Shown here: piece by piece, positions 1 to 64,000 of the stretch | Layout of the letters: each line of letters starts with the position of its first letter | How positions within the stretch are numbered: position 1 is the first letter of the stretch | Position numbers and translations under genes: made by a program | DNA from: Ensifer canadensis | GTDB taxonomy: Bacteria > Pseudomonadota > Alphaproteobacteria > Rhizobiales > Rhizobiaceae | Assembly: GCF_017488845.2 (NCBI RefSeq) | Contig: NZ_CP083371.1 | Location: 1,550,001-1,614,000, forward strand | DNA length: 64,000 bases | Reading direction: 5' to 3' | The notes under the pieces: generated by a model | What the model was told of the DNA's origin: nothing | Seen by the model: only the letters and a program-made list of their open reading frames with translations | Database searches by the model: none

Positions 1-1
1 G

Positions 2-742
2 GTTGCGGTCGGCGACCTTAGAGATCGCGACAGCCTCGACATCGCACTGCAGGGCGTCGACGGCGTCTTTCATCTCGGACCGGCTTTCGCGCCGGACGAA
101 ACGGCGATGGGCATCGCGATGGTCGACGCGTCGGTCCGTGCGGGTGTGCGAAAATTCGTCTTCTCCTCGGTCATCCAGCCGACGAACACGCGGCTGAAGA
201 ACCATGCTGCCAAGATACCGGTCGAGGATGCGCTCTATTCGTCCAATCTCGAATACACCATCCTGCACCCGGCAAACTTCATGCAGAACATCCGCTCAGC
301 CTGGCCGACCGTCGTCGAACAGGGCGTCTTTTCCGAACCCTTTCCGAAGACCGCGCGTGTGGCACGCGTCGACTATCGTGACGTCGCCGAGGTGGCGGCA
401 ATCGCGCTGACCGAGGACCGGCTCGCCTACGCCAGCCTCGAGCTCTGCGCCGATGGTCGCCACAACAGGGAAGAGATCGCCGAGATGATGGCAAAGGCGC
501 TTGGCCGGCCGATCGCGGCCGGTGAGATCGGCTTCCACGAATGGGCCGCTCCGGCGCGGGCAAAATACACCGAGCACCAGCTAGGCCTGCTCGCCAAGGT
601 TTATGAGCACTACGCAGCCGTCGGCCTTGGCGGCAACAGCCTGTCGCTCAGGGCCGCTCTTGGGCGGGAACCCCGGAGCCTGCAGTCCTTCATCGAAGAG
701 CTGGCGGCCGGCGCCAATCCCCGCCTTCAGCCCCACGCCTGA
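2..742 (+). CDS. NmrA-like NAD(P)-binding protein, 5' end outside window
   Basis: The reading frame is open from the first bases, so the gene begins upstream and its Rossmann glycine motif is not seen. The visible part, about 246 residues, reads GDLRDRDSL, then GVDGVFHLGPAF, then VRKFVFSSVIQPT and YTILHPANFMQN, the order found in NmrA/HSCARG-type atypical short-chain dehydrogenases. These proteins bind NAD(P) and act as redox sensors or as quinone or epimerase-like reductases; the substrate cannot be told. An ATG at 107 is internal to the domain and is not the start. The next gene begins 16 bases downstream, so the two may be co-transcribed. Family assignment is fairly sure, function is not. 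Confidence 0.8.
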   Translation, partial: VAVGDLRDRDSLDIALQGVDGVFHLGPAFAPDETAMGIAMVDASVRAGVRKFVFSSVIQPTNTRLKNHAAKIPVEDALYSSNLEYTILHPANFMQNIRSAWPTVVEQGVFSEPFPKTARVARVDYRDVAEVAAIALTEDRLAYASLELCADGRHNREEIAEMMAKALGRPIAAGEIGFHEWAAPARAKYTEHQLGLLAKVYEHYAAVGLGGNSLSLRAALGREPRSLQSFIEELAAGANPRLQPHA

Positions 743-758
743 ACCTTGAAACCGGAGC

Positions 759-1016
759 ATGACCCAAATGCCGAAGAAACTTCCTCCGCGCTATAACGCC
801 GTCGCCATGCCACTGGTGCTGTCGGTGCTGATGTCCTGCCTCGTCTCGGCCGTCTCGACCACGGCCAATGCCGGCTTCAGAGCCGATCTGTTCTCCCTGT
901 GGATGAAGGCCTGGGGCATTTCGTGGCTGGTGGCGTTTCCAAGCCTGCTGCTCGTGCTGCCACTGGTACGCCTCATCGTCGCGGCGATCGTGCAGGCACC
1001 GCAGGCCAGACGTTGA
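759..1016 (+). CDS. DUF2798 family small membrane protein
   Basis: 85 residues with two hydrophobic segments, about residues 13-34 (AMPLVLSVLMSCLVSAVST) and 52-76 (ISWLVAFPSLLLVLPLVRLIV). The RYNAVAMPLVLSVLMS and AWGISWLVAFPSLL stretches fit DUF2798, a family of two-helix inner-membrane proteins without an assigned role. An alternative ATG lies three codons in, at 768. It follows the NmrA-like gene closely in the same direction, and this pairing suggests one transcript. No signal peptide cleavage is expected; the N terminus is short and basic. Confidence 0.75.
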   Translation: MTQMPKKLPPRYNAVAMPLVLSVLMSCLVSAVSTTANAGFRADLFSLWMKAWGISWLVAFPSLLLVLPLVRLIVAAIVQAPQARR

Positions 1017-1084
1017 GTCTGGCTTGATAAACGGTCGAGCCGTGCACCGGCTTGGTAAAAGCCGTAAAATTCGGCCCCCAGTAC

Positions 1085-1097
1085 AATACCAGTTTAA
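1085..1097 (+). promoter_or_regulatory. Putative GntR operator, copy 1
   Basis: The 13-mer aataccagtttaa lies about 50 bases before the regulator gene and recurs exactly just after it at 1891-1903, before nanE. Read on the other strand it contains ACTGGTAT, which resembles the half-site of NagR/DasR-type GntR regulators (ACTGGTCT arranged as an inverted repeat). Its placement before the regulator suggests autoregulation. Only one half-site is clear, so this is a prediction. Confidence 0.5.
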
Positions 1098-1145
1098 CAC
1101 CGGGCAAAAATATTGCATAAGGAGGCATCTCAAGCAGGTGTCTCC

Positions 1146-1892
1146 ATGAGCGATCAGGCAACTCTCGATTTTCTGTTGCAGACCATGTCCGGCGAGAGCG
1201 GCGAGCCGCTCTACCGCCGGCTCGGCGAAGCGATCAAGGCGGCGATCGGCGCCTCCGTCATACGGCATGGTGCAGTCATTCCGAGCGAGCGGGACCTGAG
1301 CGAGGGTCTGGCGATATCGCGCGTGACAGTGAGAAAAGCCATTGAGGGCCTGGTCGCCGAAGGGCTATTGGATCGGCGCCAGGGCGCAAAGACCGTCGTC
1401 TCTTCGCGTGTCGAAAAATCGCTGGCGACGATGACAAGCTTTTCGGAGGATATGCGGTCGCGCGGGCTCGAACCCGGATGCGTCTGGATTTCGCGGGAGA
1501 TCAGCCGCCCGTCGCCGGCAGAGATGATGGCGCTCGGCATTCCCGTCAGCGAAAAGATCGTTCGCCTGCGGCGGCTGCGCACCGCCGACAACACCCCGAT
1601 TGCCATCGAGACCGCGGCACTCCCCGCCCGTTTCGTGCCGCAGCCTGAGGCGATCGGCGCCTCGCTCTACGAGTATCTGGCCGCCCATGGCGCCCTTCCC
1701 GTCCGGGCGCTGCAGCGCATGCAGGCAAAGCCGGCGAGCGAGGAAGAACGCCGCCTGCTCGCGACACCCGAAGGCACCAGCCTTTTGATCATGGAGCGCC
1801 GCTGCTTCCTCGCCGACGGCCAGATCGTCGAGTTTACCCAGACCAAATATCGCGGCGACGTCTACGACTTCGTCATCGAATTGATGCGATAA
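1146..1892 (+). CDS. GntR family transcriptional regulator with UTRA domain
   Basis: 248 residues from ATG 1146. An N-terminal winged helix-turn-helix covers about residues 18-85 (PLYRRLGEAIKAAI, then IPSERDLSEGLAISRVTVRKAI, the usual GntR signature), followed by a UTRA effector domain to the C terminus with the typical ending RGDVYDFVIELMR. HutC-subfamily members of this kind bind sugar phosphates or similar ligands and repress neighbouring catabolic operons. Start choice: a TTG at 1113 would add 11 residues. A strong AGGAGG lies at 1120-1125, which is too far from 1146 and too close to 1113 to be decisive; ATG 1146 fits family length. Neighbouring nanE and ROK kinase suggest that the effector is an amino-sugar phosphate. 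Confidence 0.88.
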   Translation: MSDQATLDFLLQTMSGESGEPLYRRLGEAIKAAIGASVIRHGAVIPSERDLSEGLAISRVTVRKAIEGLVAEGLLDRRQGAKTVVSSRVEKSLATMTSFSEDMRSRGLEPGCVWISREISRPSPAEMMALGIPVSEKIVRLRRLRTADNTPIAIETAALPARFVPQPEAIGASLYEYLAAHGALPVRALQRMQAKPASEEERRLLATPEGTSLLIMERRCFLADGQIVEFTQTKYRGDVYDFVIELMR

Positions 1893-1903
1893 TACCAGTT
1901 TAA
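1891..1903 (+). promoter_or_regulatory. Putative GntR operator, copy 2
   Basis: Exact second copy of the 13-mer at 1085-1097, overlapping the stop codon of the regulator and lying about 165 bases before nanE. About 14 bases further on, near 1914-1923, is ctggtcttg, an inverted partial match, so the site may be a spaced inverted repeat ACCAG...CTGGT. The position is right for repression of the nanE-kinase-ABC operon. Confidence 0.5.
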
Positions 1904-2065
1904 TTCCTGTTGCAATCTGGTCTTGCCCTGTTACCGTAATGGCCTGATCGGGTCGCAACGGTACGGGCTGACACAGCCTCAAAGCCATGATGCGGCCGAG
2001 TAGCAAATGCGTGCGGGGAGCGGCTGATATCGCCAAAGGTCGTTACCCGCGCCAGAGGAGCCGGC

Positions 2066-2752
2066 GTGACATTCGAGATCCAAAGCCTGAAGAACGGATT
2101 GATCGTTTCCTGCCAGCCGGTCAAAGGCGGCGTCATGGACAACGCGGCGATGGTCGTCGGCTTCGCCTTGGCGGCGCTTAATGGCGGTGCGGCGGCGCTC
2201 CGGATCGAATCTGCCGACTACGTCCGCGCCGTTCGCCAGGCGACCGACCGGCCGATCATCGGCCTCGTCAAGCGCGACCTGACGACCTCGCCTGTTCGCA
2301 TCACGCCGCTGATCGAGGATGTAGACGCATTGGCCGCGGCGGGCGCGGATATCATCGCCTATGACGCCACGCAACGGACGCGCCCGGTCGAGACCAGGCG
2401 CCTGATCGAGCGCATCCAGGCAACAGGAAAGATCGCCATGGCCGATTGCTCTGTCAGCAGCGACGCGGCGCAGGCCTTGCGCGAAGGCGCCGAAATCGTC
2501 GGCTCGACACTCGCCGGCTACACCGGACCGGTGGAGCCGACCGAACCGGACTTCGCGCTCATTGCCGCCATGCGCAGGCTCACACCCTTCGTCGTTGCGG
2601 AAGGCTGCGTCCGCACCCCGGAACAGGCGTCGCAAGCGCTGCGGGTCGGCGCCTTCACCGTCGTTGTCGGCTCCGCCATTACCCGGCCGGAACACGTGAC
2701 CTCCTGGTTCCGCACAGCGCTCGACGAAACCCTGGCATCGAGCGGGGCATGA
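2066..2752 (+). CDS. nanE: Putative N-acetylmannosamine-6-phosphate 2-epimerase
   Basis: 228 residues, starting at GTG 2066 with a good AGAGGAG five bases upstream. The NanE TIM-barrel signature is visible: GLIVSCQP near the N terminus, ALRIESADYVRAVR, RPIIGLVKRD, then DADIIAYDATQRTRP-like text (residues GADIIAYDATQRTRP) and VGSTLAGYTGP, ending with FTVVVGSAITRPEHVTSWF. The enzyme converts ManNAc-6-phosphate to GlcNAc-6-phosphate in the cytoplasm. It overlaps the next gene by four bases (ATGA), so translation is probably coupled to the kinase. No sialic acid lyase (NanA), GlcNAc-6-P deacetylase or glucosamine-6-P deaminase is seen in the window; those steps must be encoded elsewhere. Confidence 0.9.
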   Translation: MTFEIQSLKNGLIVSCQPVKGGVMDNAAMVVGFALAALNGGAAALRIESADYVRAVRQATDRPIIGLVKRDLTTSPVRITPLIEDVDALAAAGADIIAYDATQRTRPVETRRLIERIQATGKIAMADCSVSSDAAQALREGAEIVGSTLAGYTGPVEPTEPDFALIAAMRRLTPFVVAEGCVRTPEQASQALRVGAFTVVVGSAITRPEHVTSWFRTALDETLASSGA

Positions 2753-3615
2753 ATGTGATGGCGCAGGCGCAGGCCACCCTCTCCATCGACCTTGGCGGCA
2801 CGAAGATGCTGGCGGCGCTGGTGCGCGACCGGACCGTTCTCGAAACGCACAAGATGGCGACACCCCGCGGCGGCGATCCGGCCGAATGGCTGCAGGCTTT
2901 GTTCGACGCCATCGCCATGTGGAACGGTCGCTACGACAAGGTCGGCGTCGCCGTTACCGGCATCGTCGACGATGGCCATTGGTCGGCGCTCAACCGCAAC
3001 ACGCTCGATATCCCCGATCGCTTCCCGCTGACCGACGTGGTCGGGGCACTTTCGGGCTCGCCCGTCCTTGCCGCCAACGACGCCCAGGCGGCGGCCTGGG
3101 GCGAGTTCAGCTTCGGCGCCGGCCGGCGCGAGGACATGGTTTTCCTCACGGTTTCAACAGGCATTGGTGGCGGCATCGTCGTCAACGGCCGTCTGCTCGG
3201 GGGCCTTGCCGGGCACTTTGGCCAGTTCCGCCTTGATGAGGCGACGCACCATACGCTCGAAGACCAGGTTTCCGGCCATTGGATAGCCGGGGAGGCCAGC
3301 GTCCATCAAAAGGATGCCACCGCCCGCGAGGTCTTTGCAGCGGCCGACGCCGGGCAGGAGTGGGCGCGCCGGATCGTCGAGGCCTCGGCACGCCAAACGG
3401 CTTTGCTGTGCCGCAATATTCAACTCGCGCTCGATCCGAAGCGAATCGTCATCGGCGGCGGCATTGGGCTGGCGCCGGGCTACCTGACATCCATCGAGCG
3501 CGCGCTGGGCGACCTTCCGCCGCGCCTCAAGCCATCGATCCACGCCGCCGAACTCGGGGAGAACGCTGGCGTGGTCGGAATCGCAGATCTTGCAGAGCGT
3601 CAACAACAACTTTGA
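2749..3615 (+). CDS. ROK family kinase, probable N-acetylmannosamine kinase (NanK-like)
   Basis: 288 residues from ATG 2749, which overlaps the nanE stop. The N terminus has the phosphate-binding LSIDLGGTKMLAALV, then LAANDAQAAAWGEFSFGAG with the catalytic Asp, and TVSTGIGGGIVVNGRLLGG. The canonical ROK zinc motif GHxxxxxxGxxCxCGxxGCxE is not preserved: after LAGHFGQFRLDE there are no cysteines and only DQVSGHWIAGEA. It therefore looks like a zinc-less ROK sugar kinase, as some NanK proteins are. Coupling to nanE makes ManNAc the likely substrate. There is no N-terminal helix-turn-helix, so it is an enzyme and not a NagC-type repressor. Confidence 0.85.
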   Translation: MNVMAQAQATLSIDLGGTKMLAALVRDRTVLETHKMATPRGGDPAEWLQALFDAIAMWNGRYDKVGVAVTGIVDDGHWSALNRNTLDIPDRFPLTDVVGALSGSPVLAANDAQAAAWGEFSFGAGRREDMVFLTVSTGIGGGIVVNGRLLGGLAGHFGQFRLDEATHHTLEDQVSGHWIAGEASVHQKDATAREVFAAADAGQEWARRIVEASARQTALLCRNIQLALDPKRIVIGGGIGLAPGYLTSIERALGDLPPRLKPSIHAAELGENAGVVGIADLAERQQQL

Positions 3616-3628
3616 GGGAGAACCAAAG

Positions 3629-4957
3629 ATGACACTTGCGACCATGAAACGAGGAGCGCTGCTCGCAGCCAGTATCGCCGGCCTTCTGGCAAGCCCGACA
3701 CTGGCAGAAGTCACCGTGCTCGGCTGGCCCGGCGGCCCGGAGGAAGTGGCGCTGCGCGCCGCCGCTGACACCTACAACGCAAAGCCCGACGTTGCCGACA
3801 AGGACAAGGTCGAGCTGCTGTTCTTCAACCGTGAGGGCTTCTGGGACAAGCTGCAGGCCGACCTTGCCGCCGGCTCCAAGGCATTCGACCTCAACCTGCT
3901 CGCCACCTACTCGATCGGCCGCTACGCGCCGTTCATGGAGCCGGTCGTACTGTCTGAAGAGGCCAAGGCCGTCTATGGCGACTCGGTGCTTTCGACGATG
4001 CAGTATGAAGGCAAGCAGTACGGCGTGCCGACCGACCTGTCGCTGCATTTCATGTACTTCCGCAAGGACCTCATCGACGCCCTGATGAAGGACGATGCGG
4101 CAAAGGCGAAATATGCGGAGATCTCGGAGAAATACCTGGGCAAGAAGCTGGAGCCGAAGGCTCCGGACGAATGGACCTGGGACGACTATGCCGCAACGGC
4201 GCTTTACTTCACGCAAGCCGTCAATCCGGACAGCCCGACGCGCTACGGCACCGTGCTGCAGCTCAAGAACCTGCTGTTCAACATCATGATCTGGCAGTCG
4301 GTGCCGCGTGCCTACGGCGCCAACTGGATGGACGACAGCGGCAAGATCACCGTCAATTCCGACGCCTATCGCAAGGGCCTGGAAATCTACAAGCTGCTCT
4401 ACGACAACGGCGCAACCCCGCGCGACTCGCTCTCCTACGAGTTTGCGGAAGCGAACGCGGCCTTTGCTTCCGGTCAGGTGGCGGCCATGCTGCAATGGAA
4501 CGCCGCCGCCGGCGATCTGACCAGTAAGGAAAAGTCACCCACTGTGGCCGAGGTCACCGATACCGTAGCCCCTCCCGCCGGTCCGGAAGGGCGCTTCACC
4601 CATATCCACGGCCTCGGCTTCGGTCTCAACAAGAACGCCGAGAACAAGGAAGGGGCGGCCCTGTTCCTGAAATGGCTGTCTTCGAAAGAAGCGGCGCTGA
4701 TCTATGCCAGGAACAACGGCGCACCGGCGTTGACACCCGAGGTGGTCGCCGAAGTCGCGGAAGCACGGCCGGATCTGGTCAAGCTCGGCGAATTCGCCGG
4801 CAAGTACGGTTACGTCATGAACGGCGGCACCTCGGCCAAGGCGCTGTCGGTCTATGAACTGCAGGCCAAGGAGTTCACCGGTTACTGGTCCGGCCAGCAA
4901 TCGATCGACGATGCGCTCGCCAATACCGAAAAGGGCATGGCCGAACTGCTGAAATAA
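3629..4957 (+). CDS. Sugar ABC transporter substrate-binding protein (family 1)
   Basis: 442 residues from ATG 3629 with GAGGGAG about eight bases upstream. Signal peptide at residues 1-23 (basic start, LLAASIAGLLASPTLAE). The mature part has the MalE/UgpB-like fold pattern: VTVLGWPGGPEEVALRAA, FDLNLLATYSIGRYAPF, KQYGVPTDLSLHFMYFRKDL, YEFAEANAAFASGQVAAMLQWN and a late NNGAPALTPEVV. It is the periplasmic receptor of the importer encoded by the next three genes. Its place directly after nanE and the kinase suggests ManNAc or a related amino sugar as ligand. A GC-rich hairpin follows at 4964-4993, which may protect the 3' end of this message and raise binding-protein levels over the permeases. 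Confidence 0.9.
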   Translation: MTLATMKRGALLAASIAGLLASPTLAEVTVLGWPGGPEEVALRAAADTYNAKPDVADKDKVELLFFNREGFWDKLQADLAAGSKAFDLNLLATYSIGRYAPFMEPVVLSEEAKAVYGDSVLSTMQYEGKQYGVPTDLSLHFMYFRKDLIDALMKDDAAKAKYAEISEKYLGKKLEPKAPDEWTWDDYAATALYFTQAVNPDSPTRYGTVLQLKNLLFNIMIWQSVPRAYGANWMDDSGKITVNSDAYRKGLEIYKLLYDNGATPRDSLSYEFAEANAAFASGQVAAMLQWNAAAGDLTSKEKSPTVAEVTDTVAPPAGPEGRFTHIHGLGFGLNKNAENKEGAALFLKWLSSKEAALIYARNNGAPALTPEVVAEVAEARPDLVKLGEFAGKYGYVMNGGTSAKALSVYELQAKEFTGYWSGQQSIDDALANTEKGMAELLK

Positions 4958-4963
4958 GCGAAA

Positions 4964-4993
4964 GCACCGGCGGCGGGTGACTGTCGCCGGTGC
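4964..4993 (+). terminator. Intercistronic hairpin after binding-protein gene
   Basis: Perfect nine-base stem GCACCGGCG / CGCCGGTGC with a 12-base loop, eight bases after the binding-protein stop codon. No T-run follows, so it is more likely an mRNA-stabilising or attenuating stem-loop between the receptor and permease genes than a full terminator. Confidence 0.5.
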
Positions 4994-5094
4994 CCTTCGG
5001 CAAGACCGGTAGTTAAGGAGTGACAGGCGCCCGCCGGGAACTGTCTCTCCGTGAGCCGCCGACACCCTAAGACAGGTAGACACAGATCGGTCCG

Positions 5095-5982
5095 ATGACG
5101 AAAGCCTCGCAACGCCCCCTTGTCCAGGAATTCAGGTTACTCGCCACGCCCGTGGTGCTGTTCCTCCTTGTCTTTCTCGGCTTTCCCGCGATCGTCAACC
5201 TGATCTATTCGGTCTCCGACGTCTCGTTCGAGACGTTGCGCCAGCCCGAATTGTCCGGCTTCAAGAATTTCGCCGCCGTGTGGAGCGATAGCGCCTTCTG
5301 GCAGGCAAGCTGGTTCTCGTTCCGCTTTGGTCTTCTGACGGCCGCACTCGAATGCACACTCGGGCTTTTCCTCGCCATATTCCTGTCGCCGCTGATCGAG
5401 CGGCGCAGCTGGCTGATGGCGATCCTGATGCTGCCGCTGATGGTAGCGCCGGCGCTGGTCGGCCTGATGTATCGGCTCGTCCTACACGAGTTCGTCGGCC
5501 CCGTGCCCTATTATCTCTGGACCTATTTTGGCGCGAGCCTGTCGTTTCTCGGCCCCGGCTCAGCCTTCTGGACGCTCGTGGTCGTCGAGACGCTGCAGTG
5601 GACGCCGTTCGCGCTGCTGCTGTTCTACATGGCCTACCAGGCGATCCCCTCCGAGATCGCCGAAGCTTCGGCCATGGACGGCGCCAAGAGTCATCATCGG
5701 CTCTGGTACATCGAATTGCCCTTGATGCTGCCGACGATCGTCGTGGCCTTGCTCATCCGTTTCATCGACGGCTTCCGCGTCTTCGACAACGTCTATGTCC
5801 TGACCGGCAGCGGCCCCGGCGGCTCGACGGCATCGCTGTCGATCTACATCTACGAGGCGTTCTTCAAGCAGGGTGCCATCGGCAAGGCGGTCGCCGCCTC
5901 GGTGATCCTGTTCGTCGTCTCCTTTGCCGTCCTCTACGGCCTCAATTTCATTGCCAGCCGGCGGAAGGGAGCGGCCCGATGA
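5095..5982 (+). CDS. Sugar ABC transporter permease 1 (MalF/UgpA-like)
   Basis: 295 residues with six predicted membrane segments, the first at about residues 15-37 (LLATPVVLFLLVFLGFPAIV). The EAA loop that docks with the ATPase is at roughly residues 190-215 (EIAEASAMDGAKSHHRLWYIELPLM). It is the MalF-like half of the importer whose binding protein is at 3629-4957. The ribosome site upstream of ATG 5095 is weak. It overlaps the next permease by four bases (ATGA), which implies coupled translation of the heterodimer. Confidence 0.9.
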   Translation: MTKASQRPLVQEFRLLATPVVLFLLVFLGFPAIVNLIYSVSDVSFETLRQPELSGFKNFAAVWSDSAFWQASWFSFRFGLLTAALECTLGLFLAIFLSPLIERRSWLMAILMLPLMVAPALVGLMYRLVLHEFVGPVPYYLWTYFGASLSFLGPGSAFWTLVVVETLQWTPFALLLFYMAYQAIPSEIAEASAMDGAKSHHRLWYIELPLMLPTIVVALLIRFIDGFRVFDNVYVLTGSGPGGSTASLSIYIYEAFFKQGAIGKAVAASVILFVVSFAVLYGLNFIASRRKGAAR

Positions 5983-6800
5983 TGACAGCACTTCGCTGGC
6001 TGGTATTTGCGATCGCCGCATTCGCCATGAACTTTCCGATCCTGGTGACCCTTTCGACCTCGTTCAAGAGCACCAGAGAGCTGTCGACCAATCCCGGCCT
6101 TTGGGTGCAGTCGCCAACGCTCGACAACTATCTCGCGGTCTTCCAGGTGACGGACCGGTTGAACATCTTCCTCTATCTGTTCAACAGCCTCTCGGTCGCC
6201 TTGATCGGCACGTTGCTGGCGGTGGCGCTCGCCCTTCCCGCGGCTTACGCGATTGCCCGCGGCCGGCTCGGCGAGCGGACGCTGCTGCCGTTCATCGTCA
6301 ACCTGCGCGCCGTTCCGCTCATCATCTTCGCGATCCCGCTCTATATGATGTTCCAGTGGCTGGCGCTGCTCGACACCCGTCTCGGCCTCGGGCTGATCCT
6401 GACCATCGTCAACCTGCCGCTGGCGCTCGTTATCCTCGTCAACGCCATCCGTGACCTGCCGGCCGAGCTCGACGAGGCCGCGCTCATGGATGGCGCCAGC
6501 CGGACGCAGATCCTCTTCAAGGTGATCGCCCCTGTCTGCCGCCCTGCCATCGTCACCAGCCTGATCTTCGGCTTCATCACCGCCTGGAACGAGTTCCTGT
6601 TCGGCCTGATGCTGACGACGTCCAAGGCCGTACCAATCACCGTCGGCGCCTCGTTCTTCTTCGCCGCCAGCGGCGGCGGCGTGCAATGGGGCGTGGCGTC
6701 TGCCGTGATGATCGTCGGCGCGCTTCCCCCGGTCCTGCTCGGCCTCATCATGTATCGCCAGATCAGCGGCTCGATGACAGCAGGCGCGGTCAAGGGCTGA
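5979..6800 (+). CDS. Sugar ABC transporter permease 2 (MalG/UgpE-like)
   Basis: 273 residues from ATG 5979, with a second ATG directly after at 5982. It has the MalG-type layout: a first segment ([26 protein letters not shown]), the periplasmic-loop motif TLDNYLAVF, and the EAA loop [27 protein letters not shown], followed by [11 protein letters not shown]. Second membrane subunit of the amino-sugar importer, read in the same operon. The ATPase starts 20 bases after its stop. Confidence 0.9.
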
Positions 6801-6820
6801 CCTTTATTTCGGAGACAACC

Positions 6821-7882
6821 ATGGCTACGATTTCACTTAAAAAGGCCGGCAAGCAATACGGCAACCTGGAGATCATCCGCGAACTCGACCTCGACATCGC
6901 CGACGGCGAATTCGTCGTCATCGTCGGCCCTTCCGGCTGCGGTAAGTCCACACTGCTGCGCATGATCGCCGGGCTGGAGGAGACCACCTCCGGCCAGCTC
7001 TTCATCGACGGCCGCGACGTGACTGCGGCCTCCCCGGTCGAGCGCAAGCTCGCTATGGTGTTCCAGTCCTACGCGCTCTACCCGCACATGACGGTCCGCC
7101 GCAACATGGGGTTCGGCCTCAAGCTGGCAAAGCTGCCCACTGGGCGGATCAAGGCCAAGGTCGAGGCGGCCGCCGAGACCTTGAAGCTCACCCACCTGCT
7201 CGAGCGTTACCCGAAGGAATTGTCCGGCGGCCAGCGCCAGCGCGTCGCGATCGGCCGAGCGATCGTTCGCGAACCCGTCGGTTTCCTCTTCGACGAGCCG
7301 CTCTCCAATCTCGATGCGGCGCTACGCGTCGACATGCGGCTCGAAATCGCCAAGCTGCACCGCACCCTCGGCGCGACGATGATCTACGTCACCCACGATC
7401 AGGTGGAGGCGATGACACTTGCCGACAGGATCGTGGTGATGAAGGACGGACGCATCATGCAGCAGGGCAGCCCGCAGGCGCTCTACCAGACGCCCGCCAA
7501 TCTGTTTGTCGCCCAGTTCATCGGCAGTCCGAAGATGAACCTTCTGGCCTGCCAGCCCGGCGCTAGCGGGCTCGACCTATCCGGCGAAGGCAGCATTCAG
7601 CTGCGAGTATCCGGCGCTGCAGCGCCAGCGCATCTGGGCGCCCGGCCCGAACATCTGTCTCTGGTTTCGCCCGAAAGCGGCCATTGCCGGGGCACCGTCG
7701 AGGTCAGCGAATATCTTGGCGGCAACACCAGCGTCTTCGTGCGCGCCGGCAAACTCGGGTTGATCAACGTCAGCGCCCCCGCCGATACGCCCTATCGCAT
7801 CGGCGAGACCGTGGGCATCAGTATTGATGCGGCGAGATCGTCGCTGTTCGACGAGGCAGGAGCAGCAATCGCAGCGAACTGA
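6821..7882 (+). CDS. Sugar ABC transporter ATP-binding protein (UgpC/MsmK-like)
   Basis: 353 residues from ATG 6821, with GGAG at 6811-6814. Walker [10 protein letters not shown] near residues 38-46, Q-loop [13 protein letters not shown], signature LSGGQRQR, Walker [12 protein letters not shown] and switch His in [13 protein letters not shown]. The C-terminal third is the OB-like regulatory domain of MalK-type ATPases (ARPEHLSL...). It energises the two permeases upstream. It ends 23 bases before the convergent dipeptidase gene; I see no clear terminator in that gap. Confidence 0.92.
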
Positions 7883-7905
7883 TAAGGCTCGCTGCGCGCC
7901 CTATC

Positions 7906-8946
7906 TTACGCGCCCCAGGTCGTTTCCAGCACCCGGATCCAGTTGCCGTGGCAAACCTTGGCGAGCGTCGCCTCGTCGTAACCTCGCTTGCGGAGCACGT
8001 CGACCAGTTGCTGCAGGTCGGCCGCGTCGCGCATCGCCGCGGGGATCGTGGTGCCGTCAAAGTCGGAGCCGAGCGCGACATGATCGATGCCGATGCGGTT
8101 GGCGATGTAGTCGATGTGATCGGCCAAAAGCTCGAGGCTGGTGTCCGGGTTCTTGATGCCATCAGACCGCAAGAACAACACGCCGAAATTGATGCCGGCA
8201 AGGCCGCTGGTATCCTTGATGGCGTCGAGTTGGCGATCCGTGAGGTTGCGGCTGTGCGGGCAAAGCGCATGCACGTTGGAATGCGAGGCGACCAGCGGCG
8301 CATTGGACAGAGCGGCAATGTCCCAGAATCCCTGCTCGTTCATGTGCGACAGGTCGACCATGACCCTGAGCTCGTTGCACGCCCGGATCAGATCCTTGCC
8401 GCTTTCCGTCAGGCCGGGACCGATATCCGGCGACGACGGGAAACGGAACGGCACACCATAGGCAAAGATGTTCGGCCGGCTCCAGACAGGCCCGAGCGTG
8501 CGCAGGCCGGCGGCGTGCAGCACGTAAAGCGCATCGAGATCGGCGGCGAAGGCTTCGACACCTTCGACGTGGAGCACCGAGGCGAACACACCGTCGGCGA
8601 TGGCCTGGCGGATATCGGCTGCCGACCGGCAGATCTTCAGACGGCCGCTCGCTCGCCGCTCAAGCCGCATGAGCAGGCTTGCCATGCCGAGCGTGCTCTT
8701 CAGCGCATCCTGCTGATCCGGCGTTGCGAAATCGCCATTGGCATCCTTCTGCATGCTGGGCGACGCGACATAGACAGCGCAAAGACCACCGGCGAGCCCA
8801 CCTTTTTCCGCCTTGACGAGATCGATATGACCGCTGCCGCCGCCGTCAACGAAGCGGGCCTCGGCGTCTGCCTGCTGCGAGTGCCACAAGCGGGACAACA
8901 CATCGTTATGTCCATCGAAGACCGGAATTTTCGCCTGTGTTGCCAA
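7906..8946 (-). CDS. Membrane dipeptidase, peptidase family M19
   Basis: 346 residues. Zinc ligands and family motifs are visible: FDGHNDVL at the start, HVEGVEAF with its Glu, VDLSHMNEQGFWDI and VASHSNVHALCPHSRNL, then HVALGSDFDGTT. M19 enzymes hydrolyse dipeptides, including some with a C-terminal D-residue, which fits the D-peptide genes that follow. Start: a GTG at 8997 would add 17 residues but has no ribosome site. TTG at 8946 has AAAGGCGG seven bases upstream and starts ATQAKIPVFDGHND, so I prefer it. No signal peptide is seen, so the protein is probably cytoplasmic. It is divergent from the peptide importer. Confidence 0.85.
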   Translation of the reverse strand: MATQAKIPVFDGHNDVLSRLWHSQQADAEARFVDGGGSGHIDLVKAEKGGLAGGLCAVYVASPSMQKDANGDFATPDQQDALKSTLGMASLLMRLERRASGRLKICRSAADIRQAIADGVFASVLHVEGVEAFAADLDALYVLHAAGLRTLGPVWSRPNIFAYGVPFRFPSSPDIGPGLTESGKDLIRACNELRVMVDLSHMNEQGFWDIAALSNAPLVASHSNVHALCPHSRNLTDRQLDAIKDTSGLAGINFGVLFLRSDGIKNPDTSLELLADHIDYIANRIGIDHVALGSDFDGTTIPAAMRDAADLQQLVDVLRKRGYDEATLAKVCHGNWIRVLETTWGA

Positions 8947-9103
8947 TTGGGGACCGCCTTTCAACTTGTTTGCCGCCCACGGCGGCCGACTGCGCACGAC
9001 TCAAACTGGCCGTCGCGCGCGAACATAATCATCTGACAGCCCTAGGGGAAATCCGTCCATCGGCGCAAATGCAAACCATGCATAGGCCCTGCCGAAATCG
9101 GAA

Positions 9104-9116
9104 TTGGTAGCACCAA
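9104..9116. promoter_or_regulatory. Inverted repeat TTGGT-AGC-ACCAA, candidate operator
   Basis: Perfect 13-base inverted repeat with a three-base centre, beginning with T and ending with A at T-N11-A spacing, the LysR-type core. It lies in the 287-base divergent region between the M19 dipeptidase and the peptide-importer operon, about 118 bases before the binding-protein start. The LysR regulator at 15955 is a plausible partner. The rest of 8947-9233 holds no gene that I can support. Confidence 0.4.
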
Positions 9117-9233
9117 GCCATGTTGTGCTTAATCCGGCCACTAACAAGGGAACACGGTTGGCGGTGAGGTGAACTGCGAAAACCTCACGACGGCCGTTCG
9201 CATGACGTTAAGTCCGAGAAGGGGATATTTCCG

Positions 9234-10832
9234 ATGATTTCCAGACGCAACCTGTTGATCGGCGGCGCTGCCGTGCCGTTTCTGTCCTATGTCAGCCTGG
9301 TTCCGGCCTTCGCCGAAACGCCGAAGGACATTCTGGTTGTCGCTCAGCAGCTCGACAACATGACCAGCCTCGATCCGCATGAGAGCTTCGAGGCAGTCGG
9401 CAGCGAAATCTGCGGCAATATCTACCAGAAGCTCGTTCATCCCAACCTTGATGATGCCAACAAGGTCGACCCGATCCTGGCTGAATCCTGGGAAACCGAT
9501 GCCGACAGCAAGGGGTTCACCTTCAAGCTTCGCGCAGGCGCAACCTTTGCCAGCGGCGCGCCGGTTACGTCAGAAGATGCGGCCTTCTCGCTGCAGCGCG
9601 CCATCAAGATGAACAAAGGCCCGGCCTTCATCATCGCCCAGTTCGGCTTCACGCCGGAGAATGTCGAAGAGCGCATCGTCGCCGTCGATGCTTCGACCCT
9701 ACGCCTGACGCTCGAGGAGCCGGCATCGCTCTCCTTCCTGCTCTACTGCCTCTCGGCCAATGTCGGCAGCATCGTCGAGAAGAAGGCCGCGCTCGAAAAC
9801 GAAGTCGACGGCGACCTCGGCAACGCCTGGCTGCAGAAGAACACCGCCGGTTCGGGCGAGTTCGCGCTGCAGTCCTGGAAGCCGAGCGAGAGCGTCGCGC
9901 TGACGGTCAATCCGAACGGCCCCTACAAGGGCAATATCAAGCGCATCATCCTACGCCACGTTGCCGACCCGTCGTCGCAGCTGCTGATGCTGCAGAAGGG
10001 CGACGCCGACATCGCCCGCAACCTCAGCTCCGAACAGCTGCGCACCCTGCAGGGCGACGAGAACTACGCGCTGGTTCGCAAGGGCGTCGCCTCGCTCGTG
10101 CTGATCTCGCTCAACCAGAAGCAGGCCAACCTCGCAAAGCCTGAAGTCTGGCAGGCGATCAAGCACGCACTTGACTACAAGGGCATGCAGGAAAACATCG
10201 TGCCCCTCACCCACAAGATCCACCAGAGCTTCCTGCCCGAGGGCTATCCGGGCGTCGTCAACGATACGCCGTTTACGAAGGATGTGGCCAGGGCCAAGGC
10301 GCTGATGGCCGAGGCGGGCCTCGAAGGCGGTTTCGACATCGTGATGGATCATTATTCGGCACAGCCCTATCCGGATCTGGCGCAGGCGATCCAGGCAAAC
10401 CTTGCCGAAATCGGCATCCGCGTGCAGCTCCAGGCGGCCGAGAACCGCCAGGTGCTGACCAAGATGCGCGCCCGTGAGCACCAGATGGCGCTCTCGGCCT
10501 GGGGATCGGACTACTTCGACCCGCACGCCAATGCCGACGTCTTCAACATCAACCCCGACAATTCGGATGATGCCAAGTCGCGCCCCTTCCTGTGGCGCTC
10601 ATCCTGGCAGGACGCCGAGATGGCAAAGAAGGCCGAGGCCGCCCGCGACGAGCAGGATCCGGCAAAGCGCATCGCGCTCTACGAGGAGCTGCAGCGCGCC
10701 CATATGGAGCACAGCCCCTTCATCTTCATGCTGCAGACGACGACCACGGCCGCCTGCCGCAAGTCTGTTGCCGGCATCCGGCTCGGCACGCTGTCGGACT
10801 CCCATTCCTATGCAGAGGCGTCCAAGGCTTGA
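9234..10832 (+). CDS. Peptide ABC transporter substrate-binding protein (DppA/OppA family 5)
   Basis: 532 residues. The N terminus MISRRNLLIGGAAVPFLSY carries a twin-arginine motif (SRRNLLIG), so export may be by Tat, followed by cleavage after AFAE-like text. Family-5 hallmarks follow: SLDPHESFEAVGSEICGNIYQKL, AESWETDADSKGFTFKLRAGATFASG and RSSWQDAEMAKKAEAARDE near the end. It is the periplasmic receptor for the four genes that follow. Neighbouring D-aminopeptidase and D-transaminase suggest D-residue-containing peptides as ligands. The ribosome site GAAGGGGAT lies upstream of ATG 9234. Confidence 0.92.
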   Translation: MISRRNLLIGGAAVPFLSYVSLVPAFAETPKDILVVAQQLDNMTSLDPHESFEAVGSEICGNIYQKLVHPNLDDANKVDPILAESWETDADSKGFTFKLRAGATFASGAPVTSEDAAFSLQRAIKMNKGPAFIIAQFGFTPENVEERIVAVDASTLRLTLEEPASLSFLLYCLSANVGSIVEKKAALENEVDGDLGNAWLQKNTAGSGEFALQSWKPSESVALTVNPNGPYKGNIKRIILRHVADPSSQLLMLQKGDADIARNLSSEQLRTLQGDENYALVRKGVASLVLISLNQKQANLAKPEVWQAIKHALDYKGMQENIVPLTHKIHQSFLPEGYPGVVNDTPFTKDVARAKALMAEAGLEGGFDIVMDHYSAQPYPDLAQAIQANLAEIGIRVQLQAAENRQVLTKMRAREHQMALSAWGSDYFDPHANADVFNINPDNSDDAKSRPFLWRSSWQDAEMAKKAEAARDEQDPAKRIALYEELQRAHMEHSPFIFMLQTTTTAACRKSVAGIRLGTLSDSHSYAEASKA

Positions 10833-11842
10833 ACAAGCGTATCCGAAGCTTTTCCGCCACGTTGAGCAGCGTCTTCCTGACGCTGCTCGGCCTGACGATC
10901 GTCACCTTCATGATCGGCCGCGTCATGCCCGTCGACCCGGTGATTGCCGCGGTCGGCGACAACGCCTCCGAGGCGGTGATCACCCGCGCGCGCATCGAAA
11001 TGGGGCTCGACCAGCCGCTGATCGTGCAGTTCTTCCGTTATCTCTGGCAATTGCTGCACGGTGATCTCGGCATGTCGATCCTGACACGCAACCCGGTTGC
11101 GACCGATATCGCCCGGTTCTTCCCGGCTACGCTGGAGCTGGCGACGGCGGCGCTGCTGCTGTCGGCGGCAATCGGCATTCCGCTCGGCGTCTGGGCGGCC
11201 GTCCGGCAGGGCAAGTTCGTCGATCAGGCGATCCGCGTCGTCTGCCTCGCCGGTCATTCCGTTCCGGTGTTCATGCTGTCGCTGATCTCGCTGTTGATCT
11301 TCTACGCGACGCTTGGCGTGGCACCGGGACCCGGCCGCCAGGACGTGATCTTCGACGGCATGATCGATCCGGTCACCGGCCTGTTGACGATCGATACACT
11401 GATCGCCGGCGACTGGGATGCTTTCCGTGACGCCGTGGCGCACATGGCGCAGCCGGTCTGCATTCTCGCCTATTTCAGCATGGCCTACATCACCCGCATG
11501 ACCCGAGCCTTCATGGTCGATGCGCTGAAGGGCGAGTTCGTCATCACCGCGCGCGCCAAGGGTCTCTCCGCATCGACCGTCATCTGGAGCCACGCCTTCC
11601 CGACGGTAGCCGTGCAACTGGTGACAGTCTTGGCGCTGACCTATGCCGGACTTCTCGAAGGCGCCGTCGTTACCGAAACCGTGTTCAGCTGGCCGGGCCT
11701 CGGCCAATACCTGACGGTGTCGCTGATGAACGCCGACATGAACCCCGTGGTCGGAGCGACCCTTTTGATCGGCCTCATCTATGTCGGCCTCAACCTCATC
11801 GCCGACCTTCTCTATCGTGTACTGGATCCCCGCGTCCGATGA
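10829..11842 (+). CDS. Peptide ABC transporter permease (DppB-like)
   Basis: 337 residues from TTG 10829, which overlaps the stop of the receptor gene as TTGA. This start gives the usual DppB beginning with a membrane segment (VFLTLLGLTIVTFMIGRVMPVDP), then the conserved RIEMGLDQPLIVQFFRYL and HGDLGMSI. Six membrane segments are expected; the C-terminal cytoplasmic loop ITARAKGLSASTVIWSHAFP is the ATPase contact. Forms a heterodimer with the next gene. Translation is coupled on both sides by four-base overlaps. Confidence 0.9.
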   Translation: MNKRIRSFSATLSSVFLTLLGLTIVTFMIGRVMPVDPVIAAVGDNASEAVITRARIEMGLDQPLIVQFFRYLWQLLHGDLGMSILTRNPVATDIARFFPATLELATAALLLSAAIGIPLGVWAAVRQGKFVDQAIRVVCLAGHSVPVFMLSLISLLIFYATLGVAPGPGRQDVIFDGMIDPVTGLLTIDTLIAGDWDAFRDAVAHMAQPVCILAYFSMAYITRMTRAFMVDALKGEFVITARAKGLSASTVIWSHAFPTVAVQLVTVLALTYAGLLEGAVVTETVFSWPGLGQYLTVSLMNADMNPVVGATLLIGLIYVGLNLIADLLYRVLDPRVR

Positions 11843-12741
11843 TGCTTACGACCTTTCGAAACTGGGCGCTGGATGAAACGCCCGCCTCCCGCACCCAGGC
11901 CTCCTGGGGTCATCGCTATCGAATCTGGCTGAAGCTCAGGTCCAACCCGCTGGCGATGATCGGGCTGACGATCATCCTCGTCTTTTCGCTGCTTGCCGTG
12001 TTTGCGCCGGTACTGGCGCCGCACGATCCGGCGATCCAGAACCTGGCCAACCGGCTTGCCGCCCCAAGTGCTGCCCATTGGCTCGGCACCGACGAACTCG
12101 GCCGCGACATCTTCTCGCGCATCCTCTTCGGCGGTCGCGTGACGCTCGGCATGGTGGTTTCCGTGGTCGTTCTGGTGGCGCCGATCGGGCTCGCTGTCGG
12201 CTGCATTGCCGGTTATTTCGGCGGCATCGTCGATACGGTGCTGATGCGGGTCACCGACGTGTTTCTCGCCTTCCCGAGGCTCATTCTCGCGCTTGCCTTC
12301 GTCGCGGCGCTGAAGCCGGGCGTCGAAAGCGCCATCCTCGCCATCGCGCTCACAGCCTGGCCGCCCTATGCGCGTCTCGCCCGCGCCGAAACCATGACCG
12401 TGCGCCGCAGCGATTTCATCGCCGCCTGCCGGCTGACCGGTGCATCGCCATGGCGCATCATCATGCGCCATGCAGCGCCGCTCTGCGTGCCGAGCCTGAT
12501 CGTGCGCATCACGCTCGACATGAGCTCGATCATCATCACCGCTGCAAGCCTCGGCTTCCTCGGCATGGGCGCGCAGCCGCCGTCACCGGAGTGGGGCGCG
12601 ATGATTGCCACCGCCAGGCGATTCATCTTCGACCAGTGGTGGGTCGCCACCGTTCCCGGCATCGCGATCTTCCTCGTGTCGCTCGCCTTCAACTTTCTCG
12701 GCGACGGATTGCGCGACGTGCTCGATCCGAAGGGGGACTGA
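11839..12741 (+). CDS. Peptide ABC transporter permease (DppC-like)
   Basis: 300 residues from ATG 11839 (overlap with the previous stop). Contains the N-terminal OppC segment (LRSNPLAMIGLTIILVFSLLAVFAPVLAPHDP), then HWLGTDELGRDIFSRILFGGR, a strong DppC/OppC signature, and the ATPase-contact loop near ARAETMTVRRSDFIAACRLTGAS. It ends NFLGDGLRDVLDPK, as is usual. Second membrane subunit of the peptide importer. Confidence 0.92.
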   Translation: MMLTTFRNWALDETPASRTQASWGHRYRIWLKLRSNPLAMIGLTIILVFSLLAVFAPVLAPHDPAIQNLANRLAAPSAAHWLGTDELGRDIFSRILFGGRVTLGMVVSVVVLVAPIGLAVGCIAGYFGGIVDTVLMRVTDVFLAFPRLILALAFVAALKPGVESAILAIALTAWPPYARLARAETMTVRRSDFIAACRLTGASPWRIIMRHAAPLCVPSLIVRITLDMSSIIITAASLGFLGMGAQPPSPEWGAMIATARRFIFDQWWVATVPGIAIFLVSLAFNFLGDGLRDVLDPKGD

Positions 12742-12745
12742 GACC

Positions 12746-13576
12746 ATGCTGGTTGATATCAAGAACCTCCGCATCGCCTTCGAGAACCGCTCCTCGCGCT
12801 TCGAGGCGGTGCGCGGCATCTCGCTTTCACTCGGCGCAGAGAAACTCGGCATCGTCGGCGAGAGCGGCTCGGGCAAGAGCCTGACGGCACGGGCGCTGAT
12901 GAAGCTGCTGCCCTCCAATGCCGCCATATCAGCCGACCGGCTCTCCCTCGACGGCATCGATTTGCTCTCTGCCTCGGAAAAGCAGATGCGCCAGATCCGT
13001 GGCAAGCGGGCGGGCTTCATCCTGCAGGATCCGAAATATTCGCTCAACCCGGTGATGAACATCGGCCGACAGGTGGCGGAAGCCTGGCGTGCCCACAAGG
13101 GCGGCAGCAAGAGGCAAGCGCTCGAGGCGGCGATCCATCTCCTCGACCAGGTTAAAATCCGCAATCCGCGCGAAGTCGCCGCCGCCTACCCGCACGAAGT
13201 CTCGGGCGGCATGGGCCAGCGGGTGATGATCGCGATGATGCTGGCACCCGATCCGGAGCTGCTGATTGCCGACGAACCGACGAGCGCGCTCGATGCGACC
13301 GTGCAGGCAGAAATCCTGCGGCTGATCGAGGAGCTGGTGTCGGAGCGCAACATGGGCCTCATTCTCATCAGCCACGACCTGCCGCTCGTGTCGCATTTCT
13401 GCGACCGCGTCGCGGTGATGTATTCCGGCCGCGTGATGGAAGAGCTGAAGGCGTCCGAGCTGCTGAACGCCCGCCACCCCTATACCAAGGGGCTTCTCAA
13501 CTGCATGCCTTCCCTCACGCATCCCAGGGACCGGTTGCCTGTTCTCAACCGCGATGCATCGTGGCTCACCGCATGA
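12746..13576 (+). CDS. Peptide ABC transporter ATP-binding protein (DppD-like)
   Basis: 276 residues from ATG 12746. Walker A GESGSGKSL, Q-loop FILQDPKYSLNPVMNIG, signature VSGGMGQR, Walker B LLIADEPTSALD and switch His in LISHDLPL. The C terminus is shorter than in DppD proteins that carry the oligopeptide/dipeptide C-terminal domain with its Fe-S cysteines, and few cysteines are seen. Starts five bases after dppC and overlaps the second ATPase gene by four bases. Confidence 0.9.
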   Translation: MLVDIKNLRIAFENRSSRFEAVRGISLSLGAEKLGIVGESGSGKSLTARALMKLLPSNAAISADRLSLDGIDLLSASEKQMRQIRGKRAGFILQDPKYSLNPVMNIGRQVAEAWRAHKGGSKRQALEAAIHLLDQVKIRNPREVAAAYPHEVSGGMGQRVMIAMMLAPDPELLIADEPTSALDATVQAEILRLIEELVSERNMGLILISHDLPLVSHFCDRVAVMYSGRVMEELKASELLNARHPYTKGLLNCMPSLTHPRDRLPVLNRDASWLTA

Positions 13577-14313
13577 TCGACGTTGAAAATCTCCGCATAA
13601 GATTCGGCGACCGCGAAGTCGTCAAAGGTGTCTCGTTTTCGGTGAAGAAGGGCGACAGCTTCGGCATCGTCGGCGAAAGTGGCTCGGGCAAATCCACGAT
13701 CCTCAGGGCGATGGCCGGGCTCAATGAAAGCTGGGCCGGTCGCATCGCCTTTGGCGGTGAAGCGGCGGCACTGAAGCGCCCACCCGCCTTCTTCCGCCGG
13801 GTGCAGATGGTGTTCCAGGATCCTTATGGCTCGCTGCATCCACGCCAGACAATCGATCGCATTCTCAGCGAATTGCCGCTCGTGCACGGCATGGACAATA
13901 TCGACAAGCGGATCGTTCAGGCGCTGTCCGACGTGGCGCTGCCGCAGGCGGCCCGCTTCCGGTTTCCGCACCAGCTGTCCGGCGGCCAGCGTCAGCGGGT
14001 GGCGATCGCCCGGGCGCTGATTGCCGATCCGCAGGTGTTGCTGCTCGACGAGCCGACGAGTGCGCTCGACGTTTCGGTGCAGGCTGAGATCCTCAACCTA
14101 TTGTCCGATCTTCGCGAAGCGCGAAATCTCACCTACATTCTCGTCAGCCACAACCTGGCGGTGATCGCCCACCTCTGCGGTCAGGTCGGCGTCATGCTGA
14201 ACGGCGAAATGGTGGAGCAACTGAGCGCGCAGGACCTTCGAGCGGGCAAGACACACCATGCCCATACGACGGAGTTGCGTATGCTGAGCGTCGGGCTGGA
14301 AGAACCGGCCTGA
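13573..14313 (+). CDS. Peptide ABC transporter ATP-binding protein (DppF-like)
   Basis: 246 residues from ATG 13573, preferred over GTG 13561 because it makes an ATGA overlap with the previous gene and begins at MIDVENLRIRFGDREV. Walker A GESGSGKST, Q-loop VFQDPYGSLHPRQT, signature LSGGQRQR, Walker B LLLDEPTSALDVS and switch His in LVSHNLAVIAHL. It pairs with the preceding ATPase to power the importer. The ending is short and lacks the C-terminal extension common in OppF. Confidence 0.9.
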   Translation: MIDVENLRIRFGDREVVKGVSFSVKKGDSFGIVGESGSGKSTILRAMAGLNESWAGRIAFGGEAAALKRPPAFFRRVQMVFQDPYGSLHPRQTIDRILSELPLVHGMDNIDKRIVQALSDVALPQAARFRFPHQLSGGQRQRVAIARALIADPQVLLLDEPTSALDVSVQAEILNLLSDLREARNLTYILVSHNLAVIAHLCGQVGVMLNGEMVEQLSAQDLRAGKTHHAHTTELRMLSVGLEEPA

Positions 14314-14352
14314 CTTCGCCCCTTGGTGACAACTAGGACAATGGAAGAAAAC

Positions 14353-15867
14353 ATGCCGGCACATTTCGATTGGCACGCCGCATCCGCCACAGCCGAAGGA
14401 TTCGCCAAGCAGTGGGCGGAGAACGAACCGGGCGGCGCCATCGTCGGTTTCGACGATAGCGGCATCCGCTTTTCGCATGCGCGCGGCGTCGAAAGCCTGG
14501 CAACGTTTGCGCCATTCTCGGCCGAAAGCGTCGTTCGCTATGCCTCGGTCACCAAGCATTTCTTCTGTGCCATGGTGCTTGGCCATGACGACATCATCAA
14601 GCTCGACGACCGGCTTGGGCACCATCTGCCCGAACTCGTCTCGCCGCTTGCCGACGTGACGGTCGGCCAGGCGCTGGATATGAGCGGCGGCCTGCCGGAT
14701 ACGCGCGAATGCCTGTCCCTGCTCGGCCTCTCCGTCTACACGGACACACAGGCCGCACCGCTTCTGGCGTTTCTGGCGCGTCTGCGGCGGCTGAATTTCG
14801 ATGCCGGCAGCGAGGTCTCCTACTCCAACACCGGTTATCGCCTCGTCGAGGCCGCGCTGGAGCGCAAGGGCTTTGCCTTCGACGACTTCATCCAGAACGA
14901 CGTTGCCGGACCGCTCGGCGTCACCTTCAAGGCGCCCGACGTCTGGAACGATCCGGTCGCGAGCCTGGTGCCTGGTTATTGGCACTCTGGCGAGCGCTGG
15001 CAGCTTTCCGCCGCCGGCCTGCATATCTCCGCTTCCGGCAGCCTGACAGGAAGCGCCAATGCGCTCACTGCCTGGTTGCAGGCATTGATGGGCGGGCACG
15101 GTCGTTACGAAGGTTTGCTGGAAAGGTTGCAGACGACCCGTTTCCTGGCGGACGGACGGCCGAGCGGCTACAGCCTTGGCCTGCGCTCGTCGACGCTCGG
15201 TGAACGTAGCTTCGTCGGCCACGGCGGCTCACACCCCGGCTACAAGACTTACTTCCTGCTCGACCCCGAAAGCCGCTCGGGCTTCGTCGTCGTCTCCAAC
15301 CGTGAGGACACCAACGGCAACAAGATCGCGCTCGAAAGCATGGCGGCGCTGACCGGCTTGCCGCTGCCAACACCGGCAGCCGGCATTCCCGACGGCCTCT
15401 ATATCACCGAACAAGGTCCCTGGTGGCTGGAGATCAAGGGCAGCGTCTGCACCTATCTCGATGCCGACGACACGCTTTACGACGACGGCGACGGGTGGGT
15501 TTCCTCGCGCTCGGCCTCGTCGCCGATGCGGCTGCGGCTGGAGGGATCGGCGCTTGTCGGCGAGGCGGGCCATGCGGCGCGGTGGTTCCTGCCCGTCGCG
15601 GGCCAGCACGTTGTGCCGGCGTCTCTCTCCGGAGCGTGGCAGTCCCCTGAAGGGGCAGAGTTCGAGATCCGCGACGGGGCGGTGGTTATGGGTGTTGGCC
15701 CGGTGCGCAACGTCATGCCGCTGACGGCGCTCGGCAACGGTCGCTTCCTGTTCACGCTGCATGACGGCCCCTGGACGAAGCGTGTCTGCCTGCATGCCCT
15801 CGACGATAACCGGGTGGAACTGGTGCTCAACCGCGCGCGGATGATGGAATACCGCCGTCGGCCCTGA
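14353..15867 (+). CDS. Serine beta-lactamase-fold hydrolase, probable D-aminopeptidase (DAP/DmpB type)
   Basis: 504 residues from ATG 14353 (GGAAG seven bases upstream; ATG 14341 is also possible). The catalytic residues of the penicillin-recognising fold are visible: SVTK at residues 65-68, YSN with Tyr157 and HGG at 290-292. Total length and spacing are close to the Ochrobactrum anthropi D-aminopeptidase (Ser62, Lys65, Tyr153, His287 from memory), including about 170 C-terminal residues that correspond to its two beta-barrel domains. That enzyme removes N-terminal D-residues from peptides. No signal peptide, so it acts in the cytoplasm on imported peptides, matching its place 39 bases after the importer. 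A plain esterase of the same fold is the alternative. Confidence 0.82.
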   Translation: MPAHFDWHAASATAEGFAKQWAENEPGGAIVGFDDSGIRFSHARGVESLATFAPFSAESVVRYASVTKHFFCAMVLGHDDIIKLDDRLGHHLPELVSPLADVTVGQALDMSGGLPDTRECLSLLGLSVYTDTQAAPLLAFLARLRRLNFDAGSEVSYSNTGYRLVEAALERKGFAFDDFIQNDVAGPLGVTFKAPDVWNDPVASLVPGYWHSGERWQLSAAGLHISASGSLTGSANALTAWLQALMGGHGRYEGLLERLQTTRFLADGRPSGYSLGLRSSTLGERSFVGHGGSHPGYKTYFLLDPESRSGFVVVSNREDTNGNKIALESMAALTGLPLPTPAAGIPDGLYITEQGPWWLEIKGSVCTYLDADDTLYDDGDGWVSSRSASSPMRLRLEGSALVGEAGHAARWFLPVAGQHVVPASLSGAWQSPEGAEFEIRDGAVVMGVGPVRNVMPLTALGNGRFLFTLHDGPWTKRVCLHALDDNRVELVLNRARMMEYRRRP

Positions 15868-15909
15868 TTTTTCTTGAAGCCTGTCGAACTGTGCCTAAAA
15901 GGGGTCAGG

Positions 15910-15929
15910 TTCCCGCTGCAAGGCGGGAA
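15910..15929. other. Hairpin between D-aminopeptidase and LysR genes
   Basis: Seven-base stem TTCCCGC / GCGGGAA with a six-base loop. No T-run follows. It could be a weak terminator for the peptide operon or part of the LysR gene leader, since the TTG start is 25 bases further on. Confidence 0.3.
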
Positions 15930-15954
15930 ATGACGTTCTTCAGGAGTGCATGCG

Positions 15955-16857
15955 TTGGAAATCAAGTGGCTCGAAGACTTTCTGGCACTGGCGAGCACGC
16001 TCAATTTCTCGAAGGCGGCCGACGAACGGCACGTCACCCAATCCGCCTTCAGCCGCCGGATCAAGCAGCTCGAAGCCTGGGTCGGCGCGAGCCTTGTCGA
16101 CCGCGCCACCTACCCCTCTCGGTTGACCGAGGCGGGCCTGAAATTCGTTCCGGTGGCGCAGGAGACCCTTCAGCACCTCTATCAATCCAGGCGCAACCTG
16201 CAGAAGGAAGAGGGCTCGGACGCCAAGACGATCAAGGTGACCGCGCTCCACACGCTCTCCTTCACCTTCTTTCCCGACTGGATGAACCGCATCAACAGGA
16301 AGGCCGGCCCGGTCTTCTCGCGGCTTCGCCCTGACTCCGGCAGCATGGAGGAGAACCTCAACTCACTGGTCGATGGCTCGTGCGACTTCCTCCTGACCTA
16401 TGCCCACACCCAGGTGCCGCTGCTCCTGGACCCGCAGGCGTTCGAACACCGCTTGCTCGGCCATGAAAAGATCATCCCGGTTTCGGCGCCTATCGAAACC
16501 GGAGCGGCCGCGCACCTGCTGGAGGGCGGTGCAAAGCCCTTCCCTCATATCAGCTACGAGAAGTCGTCATTCTTCGGGCAATTGCTGGGAGAGCTGGTCG
16601 GCGCCGACCTGCCGCCCTTTCAGCGCGTGCATGAGGGCAGCATGTCCGTCGGCCTGAAAGCGATGGCGCAGGCCGGCTGGGGCATTGCCTGGGTGCCGGA
16701 AAGCCTGATGACCGCAGAGCTTTCGTCCGGCACGCTGGTGCGCGCCGCCGATCCCCGTTGGGATATCAGCGTCGAAATCCGGCTCTATCGCGCCAAGGAC
16801 AACCGGCGCCCCGTCGTCGGCCGTATCTGGCAGTCGCAAGAAGCGGCTGCCCTTTGA
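15955..16857 (+). CDS. LysR family transcriptional regulator
   Basis: 300 residues from TTG 15955, which has AGGAG at 15942-15946 and gives the family-typical start EIKWLEDFLALASTLNFSKAA. A GTG at 15946 lies inside that ribosome site. The winged helix-turn-helix is at residues about 1-60 (FSKAADERHVTQSAFSRRIKQLEAWVGASLVDR), followed by a two-lobed effector domain. It resembles the HypT/YjiE-like and D-amino-acid-associated LysR proteins only in general terms. It lies between the D-peptide operon and the D-amino-acid transaminase, so it probably regulates one or both. A T-N11-A inverted repeat at 9104-9116 is a candidate target. Confidence 0.88.
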   Translation: MEIKWLEDFLALASTLNFSKAADERHVTQSAFSRRIKQLEAWVGASLVDRATYPSRLTEAGLKFVPVAQETLQHLYQSRRNLQKEEGSDAKTIKVTALHTLSFTFFPDWMNRINRKAGPVFSRLRPDSGSMEENLNSLVDGSCDFLLTYAHTQVPLLLDPQAFEHRLLGHEKIIPVSAPIETGAAAHLLEGGAKPFPHISYEKSSFFGQLLGELVGADLPPFQRVHEGSMSVGLKAMAQAGWGIAWVPESLMTAELSSGTLVRAADPRWDISVEIRLYRAKDNRRPVVGRIWQSQEAAAL

Positions 16858-16934
16858 GGAAGGTATGAAGCGGTTCCGGTCAGGATTCGCTTCGCACTCC
16901 TGTCCCATCGACTGCCCCTCCCGCTAATCGGCCG

Positions 16935-17801
16935 CTAGATCGCCGTACGGCGGGCATTTTCCAGATAGAGTTCACGCAGCCGCTTGACCATCGGTCCGGG
17001 CACGCCGTCGCCGACAGGCTTTCCGTCGATGCGCGTCACGGAGACGACGAAGTTCGACGCGCTCGTCAGGCATGCCTCGCGGGCGCCCAGCGCCTCATCG
17101 AGCGAAAACGGCCGCTCCTCGATCGTAAGCCCCTGCTCGCGCGCCAGTTCCAGCGCGGCAAGGCGCGTGCAGCCGGGCAACGTCGCACTGCTGTTGCCGC
17201 GGGTAACGATCCTGCCGTCGTCGGTAACGATATAGGCGGTGGAGGACGCGCCTTCGGTCACCAACCCGTCCTCGATCATCCAGGCTTCGTCGCAGCCTTC
17301 GGCCTTGGCGATGCGCTTCGCCATCACCTGCGGCAAGAGACATACGCTCTTGATATCGCGTCGCGCCCAGCGCTGGTCGGCGACCGATTTGACGGAAACA
17401 CCGTTGTCTACCGCTGCGACGTGCTCGAGCGTCTTGACCTGGGTGAAGAGCAGCAGCGTCGGCTTGATCTCTCCTGAAAACAGGAAGTTGCGATCCTCGG
17501 CGCCGCGCGTGAGTTGCAGATAGACCACGCCCTCGACGAGGTTGTTCTCGCGCACCAACCGGCGCTCGATCTCGACGATCTCGGAAACGGGGACCGGAAG
17601 CGGCACGTCGATCTCGCGGGCGGAGCGTTCGAGCCGCGCCATATGCAGCGCGCTGTCGATAAGCTTGCCTTCGAGCACGGCGGTCACTTCATAGATCCCG
17701 TCGCCGAACAGGAAACCGCGGTCGAAGACCGAAAGATGCGCCGCGTGCTCGGAAACGAACTCGCCGTTCAGATAAACGATACGGCCGGTCGGGTTGGACA
17801 T
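16935..17801 (-). CDS. D-amino-acid aminotransferase, class IV PLP enzyme
   Basis: 288 residues from the ATG at 17801. Fold-type IV features: VYLNGEFVSEHAAHLSVFDRGFLFGDGIYEVT at the start, the probable PLP lysine in RRDIKSVCLLPQ, and the cofactor region EAWMIEDGLVTEGASSTAYIV, close to the D-alanine transaminase pattern. It moves the amino group from D-amino acids to 2-oxoglutarate in the cytoplasm, supplying carbon from peptides split by the neighbouring D-peptidases or D-Ala and D-Glu for the wall. A branched-chain or 4-amino-4-deoxychorismate lyase role is less likely given GxxTEGASSTAY. It sits 25 bases after the DmpA-like gene in the same direction, so they form one operon. Confidence 0.88.
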   Translation of the reverse strand: MSNPTGRIVYLNGEFVSEHAAHLSVFDRGFLFGDGIYEVTAVLEGKLIDSALHMARLERSAREIDVPLPVPVSEIVEIERRLVRENNLVEGVVYLQLTRGAEDRNFLFSGEIKPTLLLFTQVKTLEHVAAVDNGVSVKSVADQRWARRDIKSVCLLPQVMAKRIAKAEGCDEAWMIEDGLVTEGASSTAYIVTDDGRIVTRGNSSATLPGCTRLAALELAREQGLTIEERPFSLDEALGAREACLTSASNFVVSVTRIDGKPVGDGVPGPMVKRLRELYLENARRTAI

Positions 17802-17826
17802 GGTAACTCCGTCTGAGGGAAGAGAA

Positions 17827-18882
17827 TTAGGCTTTGAGGGCTGCGAGGCGGACGAGCGAAATCGCCTCAACCGAACTCACCTTGCCGGTGGCCGCATTGA
17901 AACCGCTTGTGGATTGCGCCGTGACCAGCGAATTGAGGATCGCCTCTTCTGTCGCCTCGATCGTCGCCTCGAACAGCGGCGAGATCAGGTCGTTCGGCAG
18001 GTCGGGGTAGCTGGAGATCGCTGTGCGCCGCTCGCGCGTCCGGCGGACAGCTTCCGCGGTGGAGAATGCCAGCGCATAGTCGCCGGATCCATTGCTGAGG
18101 GCGGCACCGGTGCGGGAGAGGCCGCCAAAGGCGCGCTCGGCCAGCCGTTCGAGGCTGCGCGCCGACAACGGCGCGTCGGTGGCGACGACGATGACGATTG
18201 AGCCGTCGCGATCATGTCCCGACGGCGCATCATAGGGATGCCCGCAAATCAGCAGCCGGCCGCCATAATTGGACTGCACCAGCACGCCGACTGTGAAGGT
18301 TTCGCCTGCCGCCTTGACGCGGCGCGAACTGGTGCCGATCCCGCCCTTGAGACCGAAGGCCACCGTGCCGGTGCCGGCGCCGATGGCGCCCTCTTCGACC
18401 GGACCGGGCGCCGCCGCGGCAATTGCCTTGCCGATCTCATCGATCGTCGGGCGGCCGGCGCGGATATCGTTCAGTCTGGAGTCATTGGTCTCTCCGACGA
18501 CGGCGTTGAGCGACACAACCTTTTGGTTGCCCGGCTGGGCCAGCGTAAAACGGTTGATCGCCTCGATCGCCCGCCCGGTTGCGAGCGTATTGGTCAGAAC
18601 AACTGGCGTTTCGAGCTCGCCCAACTCGGCGATCTGGGTCGAACCTACGAATTTGCCGAAGCCGTTCAGGACCGCCAGCGCCGCCGGCACCTTGTCCTGA
18701 AACAGATTGCCCTGGTGGGGAAGGATAGCAGTCGCGCCCGTGCGGATCCTGTCGCCCTCGACCACAGTCGCGTGGCCAACGGCTACACCGGCAACGTCGG
18801 TAATCGCGTTCAACGAGCCGGTTTCATATACGCCTGGGCGGAATCCGAGGTCGCGAAGCCTTTGGCGCGTGTTTGCCGACAT
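17827..18882 (-). CDS. P1 family (DmpA-type) aminopeptidase
   Basis: 351 residues from the ATG at 18882. DmpA-like from end to end: ITDVAGVAVGHATV, VPAALAVLNGFGKFVG, VVLTNTLATGRA, VGVLVQSNYGGRLLICG, then DGSIVIVVATDAPLS. The autocleavage point of this family is Gly-Ser before a hydrophobic strand, here Gly227-Ser228; cleavage frees Ser228 as the N-terminal nucleophile and gives alpha and beta chains. DmpA of Ochrobactrum is an L-aminopeptidase and D-Ala esterase/amidase; relatives cleave beta-peptides. Next to the D-transaminase and opposite the D-aminopeptidase operon, it fits a D-peptide breakdown set. No signal peptide. Confidence 0.88.
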   Translation of the reverse strand: MSANTRQRLRDLGFRPGVYETGSLNAITDVAGVAVGHATVVEGDRIRTGATAILPHQGNLFQDKVPAALAVLNGFGKFVGSTQIAELGELETPVVLTNTLATGRAIEAINRFTLAQPGNQKVVSLNAVVGETNDSRLNDIRAGRPTIDEIGKAIAAAAPGPVEEGAIGAGTGTVAFGLKGGIGTSSRRVKAAGETFTVGVLVQSNYGGRLLICGHPYDAPSGHDRDGSIVIVVATDAPLSARSLERLAERAFGGLSRTGAALSNGSGDYALAFSTAEAVRRTRERRTAISSYPDLPNDLISPLFEATIEATEEAILNSLVTAQSTSGFNAATGKVSSVEAISLVRLAALKA

Positions 18883-19061
18883 GTAGCCTTTTCCCCATTT
18901 TGCCAAGTGGCGATCCGCCGCAAACGACCGTCGCCCTATTTGGCTGGAAGCTACTCTGCCCTGCGACAAAACGGCATCGCAAAAATGGAATAGTTCTATG
19001 AGAAGTCCGCAAGACGACCGGACGTCTCGCGTTGCAGAGCACGGGCGGCTCGAAGATCGGC

Positions 19062-20108
19062 TCAGTTGGGCGGCAGACGGCGGCTCTTCCAAGCCGTTTT
19101 CGGAACGATGTTGCCGATGGCGAAGCTGAAAGATGTGACCTCGACCGTCTCGAGATCGACCTTGCATTTGAAGTCGACGTCGTACCAATTGCCCTTGCTG
19201 CGATAGGCGCCGCCGCTTGCGTCGATCTGCTCCTTGCCGATGAACCCGCCAGATGGCCCGAAGGGCACGAGTATATCAGGAAAGTCCTCCGGCCGCTGAT
19301 GGCGGATCTGCTCCAGGGCTTCGATGTTGCAGAGTTGGAGGATACGCTTCTTGACCGGAAGTTGGCCCATCGCCTGCTTAACGCGCGGATCGGCGATCGA
19401 CTTCGCCGAAAAAAGCTCCTCGGCCTTGACAAACCGGTCGGACGGCAACTTCGCCGTCGCTTCGGCCTCGCCTTCCGTCTCGTCACTTTTCTCCTTGTCG
19501 TCGGCAGGTTTGCGCACCGGCACCGAATCGGCTTTGGACACCGCCTTCTCGGCATCCGCCTCGGCAGCCGGCTTCTTCTCATCCGCCTCGGCAGCCGGCT
19601 TCTTCTCAGCAGCACTATTATCGCCGTTGGCAGGGGTCGACAGGACGGCAAGCTGCTGCGGTGTCGGCTTTTCCGTCTCCGGTTGCTTCTGCGCCTGCGC
19701 CTCCTCTTTCTCCACCTTCTTCGTGGCGGCGTCGGCCGCCTCTGCCTTCTTCGGCTGGTTCACCACATCCTTCTTCTCGGCCTTCGCAGTGGGCGGAAGC
19801 TGAGCAGCTTTAGCCTCCTGCTTGATCTTGGCCGCAGCCGACTCGAAGGCCTGTGGCTGCTGACGAGAGGGAGCCGGTTGTGGCTTCGGCTGTTCCTTCT
19901 TCGGCTGAGCCTCCTGCTTGGGCTTCTCTTGCTGCTTGGGCTGCGGTGGAGAGACGAGTTCGACGTTGATGCTCTGCTCGCCCTGCGGTTTGGGCGTTTC
20001 CTTCGGCAGTTGGATCAGCAGCAGAGCGATGACAAGCAGGTGCAGAGCCACCGAGGTCGGCGTGCCCCATCTGATCTTCTCCCACCATTTTTCTGAAAAC
20101 AGCTGCAT
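19062..20108 (-). CDS. DUF930 domain protein with TonB-like N terminus
   Basis: 348 residues. One membrane anchor near residues 19-34 (VALHLLVIALLLIQLP), then INVELVSPP, an arrangement like TonB and TolA. Residues about 50-220 are low-complexity Pro/Lys/Glu/Ala, a rod probably spanning the periplasm. The C-terminal 120 residues form the DUF930 domain (VKQAMGQLPVKKRILQLCNIEALEQI, then GNWYDVDFKCKVD). The rod includes an exact nine-residue duplication. A TonB-related energy-coupling or envelope role is possible, but the C-terminal domain is unlike TonB and the function is unknown. Leftward, with 179 bases between it and the DmpA-type gene. Confidence 0.8.
   Translation of the reverse strand: MQLFSEKWWEKIRWGTPTSVALHLLVIALLLIQLPKETPKPQGEQSINVELVSPPQPKQQEKPKQEAQPKKEQPKPQPAPSRQQPQAFESAAAKIKQEAKAAQLPPTAKAEKKDVVNQPKKAEAADAATKKVEKEEAQAQKQPETEKPTPQQLAVLSTPANGDNSAAEKKPAAEADEKKPAAEADAEKAVSKADSVPVRKPADDKEKSDETEGEAEATAKLPSDRFVKAEELFSAKSIADPRVKQAMGQLPVKKRILQLCNIEALEQIRHQRPEDFPDILVPFGPSGGFIGKEQIDASGGAYRSKGNWYDVDFKCKVDLETVEVTSFSFAIGNIVPKTAWKSRRLPPN
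19554..19607. repeat. Perfect 27-base tandem repeat, two copies
   Basis: Units 19554-19580 and 19581-19607 are identical and in frame, encoding EKKPAAEAD twice in the charged rod of the DUF930 protein. Such an in-frame unit can gain or lose copies without breaking the gene, so rod length may vary between strains. Confidence 0.9.
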
Positions 20109-20521
20109 CGCTTACGAGATAATGGACCACATGGGCGGAAGCTAGGTGCTTCGGCACATCTCAACAAGTGGCCGCAATAAAGCACACACAAACCGGAGAC
20201 TTGACCGGTCGTAGCCTGGCCCGGTCAAGATGCGCACAGCGGTGAACGAAAAATCATCCGTCACCCGAAGAAAATGCGCGGGGCCATCATGAGCTGAGCA
20301 CACAGCCAGTCAGTGCGAATGTCTTTGCGAGGTTAAGGCCCAGCAACTATCGAAATCATTTCACCGACACTGAAAGGCAAGAAATTTCTTCCCGAAATGG
20401 CAGATATTCCGCATAATCATCTCTATTCTATATTTTCTATAGATTTAAAACATAAAGGCAGTCGCGGCCCGGGATTTGTCGGGCGGCGCGACGGACGAAC
20501 ACCATGGCCAGGAGCCTCTTC
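20109..20521. promoter_or_regulatory. 413-base divergent region with AT-rich promoter stretch
   Basis: No gene seen. It separates the leftward DUF930 gene from the rightward amino-acid importer. Positions 20390-20460 are strikingly AT-rich for this genome and contain the inverted repeat CTATA-TTTTC-TATAG at 20428-20442, a likely promoter or operator zone for the importer. I could not assign -35 and -10 boxes with confidence. Confidence 0.4.
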
Positions 20522-21565
20522 ATGCAGCGAAATTCTATCGGCAGCAGATTTTTCACAAAGGCATTTACAGCCACGGCGGCCCTGACGGCAGCCCTGATCG
20601 CCTCCTCCGCCCTTGCGGGCGAGACCCTCGACAAGATCAAGGCACGCGGGCTCATCAAGGTGGGCGTCGGCACCACGCCCGGCTTCTTCACGCCGGATAG
20701 CAGCGGCCGCTGGCAGGGTTTCTTCGTCGATTTCGGTCGCGCGCTCGCAGTCACCGTCTTCAACGACACCGAGAAAGTCGAGTTCACCAACTCCTCGCCG
20801 CAGCAGCGCCTCCCCGCCCTGCAATCGGGCGAATTCGACATCCTGCTCTCCGGCGTGACCCAGACAGTGACCAGAGCGTTCAAGCTCGGCTTCCATTTCG
20901 GCCCGGTGGTCTTCTATGACGGCCAGGGCCTGCTGGTGCGCAAGGATCTTGGTGTCGGCAAGGGCGAGGAGCTCGACGGAGCGACGATCGGGGTCCAGAG
21001 CGGCACGACCGGCGAACTCAACATCGCCGATTTCTTCCGCAAGACCGGCAAGACCTTTACGCCTGTGACGATCGAAGAGACCGGCGAATTCCTGAAGGCA
21101 CTCGATTCCGGTCGCGTCGATGCGCTGACCCAGGATGCGACCGACCTTGCCGCCAAGCGCACGCAGCTTTCCAAGCCGGACGACTATGTCCTTCTGCCAG
21201 AGCGCCTGTCGAAGGAACCACTCGCACCGGCCATTCGCGCCGGCGACGACCAGTGGCTGGAGATCGTCAACTGGACCGTCTACGCCACGATCCAGGCGGA
21301 AGAGTTCGGCATCACCCAGAAGAATGTCGACAGTTTCCTTACGAGCGAAGATCCGGGCATCAAGCGCTTCCTCGGCGTTGATCCGTCGCTCGGCGAAGCC
21401 ATCGGGCTTGACCCGAAGTTCGCCTATAACATCGTCAAGGCGGTCGGAAACTACGGCGAGATCTTCGACCGCAACGTCGGCAAGGGCACGCCGCTCAATT
21501 TCGATCGCGGCTACAACCAGCCCTGGACCGCCGGCGGCCTACTCTATTCGCCGCCGTTCCGTTGA
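20522..21565 (+). CDS. Amino-acid ABC transporter substrate-binding protein (family 3)
   Basis: 347 residues from ATG 20522, chosen over ATG 20504 because AGGAG lies seven to eight bases upstream. Signal peptide up to about residue 33 (FTATAALTAALIASSALAG). The mature start ETLDKIKARGLIKVGVGTTPGFF and later SGRWQGFFVDFGRALAVTVF, then TGELNIADFFRKTGKTF, match the AapJ/GltI-type receptors. It binds an amino acid in the periplasm for the two permeases downstream. Ligand range cannot be told. Confidence 0.9.
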   Translation: MQRNSIGSRFFTKAFTATAALTAALIASSALAGETLDKIKARGLIKVGVGTTPGFFTPDSSGRWQGFFVDFGRALAVTVFNDTEKVEFTNSSPQQRLPALQSGEFDILLSGVTQTVTRAFKLGFHFGPVVFYDGQGLLVRKDLGVGKGEELDGATIGVQSGTTGELNIADFFRKTGKTFTPVTIEETGEFLKALDSGRVDALTQDATDLAAKRTQLSKPDDYVLLPERLSKEPLAPAIRAGDDQWLEIVNWTVYATIQAEEFGITQKNVDSFLTSEDPGIKRFLGVDPSLGEAIGLDPKFAYNIVKAVGNYGEIFDRNVGKGTPLNFDRGYNQPWTAGGLLYSPPFR

Positions 21566-21584
21566 GCCTTTGCCGGTATCTGCG

Positions 21585-22775
21585 ATGACATCCACTCTTC
21601 AACCGGGCCCGCTAGGGCCCGGACTTCCCTCGCGGTTGCGCACCTGGCTCGGCCCCTCGCCCTTTCAACAGATCGTCCTGTTTATCGGCGTGCTGGGGAT
21701 CTTTGCGCTCTTCGGCTCCAACACCGTCGACAGCATGCAACGCATGGGCCTCACTCCGGGTTTCGGCTTTCTCTTCCATCAGGCGAATTTCGAAATCGGC
21801 GAAACCGTGCTTCCCTATTCGGCGGGAGACACCTACGCCCGCGCGCTTGCGGCGGGCCTAGCCAACACCGTCAAGGTCGCCGTCGTCGGCTGTGTGCTCG
21901 CCACGTTTCTTGGCGTTGCCCTTGGCATCGCCCGGCTGTCGGGTAACCTGTTGCTGGCAACCTTCGTTCATGCCTATGTCGAACTGCTGCGCAACACGCC
22001 GCTGCTGCTGCAGCTCTTCCTCTGGAGCGCGATCATCCATGCGCTACCGCCGCCGCGCGGCGCCTATCTCTTCCTGGAAAGCGTCTATCTCAGCAATCGC
22101 GGTGTCTATGTCCCGTCCATTTCGCTACACGGCCTCTCCTGGGCGATCTGGCTGCCGGCCATCCTGTTGACGGCTTACGCGTCGCTGTCGCTCGCCCGGC
22201 GCCTGCTGACAGGTGCGACCTTCTATATGCCGAAGGCAACCATGACCGTGTTCGGTTCGCTGGTCGTCTGCACGCTCGCGCTCACCTCTTTCGGCCTCGC
22301 TGCCACCATCGATCTGCCAGCCAAGGGCGGCTTCAATATCAAGGGCGGCCTGTCGCTGACGCCGGAATTCTTCGCGCTCTTGATCGGCTTGGTCGTCAAC
22401 GCGTCCGCCTCGATCTCCGAAATCGTGCGGAGCGGCATCCAGTCGGTAAAATCGGGCCAATGGGAAGCGGCGCGTGCGCTGGGCCTGAAGCCGGCGCAGA
22501 TCATGCGTCTCGTCGTCTTGCCGCAGGCGTTGCGTGTCATCACGCCGTTGATGATCTCAAGCTTTCTCGACCTCACCAAGAATTCCAGCCTCGCGGTGGC
22601 GATCGGCTATCCCGATATCGTCAGCGTCGCCAACACCACCGCCAACACCACCGGCCAGGCGCTGGAAGCGATCTGCTTCATCGCCGCCGTCTATCTCACC
22701 CTGAGCCTCTCGGTGTCGGCACTGATGAACTTCTACAACAGCCGCATTGTCCTTCGCGGGGAGACACGGCGATGA
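21585..22775 (+). CDS. Amino-acid ABC transporter permease (AapQ-like)
   Basis: 396 residues from ATG 21585, 19 bases after the receptor gene. It has the long N-terminal part and inserted region of AapQ-type permeases: LANTVKVAVVGCVLATFLGVALGIARLS, YVELLRNTPLLLQLFLW, then the late EIVRSGIQSVKSGQWEAARALGLKPAQ, the ATPase-contact loop. It overlaps the next gene by four bases (ATGA). Confidence 0.9.
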   Translation: MTSTLQPGPLGPGLPSRLRTWLGPSPFQQIVLFIGVLGIFALFGSNTVDSMQRMGLTPGFGFLFHQANFEIGETVLPYSAGDTYARALAAGLANTVKVAVVGCVLATFLGVALGIARLSGNLLLATFVHAYVELLRNTPLLLQLFLWSAIIHALPPPRGAYLFLESVYLSNRGVYVPSISLHGLSWAIWLPAILLTAYASLSLARRLLTGATFYMPKATMTVFGSLVVCTLALTSFGLAATIDLPAKGGFNIKGGLSLTPEFFALLIGLVVNASASISEIVRSGIQSVKSGQWEAARALGLKPAQIMRLVVLPQALRVITPLMISSFLDLTKNSSLAVAIGYPDIVSVANTTANTTGQALEAICFIAAVYLTLSLSVSALMNFYNSRIVLRGETRR

Positions 22776-23845
22776 GCCATATCGAACTGCCACCACCTGT
22801 TGCGCCGGACTGGCATCGCTGGCGAAGCGGCCTCTTCGGCGGTTGGGGTAACAGCCTCATCACGCTCGCTACCCTCGGCGTCTTTGTCTGGTTTCTCCAA
22901 CCTTTCCTCCGTTGGGCAATTTTCGATGCGGTATGGACGGGAACCGCGACAGATTGTGCGGTTGACGGGGTCGGCGCCTGCTGGGCTTTCATCGGCGCCA
23001 AGCTGCGTTTCATCCTCTTCGCGTTCTTTCCGCCCGTGCTGCAATGGCGCCCTGCCCTTGTGGTTATAACCGTGCTCGCCCTGCTGGTGTTATCCGCCCT
23101 GCCGCGGTTCTGGAGTTTCCGGCTTGTGCCGCTCTGGATCGCCGCACTCGTCTTGAGCTGGCTTTTGATGGCGGGAACGTTGACGCCACCAGTGGTGTCG
23201 ACCAACAATTGGGGCGGGCTGCCGATCACGCTGGTCGTCTTGATCGCTGGCCTCGCCTTCGCATTCCCGATCGCGCTCCTGCTGGCTCTTGCCCGACAAT
23301 CGAGCATGGGGATCGTCCGGACGCTAGCGATCACCTTTATCGAGACGCTGCGCGGCGTGCCGATGATCGCAGTGCTCTATGTCGCCATGCTGATCGTTCC
23401 GCTCGCCCTGCCGAGCGGGGCCGCCATCGACAAGTTGTTGCGCGCACAGATCGGCGTAACGCTGTTCTTCTCGGCCTATCTCGCCGAAGTCATCCGTGCC
23501 GGCCTACAGGTGGTGCCGTGGGGCCAGCGGGAGGCAGCACTTTCCCTTGGTCTGGGCTATGTCCAGACGATCCGCCTCGTCGTCCTTCCCCAGGCGCTGC
23601 GCGCCGTCATCCCGGCGATCGTCAATCTTTCGATCGGCATCGTGCTCAACACGTCGCTTTTGGCGGTGATCGGCATCTACGACCTCCTGAATGCGGCAAG
23701 GACCTCGGCCACGGATCCGACCTGGCTCGGCTTCTATACCGAAGCCTATGTCTTCGCCGCCGCGGTCTATTTCATCATCTGCTTTGCCGGCTCGCGCTAC
23801 AGCATCTGGCTCGAGAAACGTCTGAACGCCGCGAGCAGGCATTGA
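22772..23845 (+). CDS. Amino-acid ABC transporter permease (AapM-like)
   Basis: 357 residues from ATG 22772. Aap-type features: a domain near residues 45-70 with the pair of cysteines TDCAVDGVGACWAFI, FIETLRGVPMIAVLYVAMLIVP, and the contact loop EVIRAGLQVVPWGQREAALSLG. It pairs with the previous permease. An AapP-type ATPase would be expected next, but the following gene is an unrelated flavoprotein, so the ATPase must come from elsewhere. Confidence 0.9.
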   Translation: MSHIELPPPVAPDWHRWRSGLFGGWGNSLITLATLGVFVWFLQPFLRWAIFDAVWTGTATDCAVDGVGACWAFIGAKLRFILFAFFPPVLQWRPALVVITVLALLVLSALPRFWSFRLVPLWIAALVLSWLLMAGTLTPPVVSTNNWGGLPITLVVLIAGLAFAFPIALLLALARQSSMGIVRTLAITFIETLRGVPMIAVLYVAMLIVPLALPSGAAIDKLLRAQIGVTLFFSAYLAEVIRAGLQVVPWGQREAALSLGLGYVQTIRLVVLPQALRAVIPAIVNLSIGIVLNTSLLAVIGIYDLLNAARTSATDPTWLGFYTEAYVFAAAVYFIICFAGSRYSIWLEKRLNAASRH

Positions 23846-23927
23846 AGCGCGCCCTTCGCCCCGCCTTGCGCGAGGCGCCGTGACGGGCCAAGAGTCCCCG
23901 TAACGGAATCGGACGCCGGACGGGCAC

Positions 23928-25136
23928 ATGAAACGAAGCGAAATCGCGATCATCGGCGGCGGGCCGAGCGGGCTGATGGCGGCAGAGATCCTGTCTATGC
24001 AGAACCATTCGGTGACGGTCTACGACAGCATGCCGACCGTTGCGCGCAAGTTTCTGCTTGCCGGCAAGTCCGGCCTCAATATCACCCATTCCGAGGATTT
24101 CGAGCGCTTTGCCGATCGCTTCGGCGCCGCGTCGCAACAGTTGCGCCCGGCACTCGACGCTTTCACGCCCGCGGACGTGCGCGTCTGGGCGGAAGGTCTC
24201 GGGACCGAAACCTTCGTCGGCTCGTCCGGCCGGGTATTTCCGAAGGCGATGAAGGCCTCACCGCTGCTGCGCGCCTGGATCAAGAGGCTTGAGGCGCAGG
24301 GCGTGCGGATCCTGACGCGGCACCGATGGACTGGCTTTGCCGGTCAGACACTGACCTTCGACACGCCGGATGGGCATAAGACCGTCCACAGCGATGCCAC
24401 GCTTCTCGCACTCGGCGGGGCAAGCTACCCGCGCCTCGGGTCGGACGCCGGATGGACGACGGCTCTGAAAGACGCCGGCGTCGATGTCACCGACTTCCGC
24501 CCAGCCAATTGTGGCTTCGATGTCGACTGGAGCGATGCGTTCCGTGAGCGCTTTGCCGGCGAAGCGCTGAAATCGGTGACGGCGACTTCAGAGGCAGGCA
24601 CGACCCCCGGCGAATTCGTCATCACCCGTCACGGTATTGAGGGCAGCCTCGTCTATGCCCATGCGGCGCATTTGCGCGACCGTCTGGAGATGCAGCGCTC
24701 TGCGGCATTGTCAATCGATCTTGCTCCGGGACGAACGGTCGAACGGCTGGCCAAGGACTTGGCGCGCCAAGACGGCAAGATGAGCGTCTCCAATCGCCTG
24801 CGCAAAGGTGCGGGCCTGGAGGGCGTCAAATCGGCCTTGCTGCGCGAAATTGTTCCCGAGGCCACACGCACCGATCTGAACGCGCTTGCCGAACGCATCA
24901 AGTCGCTGCCGATTGCCGTCCTTCGTCCCCGTCCCATTGCCGAGGCGATTTCATCGGCGGGCGGCGTGCGTTGGAGCGCCATGGATGACGCCTACATGCT
25001 CACCGCGCTGCCGGGGATTTTCGTTGCCGGCGAGATGATCGATTGGGAAGCGCCGACCGGCGGGTATCTGCTGACCGCCTGTTTCGCCACGGGTCGTGCT
25101 GCGGCACGCGGCATCGACGCATGGCTGCGACGGTAG
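23928..25136 (+). CDS. BaiN/YhiN-type FAD-dependent oxidoreductase (HI0933 family)
   Basis: 402 residues. FAD-binding IIGGGPSGLMAAEI at residues 7-20, then VARKFLLAGKSGLNITHSE, the most distinctive motif of the HI0933/YhiN family, and ALGGASYPRLGSDAGWT. Near the end are GGVRWSAMDDAYMLTALPGIFVAGEMIDWEAPTGGY, the family's second flavin-contact region. The variant looks like the TIGR03862-type subgroup by its ITHSEDFERFADRFG text, from memory. The physiological substrate is unknown; relatives include bile-acid reductase BaiN. No clear link to the neighbours. Confidence 0.88.
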   Translation: MKRSEIAIIGGGPSGLMAAEILSMQNHSVTVYDSMPTVARKFLLAGKSGLNITHSEDFERFADRFGAASQQLRPALDAFTPADVRVWAEGLGTETFVGSSGRVFPKAMKASPLLRAWIKRLEAQGVRILTRHRWTGFAGQTLTFDTPDGHKTVHSDATLLALGGASYPRLGSDAGWTTALKDAGVDVTDFRPANCGFDVDWSDAFRERFAGEALKSVTATSEAGTTPGEFVITRHGIEGSLVYAHAAHLRDRLEMQRSAALSIDLAPGRTVERLAKDLARQDGKMSVSNRLRKGAGLEGVKSALLREIVPEATRTDLNALAERIKSLPIAVLRPRPIAEAISSAGGVRWSAMDDAYMLTALPGIFVAGEMIDWEAPTGGYLLTACFATGRAAARGIDAWLRR

Positions 25137-25146
25137 GCAAGCGTCG

Positions 25147-25157
25147 CCCCCCCCCCC
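25147..25157. repeat. C11 homopolymer in intergenic region
   Basis: Eleven consecutive C between the flavoprotein stop and the exporter stop. It lies outside both genes, so slippage would not change a protein. Its exact length could be a sequencing artefact. Confidence 0.85.
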
Positions 25158-25205
25158 GCAAAGCGGTATCACTGACGACGCGGGATAACAGATAAAGAAA
25201 CGCAA

Positions 25206-25233
25206 GACGCCGGCACACTCAGGTACCGGCGTC
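25206..25233. terminator. Hairpin between convergent genes, probable terminator
   Basis: Perfect eight-base stem GACGCCGG / CCGGCGTC with a 12-base loop. Read leftward it follows the exporter stop by 35 bases and is followed by TTGCGTTTCTTTATC, moderately T-rich. It may also serve the rightward flavoprotein gene. Confidence 0.55.
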
Positions 25234-25267
25234 CTTGCATTTCGGCATTTGCGGCTTGCGCCCGGCC

Positions 25268-27082
25268 TTAGCTGTCGTTGAGGACCAGGCCCTTGGTCAG
25301 TTCCAGCGCCTGCCGCTCGAACAAGCCGCGGTAGATGCCGCCGTCGAGGCGGATGAGTGCCTCGTGCGTGCCCTCCTCGGCGATGCGGCCGTGGCTGAAC
25401 ACCAGCAACCGATCGAGCGCGCGTACGGTCGACAGCCGGTGCGCGATCACCAGGGTGGTGCGACCCAGCATCAATCGCTCCATCGCCTGCTGGATCAGCA
25501 CTTCCGATTCCGAATCGAGGCTCGACGTCGCCTCGTCCAGAATGAGGATCGGTGCATCCGCCAGGAAGGCCCGGGCGATGGCGATGCGCTGGCGTTCGCC
25601 GCCCGACAGCTTGACCCCGCGTTCGCCCACCAGCGTGCCGTAGCCTTTCGGCAGGCCCGTGATGAAGTCGTGAGCGCTCGCAAGCCTTGCGGCTTTTTCG
25701 ATCTCCGCTTGCGTGGCCGTCGGCCGGGCATAGGCGATGTTCTCCGCAAGCGAGCGGTGGAACAGGATCGGTTCCTGCTGGACGATCGCGATCTGCTGGC
25801 GCAACGAAGCCTGGGCAACGCCGGCGATATCCTGACCGTCGATCCGGATCTGGCCGGACTTCAGGTCATGCAGGCGCTGGATCAGCTTGACGAAGGTCGT
25901 CTTGCCCGAGCCGGAATGTCCAACAAGGCCGACACGCTGGCCCGCCGGGATCGTCACCGAGAACCGATCATAGAGCGGCTTGCGATGGGCGCCGTAGTGG
26001 AAGGTCACATCGTTGAATTCGATGCGACCGTCGGTGATGCGGATCGGCTTTGCTTCGGCCTTATCTTCGATACCGAGCGGCTGGGCGTGGATGTCGACCA
26101 GCTCTTCCATATCGTTGACGGACCGCTGCAGGTTGCGGATGTGCATGCCCACTTCACGCAGGTAGCCCTGCAGGATGAAGAAGGAGGTCAACACGAAGGT
26201 GATATCACCGGCTGTTGCCTGCCCGCGCGACCAGAGAAACAGTGCAAAGCCGATGACCGCCGCCCTAAGAACGAGCAGCAGGGCACCCTGCGTCGTACCG
26301 TTCACCGTTCCGCGGACCCAGGTCCGGCCCGTGCGGTCCCGCCATTTGGCCAGCACCTTGACCAGCCGCGCATCCTCGCGCTTTTCGGCCCCGAAGCCTT
26401 TGACAACGTTGTTGCAGCTGACGGCATCGGCAAGCGAACCGCCGAGCTTGGTATCCCAGCTGTTGGCCAGGCGTGCCATCGGCGCGACGTAGCCGAGCGA
26501 CAACGTGACCGTCGCAGCGATGAAGACAAGCGAGCCCACGCCGATGATGACACCCATCATCGGCCAGTACCACGCCATCAAAGCGGTCGAGCCGACCAGC
26601 ATGATGATCGACGGAAACAACGCGATCAGCAGCGTGTCGTTCAACAGGTCCAGCGCCCACATGCCGCGCGTCACCTTGCGCACCGTCGAGCCGGCAAAGC
26701 TGTTGGCATGCCAGTCGGACGAGAAGCGCTGGATGCGGAAGAAGGCCGCCGAGGCAATGTCGGACATCATCTTGAGCGTCAGGTCGACGACACCCATGAA
26801 GGTGACATGCCGGAAAATGATGGCACCGAGCGACAGCGCCATCATCGTCCAGAATGCCGCAAGGGCCGCGTCCCAGGCCACCTGGTCGGAGGCAGCACCG
26901 GTCACGACCGCGTCGACCAGCCGACCGGAGTAAAGTGGCGTCAGGACATCCGCGAGCGTCGAAAACAGGACGGCACCGAGGATGAAGGCAAGGCGAAGCG
27001 GCTGGCGCTTCCAATGAACCCAGGTGAAACCGAGAACGCTGCAGAACGCACCGCCGCGCAAGGCGAAACGAGTAAAAGCCAT
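25268..27082 (-). CDS. ABC exporter, fused membrane and ATPase half-transporter (MsbA/multidrug type)
   Basis: 604 residues. N-terminal about 330 residues contain the six-helix exporter domain (first segments PLRLAFILGAVLFSTLADVL and MMALSLGAIIFRHVTF). The C-terminal ATPase domain has Walker A GHSGSGKTT, Q-loop VQQEPILFHRSLAENIAYARP, signature LSGGERQR, Walker B ILILDEATSSLD and switch His in VIAHRLSTV. Such half-transporters work as homodimers or with a partner and move lipids or drugs outward. No partner gene is adjacent, so a homodimer is more likely. Substrate unknown. Confidence 0.9.
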   Translation of the reverse strand: MAFTRFALRGGAFCSVLGFTWVHWKRQPLRLAFILGAVLFSTLADVLTPLYSGRLVDAVVTGAASDQVAWDAALAAFWTMMALSLGAIIFRHVTFMGVVDLTLKMMSDIASAAFFRIQRFSSDWHANSFAGSTVRKVTRGMWALDLLNDTLLIALFPSIIMLVGSTALMAWYWPMMGVIIGVGSLVFIAATVTLSLGYVAPMARLANSWDTKLGGSLADAVSCNNVVKGFGAEKREDARLVKVLAKWRDRTGRTWVRGTVNGTTQGALLLVLRAAVIGFALFLWSRGQATAGDITFVLTSFFILQGYLREVGMHIRNLQRSVNDMEELVDIHAQPLGIEDKAEAKPIRITDGRIEFNDVTFHYGAHRKPLYDRFSVTIPAGQRVGLVGHSGSGKTTFVKLIQRLHDLKSGQIRIDGQDIAGVAQASLRQQIAIVQQEPILFHRSLAENIAYARPTATQAEIEKAARLASAHDFITGLPKGYGTLVGERGVKLSGGERQRIAIARAFLADAPILILDEATSSLDSESEVLIQQAMERLMLGRTTLVIAHRLSTVRALDRLLVFSHGRIAEEGTHEALIRLDGGIYRGLFERQALELTKGLVLNDS

Positions 27083-27588
27083 AACGATTGCCCAATGCCT
27101 GGAGCATTGGCCTCAAAATTCAGGTCAATGAAACATGCCGAGAAAGGGAAACTGTTTTCCGATCGGCATCAATGGATTGGTAGCTTCCGCATCGAGGGAA
27201 GACCAAAGTCAGCGAGAAAGGTCCTGACTTGCAACTGCTAAAGAGCCCGAAGCCCCCCAGCGTCTCGTTCAGAACTGTACGCCGCCCCGTAGGGAGAAAG
27301 AATAAGCTGGCATCTGAAACCTCCCTGATCTGTTGCCGGAAATCGACTTATAGGCGAATCGCCCGCAACCGCCAAGCGAGGAAATCTAGCCATGCCGCCA
27401 AAGTGCAACCGGTGCGGCTTGCTTGCAACAGTGTACAAGACGCCCCGGGGTTTACGGCGACACGGTCTTCGTAGCAGAGTAAACCGTCGGCCGATGGCGG
27501 GATCAACCCGCCGGGATGGCGATAATGAGGGAGGGACCGCGGCAGCTTTTTTTTAAGAAGAAGCAGGCGCTGGTCGTGGTGGCATGCA
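27083..27588. other. 506-base region without a convincing gene
   Basis: Lies between the leftward exporter and the rightward sensory operon and must hold both promoters. Short open frames here lack ribosome sites and family resemblance. A run of eight T at 27547-27554 lies about 35 bases before the first gene of the sensory operon. I could not define -35 and -10 elements. Confidence 0.4.
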
Positions 27589-28938
27589 GTGTTGAAGTTC
27601 CGTTTCGTCATTCTTGCGGCATTGCAACTGCTGGCTTTTGCCGGCCTCAGCATGCCCGTGATCGCTGCGCAGGCAGCCGAAAAACGGGACCTGGTGGTTG
27701 TCACCTCCTACCCGCCATCCTTTTTTGAGCCGTTTCGCCGGGCGTTCGAGAAGGCCAATCCCGATATCCGCACGTCGATCGTTCAGCGCAACACGGCAAG
27801 CGCGACGCGCTTCGTCATGGAGAAAGCCGATGTGCCGGCCGACATATTCTGGGCCTCGGCGACCGATGCTTTCGAACTCTTGAAGCGCAGCGGCGAACTG
27901 CGCCCGATTGCGCCGCGCCACACGGGCGCGGCTGAAAAAGTCTTCGGTTACCCGGTCAACGATCCCGAGGGTTACTATCTCGGCTTTGCGCTCTCCGGTT
28001 ACGGCTTCGTCTACAATCAGTCCTACCTCGCCCAGAACAAGCTGCCGGTGCCGCGGGACTGGCAGGACCTGCTGAACCCCATCTATTCCGGCCAGATCGG
28101 CATCACCACGCCGTCACGGTCGGGCACGACGCATCTGATCGTCGAGGCCTTGCTGCAGACCTATGGATGGGAAAAGGGCTGGGCGATGCTGTCCCAGCTC
28201 GGCGGCAATCTATCGACGGTTACCGCGCGCAGTTTCGGCGTTGCGTCCGGTGTCGCCCAAAGGCGCTTCAGCATCGGCATCACCATCGATTTCCTCGCCA
28301 ATGCGCCAGAATTCGCCGACGCCGGCAATGTGTTCATCCTGCCGCCCGATACCGTGTTCGTGCCGGCCAGCATCGCGATCCTCTCCCGGGCGCGCAATGT
28401 TTCCGCCGCCGAGCGCTTCATCGATTTCGTTCTGTCTGAAGACGGCCAGAAGGTGCTGTTGCTGCCCGCCGTCGCCCGCATTCCTCTCAACCCGGCGCTC
28501 AACAAGGGACTACTGCCCCAAGAGAGTGATGACGGCCTGTTGAAATACGGCGGTTTCGACGCGGCGTTGTCTGCTCGAAGGTACGGTCTCGTCAACCTGA
28601 TCTTCGACGACTATATCGTGCGCCGCCGGGCGACGCTTGCCCGGCTCTGGAAAAGGGTGACGGATCTGGAAGCGATCGAAATCGAGGACGCGCAGCAGCG
28701 CAGCACGCTTGCGAGAGCCCGGCGTCTGCTGGGCACGCCGCCGCTTTCGGCCAGCGATGTGGAAAACACCGACGAAGCCCTGAAGGCCGAGTGGCCGCGC
28801 AGCATTGCCCGCTCGCCGGCGCATACCGCACTGACGCAGCGGCTGCGCGCCACCATCGAGCGGAACCTGGCGACGGCCGAAATGCTGCTCTCCTCCGTCG
28901 GGCGACCGGCGACAGATCTGCAGCCATGGCGGCAGTGA
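27589..28938 (+). CDS. Periplasmic binding protein of a PgtC-like sensory system
   Basis: 449 residues from GTG 27589 (TTG 27592 is next). Signal peptide at 1-29 (FVILAALQLLAFAGLSMPVIAAQAA). The mature part is a Fe3+/thiamine-type family-1 binding protein: LVVVTSYPPSFFEPFRRAFE, PADIFWASATDAFELLK, PSRSGTTHLIVEALLQ, then TARSFGVASGVAQRRFSIGITIDF. The gene overlaps the histidine kinase gene and is a clear paralogue of the binding protein at 32342-33661. This arrangement (binding protein, kinase, sigma-54 activator) matches the PgtC-PgtB-PgtA phosphoglycerate regulatory set of Salmonella. I infer that it presents a ligand to the kinase and is not itself the transport receptor. Confidence 0.85.
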   Translation: MLKFRFVILAALQLLAFAGLSMPVIAAQAAEKRDLVVVTSYPPSFFEPFRRAFEKANPDIRTSIVQRNTASATRFVMEKADVPADIFWASATDAFELLKRSGELRPIAPRHTGAAEKVFGYPVNDPEGYYLGFALSGYGFVYNQSYLAQNKLPVPRDWQDLLNPIYSGQIGITTPSRSGTTHLIVEALLQTYGWEKGWAMLSQLGGNLSTVTARSFGVASGVAQRRFSIGITIDFLANAPEFADAGNVFILPPDTVFVPASIAILSRARNVSAAERFIDFVLSEDGQKVLLLPAVARIPLNPALNKGLLPQESDDGLLKYGGFDAALSARRYGLVNLIFDDYIVRRRATLARLWKRVTDLEAIEIEDAQQRSTLARARRLLGTPPLSASDVENTDEALKAEWPRSIARSPAHTALTQRLRATIERNLATAEMLLSSVGRPATDLQPWRQ

Positions 28939-30842
28939 TGGGCCAATCGTTAGACCCTGCTGCCGGGATGCGCCGCTGGCGCTTCGGCATCGGCGCGCGC
29001 CTGGTCCTTGCCTTCGTCGCGATCGTCGGCCTCGCCGTCGGCGCCTGCCTTGTCGGCTGGCTCTCCTACGAGCGTCTGTCCGGTGAACTGTCGCGGATCG
29101 CGGAAGACCAGATGCCGCAACTCGCCTTCGCCTCGAGACTGTCGAAGGCGGGTGCCGACATCGGTTCGGTGACGACGGTTCTCGCAGGCGCTGAGACACG
29201 TGCCGAGTACAACGAGATCCGCAGCAGCTACGCGGCGCGCCTGACCACACTGCGCTCGCTGCTTGGGGAAAGCGGCACAAAGTCGGATGCGACCGATCTG
29301 CTGCCGCTGGCGGAAGCGATCGGCGAAAACCTCGACAAGATCGACCTTGCCGCCGGCAAGCGCTTTACACTTCGCGAAGCGATGCGCTCCGATACCGACG
29401 AACTGCGGTGGGTCCAGGCCGATCTCCTCGAGGAGGCCGATCCGCTCGTCGACGACATTCGCTTCAACATCGAAGCCGAAACGCGCAACGGAAACGGGGC
29501 GGCCGCACTTGCTGAGCAGCAAAAGAGCGAGGCGCTGCTGACGGCCGTGTCGCAAGCGAACCTGGCAACCGGGCTGATCGGCCGGCTCGTCAACGCCACC
29601 ACGCAAGAGGAAATTCAGGAAACCAATGCCTTCCTCGGTGACAGCGCCGACGAACTCGCCAGCCGCATCGCCAGCCTCGATAACTGGCCTGATAGCATCA
29701 CCGTTCGCCAACTGGCACGCCGCATTCTCGACCAGTCCGACGTTCTGACGGGCATTCCCAACCGCAAGCGCTCGGAAATGATCGAGGCGGCAAAGCTCTC
29801 CGAACTTGCCGGCGAAAACGGCCGCCTCGTCGAGGACCTGGGGCGCCGGATCGAAACGGAAGTCGTGACGATCGAGGCCAGCGCCGCCGCCGCCGCCCAA
29901 CGGGCCGCTGCGGCTATCGAAACGGGGCGCAGCCTGCTCGTCGCCATCGCCATTCTTTCGGTGCTGCTCGCGTCTGCGATCGGCTTCTTCTACGTCTACC
30001 GCAATCTGCTCGCACGCATCCGGCTTCTTTCGGCAGCCGCCGGCGCGATCAGCAGCGGGCGTCCGGCAACCGCGATCCCCGCACCCGAGGCCGACGAGCT
30101 CGGCGATCTCGCCCATGCGCTGGTACTTTTCCGCCAGACGCGCGACGAGTTGATCCAGTCGGCAAAGCTCGCGGCTCTCGGGCAGATGGCGGCCGGCATC
30201 GGCCACGAGCTCAACCAGCCGCTGGCAGCCCTTCGGGCGCATATCCATAGCGCCACCACTCTGATCGGGCGAGACAAGGGCGATCAAGCATTGCTCAATC
30301 TCGACAAGATGAAGGGACTGACGGGGCGCATGGCCGACCAGATCAGCCATATCCGTCGCTTTGCCCGCCGGCCCGACGCGCAGCTGCGGCCCGTCGATCT
30401 CACCGCGGCGGTCCGCGACGCGCTCAGCCTGCTCGAACATCGGTTCGAGGAAGAGGCTGTCGAAATACAACTGCGCCTGCCGGAAGGCGCCGCAGTCCTT
30501 GTCATGGCCGAACCGGTGCGGCTCGAACAGGTGGCGGTCAATCTCATCGGCAACGCCTTGGATGCCGTTAAAGACAGGCCCGTTCGCCAGGTAAACGCAA
30601 TGATCGAAAGGGTCGGTACCGATGCCCGCCTTGTCGTCGGCGATAGCGGAACCGGTATTGCTGCTGCCGATGTCGGCGCGGTTTTCGATCCCTTCTTCAC
30701 CACCAAGCCGGTCGGTTCCGGCCTCGGACTTGGCCTCTCCATTTCCTACAACATCGTCAAGGATTTCGGTGGCGAGATATCGATCCTTGAAACCAGTGCG
30801 GACGGCACGCAATTCCTCGTATCCTTGAAAGGCCCGGAATGA
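28938..30842 (+). CDS. Sensor histidine kinase (PgtB-like)
   Basis: 634 residues from ATG 28938 (TGATG overlap with the previous gene; ATG 28926 and 28968 are alternatives). First membrane helix at about 19-42, a periplasmic helical domain at 43-330, second helix at 331-354, HAMP at about 350-403. The phospho-acceptor is His423 in GIGHELNQPLAALRAH; ATP-binding boxes are VNLIGNALDAV, VVGDSGTGIAA and FDPFFTTKPVGSGLGLGLSISY. The helical periplasmic domain could contact the adjacent binding protein. It should phosphorylate the next gene product, whose start overlaps this stop by four bases. Confidence 0.9.
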   Translation: MGQSLDPAAGMRRWRFGIGARLVLAFVAIVGLAVGACLVGWLSYERLSGELSRIAEDQMPQLAFASRLSKAGADIGSVTTVLAGAETRAEYNEIRSSYAARLTTLRSLLGESGTKSDATDLLPLAEAIGENLDKIDLAAGKRFTLREAMRSDTDELRWVQADLLEEADPLVDDIRFNIEAETRNGNGAAALAEQQKSEALLTAVSQANLATGLIGRLVNATTQEEIQETNAFLGDSADELASRIASLDNWPDSITVRQLARRILDQSDVLTGIPNRKRSEMIEAAKLSELAGENGRLVEDLGRRIETEVVTIEASAAAAAQRAAAAIETGRSLLVAIAILSVLLASAIGFFYVYRNLLARIRLLSAAAGAISSGRPATAIPAPEADELGDLAHALVLFRQTRDELIQSAKLAALGQMAAGIGHELNQPLAALRAHIHSATTLIGRDKGDQALLNLDKMKGLTGRMADQISHIRRFARRPDAQLRPVDLTAAVRDALSLLEHRFEEEAVEIQLRLPEGAAVLVMAEPVRLEQVAVNLIGNALDAVKDRPVRQVNAMIERVGTDARLVVGDSGTGIAAADVGAVFDPFFTTKPVGSGLGLGLSISYNIVKDFGGEISILETSADGTQFLVSLKGPE

Positions 30843-32179
30843 CGTTGGACCCGGATATCATCCTGATCGACGACGATGCCAGCGTGCTTGAAGCCTGCTG
30901 TCAGGTGCTCGAACTGGAAGACCTCAGCGTATCGCCGCACGGCTCGGTGACATCGGCGCTCGCCGGCCTTCGCGCCGACAGCCGCGCCGTTATCGTTTCC
31001 GACGTGCGCATGCCGGATCACGATGGCTTCGATCTGGTCGCCGCCGTGCGCAAGATCGACCAGGAGATCCCGATCATCCTGATGTCCGGGCACGGCGATA
31101 TCCCGATGGCGCTTCGCGCCATGCGCGACGGCGCCTGGGATTTTCTGGAGAAGCCCGCCGATCCGATGCATCTCATCGAAACCGTACGCCGCGCCCGCGA
31201 CCATCGCCGCCTGCTTCTCGAAAACCGGCGGCTGCGGCTGTCGGTGGACGACGACGGTTGGGAAACGCGCCTGATCGGACATTCCGGACCGATGGTTGCG
31301 CTGCGGGAGAAACTCAAGCGCATCGCGGCCGCGACAACCGACGCGCTCATCATCGGCGATACCGGCACAGGCAAGGAAGTGACGGCGCGCGCGCTGCACG
31401 ATTTCAGCGGGCGCAAGGGGCGTTTCGTCGCCGTCAATTGCGGCGCCATTCCCGAAACCATGCTGGAATCCGAACTCTTCGGCCATGAGGCCGGGGCCTT
31501 TACCGGTGCGCGCGAGAAGCGCATCGGCAAGATCGAGTATGCCGACGGTGGTACGCTGTTTCTCGACGAGATCGAATCGATGCCGCTTGCCGCCCAGGTG
31601 CGGCTGCTGCGCGTACTGCAGGAGCGCGTCATCGAACGGCTCGGCTCCAACGTCGAGCTGCCGGTTGACATGCGCGTCGTGGCGGCGACCAAGGCGGATC
31701 TGCATGCGGCGGCCAAAAAGGGCGATTTCCGTGAAGACCTTGCCTACCGCCTCGACATCGCCCGTGTGGAGCTGCCGTCACTGGCGCAACGCAAGGGCGA
31801 CGTCGGCCTCTTGTTCCAGCATTTCCTCGGCCTCGCCGCCAAACGACAGGGCCGCACCCCGCCGCGGGTGAGCGCCGAACTTCTGGCCGAACTCAATGGC
31901 AGGTCATGGCCGGGCAACGTTCGCGAACTGCGCAACGTCGCGGAGCGCTTCGTGCTCGGGCTTGAAGACCGCTCCGATATCGACCGGGCAGCGGCAGGCG
32001 GCGAGACGTTGGAGGTGCAGATGGACCGCCTCGAGCGCGCCATCCTTCTCGACAGCCTCGCCAGGCACGACGGCCGCGTCGGCGCGACGGCCGATGCGCT
32101 CGGCATCTCCCGCAAGACGCTCTACCTCAAGATGCGCAAATTCGATATTGCCGCCCAGGGCGATGGCGAAGCCGGCTGA
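30839..32179 (+). CDS. Sigma-54-dependent response regulator (PgtA/DctD-like)
   Basis: 446 residues. Receiver domain at 1-120 with acidic cluster Asp11-13, phospho-acceptor Asp55 (VSDVRMPDHDGFD) and Lys105 (FLEKPAD). AAA+ domain at about 143-375 with Walker A GDTGTGKE (173-180), the sigma-54 contact loop GAFTGA at 219-224 and Walker B GGTLFLDEIE. A Fis-type helix-turn-helix closes it (VGATADALGISRKTLYLKMRKF). It activates sigma-54 promoters; one matching consensus lies 93 bases after its stop codon, before an ABC importer. Confidence 0.93.
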   Translation: MTLDPDIILIDDDASVLEACCQVLELEDLSVSPHGSVTSALAGLRADSRAVIVSDVRMPDHDGFDLVAAVRKIDQEIPIILMSGHGDIPMALRAMRDGAWDFLEKPADPMHLIETVRRARDHRRLLLENRRLRLSVDDDGWETRLIGHSGPMVALREKLKRIAAATTDALIIGDTGTGKEVTARALHDFSGRKGRFVAVNCGAIPETMLESELFGHEAGAFTGAREKRIGKIEYADGGTLFLDEIESMPLAAQVRLLRVLQERVIERLGSNVELPVDMRVVAATKADLHAAAKKGDFREDLAYRLDIARVELPSLAQRKGDVGLLFQHFLGLAAKRQGRTPPRVSAELLAELNGRSWPGNVRELRNVAERFVLGLEDRSDIDRAAAGGETLEVQMDRLERAILLDSLARHDGRVGATADALGISRKTLYLKMRKFDIAAQGDGEAG

Positions 32180-32194
32180 TGTTACCGGTTTGAC
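32180..32194 (+). promoter_or_regulatory. Possible activator site, direct repeat copy 1
   Basis: TGTTACCGGTTTGAC starts at the base after the regulator stop codon. It matches the sequence at 32213-32227 at 12 of 15 positions, and the two starts are 33 bases apart, about three helical turns. It lies 78-92 bases before the -24 element, right for an upstream activator site. Confidence 0.45.
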
Positions 32195-32212
32195 CCCGTC
32201 CTTTTGCGAGGT

Positions 32213-32227
32213 TGTTACCTTTTTTAC
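32213..32227 (+). promoter_or_regulatory. Possible activator site, direct repeat copy 2
   Basis: TGTTACCTTTTTTAC, second copy of the repeat at 32180-32194. It is 45 bases before the sigma-54 -24 element. The even spacing favours binding of regulator dimers on one face of the helix. Confidence 0.45.
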
Positions 32228-32271
32228 CCATCAGCCGACAAAGAACTGCTGATTTCCGGCGGTTTTCAATC

Positions 32272-32286
32272 TGGCACGGTGCTTGC
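32272..32286 (+). promoter_or_regulatory. Sigma-54 (RpoN) promoter
   Basis: TGGCAC-GGTGC-TTGC matches the -24/-12 consensus TGGCAC-N5-TTGC at every position. Transcription would start near 32298, leaving a leader of about 44 bases before ATG 32342. It lies directly behind the gene for a sigma-54 activator and before the ABC importer operon. Confidence 0.88.
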
Positions 32287-32341
32287 TCTCAATAGATCGG
32301 ACACCAAACAAGCGGTGTCCCTATTGGGAGGAGATACCTAT

Positions 32342-33661
32342 ATGTTGAAGACCATTGCTGCGGCGATGCTGATGTCGGCTGCCTTCGTCGTGACGGTTTA
32401 CGCCCAGGACGGCGGGAAAGTCACGATCGTCACGTCGTTTTCCAAGGATGTGACCGATCCGTTCAAGGCGGGCTTCGAAGCGGCCAACCCCGGCTTCACC
32501 CTCGACGTCCAGAACAAGAGCACGAGCTCGGGCGTCAAATACATCGATGAAACCAAGGTGAACAACCAGGTCGACCTGTTCTGGGCATCGGCCCCGGACG
32601 CATTCGACAGCCTCAAGAGCCGCGAGCTGCTCGCCAAGTTCACGCCTTCGGTCACCGGCCTTCCTGAAAAGGTCGGCTCCTACCCCGTCAACGACAAGGA
32701 CGGCTATTACTTCGGCTTTGCCGCCTCCGGTTACGGCATTATGTCGAACGATCGCTATCTCGAAGCCAACGATCTGCCGAAGCCGGTCGAGTGGAGCGAC
32801 CTGACCAAGCCCGAATACCACGATCACATCGCGATTGCTGCGCCCTCGCGTTCGGGCACGACCCACCTGACGATCGAGACGATCCTGCAGGGCGAAGGCT
32901 GGGACAAGGGCTGGGCGACGCTGAAGGGTATCGGCGGCAACCTGCAGCAGGTCACCGAGCGTTCGTTCGGCGTTCCTGACGCGGTCAACTCCGGCCAGAC
33001 CGGCATCGGCATCGTCATCGACTTCTTCGCCTTCTCGGCACAGGCAAGCGGCTTCCCTGTCAGCTTCGCCTACCCGTCGGTCACGACGGTCGTTCCGGCC
33101 AATATCGGCATCGTTGCCAATGCGCCGAACCAGGCCGGTGCTGAAGCCTTCGTCAACTACCTGCTTTCGGAAAAGGGCCAGGCCGTTCTGCTCGAACCGG
33201 CGATCCGTCGTCTGCCGATCAACCCGGCCCTCTACGAAAAGGCACCGGAAGGCTTCCCGAATCCCTACAAGGATCCGCGCTTCCAGTCGATGATCACGTT
33301 CGATTCCGACGTTTCGAAGAAGCGCACCGACGTCGTCGACACGCTCTACGATCAGCTGATCTCGTTCCAGCTCGACAACATCAAGGGCGCCACCAAGGCG
33401 ATCCACGAAGCCGAAAAGGCAGTTGCCGCCAACGAACAGGCTCCCGCACGCGCTTTGCTGACGGAAGCCCACGCGCTGATCGCGGCCATGCCGATCACTG
33501 CCGACGAAGCTGCCAGCCAGCAGATCCGCGACGCCTTCACCGGCGGCGAGGAAAAGACCGCCCGCCAGGCGGAACTCGAGCAGAAATGGGCCGCCTTTGC
33601 GACCGAGAAGTACGCCGCCGCCAAGGCCAAGGCCGAGGAAGCGCTGGCTCTCGTCGACTGA
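32342..33661 (+). CDS. ABC transporter substrate-binding protein (Fe3+/PgtC-type family)
   Basis: 439 residues from ATG 32342 with a strong GGGAGGAG eight bases upstream. Signal peptide 1-21 (LKTIAAAMLMSAAFVVTVYAQ). Shares TSFSKDVTDPFKAGFEAANPG, VDLFWASAPDAFD, APSRSGTTHLTIETILQ and ERSFGVPDAV with the sensory binding protein at 27589, but not the C-terminal half to the same degree. It carries a long helical C terminus rich in Ala, Glu and Lys. It is the transport receptor, expressed from the sigma-54 promoter. A hairpin follows at 33676-33697. Iron is a possible ligand by family, but the regulatory genes point to an organic anion such as a phosphorylated C3 compound. Confidence 0.9.
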   Translation: MLKTIAAAMLMSAAFVVTVYAQDGGKVTIVTSFSKDVTDPFKAGFEAANPGFTLDVQNKSTSSGVKYIDETKVNNQVDLFWASAPDAFDSLKSRELLAKFTPSVTGLPEKVGSYPVNDKDGYYFGFAASGYGIMSNDRYLEANDLPKPVEWSDLTKPEYHDHIAIAAPSRSGTTHLTIETILQGEGWDKGWATLKGIGGNLQQVTERSFGVPDAVNSGQTGIGIVIDFFAFSAQASGFPVSFAYPSVTTVVPANIGIVANAPNQAGAEAFVNYLLSEKGQAVLLEPAIRRLPINPALYEKAPEGFPNPYKDPRFQSMITFDSDVSKKRTDVVDTLYDQLISFQLDNIKGATKAIHEAEKAVAANEQAPARALLTEAHALIAAMPITADEAASQQIRDAFTGGEEKTARQAELEQKWAAFATEKYAAAKAKAEEALALVD

Positions 33662-33675
33662 CGCCGGCTTAAAAA

Positions 33676-33697
33676 GCCGCCTGCCCCGGCGGGCGGC
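33676..33697 (+). terminator. Intercistronic hairpin after binding-protein gene
   Basis: GCCGCCTGCC and GGCGGGCGGC form a ten-base near-perfect stem (one G-T pair) with almost no loop, so the real loop is probably four to six bases. No T-run follows. Together with the 217-base gap before the permease it suggests mRNA processing or partial termination that favours the binding protein. Confidence 0.5.
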
Positions 33698-33878
33698 CAT
33701 CCCCGAAAACCATGCCTTCGCCAAGCCTGACGCGCCTGCCGGTCGGCTCTCAGTGATCCGAACCGATCATGAAGCAACCGCGCAGCAGCCGACAGCGTTG
33801 CTGCGACCCCAGCGATCCAGAGGCGCAGGGGCGCCGCAAGCGCGTCAGGCTTGTCGACCAAAATCCGGAGTCTGCCTC

Positions 33879-35588
33879 ATGGCGCTCGTTCAATCCATTC
33901 CCATAAGACGCGTTTCGGCCAAGCCCGGACAGATCTTTGCGATCTCGCTGATCGCGCTTTTCCTCGCCATCTTCCTGGTCATCCCGGCCGGTACGGTGAT
34001 CTACACCGCCTTCACCGAAAAGGGCACCGGCGCGTTGACGATCGTCAACTTTGTCGACTTCTTCAACACCGATCTGTTCCGGCGGTCGTTCTTCAACTCC
34101 GTCTACGTCTCCGGCATGTCGGTGGTCTGGGCAAGCGCCATCGCGCTGCCGCTCGCGGTTTTGACCACGCGCTTCGACTTCCGCGGCTCGCTGATCATCC
34201 AGACGCTCGGCTTCGTGCCGCTGATCATGCCGCCATTCGTCGGTGCGGTCGCCATGCAGCTGCTGTTCGGCCGCAACGGCACCGTCAACCTCATCCTGAA
34301 TGACTGGTTCGGCATCCGCATTCCCTTCATGGAAGGCCTGAACGGCGTCATCTTCGTGCAGTCGCTGCACTATTTCCCCTTCATCCTCATCAATCTGTCG
34401 ACCAGCCTGCGCAACATCGACCGCTCGATGGAAGAAGCAGCCCAGAACCTCGGCTCGTCCGGCTTCCGGCTGTTCCGCCGCGTCGTCTTCCCGCTGGCAA
34501 TGCCCGGCTATCTCGCCGGCGCTTCGCTGGTCTTCGTCAAGGTCTTCGACGACCTGGCAACGCCGCTGCTTCTCAACGTCAAGGACATGCTGGCGCCCCA
34601 GGCTTACCTCCGCGTCACTTCGGTCGGCCTCACCGATCCGATGGGCTATGTCATCTCGGTCATCCTCATCACCGTCTCGATCTTCGCCATGTGGCTGTCA
34701 GCGATCGCTATGCGCGGCAAGGACTATTCGACGACGCAGCGCGGCGGCGGTGGTCTTTCCCGTCGCAAGCTGAGCCGCGGTGAGAGCGTCATAGCCTATG
34801 GCGTCGTCGGCCTGATCCTGCTGCTCGTGCTGTCGCCGCATATCGGCTTGCTTCTGCTGTCGCTTGCAACCGTGTGGTCGTTCAGCCCGTTGCCGGACGC
34901 CTATACGGTCGCGCACTACGGCCGCGTCTTCGGCGAAAGCTCGCTCTACATCAAGAACACGCTGATCTACGCCAGCCTCGCCGGCCTGATCGACGTGGTC
35001 ATCGGTGGCGCCATCGCCTATCTCGTGCTGCGAACCAAGGTCGTCGGCCGTCGCTGGCTCGACTGGGCGGCAACCGCCGCACTCGCCATCCCCGGCGTCG
35101 TGCTCGGCATCGGCTACCTCCGCACCTTCTACGGCATCACGCTGCCGGATGGTACGCCGCTTGCGACGCTCTGGGTCATGGTGGTGCTGGCACTCGCCAT
35201 CCGTCGTCTGCCCTACGCGCTCAGAGCCTGCTACGCCGCATTGCAGCAGGTGTCGGAATCGCTGGAGGAGGCCGCCGAAAACCTCGGCGCCACCAAGCAG
35301 CGAACGATCCGGCGCATTGTCCTGCCTTTGATGACGGGTGGTCTGCTCGCCGGCTTCGTCACCAGCTTTTCGACGGCCGCCGTCGAACTGTCGGCAACCC
35401 TGATGCTGATCCAGAGCAACTCGGACGCACCGATCGCCTACGGGCTCTACGTCTTCATGCAATCGCCGGCGGGTCGTGGCCCGGGTGCAGCCCTCGGCGT
35501 CATCGCCGTCATCATGGTCGCACTCTGCACCCTGCTCTCGCACTACGTCATCGAGCGGCGCCAGAAGGCGCTCGGCATGACGAAATAG
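33879..35588 (+). CDS. ABC transporter permease, fused two-domain (FbpB/SfuB type)
   Basis: 569 residues from ATG 33879 (GGAG eight bases upstream), with about 12 membrane segments in two halves, each with its own ATPase-contact loop: SMEEAAQNLGSSGFRLFRRVVFPLAMPG at about residues 185-212 and SLEEAAENLGATKQRTIRRIVLPLMTGG at about 465-492. Such fused permeases serve iron(III), thiamine and phosphonate-like importers. It is the membrane part of the sigma-54-driven transporter; the ATPase gene starts 18 bases later. Confidence 0.92.
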   Translation: MALVQSIPIRRVSAKPGQIFAISLIALFLAIFLVIPAGTVIYTAFTEKGTGALTIVNFVDFFNTDLFRRSFFNSVYVSGMSVVWASAIALPLAVLTTRFDFRGSLIIQTLGFVPLIMPPFVGAVAMQLLFGRNGTVNLILNDWFGIRIPFMEGLNGVIFVQSLHYFPFILINLSTSLRNIDRSMEEAAQNLGSSGFRLFRRVVFPLAMPGYLAGASLVFVKVFDDLATPLLLNVKDMLAPQAYLRVTSVGLTDPMGYVISVILITVSIFAMWLSAIAMRGKDYSTTQRGGGGLSRRKLSRGESVIAYGVVGLILLLVLSPHIGLLLLSLATVWSFSPLPDAYTVAHYGRVFGESSLYIKNTLIYASLAGLIDVVIGGAIAYLVLRTKVVGRRWLDWAATAALAIPGVVLGIGYLRTFYGITLPDGTPLATLWVMVVLALAIRRLPYALRACYAALQQVSESLEEAAENLGATKQRTIRRIVLPLMTGGLLAGFVTSFSTAAVELSATLMLIQSNSDAPIAYGLYVFMQSPAGRGPGAALGVIAVIMVALCTLLSHYVIERRQKALGMTK

Positions 35589-35606
35589 AAACTCGGGAGG
35601 AACACT

Positions 35607-36707
35607 ATGACTGTCAACATCAACAGCGCAGCGCTCGCGGTTAGCCCCGCCAAGGCGATCAGCATCAGCGACGTCAATCTCTACTACGGCGCGCTCCACG
35701 TGCTGAAGGATATCAACCTGGAGATCCAACCGGGCGAGTTCTTCGCCTTTCTCGGCCCGTCCGGCTGCGGCAAGACCACGCTTCTCAGGCTGATCGCCGG
35801 CTTCAACAATGCCCGGCAGGGCAAGGTCGTCATCGGCGGCCAGGACGTGCTCGACATGCCGCCGTGGAAGCGGGACATCGGCATGGTCTTCCAGTCCTAC
35901 GCGCTCTGGCCGCATATGACGGTGGCCGCCAATGTTGCCTTCGGCCTGGAAGAGCGTCGCCTGCCGCGCGCGGAGGTCGAACGCCGGGTCCAGGCGGCAC
36001 TCGAACTCGTCGGGCTGAAACATCTCGCCGATCGCCGCCCGTCGCAGCTCTCCGGCGGACAGCAGCAGCGCGTCGCACTTGCCCGCACCATCGCAATCGA
36101 ACCGAAGGTGCTTCTGCTCGACGAGCCGCTCTCCAACCTCGACGCCAAGATGCGCGTCGAAGTCCGGCGGGAGCTGCGCGACCTGCAGCAGCGGCTGAAG
36201 TTGACGACGATCTTCGTCACCCACGATCAGGAGGAGGCCAACACCGTCTGCGACCGTATCGCCGTCTTCAATGAAGGGCGCATCCAGCAGGTGGGAACGC
36301 CGATGGGCCTCTATGAGAAGCCCGCCAACCTGTTCGTCGCCAACTTCCTCGGCACCGCCAACATCCTTGACGGCACCGTCTCGGGTTCCGGCACGCAGCG
36401 CACGTTCGAGGTTGCAGGCGCCGGCACGATCCCGATCCCGGCAGGGGCGTCGGTACCGGCGGGCGCCAAGCTCGTCTTCCGGCCGCAATATGCGACGCTC
36501 GCCACGCTGGAGCCGGGTGCCGTCGCCTTGACCGGCACGATCGCGCATCGCGAATTCCTGGGCGCCACCGTCCGCTACGGCGTGCAGGTCGGAACGGCCA
36601 CGGTGCTGATCGACGCACCGTTCCATTCCGGCGGCTCTCTGCTAGAGACCGGAGCCACGACGACACTCGGCCTCAAGCCGTCCTCGGCGCTTTGGCTTGC
36701 CGAGTAA
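35607..36707 (+). CDS. ABC transporter ATP-binding protein (FbpC/PotA-like)
   Basis: 366 residues from ATG 35607, with GGGAGG seven to eight bases upstream. Walker A GPSGCGKTT, Q-loop VFQSYALWPHMTV, signature LSGGQQQR, Walker [12 protein letters not shown] and switch His in VTHDQEEANTV. The C-terminal about 110 residues form a TOBE regulatory domain. Last gene of the sigma-54 operon; a strong terminator follows. Confidence 0.92.
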   Translation: MTVNINSAALAVSPAKAISISDVNLYYGALHVLKDINLEIQPGEFFAFLGPSGCGKTTLLRLIAGFNNARQGKVVIGGQDVLDMPPWKRDIGMVFQSYALWPHMTVAANVAFGLEERRLPRAEVERRVQAALELVGLKHLADRRPSQLSGGQQQRVALARTIAIEPKVLLLDEPLSNLDAKMRVEVRRELRDLQQRLKLTTIFVTHDQEEANTVCDRIAVFNEGRIQQVGTPMGLYEKPANLFVANFLGTANILDGTVSGSGTQRTFEVAGAGTIPIPAGASVPAGAKLVFRPQYATLATLEPGAVALTGTIAHREFLGATVRYGVQVGTATVLIDAPFHSGGSLLETGATTTLGLKPSSALWLAE

Positions 36708-36716
36708 GCAACCAGG

Positions 36717-36760
36717 CACCCGCCGGCCGTCGGTCGGCGGGTGTCCTTCTTTCTTTTTTT
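36717..36760 (+). terminator. Rho-independent terminator
   Basis: Stem CACCCGCCG / CGGCGGGTG (36717-36743) with a small loop that can pair further, followed directly by a T-rich tract with seven T at its end. It closes the sigma-54 transporter operon ten bases after its last stop codon. Confidence 0.88.
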
Positions 36761-36798
36761 CATGTCGGTGCGCCGCGCCGTCGAACTTCGAGCATGTC

Positions 36799-37458
36799 AT
36801 GACCTCCCATTTGCCAAACATCATCCTCATCCGCCACGGCGAAACCCAATGGAATGTCGCCGGTCGGCTGCAAGGCCGAAAGGACACGCCGTTGACGGCA
36901 AACGGTGTCCGGCAGGCGCTCGCCGTCGGGCTGCGGCTGGCGGAAAGAATTGCCGGCGAGACGAAACTCAAATTCTGGGTTAGCCCGCTTGGGCGCGCGC
37001 GCCAGACGGCGTCGATCCTTGCCGACACATGGTCTGTTCCCTTCGAGCAATTCACCCATGACGAGGCACTGGTGGAAAGGGCCTACGGCTCCTGGGAAGG
37101 GCGCGCGCACGATGAGATCGAGAGGGATCTCGCGCACGAATATGAGGCGCATAGCGCCGAACCGTGGGATTACGCCATGCCCGGCGGCGAAAGCCGCACC
37201 ACGCTCGACGGCCGCCTGCTCGCCTGGCTCGCCACCCTCGACCACGAGAATACACACGTGGTGGTGACCCATAGCGGCTGCGTGCGCGCCCTGCGCGGCA
37301 TCTATACCAAGGCGTCCCGCGAAGAGATCCTCGCCTACCGCGAACCGCAAACGGCCTCGTTCCTGCTTTCGACCGGCCATGAAACCATGATCGGCATTCC
37401 GCTCAGCATTCTGCGCGCACTCGGCTGCGAAGGCGAGGGCCGAACCGTCTGGATCTGA
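36799..37458 (+). CDS. Histidine phosphatase / phosphoglycerate mutase-like protein
   Basis: 219 residues from ATG 36799. Catalytic LIRHGETQWNVAGRLQGRKDTPLT at residues 9-32 with the RHG motif, then SPLGRARQTASIL, EALVERAYGSWEGRAHDEIE and the second catalytic His in VVVTHSGCVRALRG. The family includes 2,3-bisphosphoglycerate-dependent mutases and broad phosphatases; this size suits a phosphatase. It lies beyond a terminator, so it has its own transcript, but its place next to a Pgt-like sensory system may be meaningful. Confidence 0.85.
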   Translation: MTSHLPNIILIRHGETQWNVAGRLQGRKDTPLTANGVRQALAVGLRLAERIAGETKLKFWVSPLGRARQTASILADTWSVPFEQFTHDEALVERAYGSWEGRAHDEIERDLAHEYEAHSAEPWDYAMPGGESRTTLDGRLLAWLATLDHENTHVVVTHSGCVRALRGIYTKASREEILAYREPQTASFLLSTGHETMIGIPLSILRALGCEGEGRTVWI

Positions 37459-37491
37459 ACGGCGACGGTCCGACGTTGGCTCGAGCGGGCC

Positions 37492-37520
37492 CGGCTGCGC
37501 GCGCTATCATGCCGCAGCCG
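37492..37520. terminator. Hairpin between convergent genes
   Basis: Eight-base stem CGGCTGCG / CGCAGCCG with a 13-base loop, located between the phosphatase and the leftward GGDEF gene. No T-run on either side, so it would be a weak bidirectional terminator at best. Confidence 0.4.
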
Positions 37521-37553
37521 TCCAAACCGGAAACGCGCTATTCCAGAAGAGTG

Positions 37554-39338
37554 CTAGATGACGACCAGCCCTGACGAGCAAACCGTCATGTTCCGCCCCC
37601 GCGCCTTGGCGTCGAGCAAGGCGGCATCGGCCCGCGTCAGAAGCGTCGCGACCGTGCCTTCGCGTGGCGACGAGGCAATACCGATCGACACGGACACGGA
37701 GCCGAGGATGCGTCCGCGGTGAGAAAGCGGCGTCGTGCCGATCTTGTCGCGCAGGCGCTCGGCGAATTCAAAGCCCGCCGCCTCGCTCATTTCGGGCAGC
37801 AGCATCGTGAACTCCTCGCCACCGAAACGATAGGTCGCGCCCAGCTCGCCGGCCGCGTCGAGCATGATCTGGGCAACATACTGCATCACCACATCGCCGG
37901 CGTCGTGGCCGAACTCGTCGTTGAAGCGTTTGAAGTGATCAATGTCGATCATGAGGCAAACGAGCGGCCGGCCGGCCCGCTCCCGCAATTGCTTGTTCAG
38001 CGCTTCGTCGAGGCAGCGCCGGTTGAGCAGCCCCGTCAATGCGTCGCGGACCGCCAGGTTGGTCAGTTTTTCGCGCAGCTGTAGGTTGGCCACAGCCAGG
38101 CCGATATTTTCCGCGATCAGCTCGAGATAAAGCCGCGACGTCTCGACGGCCGGCTGCTCGGGCGAGCGTTCCTCGAAATAGAGCAGACCGATCGTATCGC
38201 CCTGAGCGGTCAGCGGCACGCACAGTCCAGCGACATCGCTCTCGTCCAGATGCTGGCAGGCAATATCGCCCTGCCCGCCATTGCTGACATGCGGCCGGCC
38301 GCGGCGAAGCCCCCAGCAGGCACTGGAAGGGAAAGTATCGGCCGAATGTTGCGGGTCGAGCCAGGTGCCGACACGCGTCAGCGACGTGCGGTTATCGTTC
38401 AGCACATAGAGATGACCGGCAAGGTTGGGGAAGATCTGCGGTGCGAACCGGGCTACGACCTCGGCCAGTTCTTCCTGGATCTGGCACGCCTGCAGCCGAT
38501 GCATCATTTGCAGGATGAGGTCCTTGGTCTGCTGATCCAGTCGGCGCTCTGCATCGAGCCGGTCCCGCTCCAGCCCGTTGGTGCGAAAGATATGGATCGC
38601 CTCGTTCATCTCGCCGATCTCGTCGCGGCGGCGGTCGAGCGGAACTTCCACGTCGTAATCCTGCTTGGCAAGCCGCGTCACGATGCCCGTCATGCGCACC
38701 AGCGGCATGGCCACGCGCCGCTTGAGCACGAAATAAAGGACACCGAGGAAGAGCGCCGCAGTCATGGCGAGCATCGTCTTGGCGGCGATGGCGAACCAGT
38801 CGCTTCGCTCCTTTGCCTGCTCCAGTGCCGCGCCGGTTCTGGCCTTGGTCAGTTCGCGGAAGCGGACCACCGTTTCAAGCAACGCCGTCTGCAGACGGTC
38901 GTGCTCCGGACCGAAGAGCATTTGTTGCGCTTTTGCCTGGTCGCCCTCCTGGTAGGCGGCGATCGCCGAAACCTCGATCTTGTCGAGGGCCTCTACCTCG
39001 CGCTCGACCTCCTGAAGTGCCGCCAACTCGGCCGGTGACGCCCCAACCTCCCGCACGTTCTTGATCGCCGCCTCGTGAGCGCGCTCTTCCTCTTCCCTGC
39101 CATGGAAGCGTTCGAGATGGCGCAGGTCGCCGCGCATCACGTACAGACGGGCAGCATCGCTCCGTTCCTCAGCGCCGAGCGCAAGATCTTCGCCAAGCGT
39201 GTCGAGCACAAGATGCTGCTCGGCCGCCTGCCGCTCCTCGATCGCGCTGTTCGTCGACAGGATGAACGCTACACCGGAAAGTCCGGTCAAAAGGACCGTG
39301 ACCCCGTAGGCCCAGTTTGTAATCGCATTGATTCTCAT
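37554..39338 (-). CDS. Diguanylate cyclase with HAMP and GAF-like domains
   Basis: 594 residues from the ATG at 39338. Membrane helix 8-28, a periplasmic helical sensor region with a four-helix-bundle look at 30-180, second helix 182-205, HAMP 206-258, GAF-like domain about 280-420, GGDEF domain 425-590 with active-site GGEEF at 506-510. The product-inhibition RxxD site normally nine residues before the GG is absent (Gly497 and Gly500 occupy those positions). It should make cyclic di-GMP from two GTP. Longer starts at 39377 and 39401 exist but none has a ribosome site, and 39401 would be pressed against a long hairpin. Confidence 0.88.
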   Translation of the reverse strand: MRINAITNWAYGVTVLLTGLSGVAFILSTNSAIEERQAAEQHLVLDTLGEDLALGAEERSDAARLYVMRGDLRHLERFHGREEEERAHEAAIKNVREVGASPAELAALQEVEREVEALDKIEVSAIAAYQEGDQAKAQQMLFGPEHDRLQTALLETVVRFRELTKARTGAALEQAKERSDWFAIAAKTMLAMTAALFLGVLYFVLKRRVAMPLVRMTGIVTRLAKQDYDVEVPLDRRRDEIGEMNEAIHIFRTNGLERDRLDAERRLDQQTKDLILQMMHRLQACQIQEELAEVVARFAPQIFPNLAGHLYVLNDNRTSLTRVGTWLDPQHSADTFPSSACWGLRRGRPHVSNGGQGDIACQHLDESDVAGLCVPLTAQGDTIGLLYFEERSPEQPAVETSRLYLELIAENIGLAVANLQLREKLTNLAVRDALTGLLNRRCLDEALNKQLRERAGRPLVCLMIDIDHFKRFNDEFGHDAGDVVMQYVAQIMLDAAGELGATYRFGGEEFTMLLPEMSEAAGFEFAERLRDKIGTTPLSHRGRILGSVSVSIGIASSPREGTVATLLTRADAALLDAKARGRNMTVCSSGLVVI

Positions 39339-39410
39339 GGGATGATCTATAGCCGATGGCGACGGAATAGCCGACATTGGAAAGCGCAGCGAGCGACGCA
39401 TTTGCCAGAA

Positions 39411-39458
39411 TGTAAACGACGTCGGGACCGGCTGCCGCCGGTCCCGACGTCGTTTACA
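39411..39458. repeat. Perfect 22-base inverted repeat with 4-base loop
   Basis: TGTAAACGACGTCGGGACCGGC at 39411-39432 (shown as its parts: TGTAAACGACG, TCGGGACCGGC) is exactly complementary to 39437-39458. It lies 27 bases after the stop of the leftward TonB receptor gene and before the GGDEF gene. It probably acts as the terminator for the receptor gene, but no T-run follows in that direction (TTCTGGC). Confidence 0.85.
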
Positions 39459-39484
39459 TACAAACTAAAGCGGTGATGCCGTCG

Positions 39485-41695
39485 TTACCATTTCTTGCTG
39501 AGCTTCAGGGTCAGCGTGCGGCTTTCGCCGTAGCCGCACACCGAAAGCCCCTGGCACCCCTTCACATATTCCTTGTCGAAGAGATTGGAGACGTTGAGCG
39601 ATGCCGCCCAATCGTCCTTCTCGTAGCGAATTGCCGCATCGACCAATGCGGCCGAGGGCACTTTGCGCGTGTTCTCCGCATCCGCCCAGGATTCCCCCTG
39701 GTATCTGACGCCGGCGCCAAGGCTGACCCCCTCGAGCGCTCCTGAAGGCACGGTATAGTCGAGCCACAGCGACGCCTGAGCGTTGGGAACAAGGTACGGC
39801 GTCTTTCCCACCAACGCCGTGTTCGCGTCTTCGGTCACCTCGAGATCCATGAAATCAAGACCGGCGATCAGCTTCCAATCTTCGTTGATATTGGCCTTGC
39901 CCTCAAACTCGATGCCGCGGGAACGCACCTCACCCGTCTGGGTGGAAATGCTCGTCAACGGGTCGGTCACGAGAGCATTGCGCTTGGTCAACTGATAGAG
40001 TGATGCCGTCAACACGCCGTCGAATAACGTCGGCTCGTATTTGACCCCGACTTCGAACTGTTCACCTTCCTGCGGCTTGGTATTGCCTGTTGCTGTCACC
40101 GCGACGATCGGGTTGAAGAAGGTCGCGACGCTGACATATGGGGTCAGGCCATTGTCGAACTCATAGGCAAGGCCAGCGCGGCCGCTGAAAGCGCCTTCGT
40201 TGTAGCTGAAGGCGTTATTTTGCGTCGGAGCCCAGAAGGTCGGGCCGTTTTTGGTGTTGGTGTCCACGTAATCGTAGCGACCATTGAGCGTGACGAGCCA
40301 GCCCTGACCGAACCTGATCTGATCCTGCGCATAAACGCCCAGCTGCTGCTGCGTAACCACCTGATTGATATAGGTGGCGTTTGCGGGCTGCGGCGCACCA
40401 TAGATCGGATCCGTTGCGCTGATGGGTGTAGCGGCCGACGAAGCCTGCACATGGTCCAGCCGGTAGTACTTGTAGTCCAGGCCAACGAGCAGCGTATGAT
40501 CCAGTGCCCCGGTTTCGAATTCTCCTTCGACACGGTTGTCGACGGCGAAGGTATCGACCTTCGATGTCGCCTCAAACCCCAGACGATAAAGGAGATTGTC
40601 GGGGGTGGCCGGCACTGTCGACGACGGGAAGGGCAGGCTCGGATCGTAGTAACCGAAGGTATATGGGCCGTTCTCATGCTTGTAGAGATGGCCGTACCGC
40701 AGGTTCTGGCTAAACTGCCAACCGCCTTCAAACTCGTGCGTGAATTCATAGCCGATCATCTGCTGGACATAGGTGCCCGTATCCAGATCCGGCTCACCAT
40801 AAAATGCATCGCGGTCGATCTTACCGAAGGGTGCATCGACGACCGTGCCGACATAAGGCAGGAAGCCGTTGCCGACGTGCACCTGGTCGAGGCCCTGTAG
40901 AACACCGTAGACCGTCAGGCTTGTCGCATCATCAGGCGCGTAGGTGATCTGCGGCAGGACGAAGCCGCGCAGATCGTTGGAGAAATCGGTGTAGGTATCG
41001 CCGCCCGACATCTTGCCGGTGACGCGATACCGGATGGTGCCATCGTCCGTCAGCTTGTCGTTGACATCGAAGCCGGTGAAGGCATTGCCAAAGTTGTTGA
41101 TGCCGATCTCGGTATAATAGAGCGGTTCATCGAATGGCCGCTTGCTGATCAGGCTGACGATACCGCCTGCGTTGGCGCCGCCGTAGAGCGCCGAGGCGGG
41201 CCCCTTCAGCACTTCGACCCGCTCGAGCATGAAGGGGTCGATTTGAAAACCGCCGAAACCAAAGCTGAAAAGCGTCAGACCATCGAGGAACACGCCGGTC
41301 TGCGTCGCGTCGAAACCGCGGATGTAGTACCAATCCGTATCCGCATCGGTGCCGAAAGGCTCCGTCGTCACACCCGGCGTGTAGCGCAGGGCCTCATCGA
41401 CCTTGTTGACCACGCCGCGGTCGTCGAGCTCATCGCGACCGATGACGGAGACGGATTGGGGAATTTCGCTGATCGGCGTGGCCGACTTCGAGCCCGTCGT
41501 CGTCGCCTTGGCGACGTAACCGTCAACGGGGCCGGTGGCCTCGTCGCGTAAGCCCTGTGCCTGCACCTCGATCTTTTCGAGTTTCGTGGCGATACCGTCC
41601 TGGGCGACCGCCGCCGTCGACACGAGCAAGGCGATACCGGCAACGCCACTCGCAAGGAATTTTCTCAAACGCACACTTTCACCATCACGCTGCAT
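39485..41695 (-). CDS. TonB-dependent siderophore receptor (FhuA/FoxA-like)
   Basis: 736 residues from the ATG at 41695. Signal peptide to about residue 33 (GIALLVSTAAVAQ), then a TonB-box-like KLEKIEVQAQG. Plug domain: SEIPQSVSVIGRDELDDRG, ALRYTPGVTTEPFG, YYIRGFDATQTGVFLDGL, RVEVLKGPASALYGGANAGGIVSL, all typical of TIGR01783-type siderophore receptors. A 22-strand barrel follows and ends with an aromatic (LKLSKKW), as outer-membrane barrels do. It takes up a ferric hydroxamate-type siderophore with TonB; the ligand is not certain. GTG 41674 is an alternative start. The AraC regulator upstream in the same direction probably controls it. Confidence 0.9.
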   Translation of the reverse strand: MQRDGESVRLRKFLASGVAGIALLVSTAAVAQDGIATKLEKIEVQAQGLRDEATGPVDGYVAKATTTGSKSATPISEIPQSVSVIGRDELDDRGVVNKVDEALRYTPGVTTEPFGTDADTDWYYIRGFDATQTGVFLDGLTLFSFGFGGFQIDPFMLERVEVLKGPASALYGGANAGGIVSLISKRPFDEPLYYTEIGINNFGNAFTGFDVNDKLTDDGTIRYRVTGKMSGGDTYTDFSNDLRGFVLPQITYAPDDATSLTVYGVLQGLDQVHVGNGFLPYVGTVVDAPFGKIDRDAFYGEPDLDTGTYVQQMIGYEFTHEFEGGWQFSQNLRYGHLYKHENGPYTFGYYDPSLPFPSSTVPATPDNLLYRLGFEATSKVDTFAVDNRVEGEFETGALDHTLLVGLDYKYYRLDHVQASSAATPISATDPIYGAPQPANATYINQVVTQQQLGVYAQDQIRFGQGWLVTLNGRYDYVDTNTKNGPTFWAPTQNNAFSYNEGAFSGRAGLAYEFDNGLTPYVSVATFFNPIVAVTATGNTKPQEGEQFEVGVKYEPTLFDGVLTASLYQLTKRNALVTDPLTSISTQTGEVRSRGIEFEGKANINEDWKLIAGLDFMDLEVTEDANTALVGKTPYLVPNAQASLWLDYTVPSGALEGVSLGAGVRYQGESWADAENTRKVPSAALVDAAIRYEKDDWAASLNVSNLFDKEYVKGCQGLSVCGYGESRTLTLKLSKKW

Positions 41696-41761
41696 CGTAT
41701 CGTCGCCCTTTGATGCCGGACCCGCCATCCCCACGACGTGCGGCCCGACTTTCTGACTGCT

Positions 41762-41780
41762 GATAAGATGACCGTTTATC
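41762..41780. promoter_or_regulatory. Inverted repeat before the receptor gene, candidate operator
   Basis: GATAA-N9-TTATC within an AT-richer stretch about 70 bases before the receptor start. It could be a target for the adjacent AraC regulator or for an iron regulator. It does not match a textbook Fur box, and I see no clear iron-responsive operator. Confidence 0.3.
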
Positions 41781-41874
41781 TCAACTATTAGGACGGGGCT
41801 TGTTTCGAACCCTGAAAGTTGAACGCTCTTGGGCAAATGTGTGCGGGCAACTGTTCAAGGCTGAAGGCATTTGC

Positions 41875-42759
41875 TCAGGCGAGACGGCTTCTTTTCCAAA
41901 GAGCCGGCGTCGTTCCGACTGCCTTGCGGAAGACGCGGGTGAAATGTGCCTGATCCGAAAAACCGGTTTCGGCAGCGATCGCGGTCAGCGACGCTTCATT
42001 CTTTAAAAGCAGATGCTTGGCCCGCTCGATGCGCGCGTTAGTCTGCCACTGGTGCGGCGCCACGCCCGTCGATGCCTTGAAGGCGTGGCTGAAATGGGAC
42101 TGCGAAAGCCCGGCGAGACCAGCCAGTTCCTCGAGCCGGATGTTGCGAAGGCTGTTTTCCTCGATGTATTCCACCGCCCGACGCAACTGCCATGACGCGA
42201 GCTGGCTGCGCTTGCGTGCGCTGCTGCGATTGAGCTTCATCAGGTCGATGAACAGCGCCAGCGTCAGCCCGTCGCCGTAGAGATCGTGTAGTGGCTGCGG
42301 ATTGAGGCATTCGGCAGCGATCAGTCGGGCGAGTTGGAGAAACCGCTCGTCGTGGAACATCAGCCGTGGCACGGCGCATTGGCCGGCGTCGAGATCCTCC
42401 ATCAGCCGTCGGCTAAGGATGTCGATGTTGAAGTGCAGATCGAGATGGCGGATGTATTTGACATCAACCACATCCGCCCAGATCTCCATGCCGGCGGGGA
42501 TGTAGGAGATCGCCTGTTGCCGATAGTTCTGGACGGCGCCGTTTGCCTGCGAGGAAAGCTTGACGTTGCAGCTGCTCCCACCCCGCGCATCGAGAACGAT
42601 GAACATCCGCGGATCATCCGAGACGTAGTAGCCGCCGGCATGGGGGTCGCATTCCACATCCCACACGTCGGCAATGATCCCGTTCCATTCCCGGCGATGC
42701 AACTCGCCCTGGATCTTGAAACCGGCAATCTTGTTCTGCATCCGCGGCTGAAACGTCAT
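41875..42759 (-). CDS. AraC family transcriptional regulator
   Basis: 294 residues from the ATG at 42759. The C-terminal about 100 residues carry the two AraC helix-turn-helix units: RLEELAGLAGLSQSHFSHAFKASTGVAPHQW and LTAIAAETGFSDQAHFTRVFRKAVGTTPALW. The N-terminal part is a probable ligand-binding domain of unknown specificity. It is followed at 180 bases by the siderophore receptor in the same direction. Rhizobial AraC proteins such as RhrA regulate siderophore genes, so regulation of the receptor is likely. The ribosome site is weak. Confidence 0.88.
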   Translation of the reverse strand: MTFQPRMQNKIAGFKIQGELHRREWNGIIADVWDVECDPHAGGYYVSDDPRMFIVLDARGGSSCNVKLSSQANGAVQNYRQQAISYIPAGMEIWADVVDVKYIRHLDLHFNIDILSRRLMEDLDAGQCAVPRLMFHDERFLQLARLIAAECLNPQPLHDLYGDGLTLALFIDLMKLNRSSARKRSQLASWQLRRAVEYIEENSLRNIRLEELAGLAGLSQSHFSHAFKASTGVAPHQWQTNARIERAKHLLLKNEASLTAIAAETGFSDQAHFTRVFRKAVGTTPALWKRSRLA

Positions 42760-43009
42760 TATCGCGTTGCCCGTCTTCGGGAAGGTCTGTCTTGGCTACT
42801 TTATTCCTTCCTCCAATACTCATCTTTAAGCCGCAACGGAAGTCCCCGGCGATTGCTTTTGGAGAGAACAGCACCAAGCGGATCTGAGGGTGAAAGACTG
42901 CGGCGTGGCATGATTTTTTTCGAGATTCCACACCAAAGGATCACACGGACAATCCCCAGCAGGGCCGATAGGGCTATAAGGCTGCACTCAAACAGATCAG
43001 GAGCTTACG
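42760..43009. promoter_or_regulatory. 250-base divergent region
   Basis: No gene seen. It separates the leftward AraC gene from the rightward small gene at 43010. A TATAAG-like box at about 42975 is the only promoter-like element I noticed, without a convincing partner. Confidence 0.3.
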
Positions 43010-43216
43010 ATGGACACCGTCGAAATCGCAGACCGCAGCGAATTTGCCCTCTGGGCAATCCAGCGCGCACAGGAAATCGTCGTGACTGAAGGCGCGTCTT
43101 TCGCCATGGCGGCACGCGACATGGACGATACGGCGCTGACCGCTGCTGCAGCAGCACTCGGTAAGGCCATCAGCGACGCCATGATCGAAGTGTTCGACGG
43201 TCTCATGGCCGAGTAA
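43010..43216 (+). CDS. Small acidic protein of unknown function
   Basis: 68 residues with a good AGGAG six bases before ATG 43010 and a Rho-independent terminator just after it, so it looks like a real single-gene unit. Composition is rich in Ala and Asp/Glu, with probable helices (FALWAIQRAQEIVV, AAAALGKAISDAMIEVFDGL). No membrane segment, cysteines or signal peptide. I recognise no family. Coordinates are well supported, the role is not. Confidence 0.72.
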   Translation: MDTVEIADRSEFALWAIQRAQEIVVTEGASFAMAARDMDDTALTAAAAALGKAISDAMIEVFDGLMAE

Positions 43217-43241
43217 GAGACCGATTCGTTCGCAATGTGCA

Positions 43242-43277
43242 AAGGGCCACGGCAAGCGCGGCCCTTCTCTCATTTTT
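43242..43277. terminator. Rho-independent terminator of the small gene, overlaps end of beta-lactamase gene
   Basis: Stem AAGGGCC / GGCCCTT with the inner part CG...CG and an 11-base loop, followed by ctctcatttttt. Read leftward it lies just past the stop of the metallo-hydrolase gene and may end that message too, although the T-run on that side is short. Confidence 0.8.
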
Positions 43278-44130
43278 TCGCCTTCTGCCGTGCAAGCTCT
43301 TTCTTGAAGGCGGCACGGGACTTTTCGACGATTTGGCCCAGCAAGGCCGGATCGACGAAGGCATCTTCCTCGCCCGCATCCCGCCGCGCGGCGCGGCCGA
43401 TAATGTCGGCGATATCGGGATGAGCGGGCAGGACCACATCCGCCGTCATGCCTCCCAGCCGGTCGAAGCTGGTCTCGAAGTCGGCAACGATCCCGGGATA
43501 GCGCTTGTTGCCGAAGAGCTTGTTGCCGGCGACGGTGACGCTGCAGGGAAAGACCACCTTGAGCGCACGCCCGGCCTCGCTCACCGACGTTGACCAGGTG
43601 GTGCAGCCCGGCGTGTGGCCGGGCGTCAGCGTCGCCTTCATGCTGACGTCTCCGAGCGTCACGACTTCGCCGTCGTCAAGCACATGATCGACCTTCACCG
43701 CCGGAAAGGTTCCACGCTTATAGGTGGTCTCACCATCATGCAGGCCGTTTTCCAGTGCCCAGCGATCCGCCGCGATCGCATAGAGCTTGGCGCCGCTGTC
43801 ACGCTTGATTTGTGCAACGCCAGCGACATGATCGTAATGCGCATGGCTCGTGACGATGATCTTGATGTCGGAGCGTTTGAAACCGAGTGCTGCGATATTG
43901 TCCTCGACAAGGGATGCGGTGCCCTTCAACGTGCCGTCGAGCAGAATGGCCTGCTTGCCTGAGGTGATGAGGTAGGCCGCCAGCCCCTTGGTCCCGACGT
44001 AATAGATGTTGCCGACGACGCGGAATGGCTTTGTCGGCTGCGACCATTCGGCGTTATCAGCCATTGCCGCACTCGCCAGGCATACCGTGGCGACCACCGT
44101 CGCCAGCGCGCGTCGCATCATCTTTCTCAT
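43270..44130 (-). CDS. Subclass B3-like metallo-beta-lactamase
   Basis: 286 residues from the ATG at 44130, with GGAGG five to six bases upstream. Signal peptide 1-24 (LATVVATVCLASAAMADN). Zinc ligands: HAHYDH at 96-101, His172 in TPGHTPGCTTW and His237 in LPAHPD. Size, export and the LLDGTLKG and GHTPGCTTW text fit subclass B3 beta-lactamases, which hydrolyse penicillins to carbapenems in the periplasm; B3-like enzymes with weak or other activities are also known. It lies 1.4 kb from an AmpR-like regulator, but a different gene comes between. Confidence 0.85.
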   Translation of the reverse strand: MRKMMRRALATVVATVCLASAAMADNAEWSQPTKPFRVVGNIYYVGTKGLAAYLITSGKQAILLDGTLKGTASLVEDNIAALGFKRSDIKIIVTSHAHYDHVAGVAQIKRDSGAKLYAIAADRWALENGLHDGETTYKRGTFPAVKVDHVLDDGEVVTLGDVSMKATLTPGHTPGCTTWSTSVSEAGRALKVVFPCSVTVAGNKLFGNKRYPGIVADFETSFDRLGGMTADVVLPAHPDIADIIGRAARRDAGEEDAFVDPALLGQIVEKSRAAFKKELARQKAKK

Positions 44131-44414
44131 ACAAGCCTCCGCATCTCGAATTTGGTTTCCATGAACCTCGGACGCGTCCTGCCTAAGGAGCCGTGGCGGG
44201 GTCGGCAAACGACGATAATTTGCGGCAGCCATTAGAATAATTTGCATTTCGATGAACCTGGACAGTCGGGGCCAGCAGCCACAGGCACTTGGCCCGAAAA
44301 TCCCGACCACGCAATGCTCATGCAACCCTTGCGTACGAGGGTCGATCTCATTTCGATTAGCAGAAGAGGGACGATGATGATGGAAACCAGGCTTCATGGC
44401 GCCTGCGGCACGCA

Positions 44415-45302
44415 GTGTTAGGGCTAGGCGTTCGAAGGGCCCGCGCGATCGGGCGCCTCATGCTGCTTGCCTTCACGCCTTGGCTCGCGCTTGTTTTCTT
44501 CCTGGTCGACGCCCATGCCGAAACCAGCGGCACCGCCCGGGAGAAATCCGTCGCCATCACATTCGATGATCTTCCCCACGCCAATGCCGGCACCGACGGA
44601 ACAGATCAACCTTCGCCTCAAAGCATCCAGGATGCGAATGCCCGCATTCTTGCCGCCCTCAGGGATCACAAGGCGCCGGCTATCGGCTTTGTCGTGGAAA
44701 GCAAGGTTCGCGCGATCGGTCCGTTTGCGAAAGATATCCTGAAGGATTGGACCGGCCCGCGGCTGACGCTCGGCAACCATACCTTCTCGCACGCGGACAC
44801 CAACACGCTCGACATCGCCGGCATCGAGCGCGAGATCGTCGATGGCGAGAAGACGACGAGGCGAACGCTAAAGGCGGCGGGCAAGCAGCTGCGTTTCCTA
44901 CGGTTTCCCTACAATCACACCGGCGACACAACGGAAAAGCAGAAGGCGATCGCGGCGCTTGCGGCGAAGCTTGACTACACGATCGCCGCCTCGACCATCG
45001 ATACCTCCGATTACGTCTTCGACCGCGCCTATGAGCGCGCGCTTGCCGAAAACGACACGGAAGCCGCCCACCGCATCAGGACGGCCTATCTGATGCACAC
45101 CCAACAGCAGATCGCCTATTACGCCGGTCTCAACGAGCAGGTCCTTGGCTACGAGCCGCCGGCAATCATGCTCTTGCATGTCAACCGGCTGAATGCCGAC
45201 GCGATGAAGGGGATCCTGTCGCTGTTCGAAGAGAGCGGCTACAGTTTCACAACGCTCGAAAAGGCGCAGGCCGACGCCGCCTATCGGCGACCGCTGTCCT
45301 AG
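44415..45302 (+). pseudogene. Polysaccharide deacetylase (NodB fold), C terminus cut by an in-frame amber codon
   Basis: 295 residues up to the TAG at 45300-45302. Start GTG 44415; ATG 44460 would give a shorter signal peptide (LLAFTPWLALVFFLVDAHAE). NodB motifs are present: ITFDDLPHA with the catalytic and zinc Asp pair, GNHTFSHAD with the zinc histidines, RFPYN, and late MLLHVNRLNADAM. The core domain is complete, so activity is possible. The same frame continues after the TAG for 37 codons with protein-like sequence that fits the tail of longer family members, so this may be a recent nonsense mutation. The enzyme would deacetylate an exported N-acetylated glycan. Confidence 0.75.
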
Positions 45303-45416
45303 GCGACGAAATTCGGTCCGATGTGGGGTTACCGCTGGGCGAAGGACAGGAACGTGCGCGTTGACGGCAGCCTGGAACGAGAGCCGCCGGAATGGATCGT
45401 CAGCTACGGCGAATAG
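45300..45416 (+). other. Amber stop and in-frame C-terminal remnant of the deacetylase
   Basis: TAG at 45300, then 37 sense codons to TAG at 45414. The remnant reads ATKFGPMWGYRWAKDRN, then VDGSLEREPPEWIVSYGE. Longer polysaccharide deacetylases end in a similar W-x-x-R-W motif preceded by a Tyr, which would align with the amber codon (TAC or TAT to TAG). No ribosome site lies before the remnant. Confidence 0.65.
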
Positions 45417-45510
45417 CTCGGCACACCGGTCGCAGGTTGACCTTCAGTATCGAGTTGCTCCCAGCAGATCCCCTTTCGCTGACGGCACTCCCCCGCCAAC
45501 GCATTGCAGC

Positions 45511-46428
45511 CTATGCCGAGTTGCTCGCCTCCGGCTCATGCAATCGGGCGGCGCTATCCTCCTTCGCCGCCATCAGCCAATCGTGGAAGGCGGACATCGC
45601 CAGTGTCGGCGCGCGCGACCGCAGCCGCGTCAGCCAGTAGCTCCCCATCGAGGTATAGACGTCGAAGGGCTGCCGCACTGTGCCGTTCGACAGCAGTCGG
45701 GAAAACATCAAAGGCGGCGCAAGCGCAACACCGATGCCCTGGGCGGCTGCCTCCATCATGGCGAGCGACGAATCGAAGACGACGCCCTTGAGCAGCGGCG
45801 CCGGATAGGTGATGCCGGCAGCGGCAAACCAGTTCACCCATTCGTCCGCCCGATAGGACCTGAGCAGCGTCTGGCCCAGAAGATCGGCGGGACGGCGCAG
45901 CGTATCGGCAATCTCAGGAACGCACAGCACTGAAAGCGGCGCCTCGAACAGCCGCGTCGCCTCGATGTTGTGCCAGGAACCGCTGCCGAAACGAATGGCG
46001 TAGTCGAGCCCCTCGGCGGCCATGTCGACACGATTGTTGTTCGTCGACAACCGGACATCGATGAAGGGATATTTTTCCTGAAAATCCGCAAGGCGTGGCA
46101 GCAGCCAGCCGACGGCAAAGGTGCCGACGGCGCCGATCATCAGCACCTCCCGCAGATGGCCGCCCTCGAACCGTTCGAGCATATCGGCCATGCGATCGAA
46201 GGAATCCTGGAGTACCGGCAGCAACGCCTCGCCCTCGGCGGTGATCATCAGACCGCGCGGCAGCCGCTTGAACAGCGTCACGTTGAGACGGCTTTCCAGT
46301 AGCTTCACCTGGTGGCTGACCGCCGCCTGCGTCACGCACAGTTCGATCGCCGCGCGGGTAAAACTCAGATGTCGCGCGGAGGCCTCAAAGGCCCGCAGCG
46401 CATTGAGTGGGAGATATGGCCTGACCAT
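45511..46428 (-). CDS. AmpR-like LysR family regulator
   Basis: 305 residues from the ATG at 46428. Helix-turn-helix LSFTRAAIELCVTQAAVSHQVKLLE at residues 21-45. The effector domain follows enterobacterial AmpR closely: VGTFAVGWLLP with Gly102 and Thr103, STNNNRVDMAAEGLDYAIR with Asp135, and GSYWLTRLRSR near the end. Those positions are where AmpR mutations give constitutive beta-lactamase expression, from the literature. AmpR senses muropeptides and the UDP-MurNAc pentapeptide. Here the divergent neighbours are penicillin-binding proteins, not ampC. A GcvA-like regulator is the alternative. Confidence 0.85.
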   Translation of the reverse strand: MVRPYLPLNALRAFEASARHLSFTRAAIELCVTQAAVSHQVKLLESRLNVTLFKRLPRGLMITAEGEALLPVLQDSFDRMADMLERFEGGHLREVLMIGAVGTFAVGWLLPRLADFQEKYPFIDVRLSTNNNRVDMAAEGLDYAIRFGSGSWHNIEATRLFEAPLSVLCVPEIADTLRRPADLLGQTLLRSYRADEWVNWFAAAGITYPAPLLKGVVFDSSLAMMEAAAQGIGVALAPPLMFSRLLSNGTVRQPFDVYTSMGSYWLTRLRSRAPTLAMSAFHDWLMAAKEDSAARLHEPEASNSA

Positions 46429-46876
46429 GGATGCCCTAATTCAGCTAATGGGTCCTGCAAATAAACGTGGTTTGCCGCTGCGGTGCAACCTCTTTACGGT
46501 GAACTCACGTCGGCACCCTGTTTCGCCAGGACGAGACCGCCAACATATCGAGGATCCGGCCCTCAGACATACTTCCCCGTGGAGGACCCAACCATGTGTC
46601 GTCTCAACTGAACGCCCCATAGGCACGCGCCCAACACGTTTCGCACCGTCACATCCGCTCCGGCCGCAGCAGCGGACCAAGGCGGCATGTCACAGCCCTT
46701 GGTGGTGAAACTGAGGCGACGAACCGGCCGCGACGGGATAGGCGAAACATCGGGCTTCTAGGCCCGATCCGCCGCCCCGCACCGCCTTCACGCCACAAAC
46801 TGATGCGCGTCAGCCGCTCCCTTGGATCGGATGGCGAAGCCATGTCCTTCGAAATTCGAAAGCCCCGACATCCGCC
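46429..46876. promoter_or_regulatory. 448-base divergent region between AmpR-like and PBP genes
   Basis: No convincing gene. Directly beside the regulator start is CTAAT-tcag-CTAAT (46437-46450), a direct repeat that could hold a LysR site. The length is generous for two promoters; the region may contain a leader or a small RNA, but I see no conserved structure. Confidence 0.35.
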
Positions 46877-49330
46877 ATGAAGTTCATTGCAAACCTGCTC
46901 GCAACCTTGATCAATCTGGCAACGCTTCTCGGCGTCGGGCTGGCATTCTGCGCCGCGGCCCTGACGCGAGACCTGCCGGATCATCGGGCGCTGGCGAACT
47001 GGGAGCCGGCGGTCACGACCCGGCTTTACGCCGGCGACGGCGCCATGATTGCGCAATATGCCCGGGAACGCCGTCTGTTCCTGCCGATCGGCGCCATTCC
47101 CGCCCGGGTCAAGCAGGCTTTCCTTTCGGCCGAAGACAAGAACTTCTACCTTCATCCGGGCATCGACCTGACGAGTCTTGCCACCGCGCTCTGGTCGAAT
47201 GTCGCCAACTACGGCTCGGGTCGGCGCATGATTGGCGGATCGACGATCACGCAGCAGATCGCCAAGAATTTTCTCCTGTCCTCCGATCGAACGGTCGAGC
47301 GCAAGCTGCGCGAAGCGATCCTTTCGATCCGCATCGACCAAACCTATTCCAAGGACCGGATCCTGGAACTTTATCTCAACGACATCTATCTCGGTCTCGG
47401 CGCCTATGGCATCGCGCAGGCAGCGCTTACCTATTTCGACAAGCCGGTCGATCAACTGACGGTGGCCGAAGCGGCCTATCTCGCCGCCCTACCAAAAGCG
47501 CCGAACAATTATGACCCGTATCGCCATCCTGACCGAGCCGTCACCCGGCGCGACTGGGTCATAGAGCAGATGCGCCGCAACGGCGTCATCGACAGAGAGG
47601 TTGCAGCCGCAGCCACCGCCTCGCCCCTCAGCATCAAGCCGAAACGACTGGAGACATCCGCCGACAAGGCGGACTACTTCACCGAGGAGGTGCGCCGCCA
47701 GTTGGGCACCCGCTATGGCGAGGCAGCGCTTTACACTGCCGGGCTCTCGGTTCGCACGACACTCGATCCGCGGCTGCAGCAAGCGGCCATGCGGGCGTTG
47801 CGAAAGGGACTGGTTGGCTACGACCAGGCAAAGGGGTACCGGGGGCCGATCACCCGCCTGCCTTCGCTTGAAGGGTGGCAGCAGGCGCTCGCCAAACGTC
47901 AGCCGCTCTCGGACGTTCCGGAATGGCAGCTCGCCGTCGTCCTCTCCGCAAGCAACGACAAGGTCGAACTCGGCCTCAGACCGTCAGGACCAGAAACGGC
48001 GACGGCGGCCGCAGACACGGCCATGATCGACCGCGATGACACAGCCTGGGCTCTGTGCCGGCTCGCCGAAGGCAAGCGTCGTTGTGCCTCATCCCTCAAC
48101 GGCGTGTTGCAGCCGGGCGACGTCGTCTATGTCGAAAAGCAGGAGACTGGCTATGTCCTGCGCCAGCCGCCGCAGGTGCAGGGAGCGCTGGTCTCGATGG
48201 ACCCGAACACTGGTCGGGTGCTCGCGGTCGCCGGCGGCTTTTCCTACGCGCAATCCGAATTCAATCGCGCGACCCAGGCCTACCGCCAGCCCGGCTCGTC
48301 GTTCAAGCCGTTCGTCTACGCCGCGGCACTCGATACCGGCTATGCGCCGACCACGCTCGTCATGGACGCGCCGATCGCCATCCCTGATGGCACCGGCAAG
48401 ACATGGCGGCCGAAAAACTATGATGGGCGCTTCAGCGGTCCTTCGACCCTGCGAACGGGGCTGGAAAACAGCCGCAACCTGATGACCGTGCGCCTTGCTC
48501 GCCATCTGGGCATGGACCTTGTCGCCGACTACGGCAAGCGCTTCGGCATTTACGACGAGCTTCGCACCTACCTACCGATGGCGCTGGGCGCCGGCGAAAC
48601 GACGTTGCTGCGGCTCGTTTCCGCCTATGCCGTCATCGCCAATGGCGGCAAGGCCATAACCCCGTCGATGATCGACCGTATTCAGGATCGATATGGCCGG
48701 ACGATCTACCGGCAAGACAGCCGCCAGTGCGCGGACTGCAATGCGCTTGCCTGGGAAAACCAGGAAGAGCCTGATCTCGTCGACATCAGGGACTATGTGC
48801 TCGACCCGATGACGGCCTATCAGATCACTTCGATGATGCGTGGCGTAGTGGAAAGAGGCACCGCCAGAAATGTCGCCACGCTGGGTGTCCCGATCGCCGG
48901 CAAGACCGGAACGACCAACGACGAGAAGGACGTCTGGTTCGTGGGTTTCACCCCCAATATCGTCACCGGCGTCTTCCTCGGCTACGACACGCCGAAGCCG
49001 ATGGGTTACGGCGAAACCGGTGGCGGTCTCGCCGCACCGATCTTCATCGACTTCATGAAGGTGGCACTTCAGGGAAAACCGGCGGCCGATTTTCATCCGC
49101 CGCCCGGCATGTCCTTCCAGACAGTCGACAGAAAGACGGGGCGGCCCGCGCAGGACGGCGCGCAAGGCGCCATCCTCGAAGCCTTCAAGCCGGGAACCGG
49201 CCCCTGCGACGGCGGTTGCGCCGTCATCGACGACAAGGAGATGGCCGAGTTGCCGGCCAACGGCGCCGACCAGGGCCTAACACCTGAATTGCGGCAGAAG
49301 CTGCTCAGCAATACCGGCGGGCTCTACTGA
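46877..49330 (+). CDS. Class A penicillin-binding protein 1A (bifunctional glycosyltransferase/transpeptidase)
   Basis: 817 residues. Membrane helix at about 6-28. GT51 domain with Glu86 in AEDKNFYLHPGID and GGSTITQQIAKNFLLS, then KLREAILSIRIDQTYSKDRILELYLNDIYLG. A probable OB-like insert lies near 310-420. The transpeptidase has SSFK with Ser474 (QPGSSFKPF), SRN, and KTGT at 676-679. It polymerises and cross-links peptidoglycan at the inner membrane. Length matches PBP1A. It is followed after one base by a class B protein, and both are divergent from an AmpR-like gene. The ribosome site before ATG 46877 is weak. Confidence 0.93.
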   Translation: MKFIANLLATLINLATLLGVGLAFCAAALTRDLPDHRALANWEPAVTTRLYAGDGAMIAQYARERRLFLPIGAIPARVKQAFLSAEDKNFYLHPGIDLTSLATALWSNVANYGSGRRMIGGSTITQQIAKNFLLSSDRTVERKLREAILSIRIDQTYSKDRILELYLNDIYLGLGAYGIAQAALTYFDKPVDQLTVAEAAYLAALPKAPNNYDPYRHPDRAVTRRDWVIEQMRRNGVIDREVAAAATASPLSIKPKRLETSADKADYFTEEVRRQLGTRYGEAALYTAGLSVRTTLDPRLQQAAMRALRKGLVGYDQAKGYRGPITRLPSLEGWQQALAKRQPLSDVPEWQLAVVLSASNDKVELGLRPSGPETATAAADTAMIDRDDTAWALCRLAEGKRRCASSLNGVLQPGDVVYVEKQETGYVLRQPPQVQGALVSMDPNTGRVLAVAGGFSYAQSEFNRATQAYRQPGSSFKPFVYAAALDTGYAPTTLVMDAPIAIPDGTGKTWRPKNYDGRFSGPSTLRTGLENSRNLMTVRLARHLGMDLVADYGKRFGIYDELRTYLPMALGAGETTLLRLVSAYAVIANGGKAITPSMIDRIQDRYGRTIYRQDSRQCADCNALAWENQEEPDLVDIRDYVLDPMTAYQITSMMRGVVERGTARNVATLGVPIAGKTGTTNDEKDVWFVGFTPNIVTGVFLGYDTPKPMGYGETGGGLAAPIFIDFMKVALQGKPAADFHPPPGMSFQTVDRKTGRPAQDGAQGAILEAFKPGTGPCDGGCAVIDDKEMAELPANGADQGLTPELRQKLLSNTGGLY

Positions 49331-49331
49331 T

Positions 49332-51071
49332 ATGGTGCAACGGCTTCAATCGCGCGCGGATCGCCGCAAGCGCATCCTCTTTCTGATAGCCGTGTTTATC
49401 GTCGTGTTCCTAACGATGTTCGGGCGACTGATCCAGCTCGGCACGGCCGAAATCGAGACCACCGGCTATGTGCCGAAGCGCCCCTCGGTCGGTCGCCCTT
49501 CGATCCTGGATCGCAACGGCAATCTGCTGGCGATCGATGTGCCAAGCTCCGGTGTCTATGCCGAGCCCCGCTTCATCGTCGACGTCGACGAGGCGGTGGA
49601 AAAGCTGACGGCCATCTTCCCCGATCTCGATGCTCGCGAACTGCACCAGCGGCTGAAAAGCAAGGCGCCCTTCGCGTGGATCAAGCGTCAGGTGACACCG
49701 GCTGAGGAGCAGGCGCTCTGGGACGCGGGCATTCCGGCCGTCGGCTTCCAGCGGGAAAAGCGGCGTGTCTACCCCAATGGTTCGCTTGCCGCCCACGTGC
49801 TCGGCACTGTCGATATCGACAATATCGGCATTGCCGGCATCGAAAAATGGATCGAGAGCCAGGGCCTGGACGTGTTGCGCCAGACCGGCATGGACCTCTC
49901 CCATCAGAACCTGCAGCCCGTCACGCTGACGCTCGACATCCGAATCCAGCACGCGCTGCAGATCGAGCTTGCCAAGGCGATCGAGAAATTCGGGGCAAAG
50001 GCCGGTGCCGGATTGGTGCTCGATATCACCAATGGTGAACTGCTGGCGCTTGCCTCCGCGCCGGATTTCGACCCCAACACCCCCGCCGATGCGCTGAAGC
50101 CTGATCGTATCAACCGCATTGCCGCCGCCACCTTCGAGATGGGCTCCACCTTCAAGGCCCTGACGACGGCCATGGCGCTCGATTCCGGGCAGTTCAACAT
50201 CCGCTCCGTCATCGATGCCAGCAGGCCGCTGGCCTTCGGCCGGTTCCGCATCCGCGATTATCGCGGGAAATACCGGCCGCTCAGCCTGCCGGAAGCCTTC
50301 ATCTATTCCTCCAACATCGCGATGGCCAAGATGGCGATCGCGCTCGGCCCTGAGAACTTCCGCGCCTTTCTCTCTCGTTTCGGACAGATGTCGCGACTGA
50401 CGACCGAGTTGCCGGAGAGCGCGCATCCGCAACTGCCGCGCTCCTGGCGCGAGATCGATACGGCAACCGCATCCTACGGCCACGGCATTGCCGTGACGCC
50501 GCTGCAGGCGAGCATTGCGGTTGCGGCCCTCGTCAACGGCGGGCGCCTGATCAGGCCGACATTGATCAAAGGCTCTGATGTCGAAGAGCGGGTGCTGGCC
50601 GCCGACCTCATCAAGCCGGAAACCGGCGAGGCCATGCGTTTTCTGCTCCGCCTCAATGCCAGAACCGGATCGGCGCGAAAGGCCGAAGTCAAAGGTTATT
50701 TCATCGGCGGCAAGACCGGCACGGCCGAAAAGGTCGTCGCTGGACGCTATGCCAAGGATCTCAATCTCACGTCCTTCATGGGTGTCGTTCCGGCCGACGA
50801 TCCGCGCTATCTGCTCCTGACCATTCTGGACGAGCCCAAAGGGTTGCCGGAAACCTATGGCTTCCGCACCTCCGGCTGGAATGCCGCCCCGCTCGGCGGT
50901 GCTGTGTTCGAGCGCATCCTTCCGATGATGAGCCTGATGCCGTCCTTCGACGTCCGGGACGTGAGCTTTCCGTCGATCGTTGCGCAGCAGGCCTATGGTT
51001 CCGAGCTGTTTTCAGGTGCGACCCTGCACGGCGCGTCCGGCCATGACACACCCATTGAAGAGCCACTTTGA
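49332..51071 (+). CDS. Class B penicillin-binding protein (FtsI/PBP2-like transpeptidase)
   Basis: 579 residues. N-terminal membrane helix at about 15-36, a dimerisation domain with RPSILDRNGNLLAIDV, and the transpeptidase with STFK (Ser272, Lys275 in MGSTFKALTT), SSN in YSSNIAMAK, and KTGT at 461-464 (GGKTGTAEKV). It resembles FtsI but lies outside a division (dcw) cluster: no mur, ftsW or mraY genes are near, so it is probably an additional septal or accessory transpeptidase. ATG is one base past the stop of the PBP1A gene, implying coupled expression of a matched polymerase and transpeptidase pair. Confidence 0.92.
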   Translation: MVQRLQSRADRRKRILFLIAVFIVVFLTMFGRLIQLGTAEIETTGYVPKRPSVGRPSILDRNGNLLAIDVPSSGVYAEPRFIVDVDEAVEKLTAIFPDLDARELHQRLKSKAPFAWIKRQVTPAEEQALWDAGIPAVGFQREKRRVYPNGSLAAHVLGTVDIDNIGIAGIEKWIESQGLDVLRQTGMDLSHQNLQPVTLTLDIRIQHALQIELAKAIEKFGAKAGAGLVLDITNGELLALASAPDFDPNTPADALKPDRINRIAAATFEMGSTFKALTTAMALDSGQFNIRSVIDASRPLAFGRFRIRDYRGKYRPLSLPEAFIYSSNIAMAKMAIALGPENFRAFLSRFGQMSRLTTELPESAHPQLPRSWREIDTATASYGHGIAVTPLQASIAVAALVNGGRLIRPTLIKGSDVEERVLAADLIKPETGEAMRFLLRLNARTGSARKAEVKGYFIGGKTGTAEKVVAGRYAKDLNLTSFMGVVPADDPRYLLLTILDEPKGLPETYGFRTSGWNAAPLGGAVFERILPMMSLMPSFDVRDVSFPSIVAQQAYGSELFSGATLHGASGHDTPIEEPL

Positions 51072-51108
51072 GGTAAGACGGCAATTGTGACCTGTCAGCC
51101 GAATTGCG

Positions 51109-51133
51109 GCCGAGGGCGAGACCCGCCCTCGGC
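51109..51133. terminator. Perfect hairpin between convergent genes
   Basis: Ten-base stem GCCGAGGGCG / CGCCCTCGGC with a five-base loop, between the PBP gene end and the leftward nitroreductase end. A T-run is lacking on both sides, so bidirectional termination is probable but unproven. Confidence 0.55.
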
Positions 51134-51154
51134 AAAGTCATCGGAGCAATGCGT

Positions 51155-51757
51155 TCAAGACCGCTCGAAACGACCCTCGGACACGATCTCCGTCAGGGGT
51201 TTCCGCGGGCTCGGCACTTCGCGCTCCCGCAACCCCTCGGGCAATTGCGCCTTGTCGCCGATCCTGCCGATCGCCACGGCGGCTTCAACGCGGTAATCGG
51301 ACGGCACGCCAAGCTCGGTCCGCGCCCTGTCGTAGTCGAGGCCGGCCATACCGTGCGCCTGCCAACCGGAATAGGCGGCCTGCAGCGCGAGCGCACCCCA
51401 TGCGGCCCCCGTGTCAAACGAGTGCGTATAGGAAGGCACTTCCTCGCTGGCGCCAGGAGGCAGCAGCGACGTTTTCGACAGCACGAAGATCAGTGCGGAA
51501 GCCTCCTTGGCCCAGCTTTGATTGAATGCGTTGAGAATGCCGAACAGTTTGTCCCAATGCTCGGTGCCTCTGCGGGCGTAGATGAAATGCCAGGGCTGGG
51601 CGTTATAGGCCGACGGCGCCCAGCGCGCCGCCTCCAGGATGCCGAACAGCTCGGCTTCGGAGATCTCCGCTCCGGCATAGGCGCGCGGCGACCAACGCTC
51701 GAGAAAGAGCGGGTTGATCGGGTGGCCGGCGATACGCGAATTGATTTCGATGGTCAT
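51155..51757 (-). CDS. Nitroreductase family protein
   Basis: 200 residues from the ATG at 51757, with AGGAAA just upstream. FMN-binding pattern of the family: RWSPRAYAGAEISEAELFGILEAARWAPSAYNAQPWHFIYARR, then a later DTGAAWGALALQAAYSGWQAHGMAGLDYD, then the end region. It uses NAD(P)H and FMN to reduce nitro compounds or quinones in the cytoplasm; the natural substrate is unknown. A 49-base gap separates it from the small gene at its 5' side, with which it may be co-transcribed. Confidence 0.88.
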   Translation of the reverse strand: MTIEINSRIAGHPINPLFLERWSPRAYAGAEISEAELFGILEAARWAPSAYNAQPWHFIYARRGTEHWDKLFGILNAFNQSWAKEASALIFVLSKTSLLPPGASEEVPSYTHSFDTGAAWGALALQAAYSGWQAHGMAGLDYDRARTELGVPSDYRVEAAVAIGRIGDKAQLPEGLREREVPSPRKPLTEIVSEGRFERS

Positions 51758-51806
51758 GGCTTTCCTGTGTCGTGGCGTTGGTTTCAGCCTTCAGCCGCAA
51801 TCGAAA

Positions 51807-52010
51807 TCACCAGGTTTCGTACCGTTCGCGCCGACGGTTGAGATTGGAAATCTCGTCCGAAAGCTCTGCGATGCGGTCTCGAAGTTCGTTCGTTGTTCCG
51901 TCTTCGAAATCATCGATCCCGAAACAATCCCGCGCTTCGTAAAGCTCAAGCTTGCCTTGCAGGACATCTCGGATCGCGCTCAGGCGTTCATATTGCCGCA
52001 GGACACTCAT
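51807..52010 (-). CDS. Small charged coiled-coil-like protein, unknown function
   Basis: 67 residues from the ATG at 52010, with GAGGTG four to five bases upstream. Very charged (Arg, Glu, Asp), with a likely helix pair (YERLSAIRDVLQGKLELYEARD and ELRDRIAELSDEISNLNRRRERYE), the second with heptad-like leucine and isoleucine spacing. No membrane segment or metal motif. I recognise no family. Its place between nitroreductase and the LLM cluster in the same direction suggests a real gene. Confidence 0.6.
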   Translation of the reverse strand: MSVLRQYERLSAIRDVLQGKLELYEARDCFGIDDFEDGTTNELRDRIAELSDEISNLNRRRERYETW

Positions 52011-52213
52011 GGCACACCTCATCAAAAGCCATCGTTGTCTAGGAAATGCGCAAACAACGGAAAAGGTTTCATTCGACTGCTCGGCTTCAAGCATCCTGAA
52101 AATTATCGAGTTAAACAGTGGATTAAAGGAACCTCGACCCAAAGATCGTACCAGGCTTGGAAAAGTGATCCGACGGCGTGCCGCGAGCGCTCGATCTCCG
52201 CGCCCGCCGATGC

Positions 52214-52810
52214 CTAAGGCCGCTCGCCTTGCAGCTGTTGCTCCAGAAACGGCAGATTGTCCTGGCCCCAATAACTCTCGCCGTCATAGCCGAACGTCGG
52301 GAACCCGAAGACGCCGCTCTTGAGAGTATGCTCCCGATCGGACGCCCATTTCTCGACAACGTCTGCGGCACTTTCCCGCGCAAGCAAGGCACTGCCATCG
52401 AAGCCTGCGCGCGTTGCTACTGCCTCGCGCACCTCTGACCGGCCGATGTCCTCGGCTCGGACCCAGAAGGCTTCCTGCAAAATCTCCGTCAAGGCGAACC
52501 AGTCCTTGCCGTCGAGATAGGTGGCAATCACCATCCGTGACGCAGGCGTGGGATCGGCGAGCGGCGGACGGCCGTCGAGCAGAAGTTCCCTGCCCCGCAC
52601 ACGGCTCCAGCGCTTCAGGTCGCGCGTGCCGTACGCTCGTCGCGCCTGCGGCCGATTGCGCGAGAAGATGCCGCCGTTTTCCTCGACCACCGTGGCCATG
52701 TAGGGCGTGATTGCCGCTTCGTGCCGGCGTGCGAGAGCCGCAAAGGCTTCAAGCCCGATGAACGACCAGGGCGAGCCGATCGAGAAGAAGTAGTCGATGC
52801 TTTTTGTCAC
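52214..52810 (-). CDS. 2-hydroxychromene-2-carboxylate isomerase-like, DsbA/GST-kappa fold
   Basis: 198 residues from GTG 52810. Begins with DYFFSIGSPWSFIGLEAF, where the thioredoxin-fold active site has SPWS in place of CxxC, as in the kappa-class GST and HCCA isomerases that use glutathione. Later text, ESAADVVEKWASDREHTLKSGVFGFPTF and YWGQDNLPFLEQQL, is characteristic. It may isomerise an aromatic intermediate or work on a glutathione-bound compound. It is the last gene of a leftward cluster, 48 bases after an LLM gene. Confidence 0.85.
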   Translation of the reverse strand: MTKSIDYFFSIGSPWSFIGLEAFAALARRHEAAITPYMATVVEENGGIFSRNRPQARRAYGTRDLKRWSRVRGRELLLDGRPPLADPTPASRMVIATYLDGKDWFALTEILQEAFWVRAEDIGRSEVREAVATRAGFDGSALLARESAADVVEKWASDREHTLKSGVFGFPTFGYDGESYWGQDNLPFLEQQLQGERP

Positions 52811-52858
52811 TGTCAGATCTGCCTCATGGGTTTTGGATCTGGGATTGTAGGCAGCGGC

Positions 52859-53920
52859 CTAAGCCGCCGCCGGGTTCGCTGGCAGCGTTCGAGCGGCCTC
52901 GCCCTTCGTCGGCGACCAGCCAAGCTCCGGTGCGATGCGCGTAAAGACATCATCGAGGATCTGGCGATACTCGTCGTGTTCGAATTCGTAGGGCAGTTCG
53001 AGCCTGAGCTCGCGCACATGCGGCAGGATCGGATCGGCCAACAGCCGTTCGAGGATCTGCTCGGACGTACCGACGAGATCGCTGGCAAACAGCGTGCGCC
53101 GCTCGCCCTGTGGTGTCAGCGTGCGCTCATGCCGGCTGGCGGCGTAGTCGAGATAGCGGCGCCGGGTGCTGGCGTTGGCGCCATCGAGCGGAACGATGAC
53201 GCGCCCGAGCGCGACGCGTTTCTCTGCGCCGCCAGCCTGCCGATAGGTTTCGAGCTGGCGTGCCTGCGCCTCGAAAAAGTCGTTGGTCTGCTCGCCTGTC
53301 GTGACGTTGCCGATCAGGAGATTGAAGCCGTTCTCGCCGGCCCAGCGGGCGGAGCGCAAGGAGCCGCCACCGTACCACAGCCTGTCGACAAGCCCCTTGG
53401 CATGGGGTTGCAACCGTGGGCGCTGCGGGCCGAACGGTGTCTTGATGACGGTATGCTCGTCGCCGAGAAATGCCCCGCGCAGATTATCTGCAAAACGCAG
53501 AACCCGCTGATGGGAGAAATCGCTGGCAGACCAGTCTCCGTCAAAGGCGAGCGGACCGATGAGGTCCACATGTGGCGGGCGGCCCGCGCTCAGGCCGATA
53601 TTCAGGCGGCCGCGCGACAACACGTCAACGGTCGAAAGGTCCTCGGCCAACCGGTAGGGGTTCTCATAGCCAATCGGGATCACCGCCGTGCCGAGCTGAA
53701 TGCGATCGGTTCTCTGGGTCGCCGCCGCCAGAAAGGCGGCCGCCGACGAGATGCCGGGCTCCAGGTGGCGCTGCCGCACCCAGGCGCTGGCGAAGCCGAG
53801 CCTCTCGCCATATTCGAGAAGGCGCAGCGTCTGCTCCAGCCCCGCCAAGGGATCGTCGCTCGCGTAGTTTCCGGGAGTGAGAAAGCCGATATGATCGATC
53901 GAGATCTTATGCTCTGTCAT
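52859..53920 (-). CDS. LLM class flavin-dependent oxidoreductase 1
   Basis: 353 residues from the ATG at 53920, with GAGGTGAG seven bases upstream. Luciferase-like barrel: EYGERLGFASAWVRQRHLEPGISSAAAFLAAATQRTDRIQLGTAVIPIGYENPYRLAEDLSTVDVLSRGRLNIGLSAGR is the central FMN region (positions about 36-115). Members use FMNH2 or F420 and oxygen to oxidise or cleave small molecules, often organosulfur compounds. Its substrate should be shared with the importer encoded upstream. It starts 11 bases after the binding-protein gene. Confidence 0.88.
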   Translation of the reverse strand: MTEHKISIDHIGFLTPGNYASDDPLAGLEQTLRLLEYGERLGFASAWVRQRHLEPGISSAAAFLAAATQRTDRIQLGTAVIPIGYENPYRLAEDLSTVDVLSRGRLNIGLSAGRPPHVDLIGPLAFDGDWSASDFSHQRVLRFADNLRGAFLGDEHTVIKTPFGPQRPRLQPHAKGLVDRLWYGGGSLRSARWAGENGFNLLIGNVTTGEQTNDFFEAQARQLETYRQAGGAEKRVALGRVIVPLDGANASTRRRYLDYAASRHERTLTPQGERRTLFASDLVGTSEQILERLLADPILPHVRELRLELPYEFEHDEYRQILDDVFTRIAPELGWSPTKGEAARTLPANPAAA

Positions 53921-53931
53921 CGTTGCTCACC

Positions 53932-54870
53932 TCAGGATTTCGGCAGGCCGGGTGGATTGGTTTCCGACTTCGGCAGCGCCTCTTCCGCCAGGTGCCAGCG
54001 CTCGAGAATTTTGGCGTAAGTGCCATTGTCAATGAGGCCGTTGGTGGCGGCGGTCAAGGCGTCGGCTAGGCCACTGTTCTTGCGCGTGGTGATCGCCACG
54101 TCGGATCGCTCGGGCCAACCGGCGCTCAAGGTGCCGACGCGTTTGATGTTCCGGTCGCGGGCGGCAATGAAGACGAGCTGCGCATGCGGCTGGACGATCA
54201 CGTCGGCGCGGCCTGCAGCCAATGCGACAAGGCTCGTCGCCTCGTCGTCATAATATTGCAGCTCGAGCGGCTTCAGCCCGACGGAGACGTTCTCGTCGTT
54301 CCATTTGAGAAGAATGCGCTCCTGGTTTGTCCCGGCGCCAACGATGATCCTCAGGCCAGCGGCATCCTTCGGCTCCTTGATCGATGTAACTGCGCTGTCG
54401 GCCTTGACGAAGAAGCCATGCAATCCCTGACGGTAGCTCGAAAAGTCGAACTTCTCCTTGCGCTGTTCCGTCACGCCGACATTGGAGATCACCGCATCGT
54501 ATTTGCCCGAGGTCAGGCCGAGCGGCCAATCGATCCAGGCGATTGGCACGAGCTCCAGCGTCAACCCCAGACTATCGGCGACGGCCAAAGCATATTCCGG
54601 ATCCGCGCCGATGACGGTCTTTGCATCGTTCGCATAGGTCGCAAGCGGCGGGCCGCCGGGGCTGACGGCAACGGTGAATTTGCCGGGGGTGACGAATTTG
54701 AAGCTTGGCGGTATCGCCGCAATCGCCGCCTCGTTTCGTTCGGCACGGATGCGCCCCGGTTGTTCAGGGCTGAAATCGAAGCCGTCGGCGGCCAGCGCCG
54801 GGGCAAGGTGGAAAAGTGCCGTCGCAAATGCGGCGATGAACGAGGGGCGTAATGCAGCTAGACCAAGCAT
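53932..54870 (-). CDS. Amino-acid ABC transporter substrate-binding protein (family 3), paralogue A
   Basis: 312 residues from the ATG at 54870. Signal peptide to about residue 28 (AFATALFHLAPALAAD). Family-3 receptor with RAERNEAAIAAIPPSFKFVTPGKFTVAVSPGGPPLATYAND, DWPLGLTSGKYDAVISNVGVTEQRKEKFDFSSYRQ, and the end ETNPPGLPKS. Very close in layout and wording to the next gene (paralogue B), including the RAERNEAAI and NPPGLPKS ends, so the two arose by tandem duplication. A cystine or S-substituted cysteine ligand is inferred from the neighbours. Confidence 0.9.
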   Translation of the reverse strand: MLGLAALRPSFIAAFATALFHLAPALAADGFDFSPEQPGRIRAERNEAAIAAIPPSFKFVTPGKFTVAVSPGGPPLATYANDAKTVIGADPEYALAVADSLGLTLELVPIAWIDWPLGLTSGKYDAVISNVGVTEQRKEKFDFSSYRQGLHGFFVKADSAVTSIKEPKDAAGLRIIVGAGTNQERILLKWNDENVSVGLKPLELQYYDDEATSLVALAAGRADVIVQPHAQLVFIAARDRNIKRVGTLSAGWPERSDVAITTRKNSGLADALTAATNGLIDNGTYAKILERWHLAEEALPKSETNPPGLPKS

Positions 54871-54945
54871 TTCTGTCGTCTCCGGAAGGGATGTTGAACG
54901 AACGGGCGGCGGCAAAAGCAGGCGCCGACCCGCAACAGGCAATGA

Positions 54946-55890
54946 TCAGGAGCCGCTCTTCGGCAGGCCCGGTGGGTTGGTCTGCGACGCGTCGACCGCC
55001 TCGTCGGTCAGGCTCCAGCGCTTCAGCACCTCGCCGTATTTGCCGTCCTTGATCAGGTCGTTGATGGCAAGGGTGATCGCGTCGGCAAGGCCACCACCCT
55101 TGCGGGTCGTCACCGCGATCTCGGCGGTCAGCGGCCAGCCGCCGCTGGCGATGCCGACGACCTTGGTGTCGTTGCCGATCGAGGCGGCATAGGCGCGCGT
55201 CGCATTGGGGTTGAATTCGACGTCGGCCCGGCCGGACTGCAGCGCCAGGTCACCAGCCGCGCGGTCGTCATAATATTGCACCTCGATCGGCTTCAGCCCG
55301 GCGGCGACGTTCTGCCTGTCCCATTCCAGAATGATCTTTTCCTGATTGGTGCCGGCCCCGGTGATCACCTTCAGGCCCGCCACGTCCTTCGGTTCCTTGA
55401 TCGATGTGATCGGGCTGTCGGACTTGACGAAGAAGCCGAGCACGTCGCGCCTATAGGTGGAGAAGTCGAATTTCTCCTTGCGCTCCTCGGTCACGGTCAC
55501 GTTGCTGATCACCGCATCATATTTGCCGGAGGCGACGCCGAGCGGCCAATCGGCCCAGGCGACCGCGACGAGATCCAGTTCGAGGCCGAGGGAATCGGCC
55601 ACCAGCGAGGCGAGATCGGGATCGGCGCCGACGACCGTTTTGGAGTCCGATGCGTAGGTGGCAATCGGCGGATCCCAGGGGTTGACGGCAACGGTGAATT
55701 TTCCTGGGTTTACGAACTTGAAGTCGGGCGCGATCGCCTTGATGGCCGCTTCGTTCCGCTCGGCCCGCACGCGGTTGGACGTATCCGGGCTGAGATCGAA
55801 CTTCTCCTGCGCCTGAACCGAGGCCGTACCGAGCGTCGCTGCGGCGACCGCTCCTGCCAAAAGCAGTTTTGCTCTATCGAAAAATGCCAT
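54946..55890 (-). CDS. Amino-acid ABC transporter substrate-binding protein (family 3), paralogue B
   Basis: 314 residues from the ATG at 55890, which has GGAG nine bases upstream; ATG 55905 is weaker. Signal peptide to about residue 28 (LLLAGAVAAATLGTASVQAQ). FKFVNPGKFTVAVNPWDPPIATYASD, DWPLGVASGKYDAVISNVTVTEERKEKFDFSTYR and TNPPGLPKSGS mirror paralogue A. Two receptors for one importer widen its ligand range, as in the Bacillus YtmJ/YtmK pair. It lies 77 bases after the fused transporter gene. Confidence 0.9.
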   Translation of the reverse strand: MAFFDRAKLLLAGAVAAATLGTASVQAQEKFDLSPDTSNRVRAERNEAAIKAIAPDFKFVNPGKFTVAVNPWDPPIATYASDSKTVVGADPDLASLVADSLGLELDLVAVAWADWPLGVASGKYDAVISNVTVTEERKEKFDFSTYRRDVLGFFVKSDSPITSIKEPKDVAGLKVITGAGTNQEKIILEWDRQNVAAGLKPIEVQYYDDRAAGDLALQSGRADVEFNPNATRAYAASIGNDTKVVGIASGGWPLTAEIAVTTRKGGGLADAITLAINDLIKDGKYGEVLKRWSLTDEAVDASQTNPPGLPKSGS

Positions 55891-55967
55891 GTACTTAAAC
55901 TCCATTTCATCTTTGGGTTGCAGATTGTGTCGGCGCGATCCAGCGTGCCCATGCACGCCTGGAATTT

Positions 55968-57743
<1,776 letters not shown>

Positions 57744-57786
57744 GATGCATCCTCTCTGGATGGTTGGCGCCCGTTGGACGCCGGCG

Positions 57787-58338
57787 TTACGGGTGGCTCA
57801 CTGCCTGCGGATGCGATGGGCGCGGCTCTCCGAGAAGCGCGAGCGACGCGACGAGATGGGTGATGTCCTTCTCGAACGGCAGCGTCTTGTAGACCTCCGG
57901 ATCGGCAGCGACGTCGAACAGCGCCGTGTAGCCATTGACGAGATAGAGACCCACTGCCTCCGGCTGCCGGAAGCCGGTGGTCAGATAAATGCGGGAATAG
58001 CCTTGCCTTGCTGCTTGCGCTTCGAGTTCGAGCAGAACCCTGCGCGCCAATCCCTGGCGGCGCAGGTCGGAGCGCGTCCAGATGCGTTTGAACTCCGCGG
58101 TGCGGTCGTCGTAGTGCTTGAACGCACCGCCGCCGATCGTCTCGCCGTTGCGGATCAGCAGCACGAAATTGCCATGCGGCGGCGCGAAGGCATCAGGTGG
58201 ATAGCGGTTGAGTTCTGCCGCAGCACCCTCGTCGCTGAAGTAGTTGCCGTAACGGCTGTCATATTCGATGATCAGTTCGTCGATCAGCGGCTTGGCACGC
58301 GGGTCGAGGGGGGTGGTGTAGAGAAACGTATCGCTCAT
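57787..58338 (-). CDS. GNAT family N-acetyltransferase
   Basis: 183 residues from the ATG at 58338. Acetyl-CoA site visible in RIWTRSDLRRQGLARRVLLELEAQAARQGY at about residues 88-118, preceded by GGGAFKHYDDRTAEFK and followed by the late strand LTTGFRQPEAVGLYLVNGY. In the Bacillus ytm and yxe gene sets a GNAT enzyme acetylates S-(2-succino)cysteine before a flavin enzyme acts and an amidohydrolase removes the acetyl group; the same three enzyme types occur here. The exact substrate is inference. Confidence 0.88.
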   Translation of the reverse strand: MSDTFLYTTPLDPRAKPLIDELIIEYDSRYGNYFSDEGAAAELNRYPPDAFAPPHGNFVLLIRNGETIGGGAFKHYDDRTAEFKRIWTRSDLRRQGLARRVLLELEAQAARQGYSRIYLTTGFRQPEAVGLYLVNGYTALFDVAADPEVYKTLPFEKDITHLVASLALLGEPRPSHPQAVSHP

Positions 58339-58363
58339 GGTTTCGCCAATCCCGTTGTCGTCA

Positions 58364-59551
58364 TCATGCGAGGAAGGTTTCGACCAGCCGCACCCAATAG
58401 CGGGCGGCAGGCGCGATGATTGCGTCGTTGAAGTCGTAGTTGGCGCTATGGAGCGACGCGCTGTCGCCATTGCCGACGAAGAGATAGCTGCCGGCCTTCT
58501 CCTCCAGCATGAAGGCGAAGTCTTCGCTTGCCGTGCGCGGCTTGAAGTTGCTCACGATCTGGCCGGGGCCGAAGGCTTCTAGTGCGACACTGCGGGCAAG
58601 CTCCGTCTCGGCGCGGTGATTGATCAGAGCCGGGAAGCCGCGGCGATAATCCACCTCCGCGGTGGCGCCGAAGCTTTCGGCCTGAGCGCACGCCAGTGCA
58701 GGTACCCGCTCGCCGAGCAGTGCGCGGGTCGCCTCGTTGAAGGCCCGCATGGTCAGCTTCAGCGCCACGCTTTCAGGAATGACGTTGGATGCCGAACCGC
58801 CATGGATCGAGCCGACGGTAACCACCGCCATCTCCTGCGGGTCGACATTGCGCGAAACCACGCTCTGCAGGGCGGTGATCAGCGACGCGGTCGCTAGCAC
58901 CGGATCGACGGTCAGCTGCGGTTCCGCCCCATGGCCACCCTTGCCGACGATCGTGATGTTGCACTGGTCGACCGAAGCCATGGCGGCACCGGCAACGAAG
59001 CCGAATTGCCCTGTTGGAACGCCCGGCCAGTTGTGCAGGCCGAAGACGGCGTCGGCTGGAAACCGTTCGAACAGCCCTTCGGACAGCATCTTGCGCGCGC
59101 CGGCGCCGATCTCTTCGGCCGGCTGGAAGATCAGCCGCACGGTGCCGTCGAAGCGGCCTGCTTCCGCCAGATAGCGTCCGGCGGCAAGCAGGATTGCCGT
59201 GTGGCCATCGTGCCCGCAGGCATGCATGACGCCGCGATGGACGCTGGCATGGGCAAGACCCGTTGCCTCCTCGATCGGCAAGGCGTCCATGTCGGCACGG
59301 ATGCCGATGCTGCGTTGGCCTTCACCCCGGCTCAAGGTGGCGACGACACCGGTTCCGCCAATTCCCGTTGCCACCTCGTAGCCCCAGGAAGAGAGCCGAC
59401 TGACGACGATTTCGCTGGTGCGGTGTTCGTGAAACGCAAGTTCCGGATGGCGGTGGAGATCGTGGCGTAGCGCGACGATCTCATCGAGATAGGCGCCGAT
59501 GCCTCGCTCGACCGCGTCCCCCGCCTGTGTGTCCTTGACGATCATGTTCAT
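58364..59551 (-). CDS. M20 family amidohydrolase (YxeP/hippurate hydrolase type)
   Basis: 395 residues from the ATG at 59551, with GGAG six to seven bases upstream. Metal sites: HRHPELAFHEHRT, then RADMDALPIEEATGLAHAS, MHACGHDGHTAILLAAGRYL, and QPAEEIGAGARKMLSEGLFERF, the standard M20D signature, with a dimerisation domain in the middle (VGKGGHGAEPQLTVDPV). It removes acyl groups from N-acyl amino acids. Next to an LLM monooxygenase and a GNAT enzyme, deacetylation of an N-acetylated cysteine derivative is likely. Confidence 0.9.
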   Translation of the reverse strand: MNMIVKDTQAGDAVERGIGAYLDEIVALRHDLHRHPELAFHEHRTSEIVVSRLSSWGYEVATGIGGTGVVATLSRGEGQRSIGIRADMDALPIEEATGLAHASVHRGVMHACGHDGHTAILLAAGRYLAEAGRFDGTVRLIFQPAEEIGAGARKMLSEGLFERFPADAVFGLHNWPGVPTGQFGFVAGAAMASVDQCNITIVGKGGHGAEPQLTVDPVLATASLITALQSVVSRNVDPQEMAVVTVGSIHGGSASNVIPESVALKLTMRAFNEATRALLGERVPALACAQAESFGATAEVDYRRGFPALINHRAETELARSVALEAFGPGQIVSNFKPRTASEDFAFMLEEKAGSYLFVGNGDSASLHSANYDFNDAIIAPAARYWVRLVETFLA

Positions 59552-59570
59552 CGGCGGCTCCGTCGACGCC

Positions 59571-60920
59571 TCAAGCGCCGACGGCCCTTCCCTGCTCGAT
59601 CTCTTCCGCCGCCGCCGCATAGCGGCTCTCCCTGTAGGGCAGCCCCAGATGATCACGCAGCGTCTCGCCCTTCAGATGCGGGTCGAAATAGCCGCGCTCT
59701 TCAAGAATCGGCAGCACGTGGGCGGCGAAATCCTGCAGGCCTTCGGCAATGACCGGGAAGCCGAGGATGAAGCCATCTGCCGCCTCACCATCGACCCAAC
59801 GGATGATCTCGTCGGCGATGTGGTCTGCGGTGCCTATGAAGGCGGTCCGCGGCGTCGCAACATCAAGCGCGATCTCGCGAAGAGTCTGGCCGGTCTCGCG
59901 CGCCGTCTTCTTGATGCGGTCGGTCGTCGCGCGAAAGCTGTTCTTGCCGATATCGCCGATGTCGGGGAACGGTTCGTCCAGGGGATAGGCACTGAAATCA
60001 TGGTGATCGAAGAACCGGCCGAGATAGAGCAGCGCCTCCTCGACCGTGACCAGCGCGCGGATTGCCTGATACTTGGTCTCCGCCTCCGCGGCCGTCGAGC
60101 CGACGATCGGCGCGATGCCGGGGAAGAGGCCGATATCGGCCGCCCTTCGGCCTTGAGCAATCGCACTCTGCTTGATCTGCTTGTAGAAGGCTTGAGCATC
60201 GTCGATCGGGCCGCCATTGGTGAAGACGGCATCGGCATGTTTGCCGGCAAGACGGATACCTGAATCGGAAGCCCCTGCCTGGAAGATCACCGGCTGTCCC
60301 TGGCGCGACCGGCTGATGTTGAGCGGCCCTTCGATGCGGAAGAAACGGCCTTTGTGGTTCAGACGGCGCATCTTGGCCTTGTCGACATAGACGCCAGCCT
60401 GACGGTCACGGACAAAGGCATCGTCGTCCCAGGAGTCCCAGAGGCCCTTGGTCGCATCCAGATACTCGTCGGCGATCTCGTAGCGCAGCTCATGTTCCGG
60501 ATGCTCGCGCCCATAGTTGCGGCCGGAGCCCTCCAACGGCGAGGTCACCGCGTTCCATCCGGCCCGCCCGCCGCTGATCAGGTCGAGCGAAGCGAACTGG
60601 CGGGCGATGGTGAAGGGGTCGCTGTAGGAGGTCGAAACGGTACCGACGAGCCCGATCTTCGAGGTCGATGCGGCAAGCGCAGACAGAATGGTCAGCGGCT
60701 CGAAGCGGTTGAGAAAATGCGGGATCGACTGTTCGTTGATATAGAGGCCGTCGGCGACGAAGGCGAAAGCGATACCGGCGGCTTCCGCCTTGCGCGCCGT
60801 GTCGACGAAGAATCCGAAGTTGACGCTAGCGTCGGCGGGACCGCTCGGATGCTTCCAGGCATTCATGTGGCCGCCGGGGCCCTGCAGCATGATACCGAAG
60901 GTGACATTTTTCTGGGGCAT
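59571..60920 (-). CDS. LLM flavin-dependent monooxygenase, NtaA/SnaA/DszA family
   Basis: 449 residues from the ATG at 60920, with AAGGA eight bases upstream. Marker sequences: [73 protein letters not shown] (about positions 70-128), and YRLA-type C-terminal [13 protein letters not shown] text ([12 protein letters not shown]). The subfamily oxidises nitrilotriacetate, dibenzothiophene sulfone and N-acetyl-S-(2-succino)cysteine (YxeK, YtnJ) using FMNH2. The M20 gene begins 19 bases later. No flavin reductase gene is seen nearby. Confidence 0.9.
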
Positions 60921-60943
60921 GGACGAGATCCTTGTGCGGATGT

Positions 60944-61939
60944 TCAGGCGACGAGCGAAAGCCGCTCTCTGGCGATGAGTTCGATCGATGCGAAGCGTTC
61001 GGCCGCAGGAAGGGCTGGCGTGTCGATCACGAATTCCTTGACGCCGTAGCGGCGGTGAAGCGCATCAAGCTCCTGGCGGACCTGCCGCGGCGTTCCGTGC
61101 AGCACGCTCGGGCTCTTTTCCTCGACCCGGTAGTCGCTGACGCCCGCCTGGCGCGCGAATTCGGCCGCCTGTTCCTCACTGCCGACATTGACGCTTTGGC
61201 CGTTGCCGAGGAAAACCTTGAAGATACGAAGGCCGGCGACGCGCTCGCGGGCGCGCTCCTCGCTTTCCGCTGCCAGCGCCGCGACTGCCAAAATCGGCCG
61301 ACCACCGCCCGTTGCGCGCTCGTAAGCCGCAACAGTTCGCTCGATGTTGTCCGGATCACCATTGAGATGCGCGGCAAACACCAGTTGCCAGCCTTTTGCA
61401 GCGGCAAGCTCCGCACTCTCGACACTGGCCCCAAGCAGGAACCTTTCAGGCGCATGGACGGGCAAGGGCGTTGCCAGCAACGCTCCGTCGTCGGATTTTC
61501 CGGGCGCAAGATAGTGGTTGAGATCGCTCAGCTGTTCGGCAAAACCCGGCTTGCGCTCGGGATCGATGCCGATCTGTAGTGCCCTTGTCGAGAGAGGAAA
61601 GCCACCCGGCGCCTTGCCGACACCGAGATCAACCCGTCCGGGCGCAAGTGATGCCAGGAGGTTGAACGTTTCGGCGACCTTGTAGGCGCTGTAATGCTGC
61701 AGCATGACGCCGCCGGAGCCGATGCGGATCTTGGATGTGCGCGCCAGGAGATAGGCAATCAGCGTTTCGGGCGCCGAGCTTGCCAGCCCTGTCATGTTGT
61801 GATGCTCGGCCAGCCAGAAGCGGTGATAGCCCCACTCTTCCGCTTTCGCCGCCAGCCTGGCGGTTGCCTGCAACGCGTCAGTTGCGGTGGTTCCCGGATC
61901 GATCGGGCTCTTGTCGAGAAGACTGAGAAGATAGGACAT
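60944..61939 (-). CDS. LLM flavin-dependent oxidoreductase 2 (MsnO8-like)
   Basis: 331 residues from the ATG at 61939. The MsnO8-type start [19 protein letters not shown] and [75 protein letters not shown] cover the barrel core (positions about 38-112). The family is broad and the substrate unknown. It is the first gene of the leftward cluster; its upstream region holds a palindrome and a -10-like box. It starts 23 bases before the next LLM gene. Confidence 0.88.
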
Positions 61940-62316
61940 GCCGAGTGTTCCAGATTGTCATAGCGTCCGTACTGGTCGCCATTACTCCATAAAACACATA
62001 GACAATATGCATTATAAGAAATGCATTTCTATTTCGGGGCGGGATGAGAGAAAAACCCGCCCAAAGTTTGCAGCCTGGAATCTCGCTGAAGACAGGGTGC
62101 GCCACATGTGGTCGGCGCTGGAAGCCAGCCGTTCGACCGGAAGTGCAGGAGATGGGCTGCAGTCAGCCTTGCGGAAACAACGCCGATGCGTGGTCCGGCG
62201 ACACGATTGCTCGACGCCAGCTTCGGCTGAGGCAGCGCGGCGATCCTGAGATGTGGAGGCGGCGAAGAAGGATGGGGAAGCACCGGCGCGCAGCAGAGCC
62301 GCGCGCCGCTCGCAGA
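61940..62316. promoter_or_regulatory. 377-base region with probable promoter and palindrome
   Basis: No gene supported. For the leftward cluster there is TATAAT on the minus strand at 62016-62011. Overlapping its upstream side is the perfect 14-base palindrome AGAAATGCATTTCT at 62017-62030, a candidate operator. A related tgcatt occurs again at 62008. No good -35 box was found. The rest of the region, up to the DUF992 gene end, appears empty. Confidence 0.4.
62285..62307 (-). terminator. Hairpin after the DUF992 gene
   Basis: Stem GGCGCGC / GCGCGCC with a nine-base loop, ten bases past the stop of the leftward DUF992 gene. The downstream minus-strand sequence is only mildly T-rich (GGTGCTTCCCC), so termination strength is uncertain. 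Confidence 0.45.
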
Positions 62317-62844
62317 TCAGTTCACCGAAGTGAGCGTCATCGACGTGCCGGTCGCGGCAACGTTGAGGCCGAGTTGACCCGTCACACTGACCGTCTGCAG
62401 GTGGATGGCACCGGCCGTACCGCCGATGAGGATGTTGGCGCCGACGCCTGCACCGAGCGTCGCTTCGGCGGTCGCACCCTGGTAGATGCCGCTCAACGCG
62501 CCCTTGTGATAGCCGGCGGTCGGCGCGAACACCGCCCAGATCAGCCGGCTGCGGGTGGTGAAGCCGACATCGACGCCGAGCTTGCGGATCGCACCGGCAT
62601 AGTGGTCGGAAGCCTCCGCGCCGACGGTCGAACGGAAGACGCATTGGACTTCCTTGGCCGAACCCAGGACATAGCCGGCACCGCCGGCAATGTTGCAGTC
62701 GAGGTAACCGATCTTGACGCCACCGCGCGCGTCCGGCTCCCGGTAGGTGTCCTTGTAGGTCGGCAGGTCGGCGGCATTGACGGCCCACGCACCGGCAGAC
62801 GCCAGGGTTGCAGCAGTAAGCGCCATCGCAAGACTCTTTTTCAT
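62317..62844 (-). CDS. DUF992 family secreted protein
   Basis: 175 residues from the ATG at 62844, with an excellent AAAAGGAG upstream. Signal peptide about 1-24 (ALTAATLASAGAWAVNAAD). The mature part has VKIGYLDCNIAGGAGYVLGSAKEVQCVF with two cysteines that may form a disulfide, and a repeated small-residue C-terminal half (GATAEATLGAGVGANILIGG, ending LTSVN) that suggests beta strands. The DUF992 family is common in Rhizobiales and has no defined function. Periplasmic or surface location is likely. Confidence 0.85.
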   Translation of the reverse strand: MKKSLAMALTAATLASAGAWAVNAADLPTYKDTYREPDARGGVKIGYLDCNIAGGAGYVLGSAKEVQCVFRSTVGAEASDHYAGAIRKLGVDVGFTTRSRLIWAVFAPTAGYHKGALSGIYQGATAEATLGAGVGANILIGGTAGAIHLQTVSVTGQLGLNVAATGTSMTLTSVN

Positions 62845-63165
62845 AGTTCGCTCCTTTTCGGATCGTTATTGATCAACAGCACTCGGTCTTTTGGAAAACG
62901 AATCGAGCAACAGAGACGTCACCGTTGAACGCCGATCGGACATTTCGAAGGCACCGCTCCGGGCGCAAGCACCCGTATGCAAGTTTGCGGCGGACTGTTG
63001 CTGATGGAGAACACCAATCGCCTGCGGACACCTGCCGAAAGGCAGTTGCGCCAATATGGACACAGGATGGCGATGGCGTCGGACCAGTGTGGCTCGAAAG
63101 CCGCATAGCGAGACAGATCTGCAGAAGGTGCCGCCACCGGGAGCGTCGCTTCAACCGCCCATCCG
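62845..63165. promoter_or_regulatory. 321-base region without a convincing gene
   Basis: Probably holds the promoter of the DUF992 gene. Short open frames are present on both strands but have no ribosome site or family signature. Nothing structured was seen. Confidence 0.35.
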
Positions 63166-63378
63166 TCAGCCTGCCTTGCGGTCAAGCCCCGTCAGCCACC
63201 CAACCGTCATCAGAACGAGGATTGCCGCAAGGGCAAGCAGACCGACGGCATACATCACGAGGAATTCGAGGATGCGCGGCACGAATAGCAGCGCCTGTCT
63301 CGGCAGCGATTGAGCACCACGCCAAGCGGGCAGCTCATCCCGATTGAAAGCCTCCAGCCGACGAACAAGAAAACGCAT
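63166..63378 (-). CDS. Small single-helix membrane protein, unknown function
   Basis: 70 residues from the ATG at 63378, with AGAGGTGG just upstream. A basic, soluble N terminus (RFLVRRLEAFNRDE) precedes a hydrophobic stretch at about 33-62 (VPRILEFLVMYAVGLLALAAILVLMTVGWLTGL) long enough for one or two helices, then a short basic end. No family recognised. Leftward like its neighbours. Confidence 0.6.
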   Translation of the reverse strand: MRFLVRRLEAFNRDELPAWRGAQSLPRQALLFVPRILEFLVMYAVGLLALAAILVLMTVGWLTGLDRKAG

Positions 63379-63491
63379 GTCCACCTCTTCCGGCCGACGG
63401 CAAGCCAAGGTGGCGCGCCGGCAATTCCCGTTTGAACATCGCTGGCCAGTCGTTGCTGCGACTGGCGGTCGATACGCAGCCTCGCCCGCCC

Positions 63492-64000
63492 TCAATGCAG
63501 CGGCGTCGCGCTTTCCGCGTCGCGCAATTGAAAACCGCCGATCGCCAGTTTTCCGTCGCCGAACGGCAGCGCGCGGCGCTGACGAAGCTCGTCATCGATC
63601 ACCGCCTGCATGCCGGACTTGAATTTCCTGACGCTGAACTGGGCAGTGTGTGTCCTGATGACGTCGGGCCGGAAGGTATCTTCGCGCGCCTCGAAAGCGT
63701 AGATCGCCTTGATCAGCGCGTCGACACTCTGCTGCTCGAAAAGCATGCCCGTCAGATTGGGCACGACGGTTTCAAGCGCCCCCCCGGCGCCAAAGGCGAT
63801 GACCGGACGGCCGCTCGCCATGGCCTCGACGGGCACGATGCCGAAGTCTTCCTCTCCGGGAAAGACAAGGGCGCGGCAGCGCGAGAGCTTTTCCTTCAGC
63901 ACTGCAAAGGGCGCGCGCCCGAGGAAGGTGACGGTAGGACCGGCCATGCGCTTCAGCCTGGCGATATCCTGCTCCTTGCCGTCGCCGATCACGACCAGGT
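63492..64000 (-). CDS. Glycosyltransferase family 1/4 (GT-B), C-terminal part, N terminus outside window
   Basis: The frame is open to the window edge on its 5' side, so only about the last 169 residues are seen. Text is that of the nucleotide-sugar-binding C-terminal Rossmann domain: LVVIGDGKEQDIARLKRM, VTFLGRAPFAVLKEKLSRCRALVFPGEEDFGIVPVEAMASGRPVIAFGAGGALETV. The EDFGIVPVEAMASGRPV stretch with its E-x7-E pair is the donor-site signature. It would transfer a sugar in polysaccharide or lipopolysaccharide synthesis. Donor and acceptor cannot be told. Confidence 0.9.
   Translation of the reverse strand, partial: LVVIGDGKEQDIARLKRMAGPTVTFLGRAPFAVLKEKLSRCRALVFPGEEDFGIVPVEAMASGRPVIAFGAGGALETVVPNLTGMLFEQQSVDALIKAIYAFEAREDTFRPDVIRTHTAQFSVRKFKSGMQAVIDDELRQRRALPFGDGKLAIGGFQLRDAESATPLH

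Follow-up and report, generated by a model that had tools for sequence, protein, structure and literature searches.

In the window analysed here, a stretch of 64,000 nucleotides from the 8.09-Mb genome of Ensifer canadensis (contig NZ_CP083371.1, positions 1,550,001 to 1,614,000), six genes at 27589-36707 probably form a self-contained sensing-and-import unit, with a small phosphorylated organic acid as the likely ligand. Judged from sequence comparisons, the proposed circuit is well supported and the proposed ligand class moderately supported. As read and translated, and in agreement with Pfam, the genes for a first solute-binding protein (SBP1), a histidine kinase and an activator are followed by a -24/-12 promoter and by the genes for a second solute-binding protein (SBP2), a fused permease and an ATPase, all on the plus strand, on which the sites and hairpins described below also lie. 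In current annotations, the genes of this cassette carry only names such as "extracellular solute-binding protein", "iron ABC transporter permease" and "ATP-binding protein".

SBP1 (27589..28938; GTG start, 449 aa), the putative sensor protein, is a PgtC-related member of PF13343 with a C-terminal helical extension and is 93-94% identical to the SBP1 of Ensifer strains, the nearest named relatives of the genome. The kinase (28938..30842, 634 aa) has an all-helical periplasmic TorS-like sensor domain followed by HAMP, HisKA and HATPase; its ATG shares one base with the SBP1 stop codon (TGATG), and its gene overlaps that of the activator at ATGA. The activator, an NtrC-type response regulator (30839..32179, 446 aa), carries a receiver with Asp55, a sigma-54 AAA+ domain with Walker A and B and GAFTGA at 219-224, and a Fis-type HTH. 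The putative transport protein SBP2 (32342..33661; ATG start at 32342 preferred to TTG at 32204 upstream) is a paralogue of SBP1 (41% identity across the matched part). It is followed by the fused double-domain ABC permease (33879..35588, 569 aa, two BPD_transp_1 stretches) and the ABC ATPase (35607..36707, Pfam and NCBIfam scans). A preliminary description of the window had claimed overlapping binding-protein, kinase and activator genes with Asp55 and GAFTGA, and behind them a -24/-12 promoter and an operon of binding protein, fused permease and ATPase; translation and Pfam bore out the former, and the latter was likewise found. A terminator-like hairpin lies 3' of the ATPase (36715..36745) and parts the importer operon from a histidine phosphatase superfamily gene (36799..37458), which recurs beside the importer in other genomes. 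Further downstream, on the minus strand, the translations read as a GGDEF-type protein (37554-39401) and a TonB-dependent receptor (39485-41836).

The predicted sigma-54 promoter, CTGGCACGGTGCTTGCT, occupies 32271..32287, with the core TGGCACGGTGCTTGCT at 32272-32287. The exact pattern TGGCACGNNNNTTGCW occurs eight times in the genome vs three times for the reversed control, and the promoter is therefore not considered a chance match. A -24/-12 site of at least 15 of 17 was located within 450 bp 3' of the activator in 62 of the 70 named loci having both activator and SBP2 (in five further loci no SBP2 was scored next to the activator), and for the sites of those 62 loci at most 1% of 200 shuffled sequences scored as well. 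Five of the remaining eight (L076, L138, L139, L140 and L147) have a 17-of-17 site directly before SBP2, behind inserted Asd-AspT genes; the other misses were L077, in which the contact loop of the activator is lost, L141 (14.0) and L150 (14.5). Downstream of the promoter, a 5' leader hairpin (GGACACC-N8-GGTGTCC) is predicted at 32299..32320. Equivalents are predicted in Ensifer and near kin (L074-L101), with stem sequences differing between genera, and are weak or absent in Azospirillum and L157.

Two copies of a candidate operator of the form ATGTTACC-N4-TGACCCAT lie upstream of the promoter, copy 1 at 32179..32198 (ATGTTACCGGTTTGACCCCG) and copy 2 at 32212..32231 (TTGTTACCTTTTTTACCCAT), 33 bp further downstream. 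Word counting turned up ATGTTACC in 24 of 30 genus labels, with at most five in five shuffles. At least two copies were present in 58 of 63 promoters, the window included (mean 2.2 in 20 shuffles), and at least one in 61 (mean 17.2), and 56 of the 67 distances between neighbouring copies were 32-34 bp; many of the promoter and operator loci are close kin and such counts are not independent. Moreover, the operator pair together with a 17-of-17 promoter stood before SBP2 in seven loci where other genes part the sensors from the importer, i.e., two Aminobacter records in which activator and importer are ~11 kb apart and five Azospirillum-type loci carrying the Asd-AspT insertion; the importers of these seven loci had not been used in making the operator. 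Matches to the operator pattern lay at the importer in two of two cases in an Aminobacter plasmid record, two of five in a second Aminobacter genome and two of three in one Azospirillum genome, with 0 matches for the reversed controls in these searches. In the genome of the window there were four matches, two of them at this locus (reversed control two), and thus the activator may serve one promoter only. The matrix derived from the window operators was not significant in E. coli (59/200 shuffles as good), Klebsiella (81/200), L060 (57/200) or L131 (65/200). The activator would, on these patterns, act at the -24/-12 promoter together with the upstream sites.

SBP1 homologues were detected at E 1e-30 in 25 of the 297 genomes of the order, its own genome counted, and some of the 25 carry the importer alone. 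The order SBP1-kinase-activator-SBP2-permease-ATPase recurs in the fetched neighbourhoods of relatives, while the flanking genes vary between genomes, so that the six genes look like a unit. The cassette is shared by many alphaproteobacteria; beyond the order, it was seen, for example, in Azospirillum, Paracoccus denitrificans and L250, another member of the class. Variants were also encountered: in some Azospirillum strains the Asd-AspT genes are inserted between activator and SBP2, in Paracoccus a PdxH-like gene adjoins the importer, and in Aminobacter SBP1 remains with kinase and activator, apart from the importer. Importer-only loci (e.g., L053, L061, L144, L155 and L156) had no sensor set in the stretch examined, the importer of L191 lies at a contig end, and the genome with the L130 sensor set yielded neither an operator match nor a permease at the limits used. 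A GntR, ectoine-transport or catabolic link beside the Aminobacter sensors was considered and dropped, as those neighbours vary between genomes. At L250, a methylisocitrate lyase gene (17643-18608, TIGR02317 over cut-off) comes after the phosphatase behind the importer. At L077 (Paracoccus denitrificans PD1222 plasmid 1, 910-7229), a second AfuA-type importer is situated directly upstream of the Pgt-like set, along with an inositol monophosphatase, an RpiR regulator and AphA.

The best fold match of the kinase sensor domain was the TorS domain, which, according to PDB titles, has also been solved with its binding protein TorT. The score ranges of TorS and of the chemoreceptor domain McpS (16.8), itself ligand-binding, overlap, and going by the PDB entries related McpS helical domains have been solved with malate and succinate bound, as would be expected if the kinase sensed the ligand directly and SBP1 were only a spare transport protein. 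Such direct sensing is, however, very unlikely, given the solved TorS-TorT pairing, the overlap of the SBP1 and kinase genes and the retention of SBP1 with kinase and activator in Aminobacter. A profile of the sensor domain matched PgtB at 118.8 bits, whereas five other kinases tried from the window genome gave no match; at E 1e-15 the profile matched in 65 of 385 genomes of the class and 38 of 398 of the phylum. A PgtC-type binding protein was present in only 4 of 55 sampled loci with this profile (~1.5 kb on each side), two of which were known cassettes. The sensor match was rejected as proof of kinship with Pgt, since it marks a broad TorS-like superfamily. A second kinase of the same genome with a TorS-like sensor domain is encoded at C2:672304-673485.

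The SBP1 model (pLDDT 88.2) was closest in fold to AfuA, VcA0625 and P5PA (ranks 1-6), with iron-binding proteins of the same superfamily close behind. AfuA and P5PA bind phosphate esters, as far as the accessible text of the reports goes (PMC4546632, PMC8427247), and so does VcA0625 by its PDB title. The phosphate loop of AfuA, Ser148-Gly149-Thr150 (residue numbering as given in the accessible text of PMC8427247), aligned with Ser178-Gly179-Thr180 of SBP1 via SBP2 and the SBP1/SBP2 alignment. Both SBP1 and SBP2 are PgtC relatives and retain this loop. Arg177 and Arg214 were invariant in 26 SBP1 sequences, as were their equivalents in 24 SBP2; both arginines are kept in PgtC, which has Ser-Asp-Thr in place of Ser-Gly-Thr, and the relative L249 has Gln at the position of Arg177. 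The same circuit could possibly serve another phosphate ester or a phosphonate, such as a sugar phosphate, pyridoxal 5'-phosphate or an aminoalkyl phosphonate, a reading clearly less probable than that of a small phospho-acid. It would fit the nearest solved folds, AfuA (hexose phosphates) and P5PA, the PdxH-like gene adjoining the Paracoccus importer, the PhnD-type binding protein gene beside a Bosea cassette (L111, 18723-20270, confirmed by family scan) and the 2-aminoethylphosphonate proteins, which are the nearest NCBIfam names for the SBPs. However, all of these models (TIGR03261/03262/03265) scored below cut-off (129.5 and 112.7 for the two SBPs, 152.5 and 383 bits vs 392.75, 593.25 and 457.7), and the sugar-contacting His205 of AfuA was matched by no His in either of the two alignments between SBP2 and AfuA-type chains. 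The places of the other two sugar residues, Asp206 and Glu229, depended on the alignment, so that the AfuA trio was not recovered. The pyruvate kinase and phosphoglycolate-phosphatase-like genes described below also suggest small phospho-acids instead. Genes similar to the PhnD-type gene of L111 occur near L120 and L121.

Of 81 loci with sufficient sequence, 39 had a histidine phosphatase, HAD phosphatase or pyruvate kinase gene 3' of the ATPase (same strand, at most 1.5 kb from the ATPase), and the same queries gave one match elsewhere in the ~1,515 kb of these loci; the queries had been picked because they recurred there, and the figures thus show linkage and are not an unbiased survey. The 81 loci represent 77 distinct ones (39/77), as L044, L045, L046 and L049 repeat L094, L128, L131 and L150, with no enzyme match in any. 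Counted by label, 17 of 48 had such a neighbour, the count being weighted by Ensifer, Microvirga and Azospirillum, and none was found in any scored Bosea or Ancylobacter. The two pyruvate kinases scanned were both over the TIGR01064 cut-off; beyond the 81 loci, a pyruvate kinase gene lies behind the importer in two more, from Devosia and Paenochrobactrum. A HAD protein of Microvirga exceeded the phosphoglycolate phosphatase cut-off (TIGR01449), and one of L060 fell just under it. The histidine phosphatase of the window was over no NCBIfam cut-off; its best name was alpha-ribazole phosphatase, with the phosphoserine-phosphatase and phosphoglycerate-mutase models ranking below. Because of the phosphatase and pyruvate kinase neighbours, the ligand is read as a small phospho-acid, and the phosphorylated acid suggested in the preliminary description gains support from them. 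Several observations speak against this reading: the Asd-AspT, PdxH-like and TTT neighbours, the 42 of 81 loci without such an enzyme, the terminator-like hairpin between ATPase and phosphatase in the window, the Gln in place of Arg177 in L249 and the Ser-Asp-Thr of PgtC.

TTT transporters are known for plain carboxylates. In L047 and L048 the genes behind a sensor set encode a TTT transporter (TctC and TctA according to Pfam), with -24/-12 sites of 17 and 16 of 17, and in L249, from another class of the phylum, a sensor set stands beside a PgtP-like gene scoring under the model cut-off. The same sensor type is thus joined to three transporter classes, ABC, TTT and PgtP-like. The TTT-linked sets, the Asd-AspT insertion and the carboxylate that PgtP-type substrates also carry would agree with a plain carboxylate as ligand and incidental phosphatases. 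This is unlikely, however, in view of the conserved phosphate-binding Ser-Gly-Thr loop and of the 39 loci with an adjoining phosphatase or pyruvate kinase against a single match elsewhere in ~1.5 Mb. In L251 and L252, also from another class of the phylum, the kinase and NtrC-type activator are ~47% identical to those of the window; L251 has a PhnD-type ABC importer directly behind the activator with a -24/-12 site of 15.5, L252 a similar importer a few kb on, and both are possibly phosphonate relatives of the window circuit. A link to TRAP transporters, suggested by kinase/regulator pairs adjoining TRAP genes in L054-L056, was rejected and these loci were not counted as cassettes, because the pairs of L054 and L055 grouped in the trees with DctBD-like paralogues of the window genome (the names TRAP and DctBD being readings of translations).

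In the preferred reading, with a small phosphorylated acid as ligand, SBP1 would bind the ligand in the periplasm and dock on the kinase at the TorS-like helical domain, as the fold and gene pairing suggest, and the kinase would then phosphorylate the activator. The activator would bind the operator copies at 32179-32231, sites recognised by their conservation, and drive the sigma-54 promoter at 32271, raising the expression of SBP2, permease and ATPase. The importer would take up the same ligand, since the paralogues SBP1 and SBP2 share their binding-loop motifs. The ligand itself would most likely be of the phosphoglycerate, phosphoenolpyruvate (PEP) or phosphoglycolate kind, and inside the cell it may be used by the linked phosphatase or, in some genomes, by pyruvate kinase.

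In Salmonella, as stated in the accessible parts of two papers (PMC11077982, PMC10715179), PgtP imports phosphoglycerates as well as PEP, and 3-phosphoglycerate is the signal for PgtC-B-A. In the profile search of the kind proposed in the preliminary description, PgtC scored 243.5 bits on the SBP1 profile, the match covering positions 13-404 and thus most of its length, and 198.6 on the SBP2 profile, vs 59.5 and 86.4 bits for an AfuA-type protein, and it shares motifs with the binding proteins in alignments A1 and A2. The PgtB model (NF047794) was the best NCBIfam match of the kinase at 209.9 bits, far under its cut-off of 1000, and the PgtA model (NF047793) ranked seventh for the activator at 285.1 bits, under its cut-off of 650; with both cut-offs missed, the window system is a relative of Pgt and not a member. 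Its target is an ABC importer and not a PgtP-type antiporter. GAFTGA, the lysine of Walker A and the acidic residues of Walker B are all missing from PgtA of E. coli and Klebsiella. The activator of Paracoccus and the L249 regulator also are without the GAFTGA contact loop, and neither by pgtP of E. coli and Klebsiella nor in Paracoccus did any -24/-12 site score above 13 of 17.

The window operators share their frame with a dyad, ATGnGnCA-N4-YGACnCAW, that was found between or near pgtP and pgtC in E. coli and Klebsiella, the two copies differing at symmetrical positions, and in the expected region of Paracoccus. The pattern is partly post hoc, as it was formulated on E. coli, L060, Paracoccus and L134, which are not tests; it was then found in three regions unused for it, i.e., Klebsiella (close kin of E. 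coli), L051 and L052, and the 2.63 Mb searched gave no match outside these seven regions, all of them regulatory (L060, L052 and L051 being also represented by their repeats L033, L039 and L041). No strict match was found in the TTT loci or in L249-L252, and L057 has neither form. Kinship with Pgt is thus supported by three lines, namely PgtC on the SBP1 profile, PgtB as the best match of the kinase and the shared dyad frame. The description of a related sensory cassette is supported; its further wording, that the cassette was "rewired", implies that Pgt came first, and the trees, with very long branches for PgtA (4.26) and PgtB (6.53) and a kinase tree from a quick search, do not place either protein.

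Among the systems compared, the ABC/sigma-54 form is by its motifs the intact one, and enteric PgtA is degenerate. It is tentatively proposed, as an idea somewhat short of probable, that the intact cassette is the older form, that its sensor was coupled in turn to ABC, TTT and PgtP-type transporters, that enteric PgtA is a relic which lost the sigma-54 machinery and kept the operator frame, and that the importer is the first known phosphoglycerate or PEP importer of the ABC type. Titles and abstract openings, with most subscription papers outside reach, mentioned neither an ABC importer for these compounds nor a sigma-54 form of Pgt. A recent Salmonella paper supposes, in its accessible part, that a portion of PgtA interacts with sigma-54 (PMC11077982); PgtA of E. 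coli and of Klebsiella, both without the sigma-54 contact loop and ATPase motifs, bears on that supposition. Based on the results of this study, a testable circuit, with a ligand class, two operators, a promoter and a target, can be offered for a cassette of many soil and plant-associated bacteria, and a direct uptake route for phosphorylated acids without dephosphorylation outside the cell is suggested.

In TorT-TorS, the types of binding protein and response regulator differ from those of the window. The likeness, as far as PDB titles show, lies in the fold of the kinase sensor domain and its pairing with a binding protein, and TorS is, by its NCBIfam name, a hybrid kinase, which the window kinase is not. 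To our knowledge, no sigma-54 promoter is known for HptA-HptS-HptR of S. aureus, GltB-GtrS-GltR of P. aeruginosa or CuaD of R. cellulolyticum. Going by the accessible parts of the sources, a binding protein likewise feeds two-component control of uptake in these systems, but they differ in ligand or phylum. With AfuABC, as described in the accessible text of PMC4546632, the window system shares the binding-protein fold, the Ser-Gly-Thr phosphate loop and the importer type; it differs in having no conserved His205, in the C-terminal helical extension and in the sigma-54 three-component set in front. Pgt resembles the window system in the components and gene order of the sensor set, in the PgtC-type binding protein and NtrC-derived regulator, and in a similarly framed dyad close to the target. 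The window system differs by an activator with GAFTGA and Walker motifs intact, by a -24/-12 promoter and by its target, an ABC importer that has a binding protein of its own.
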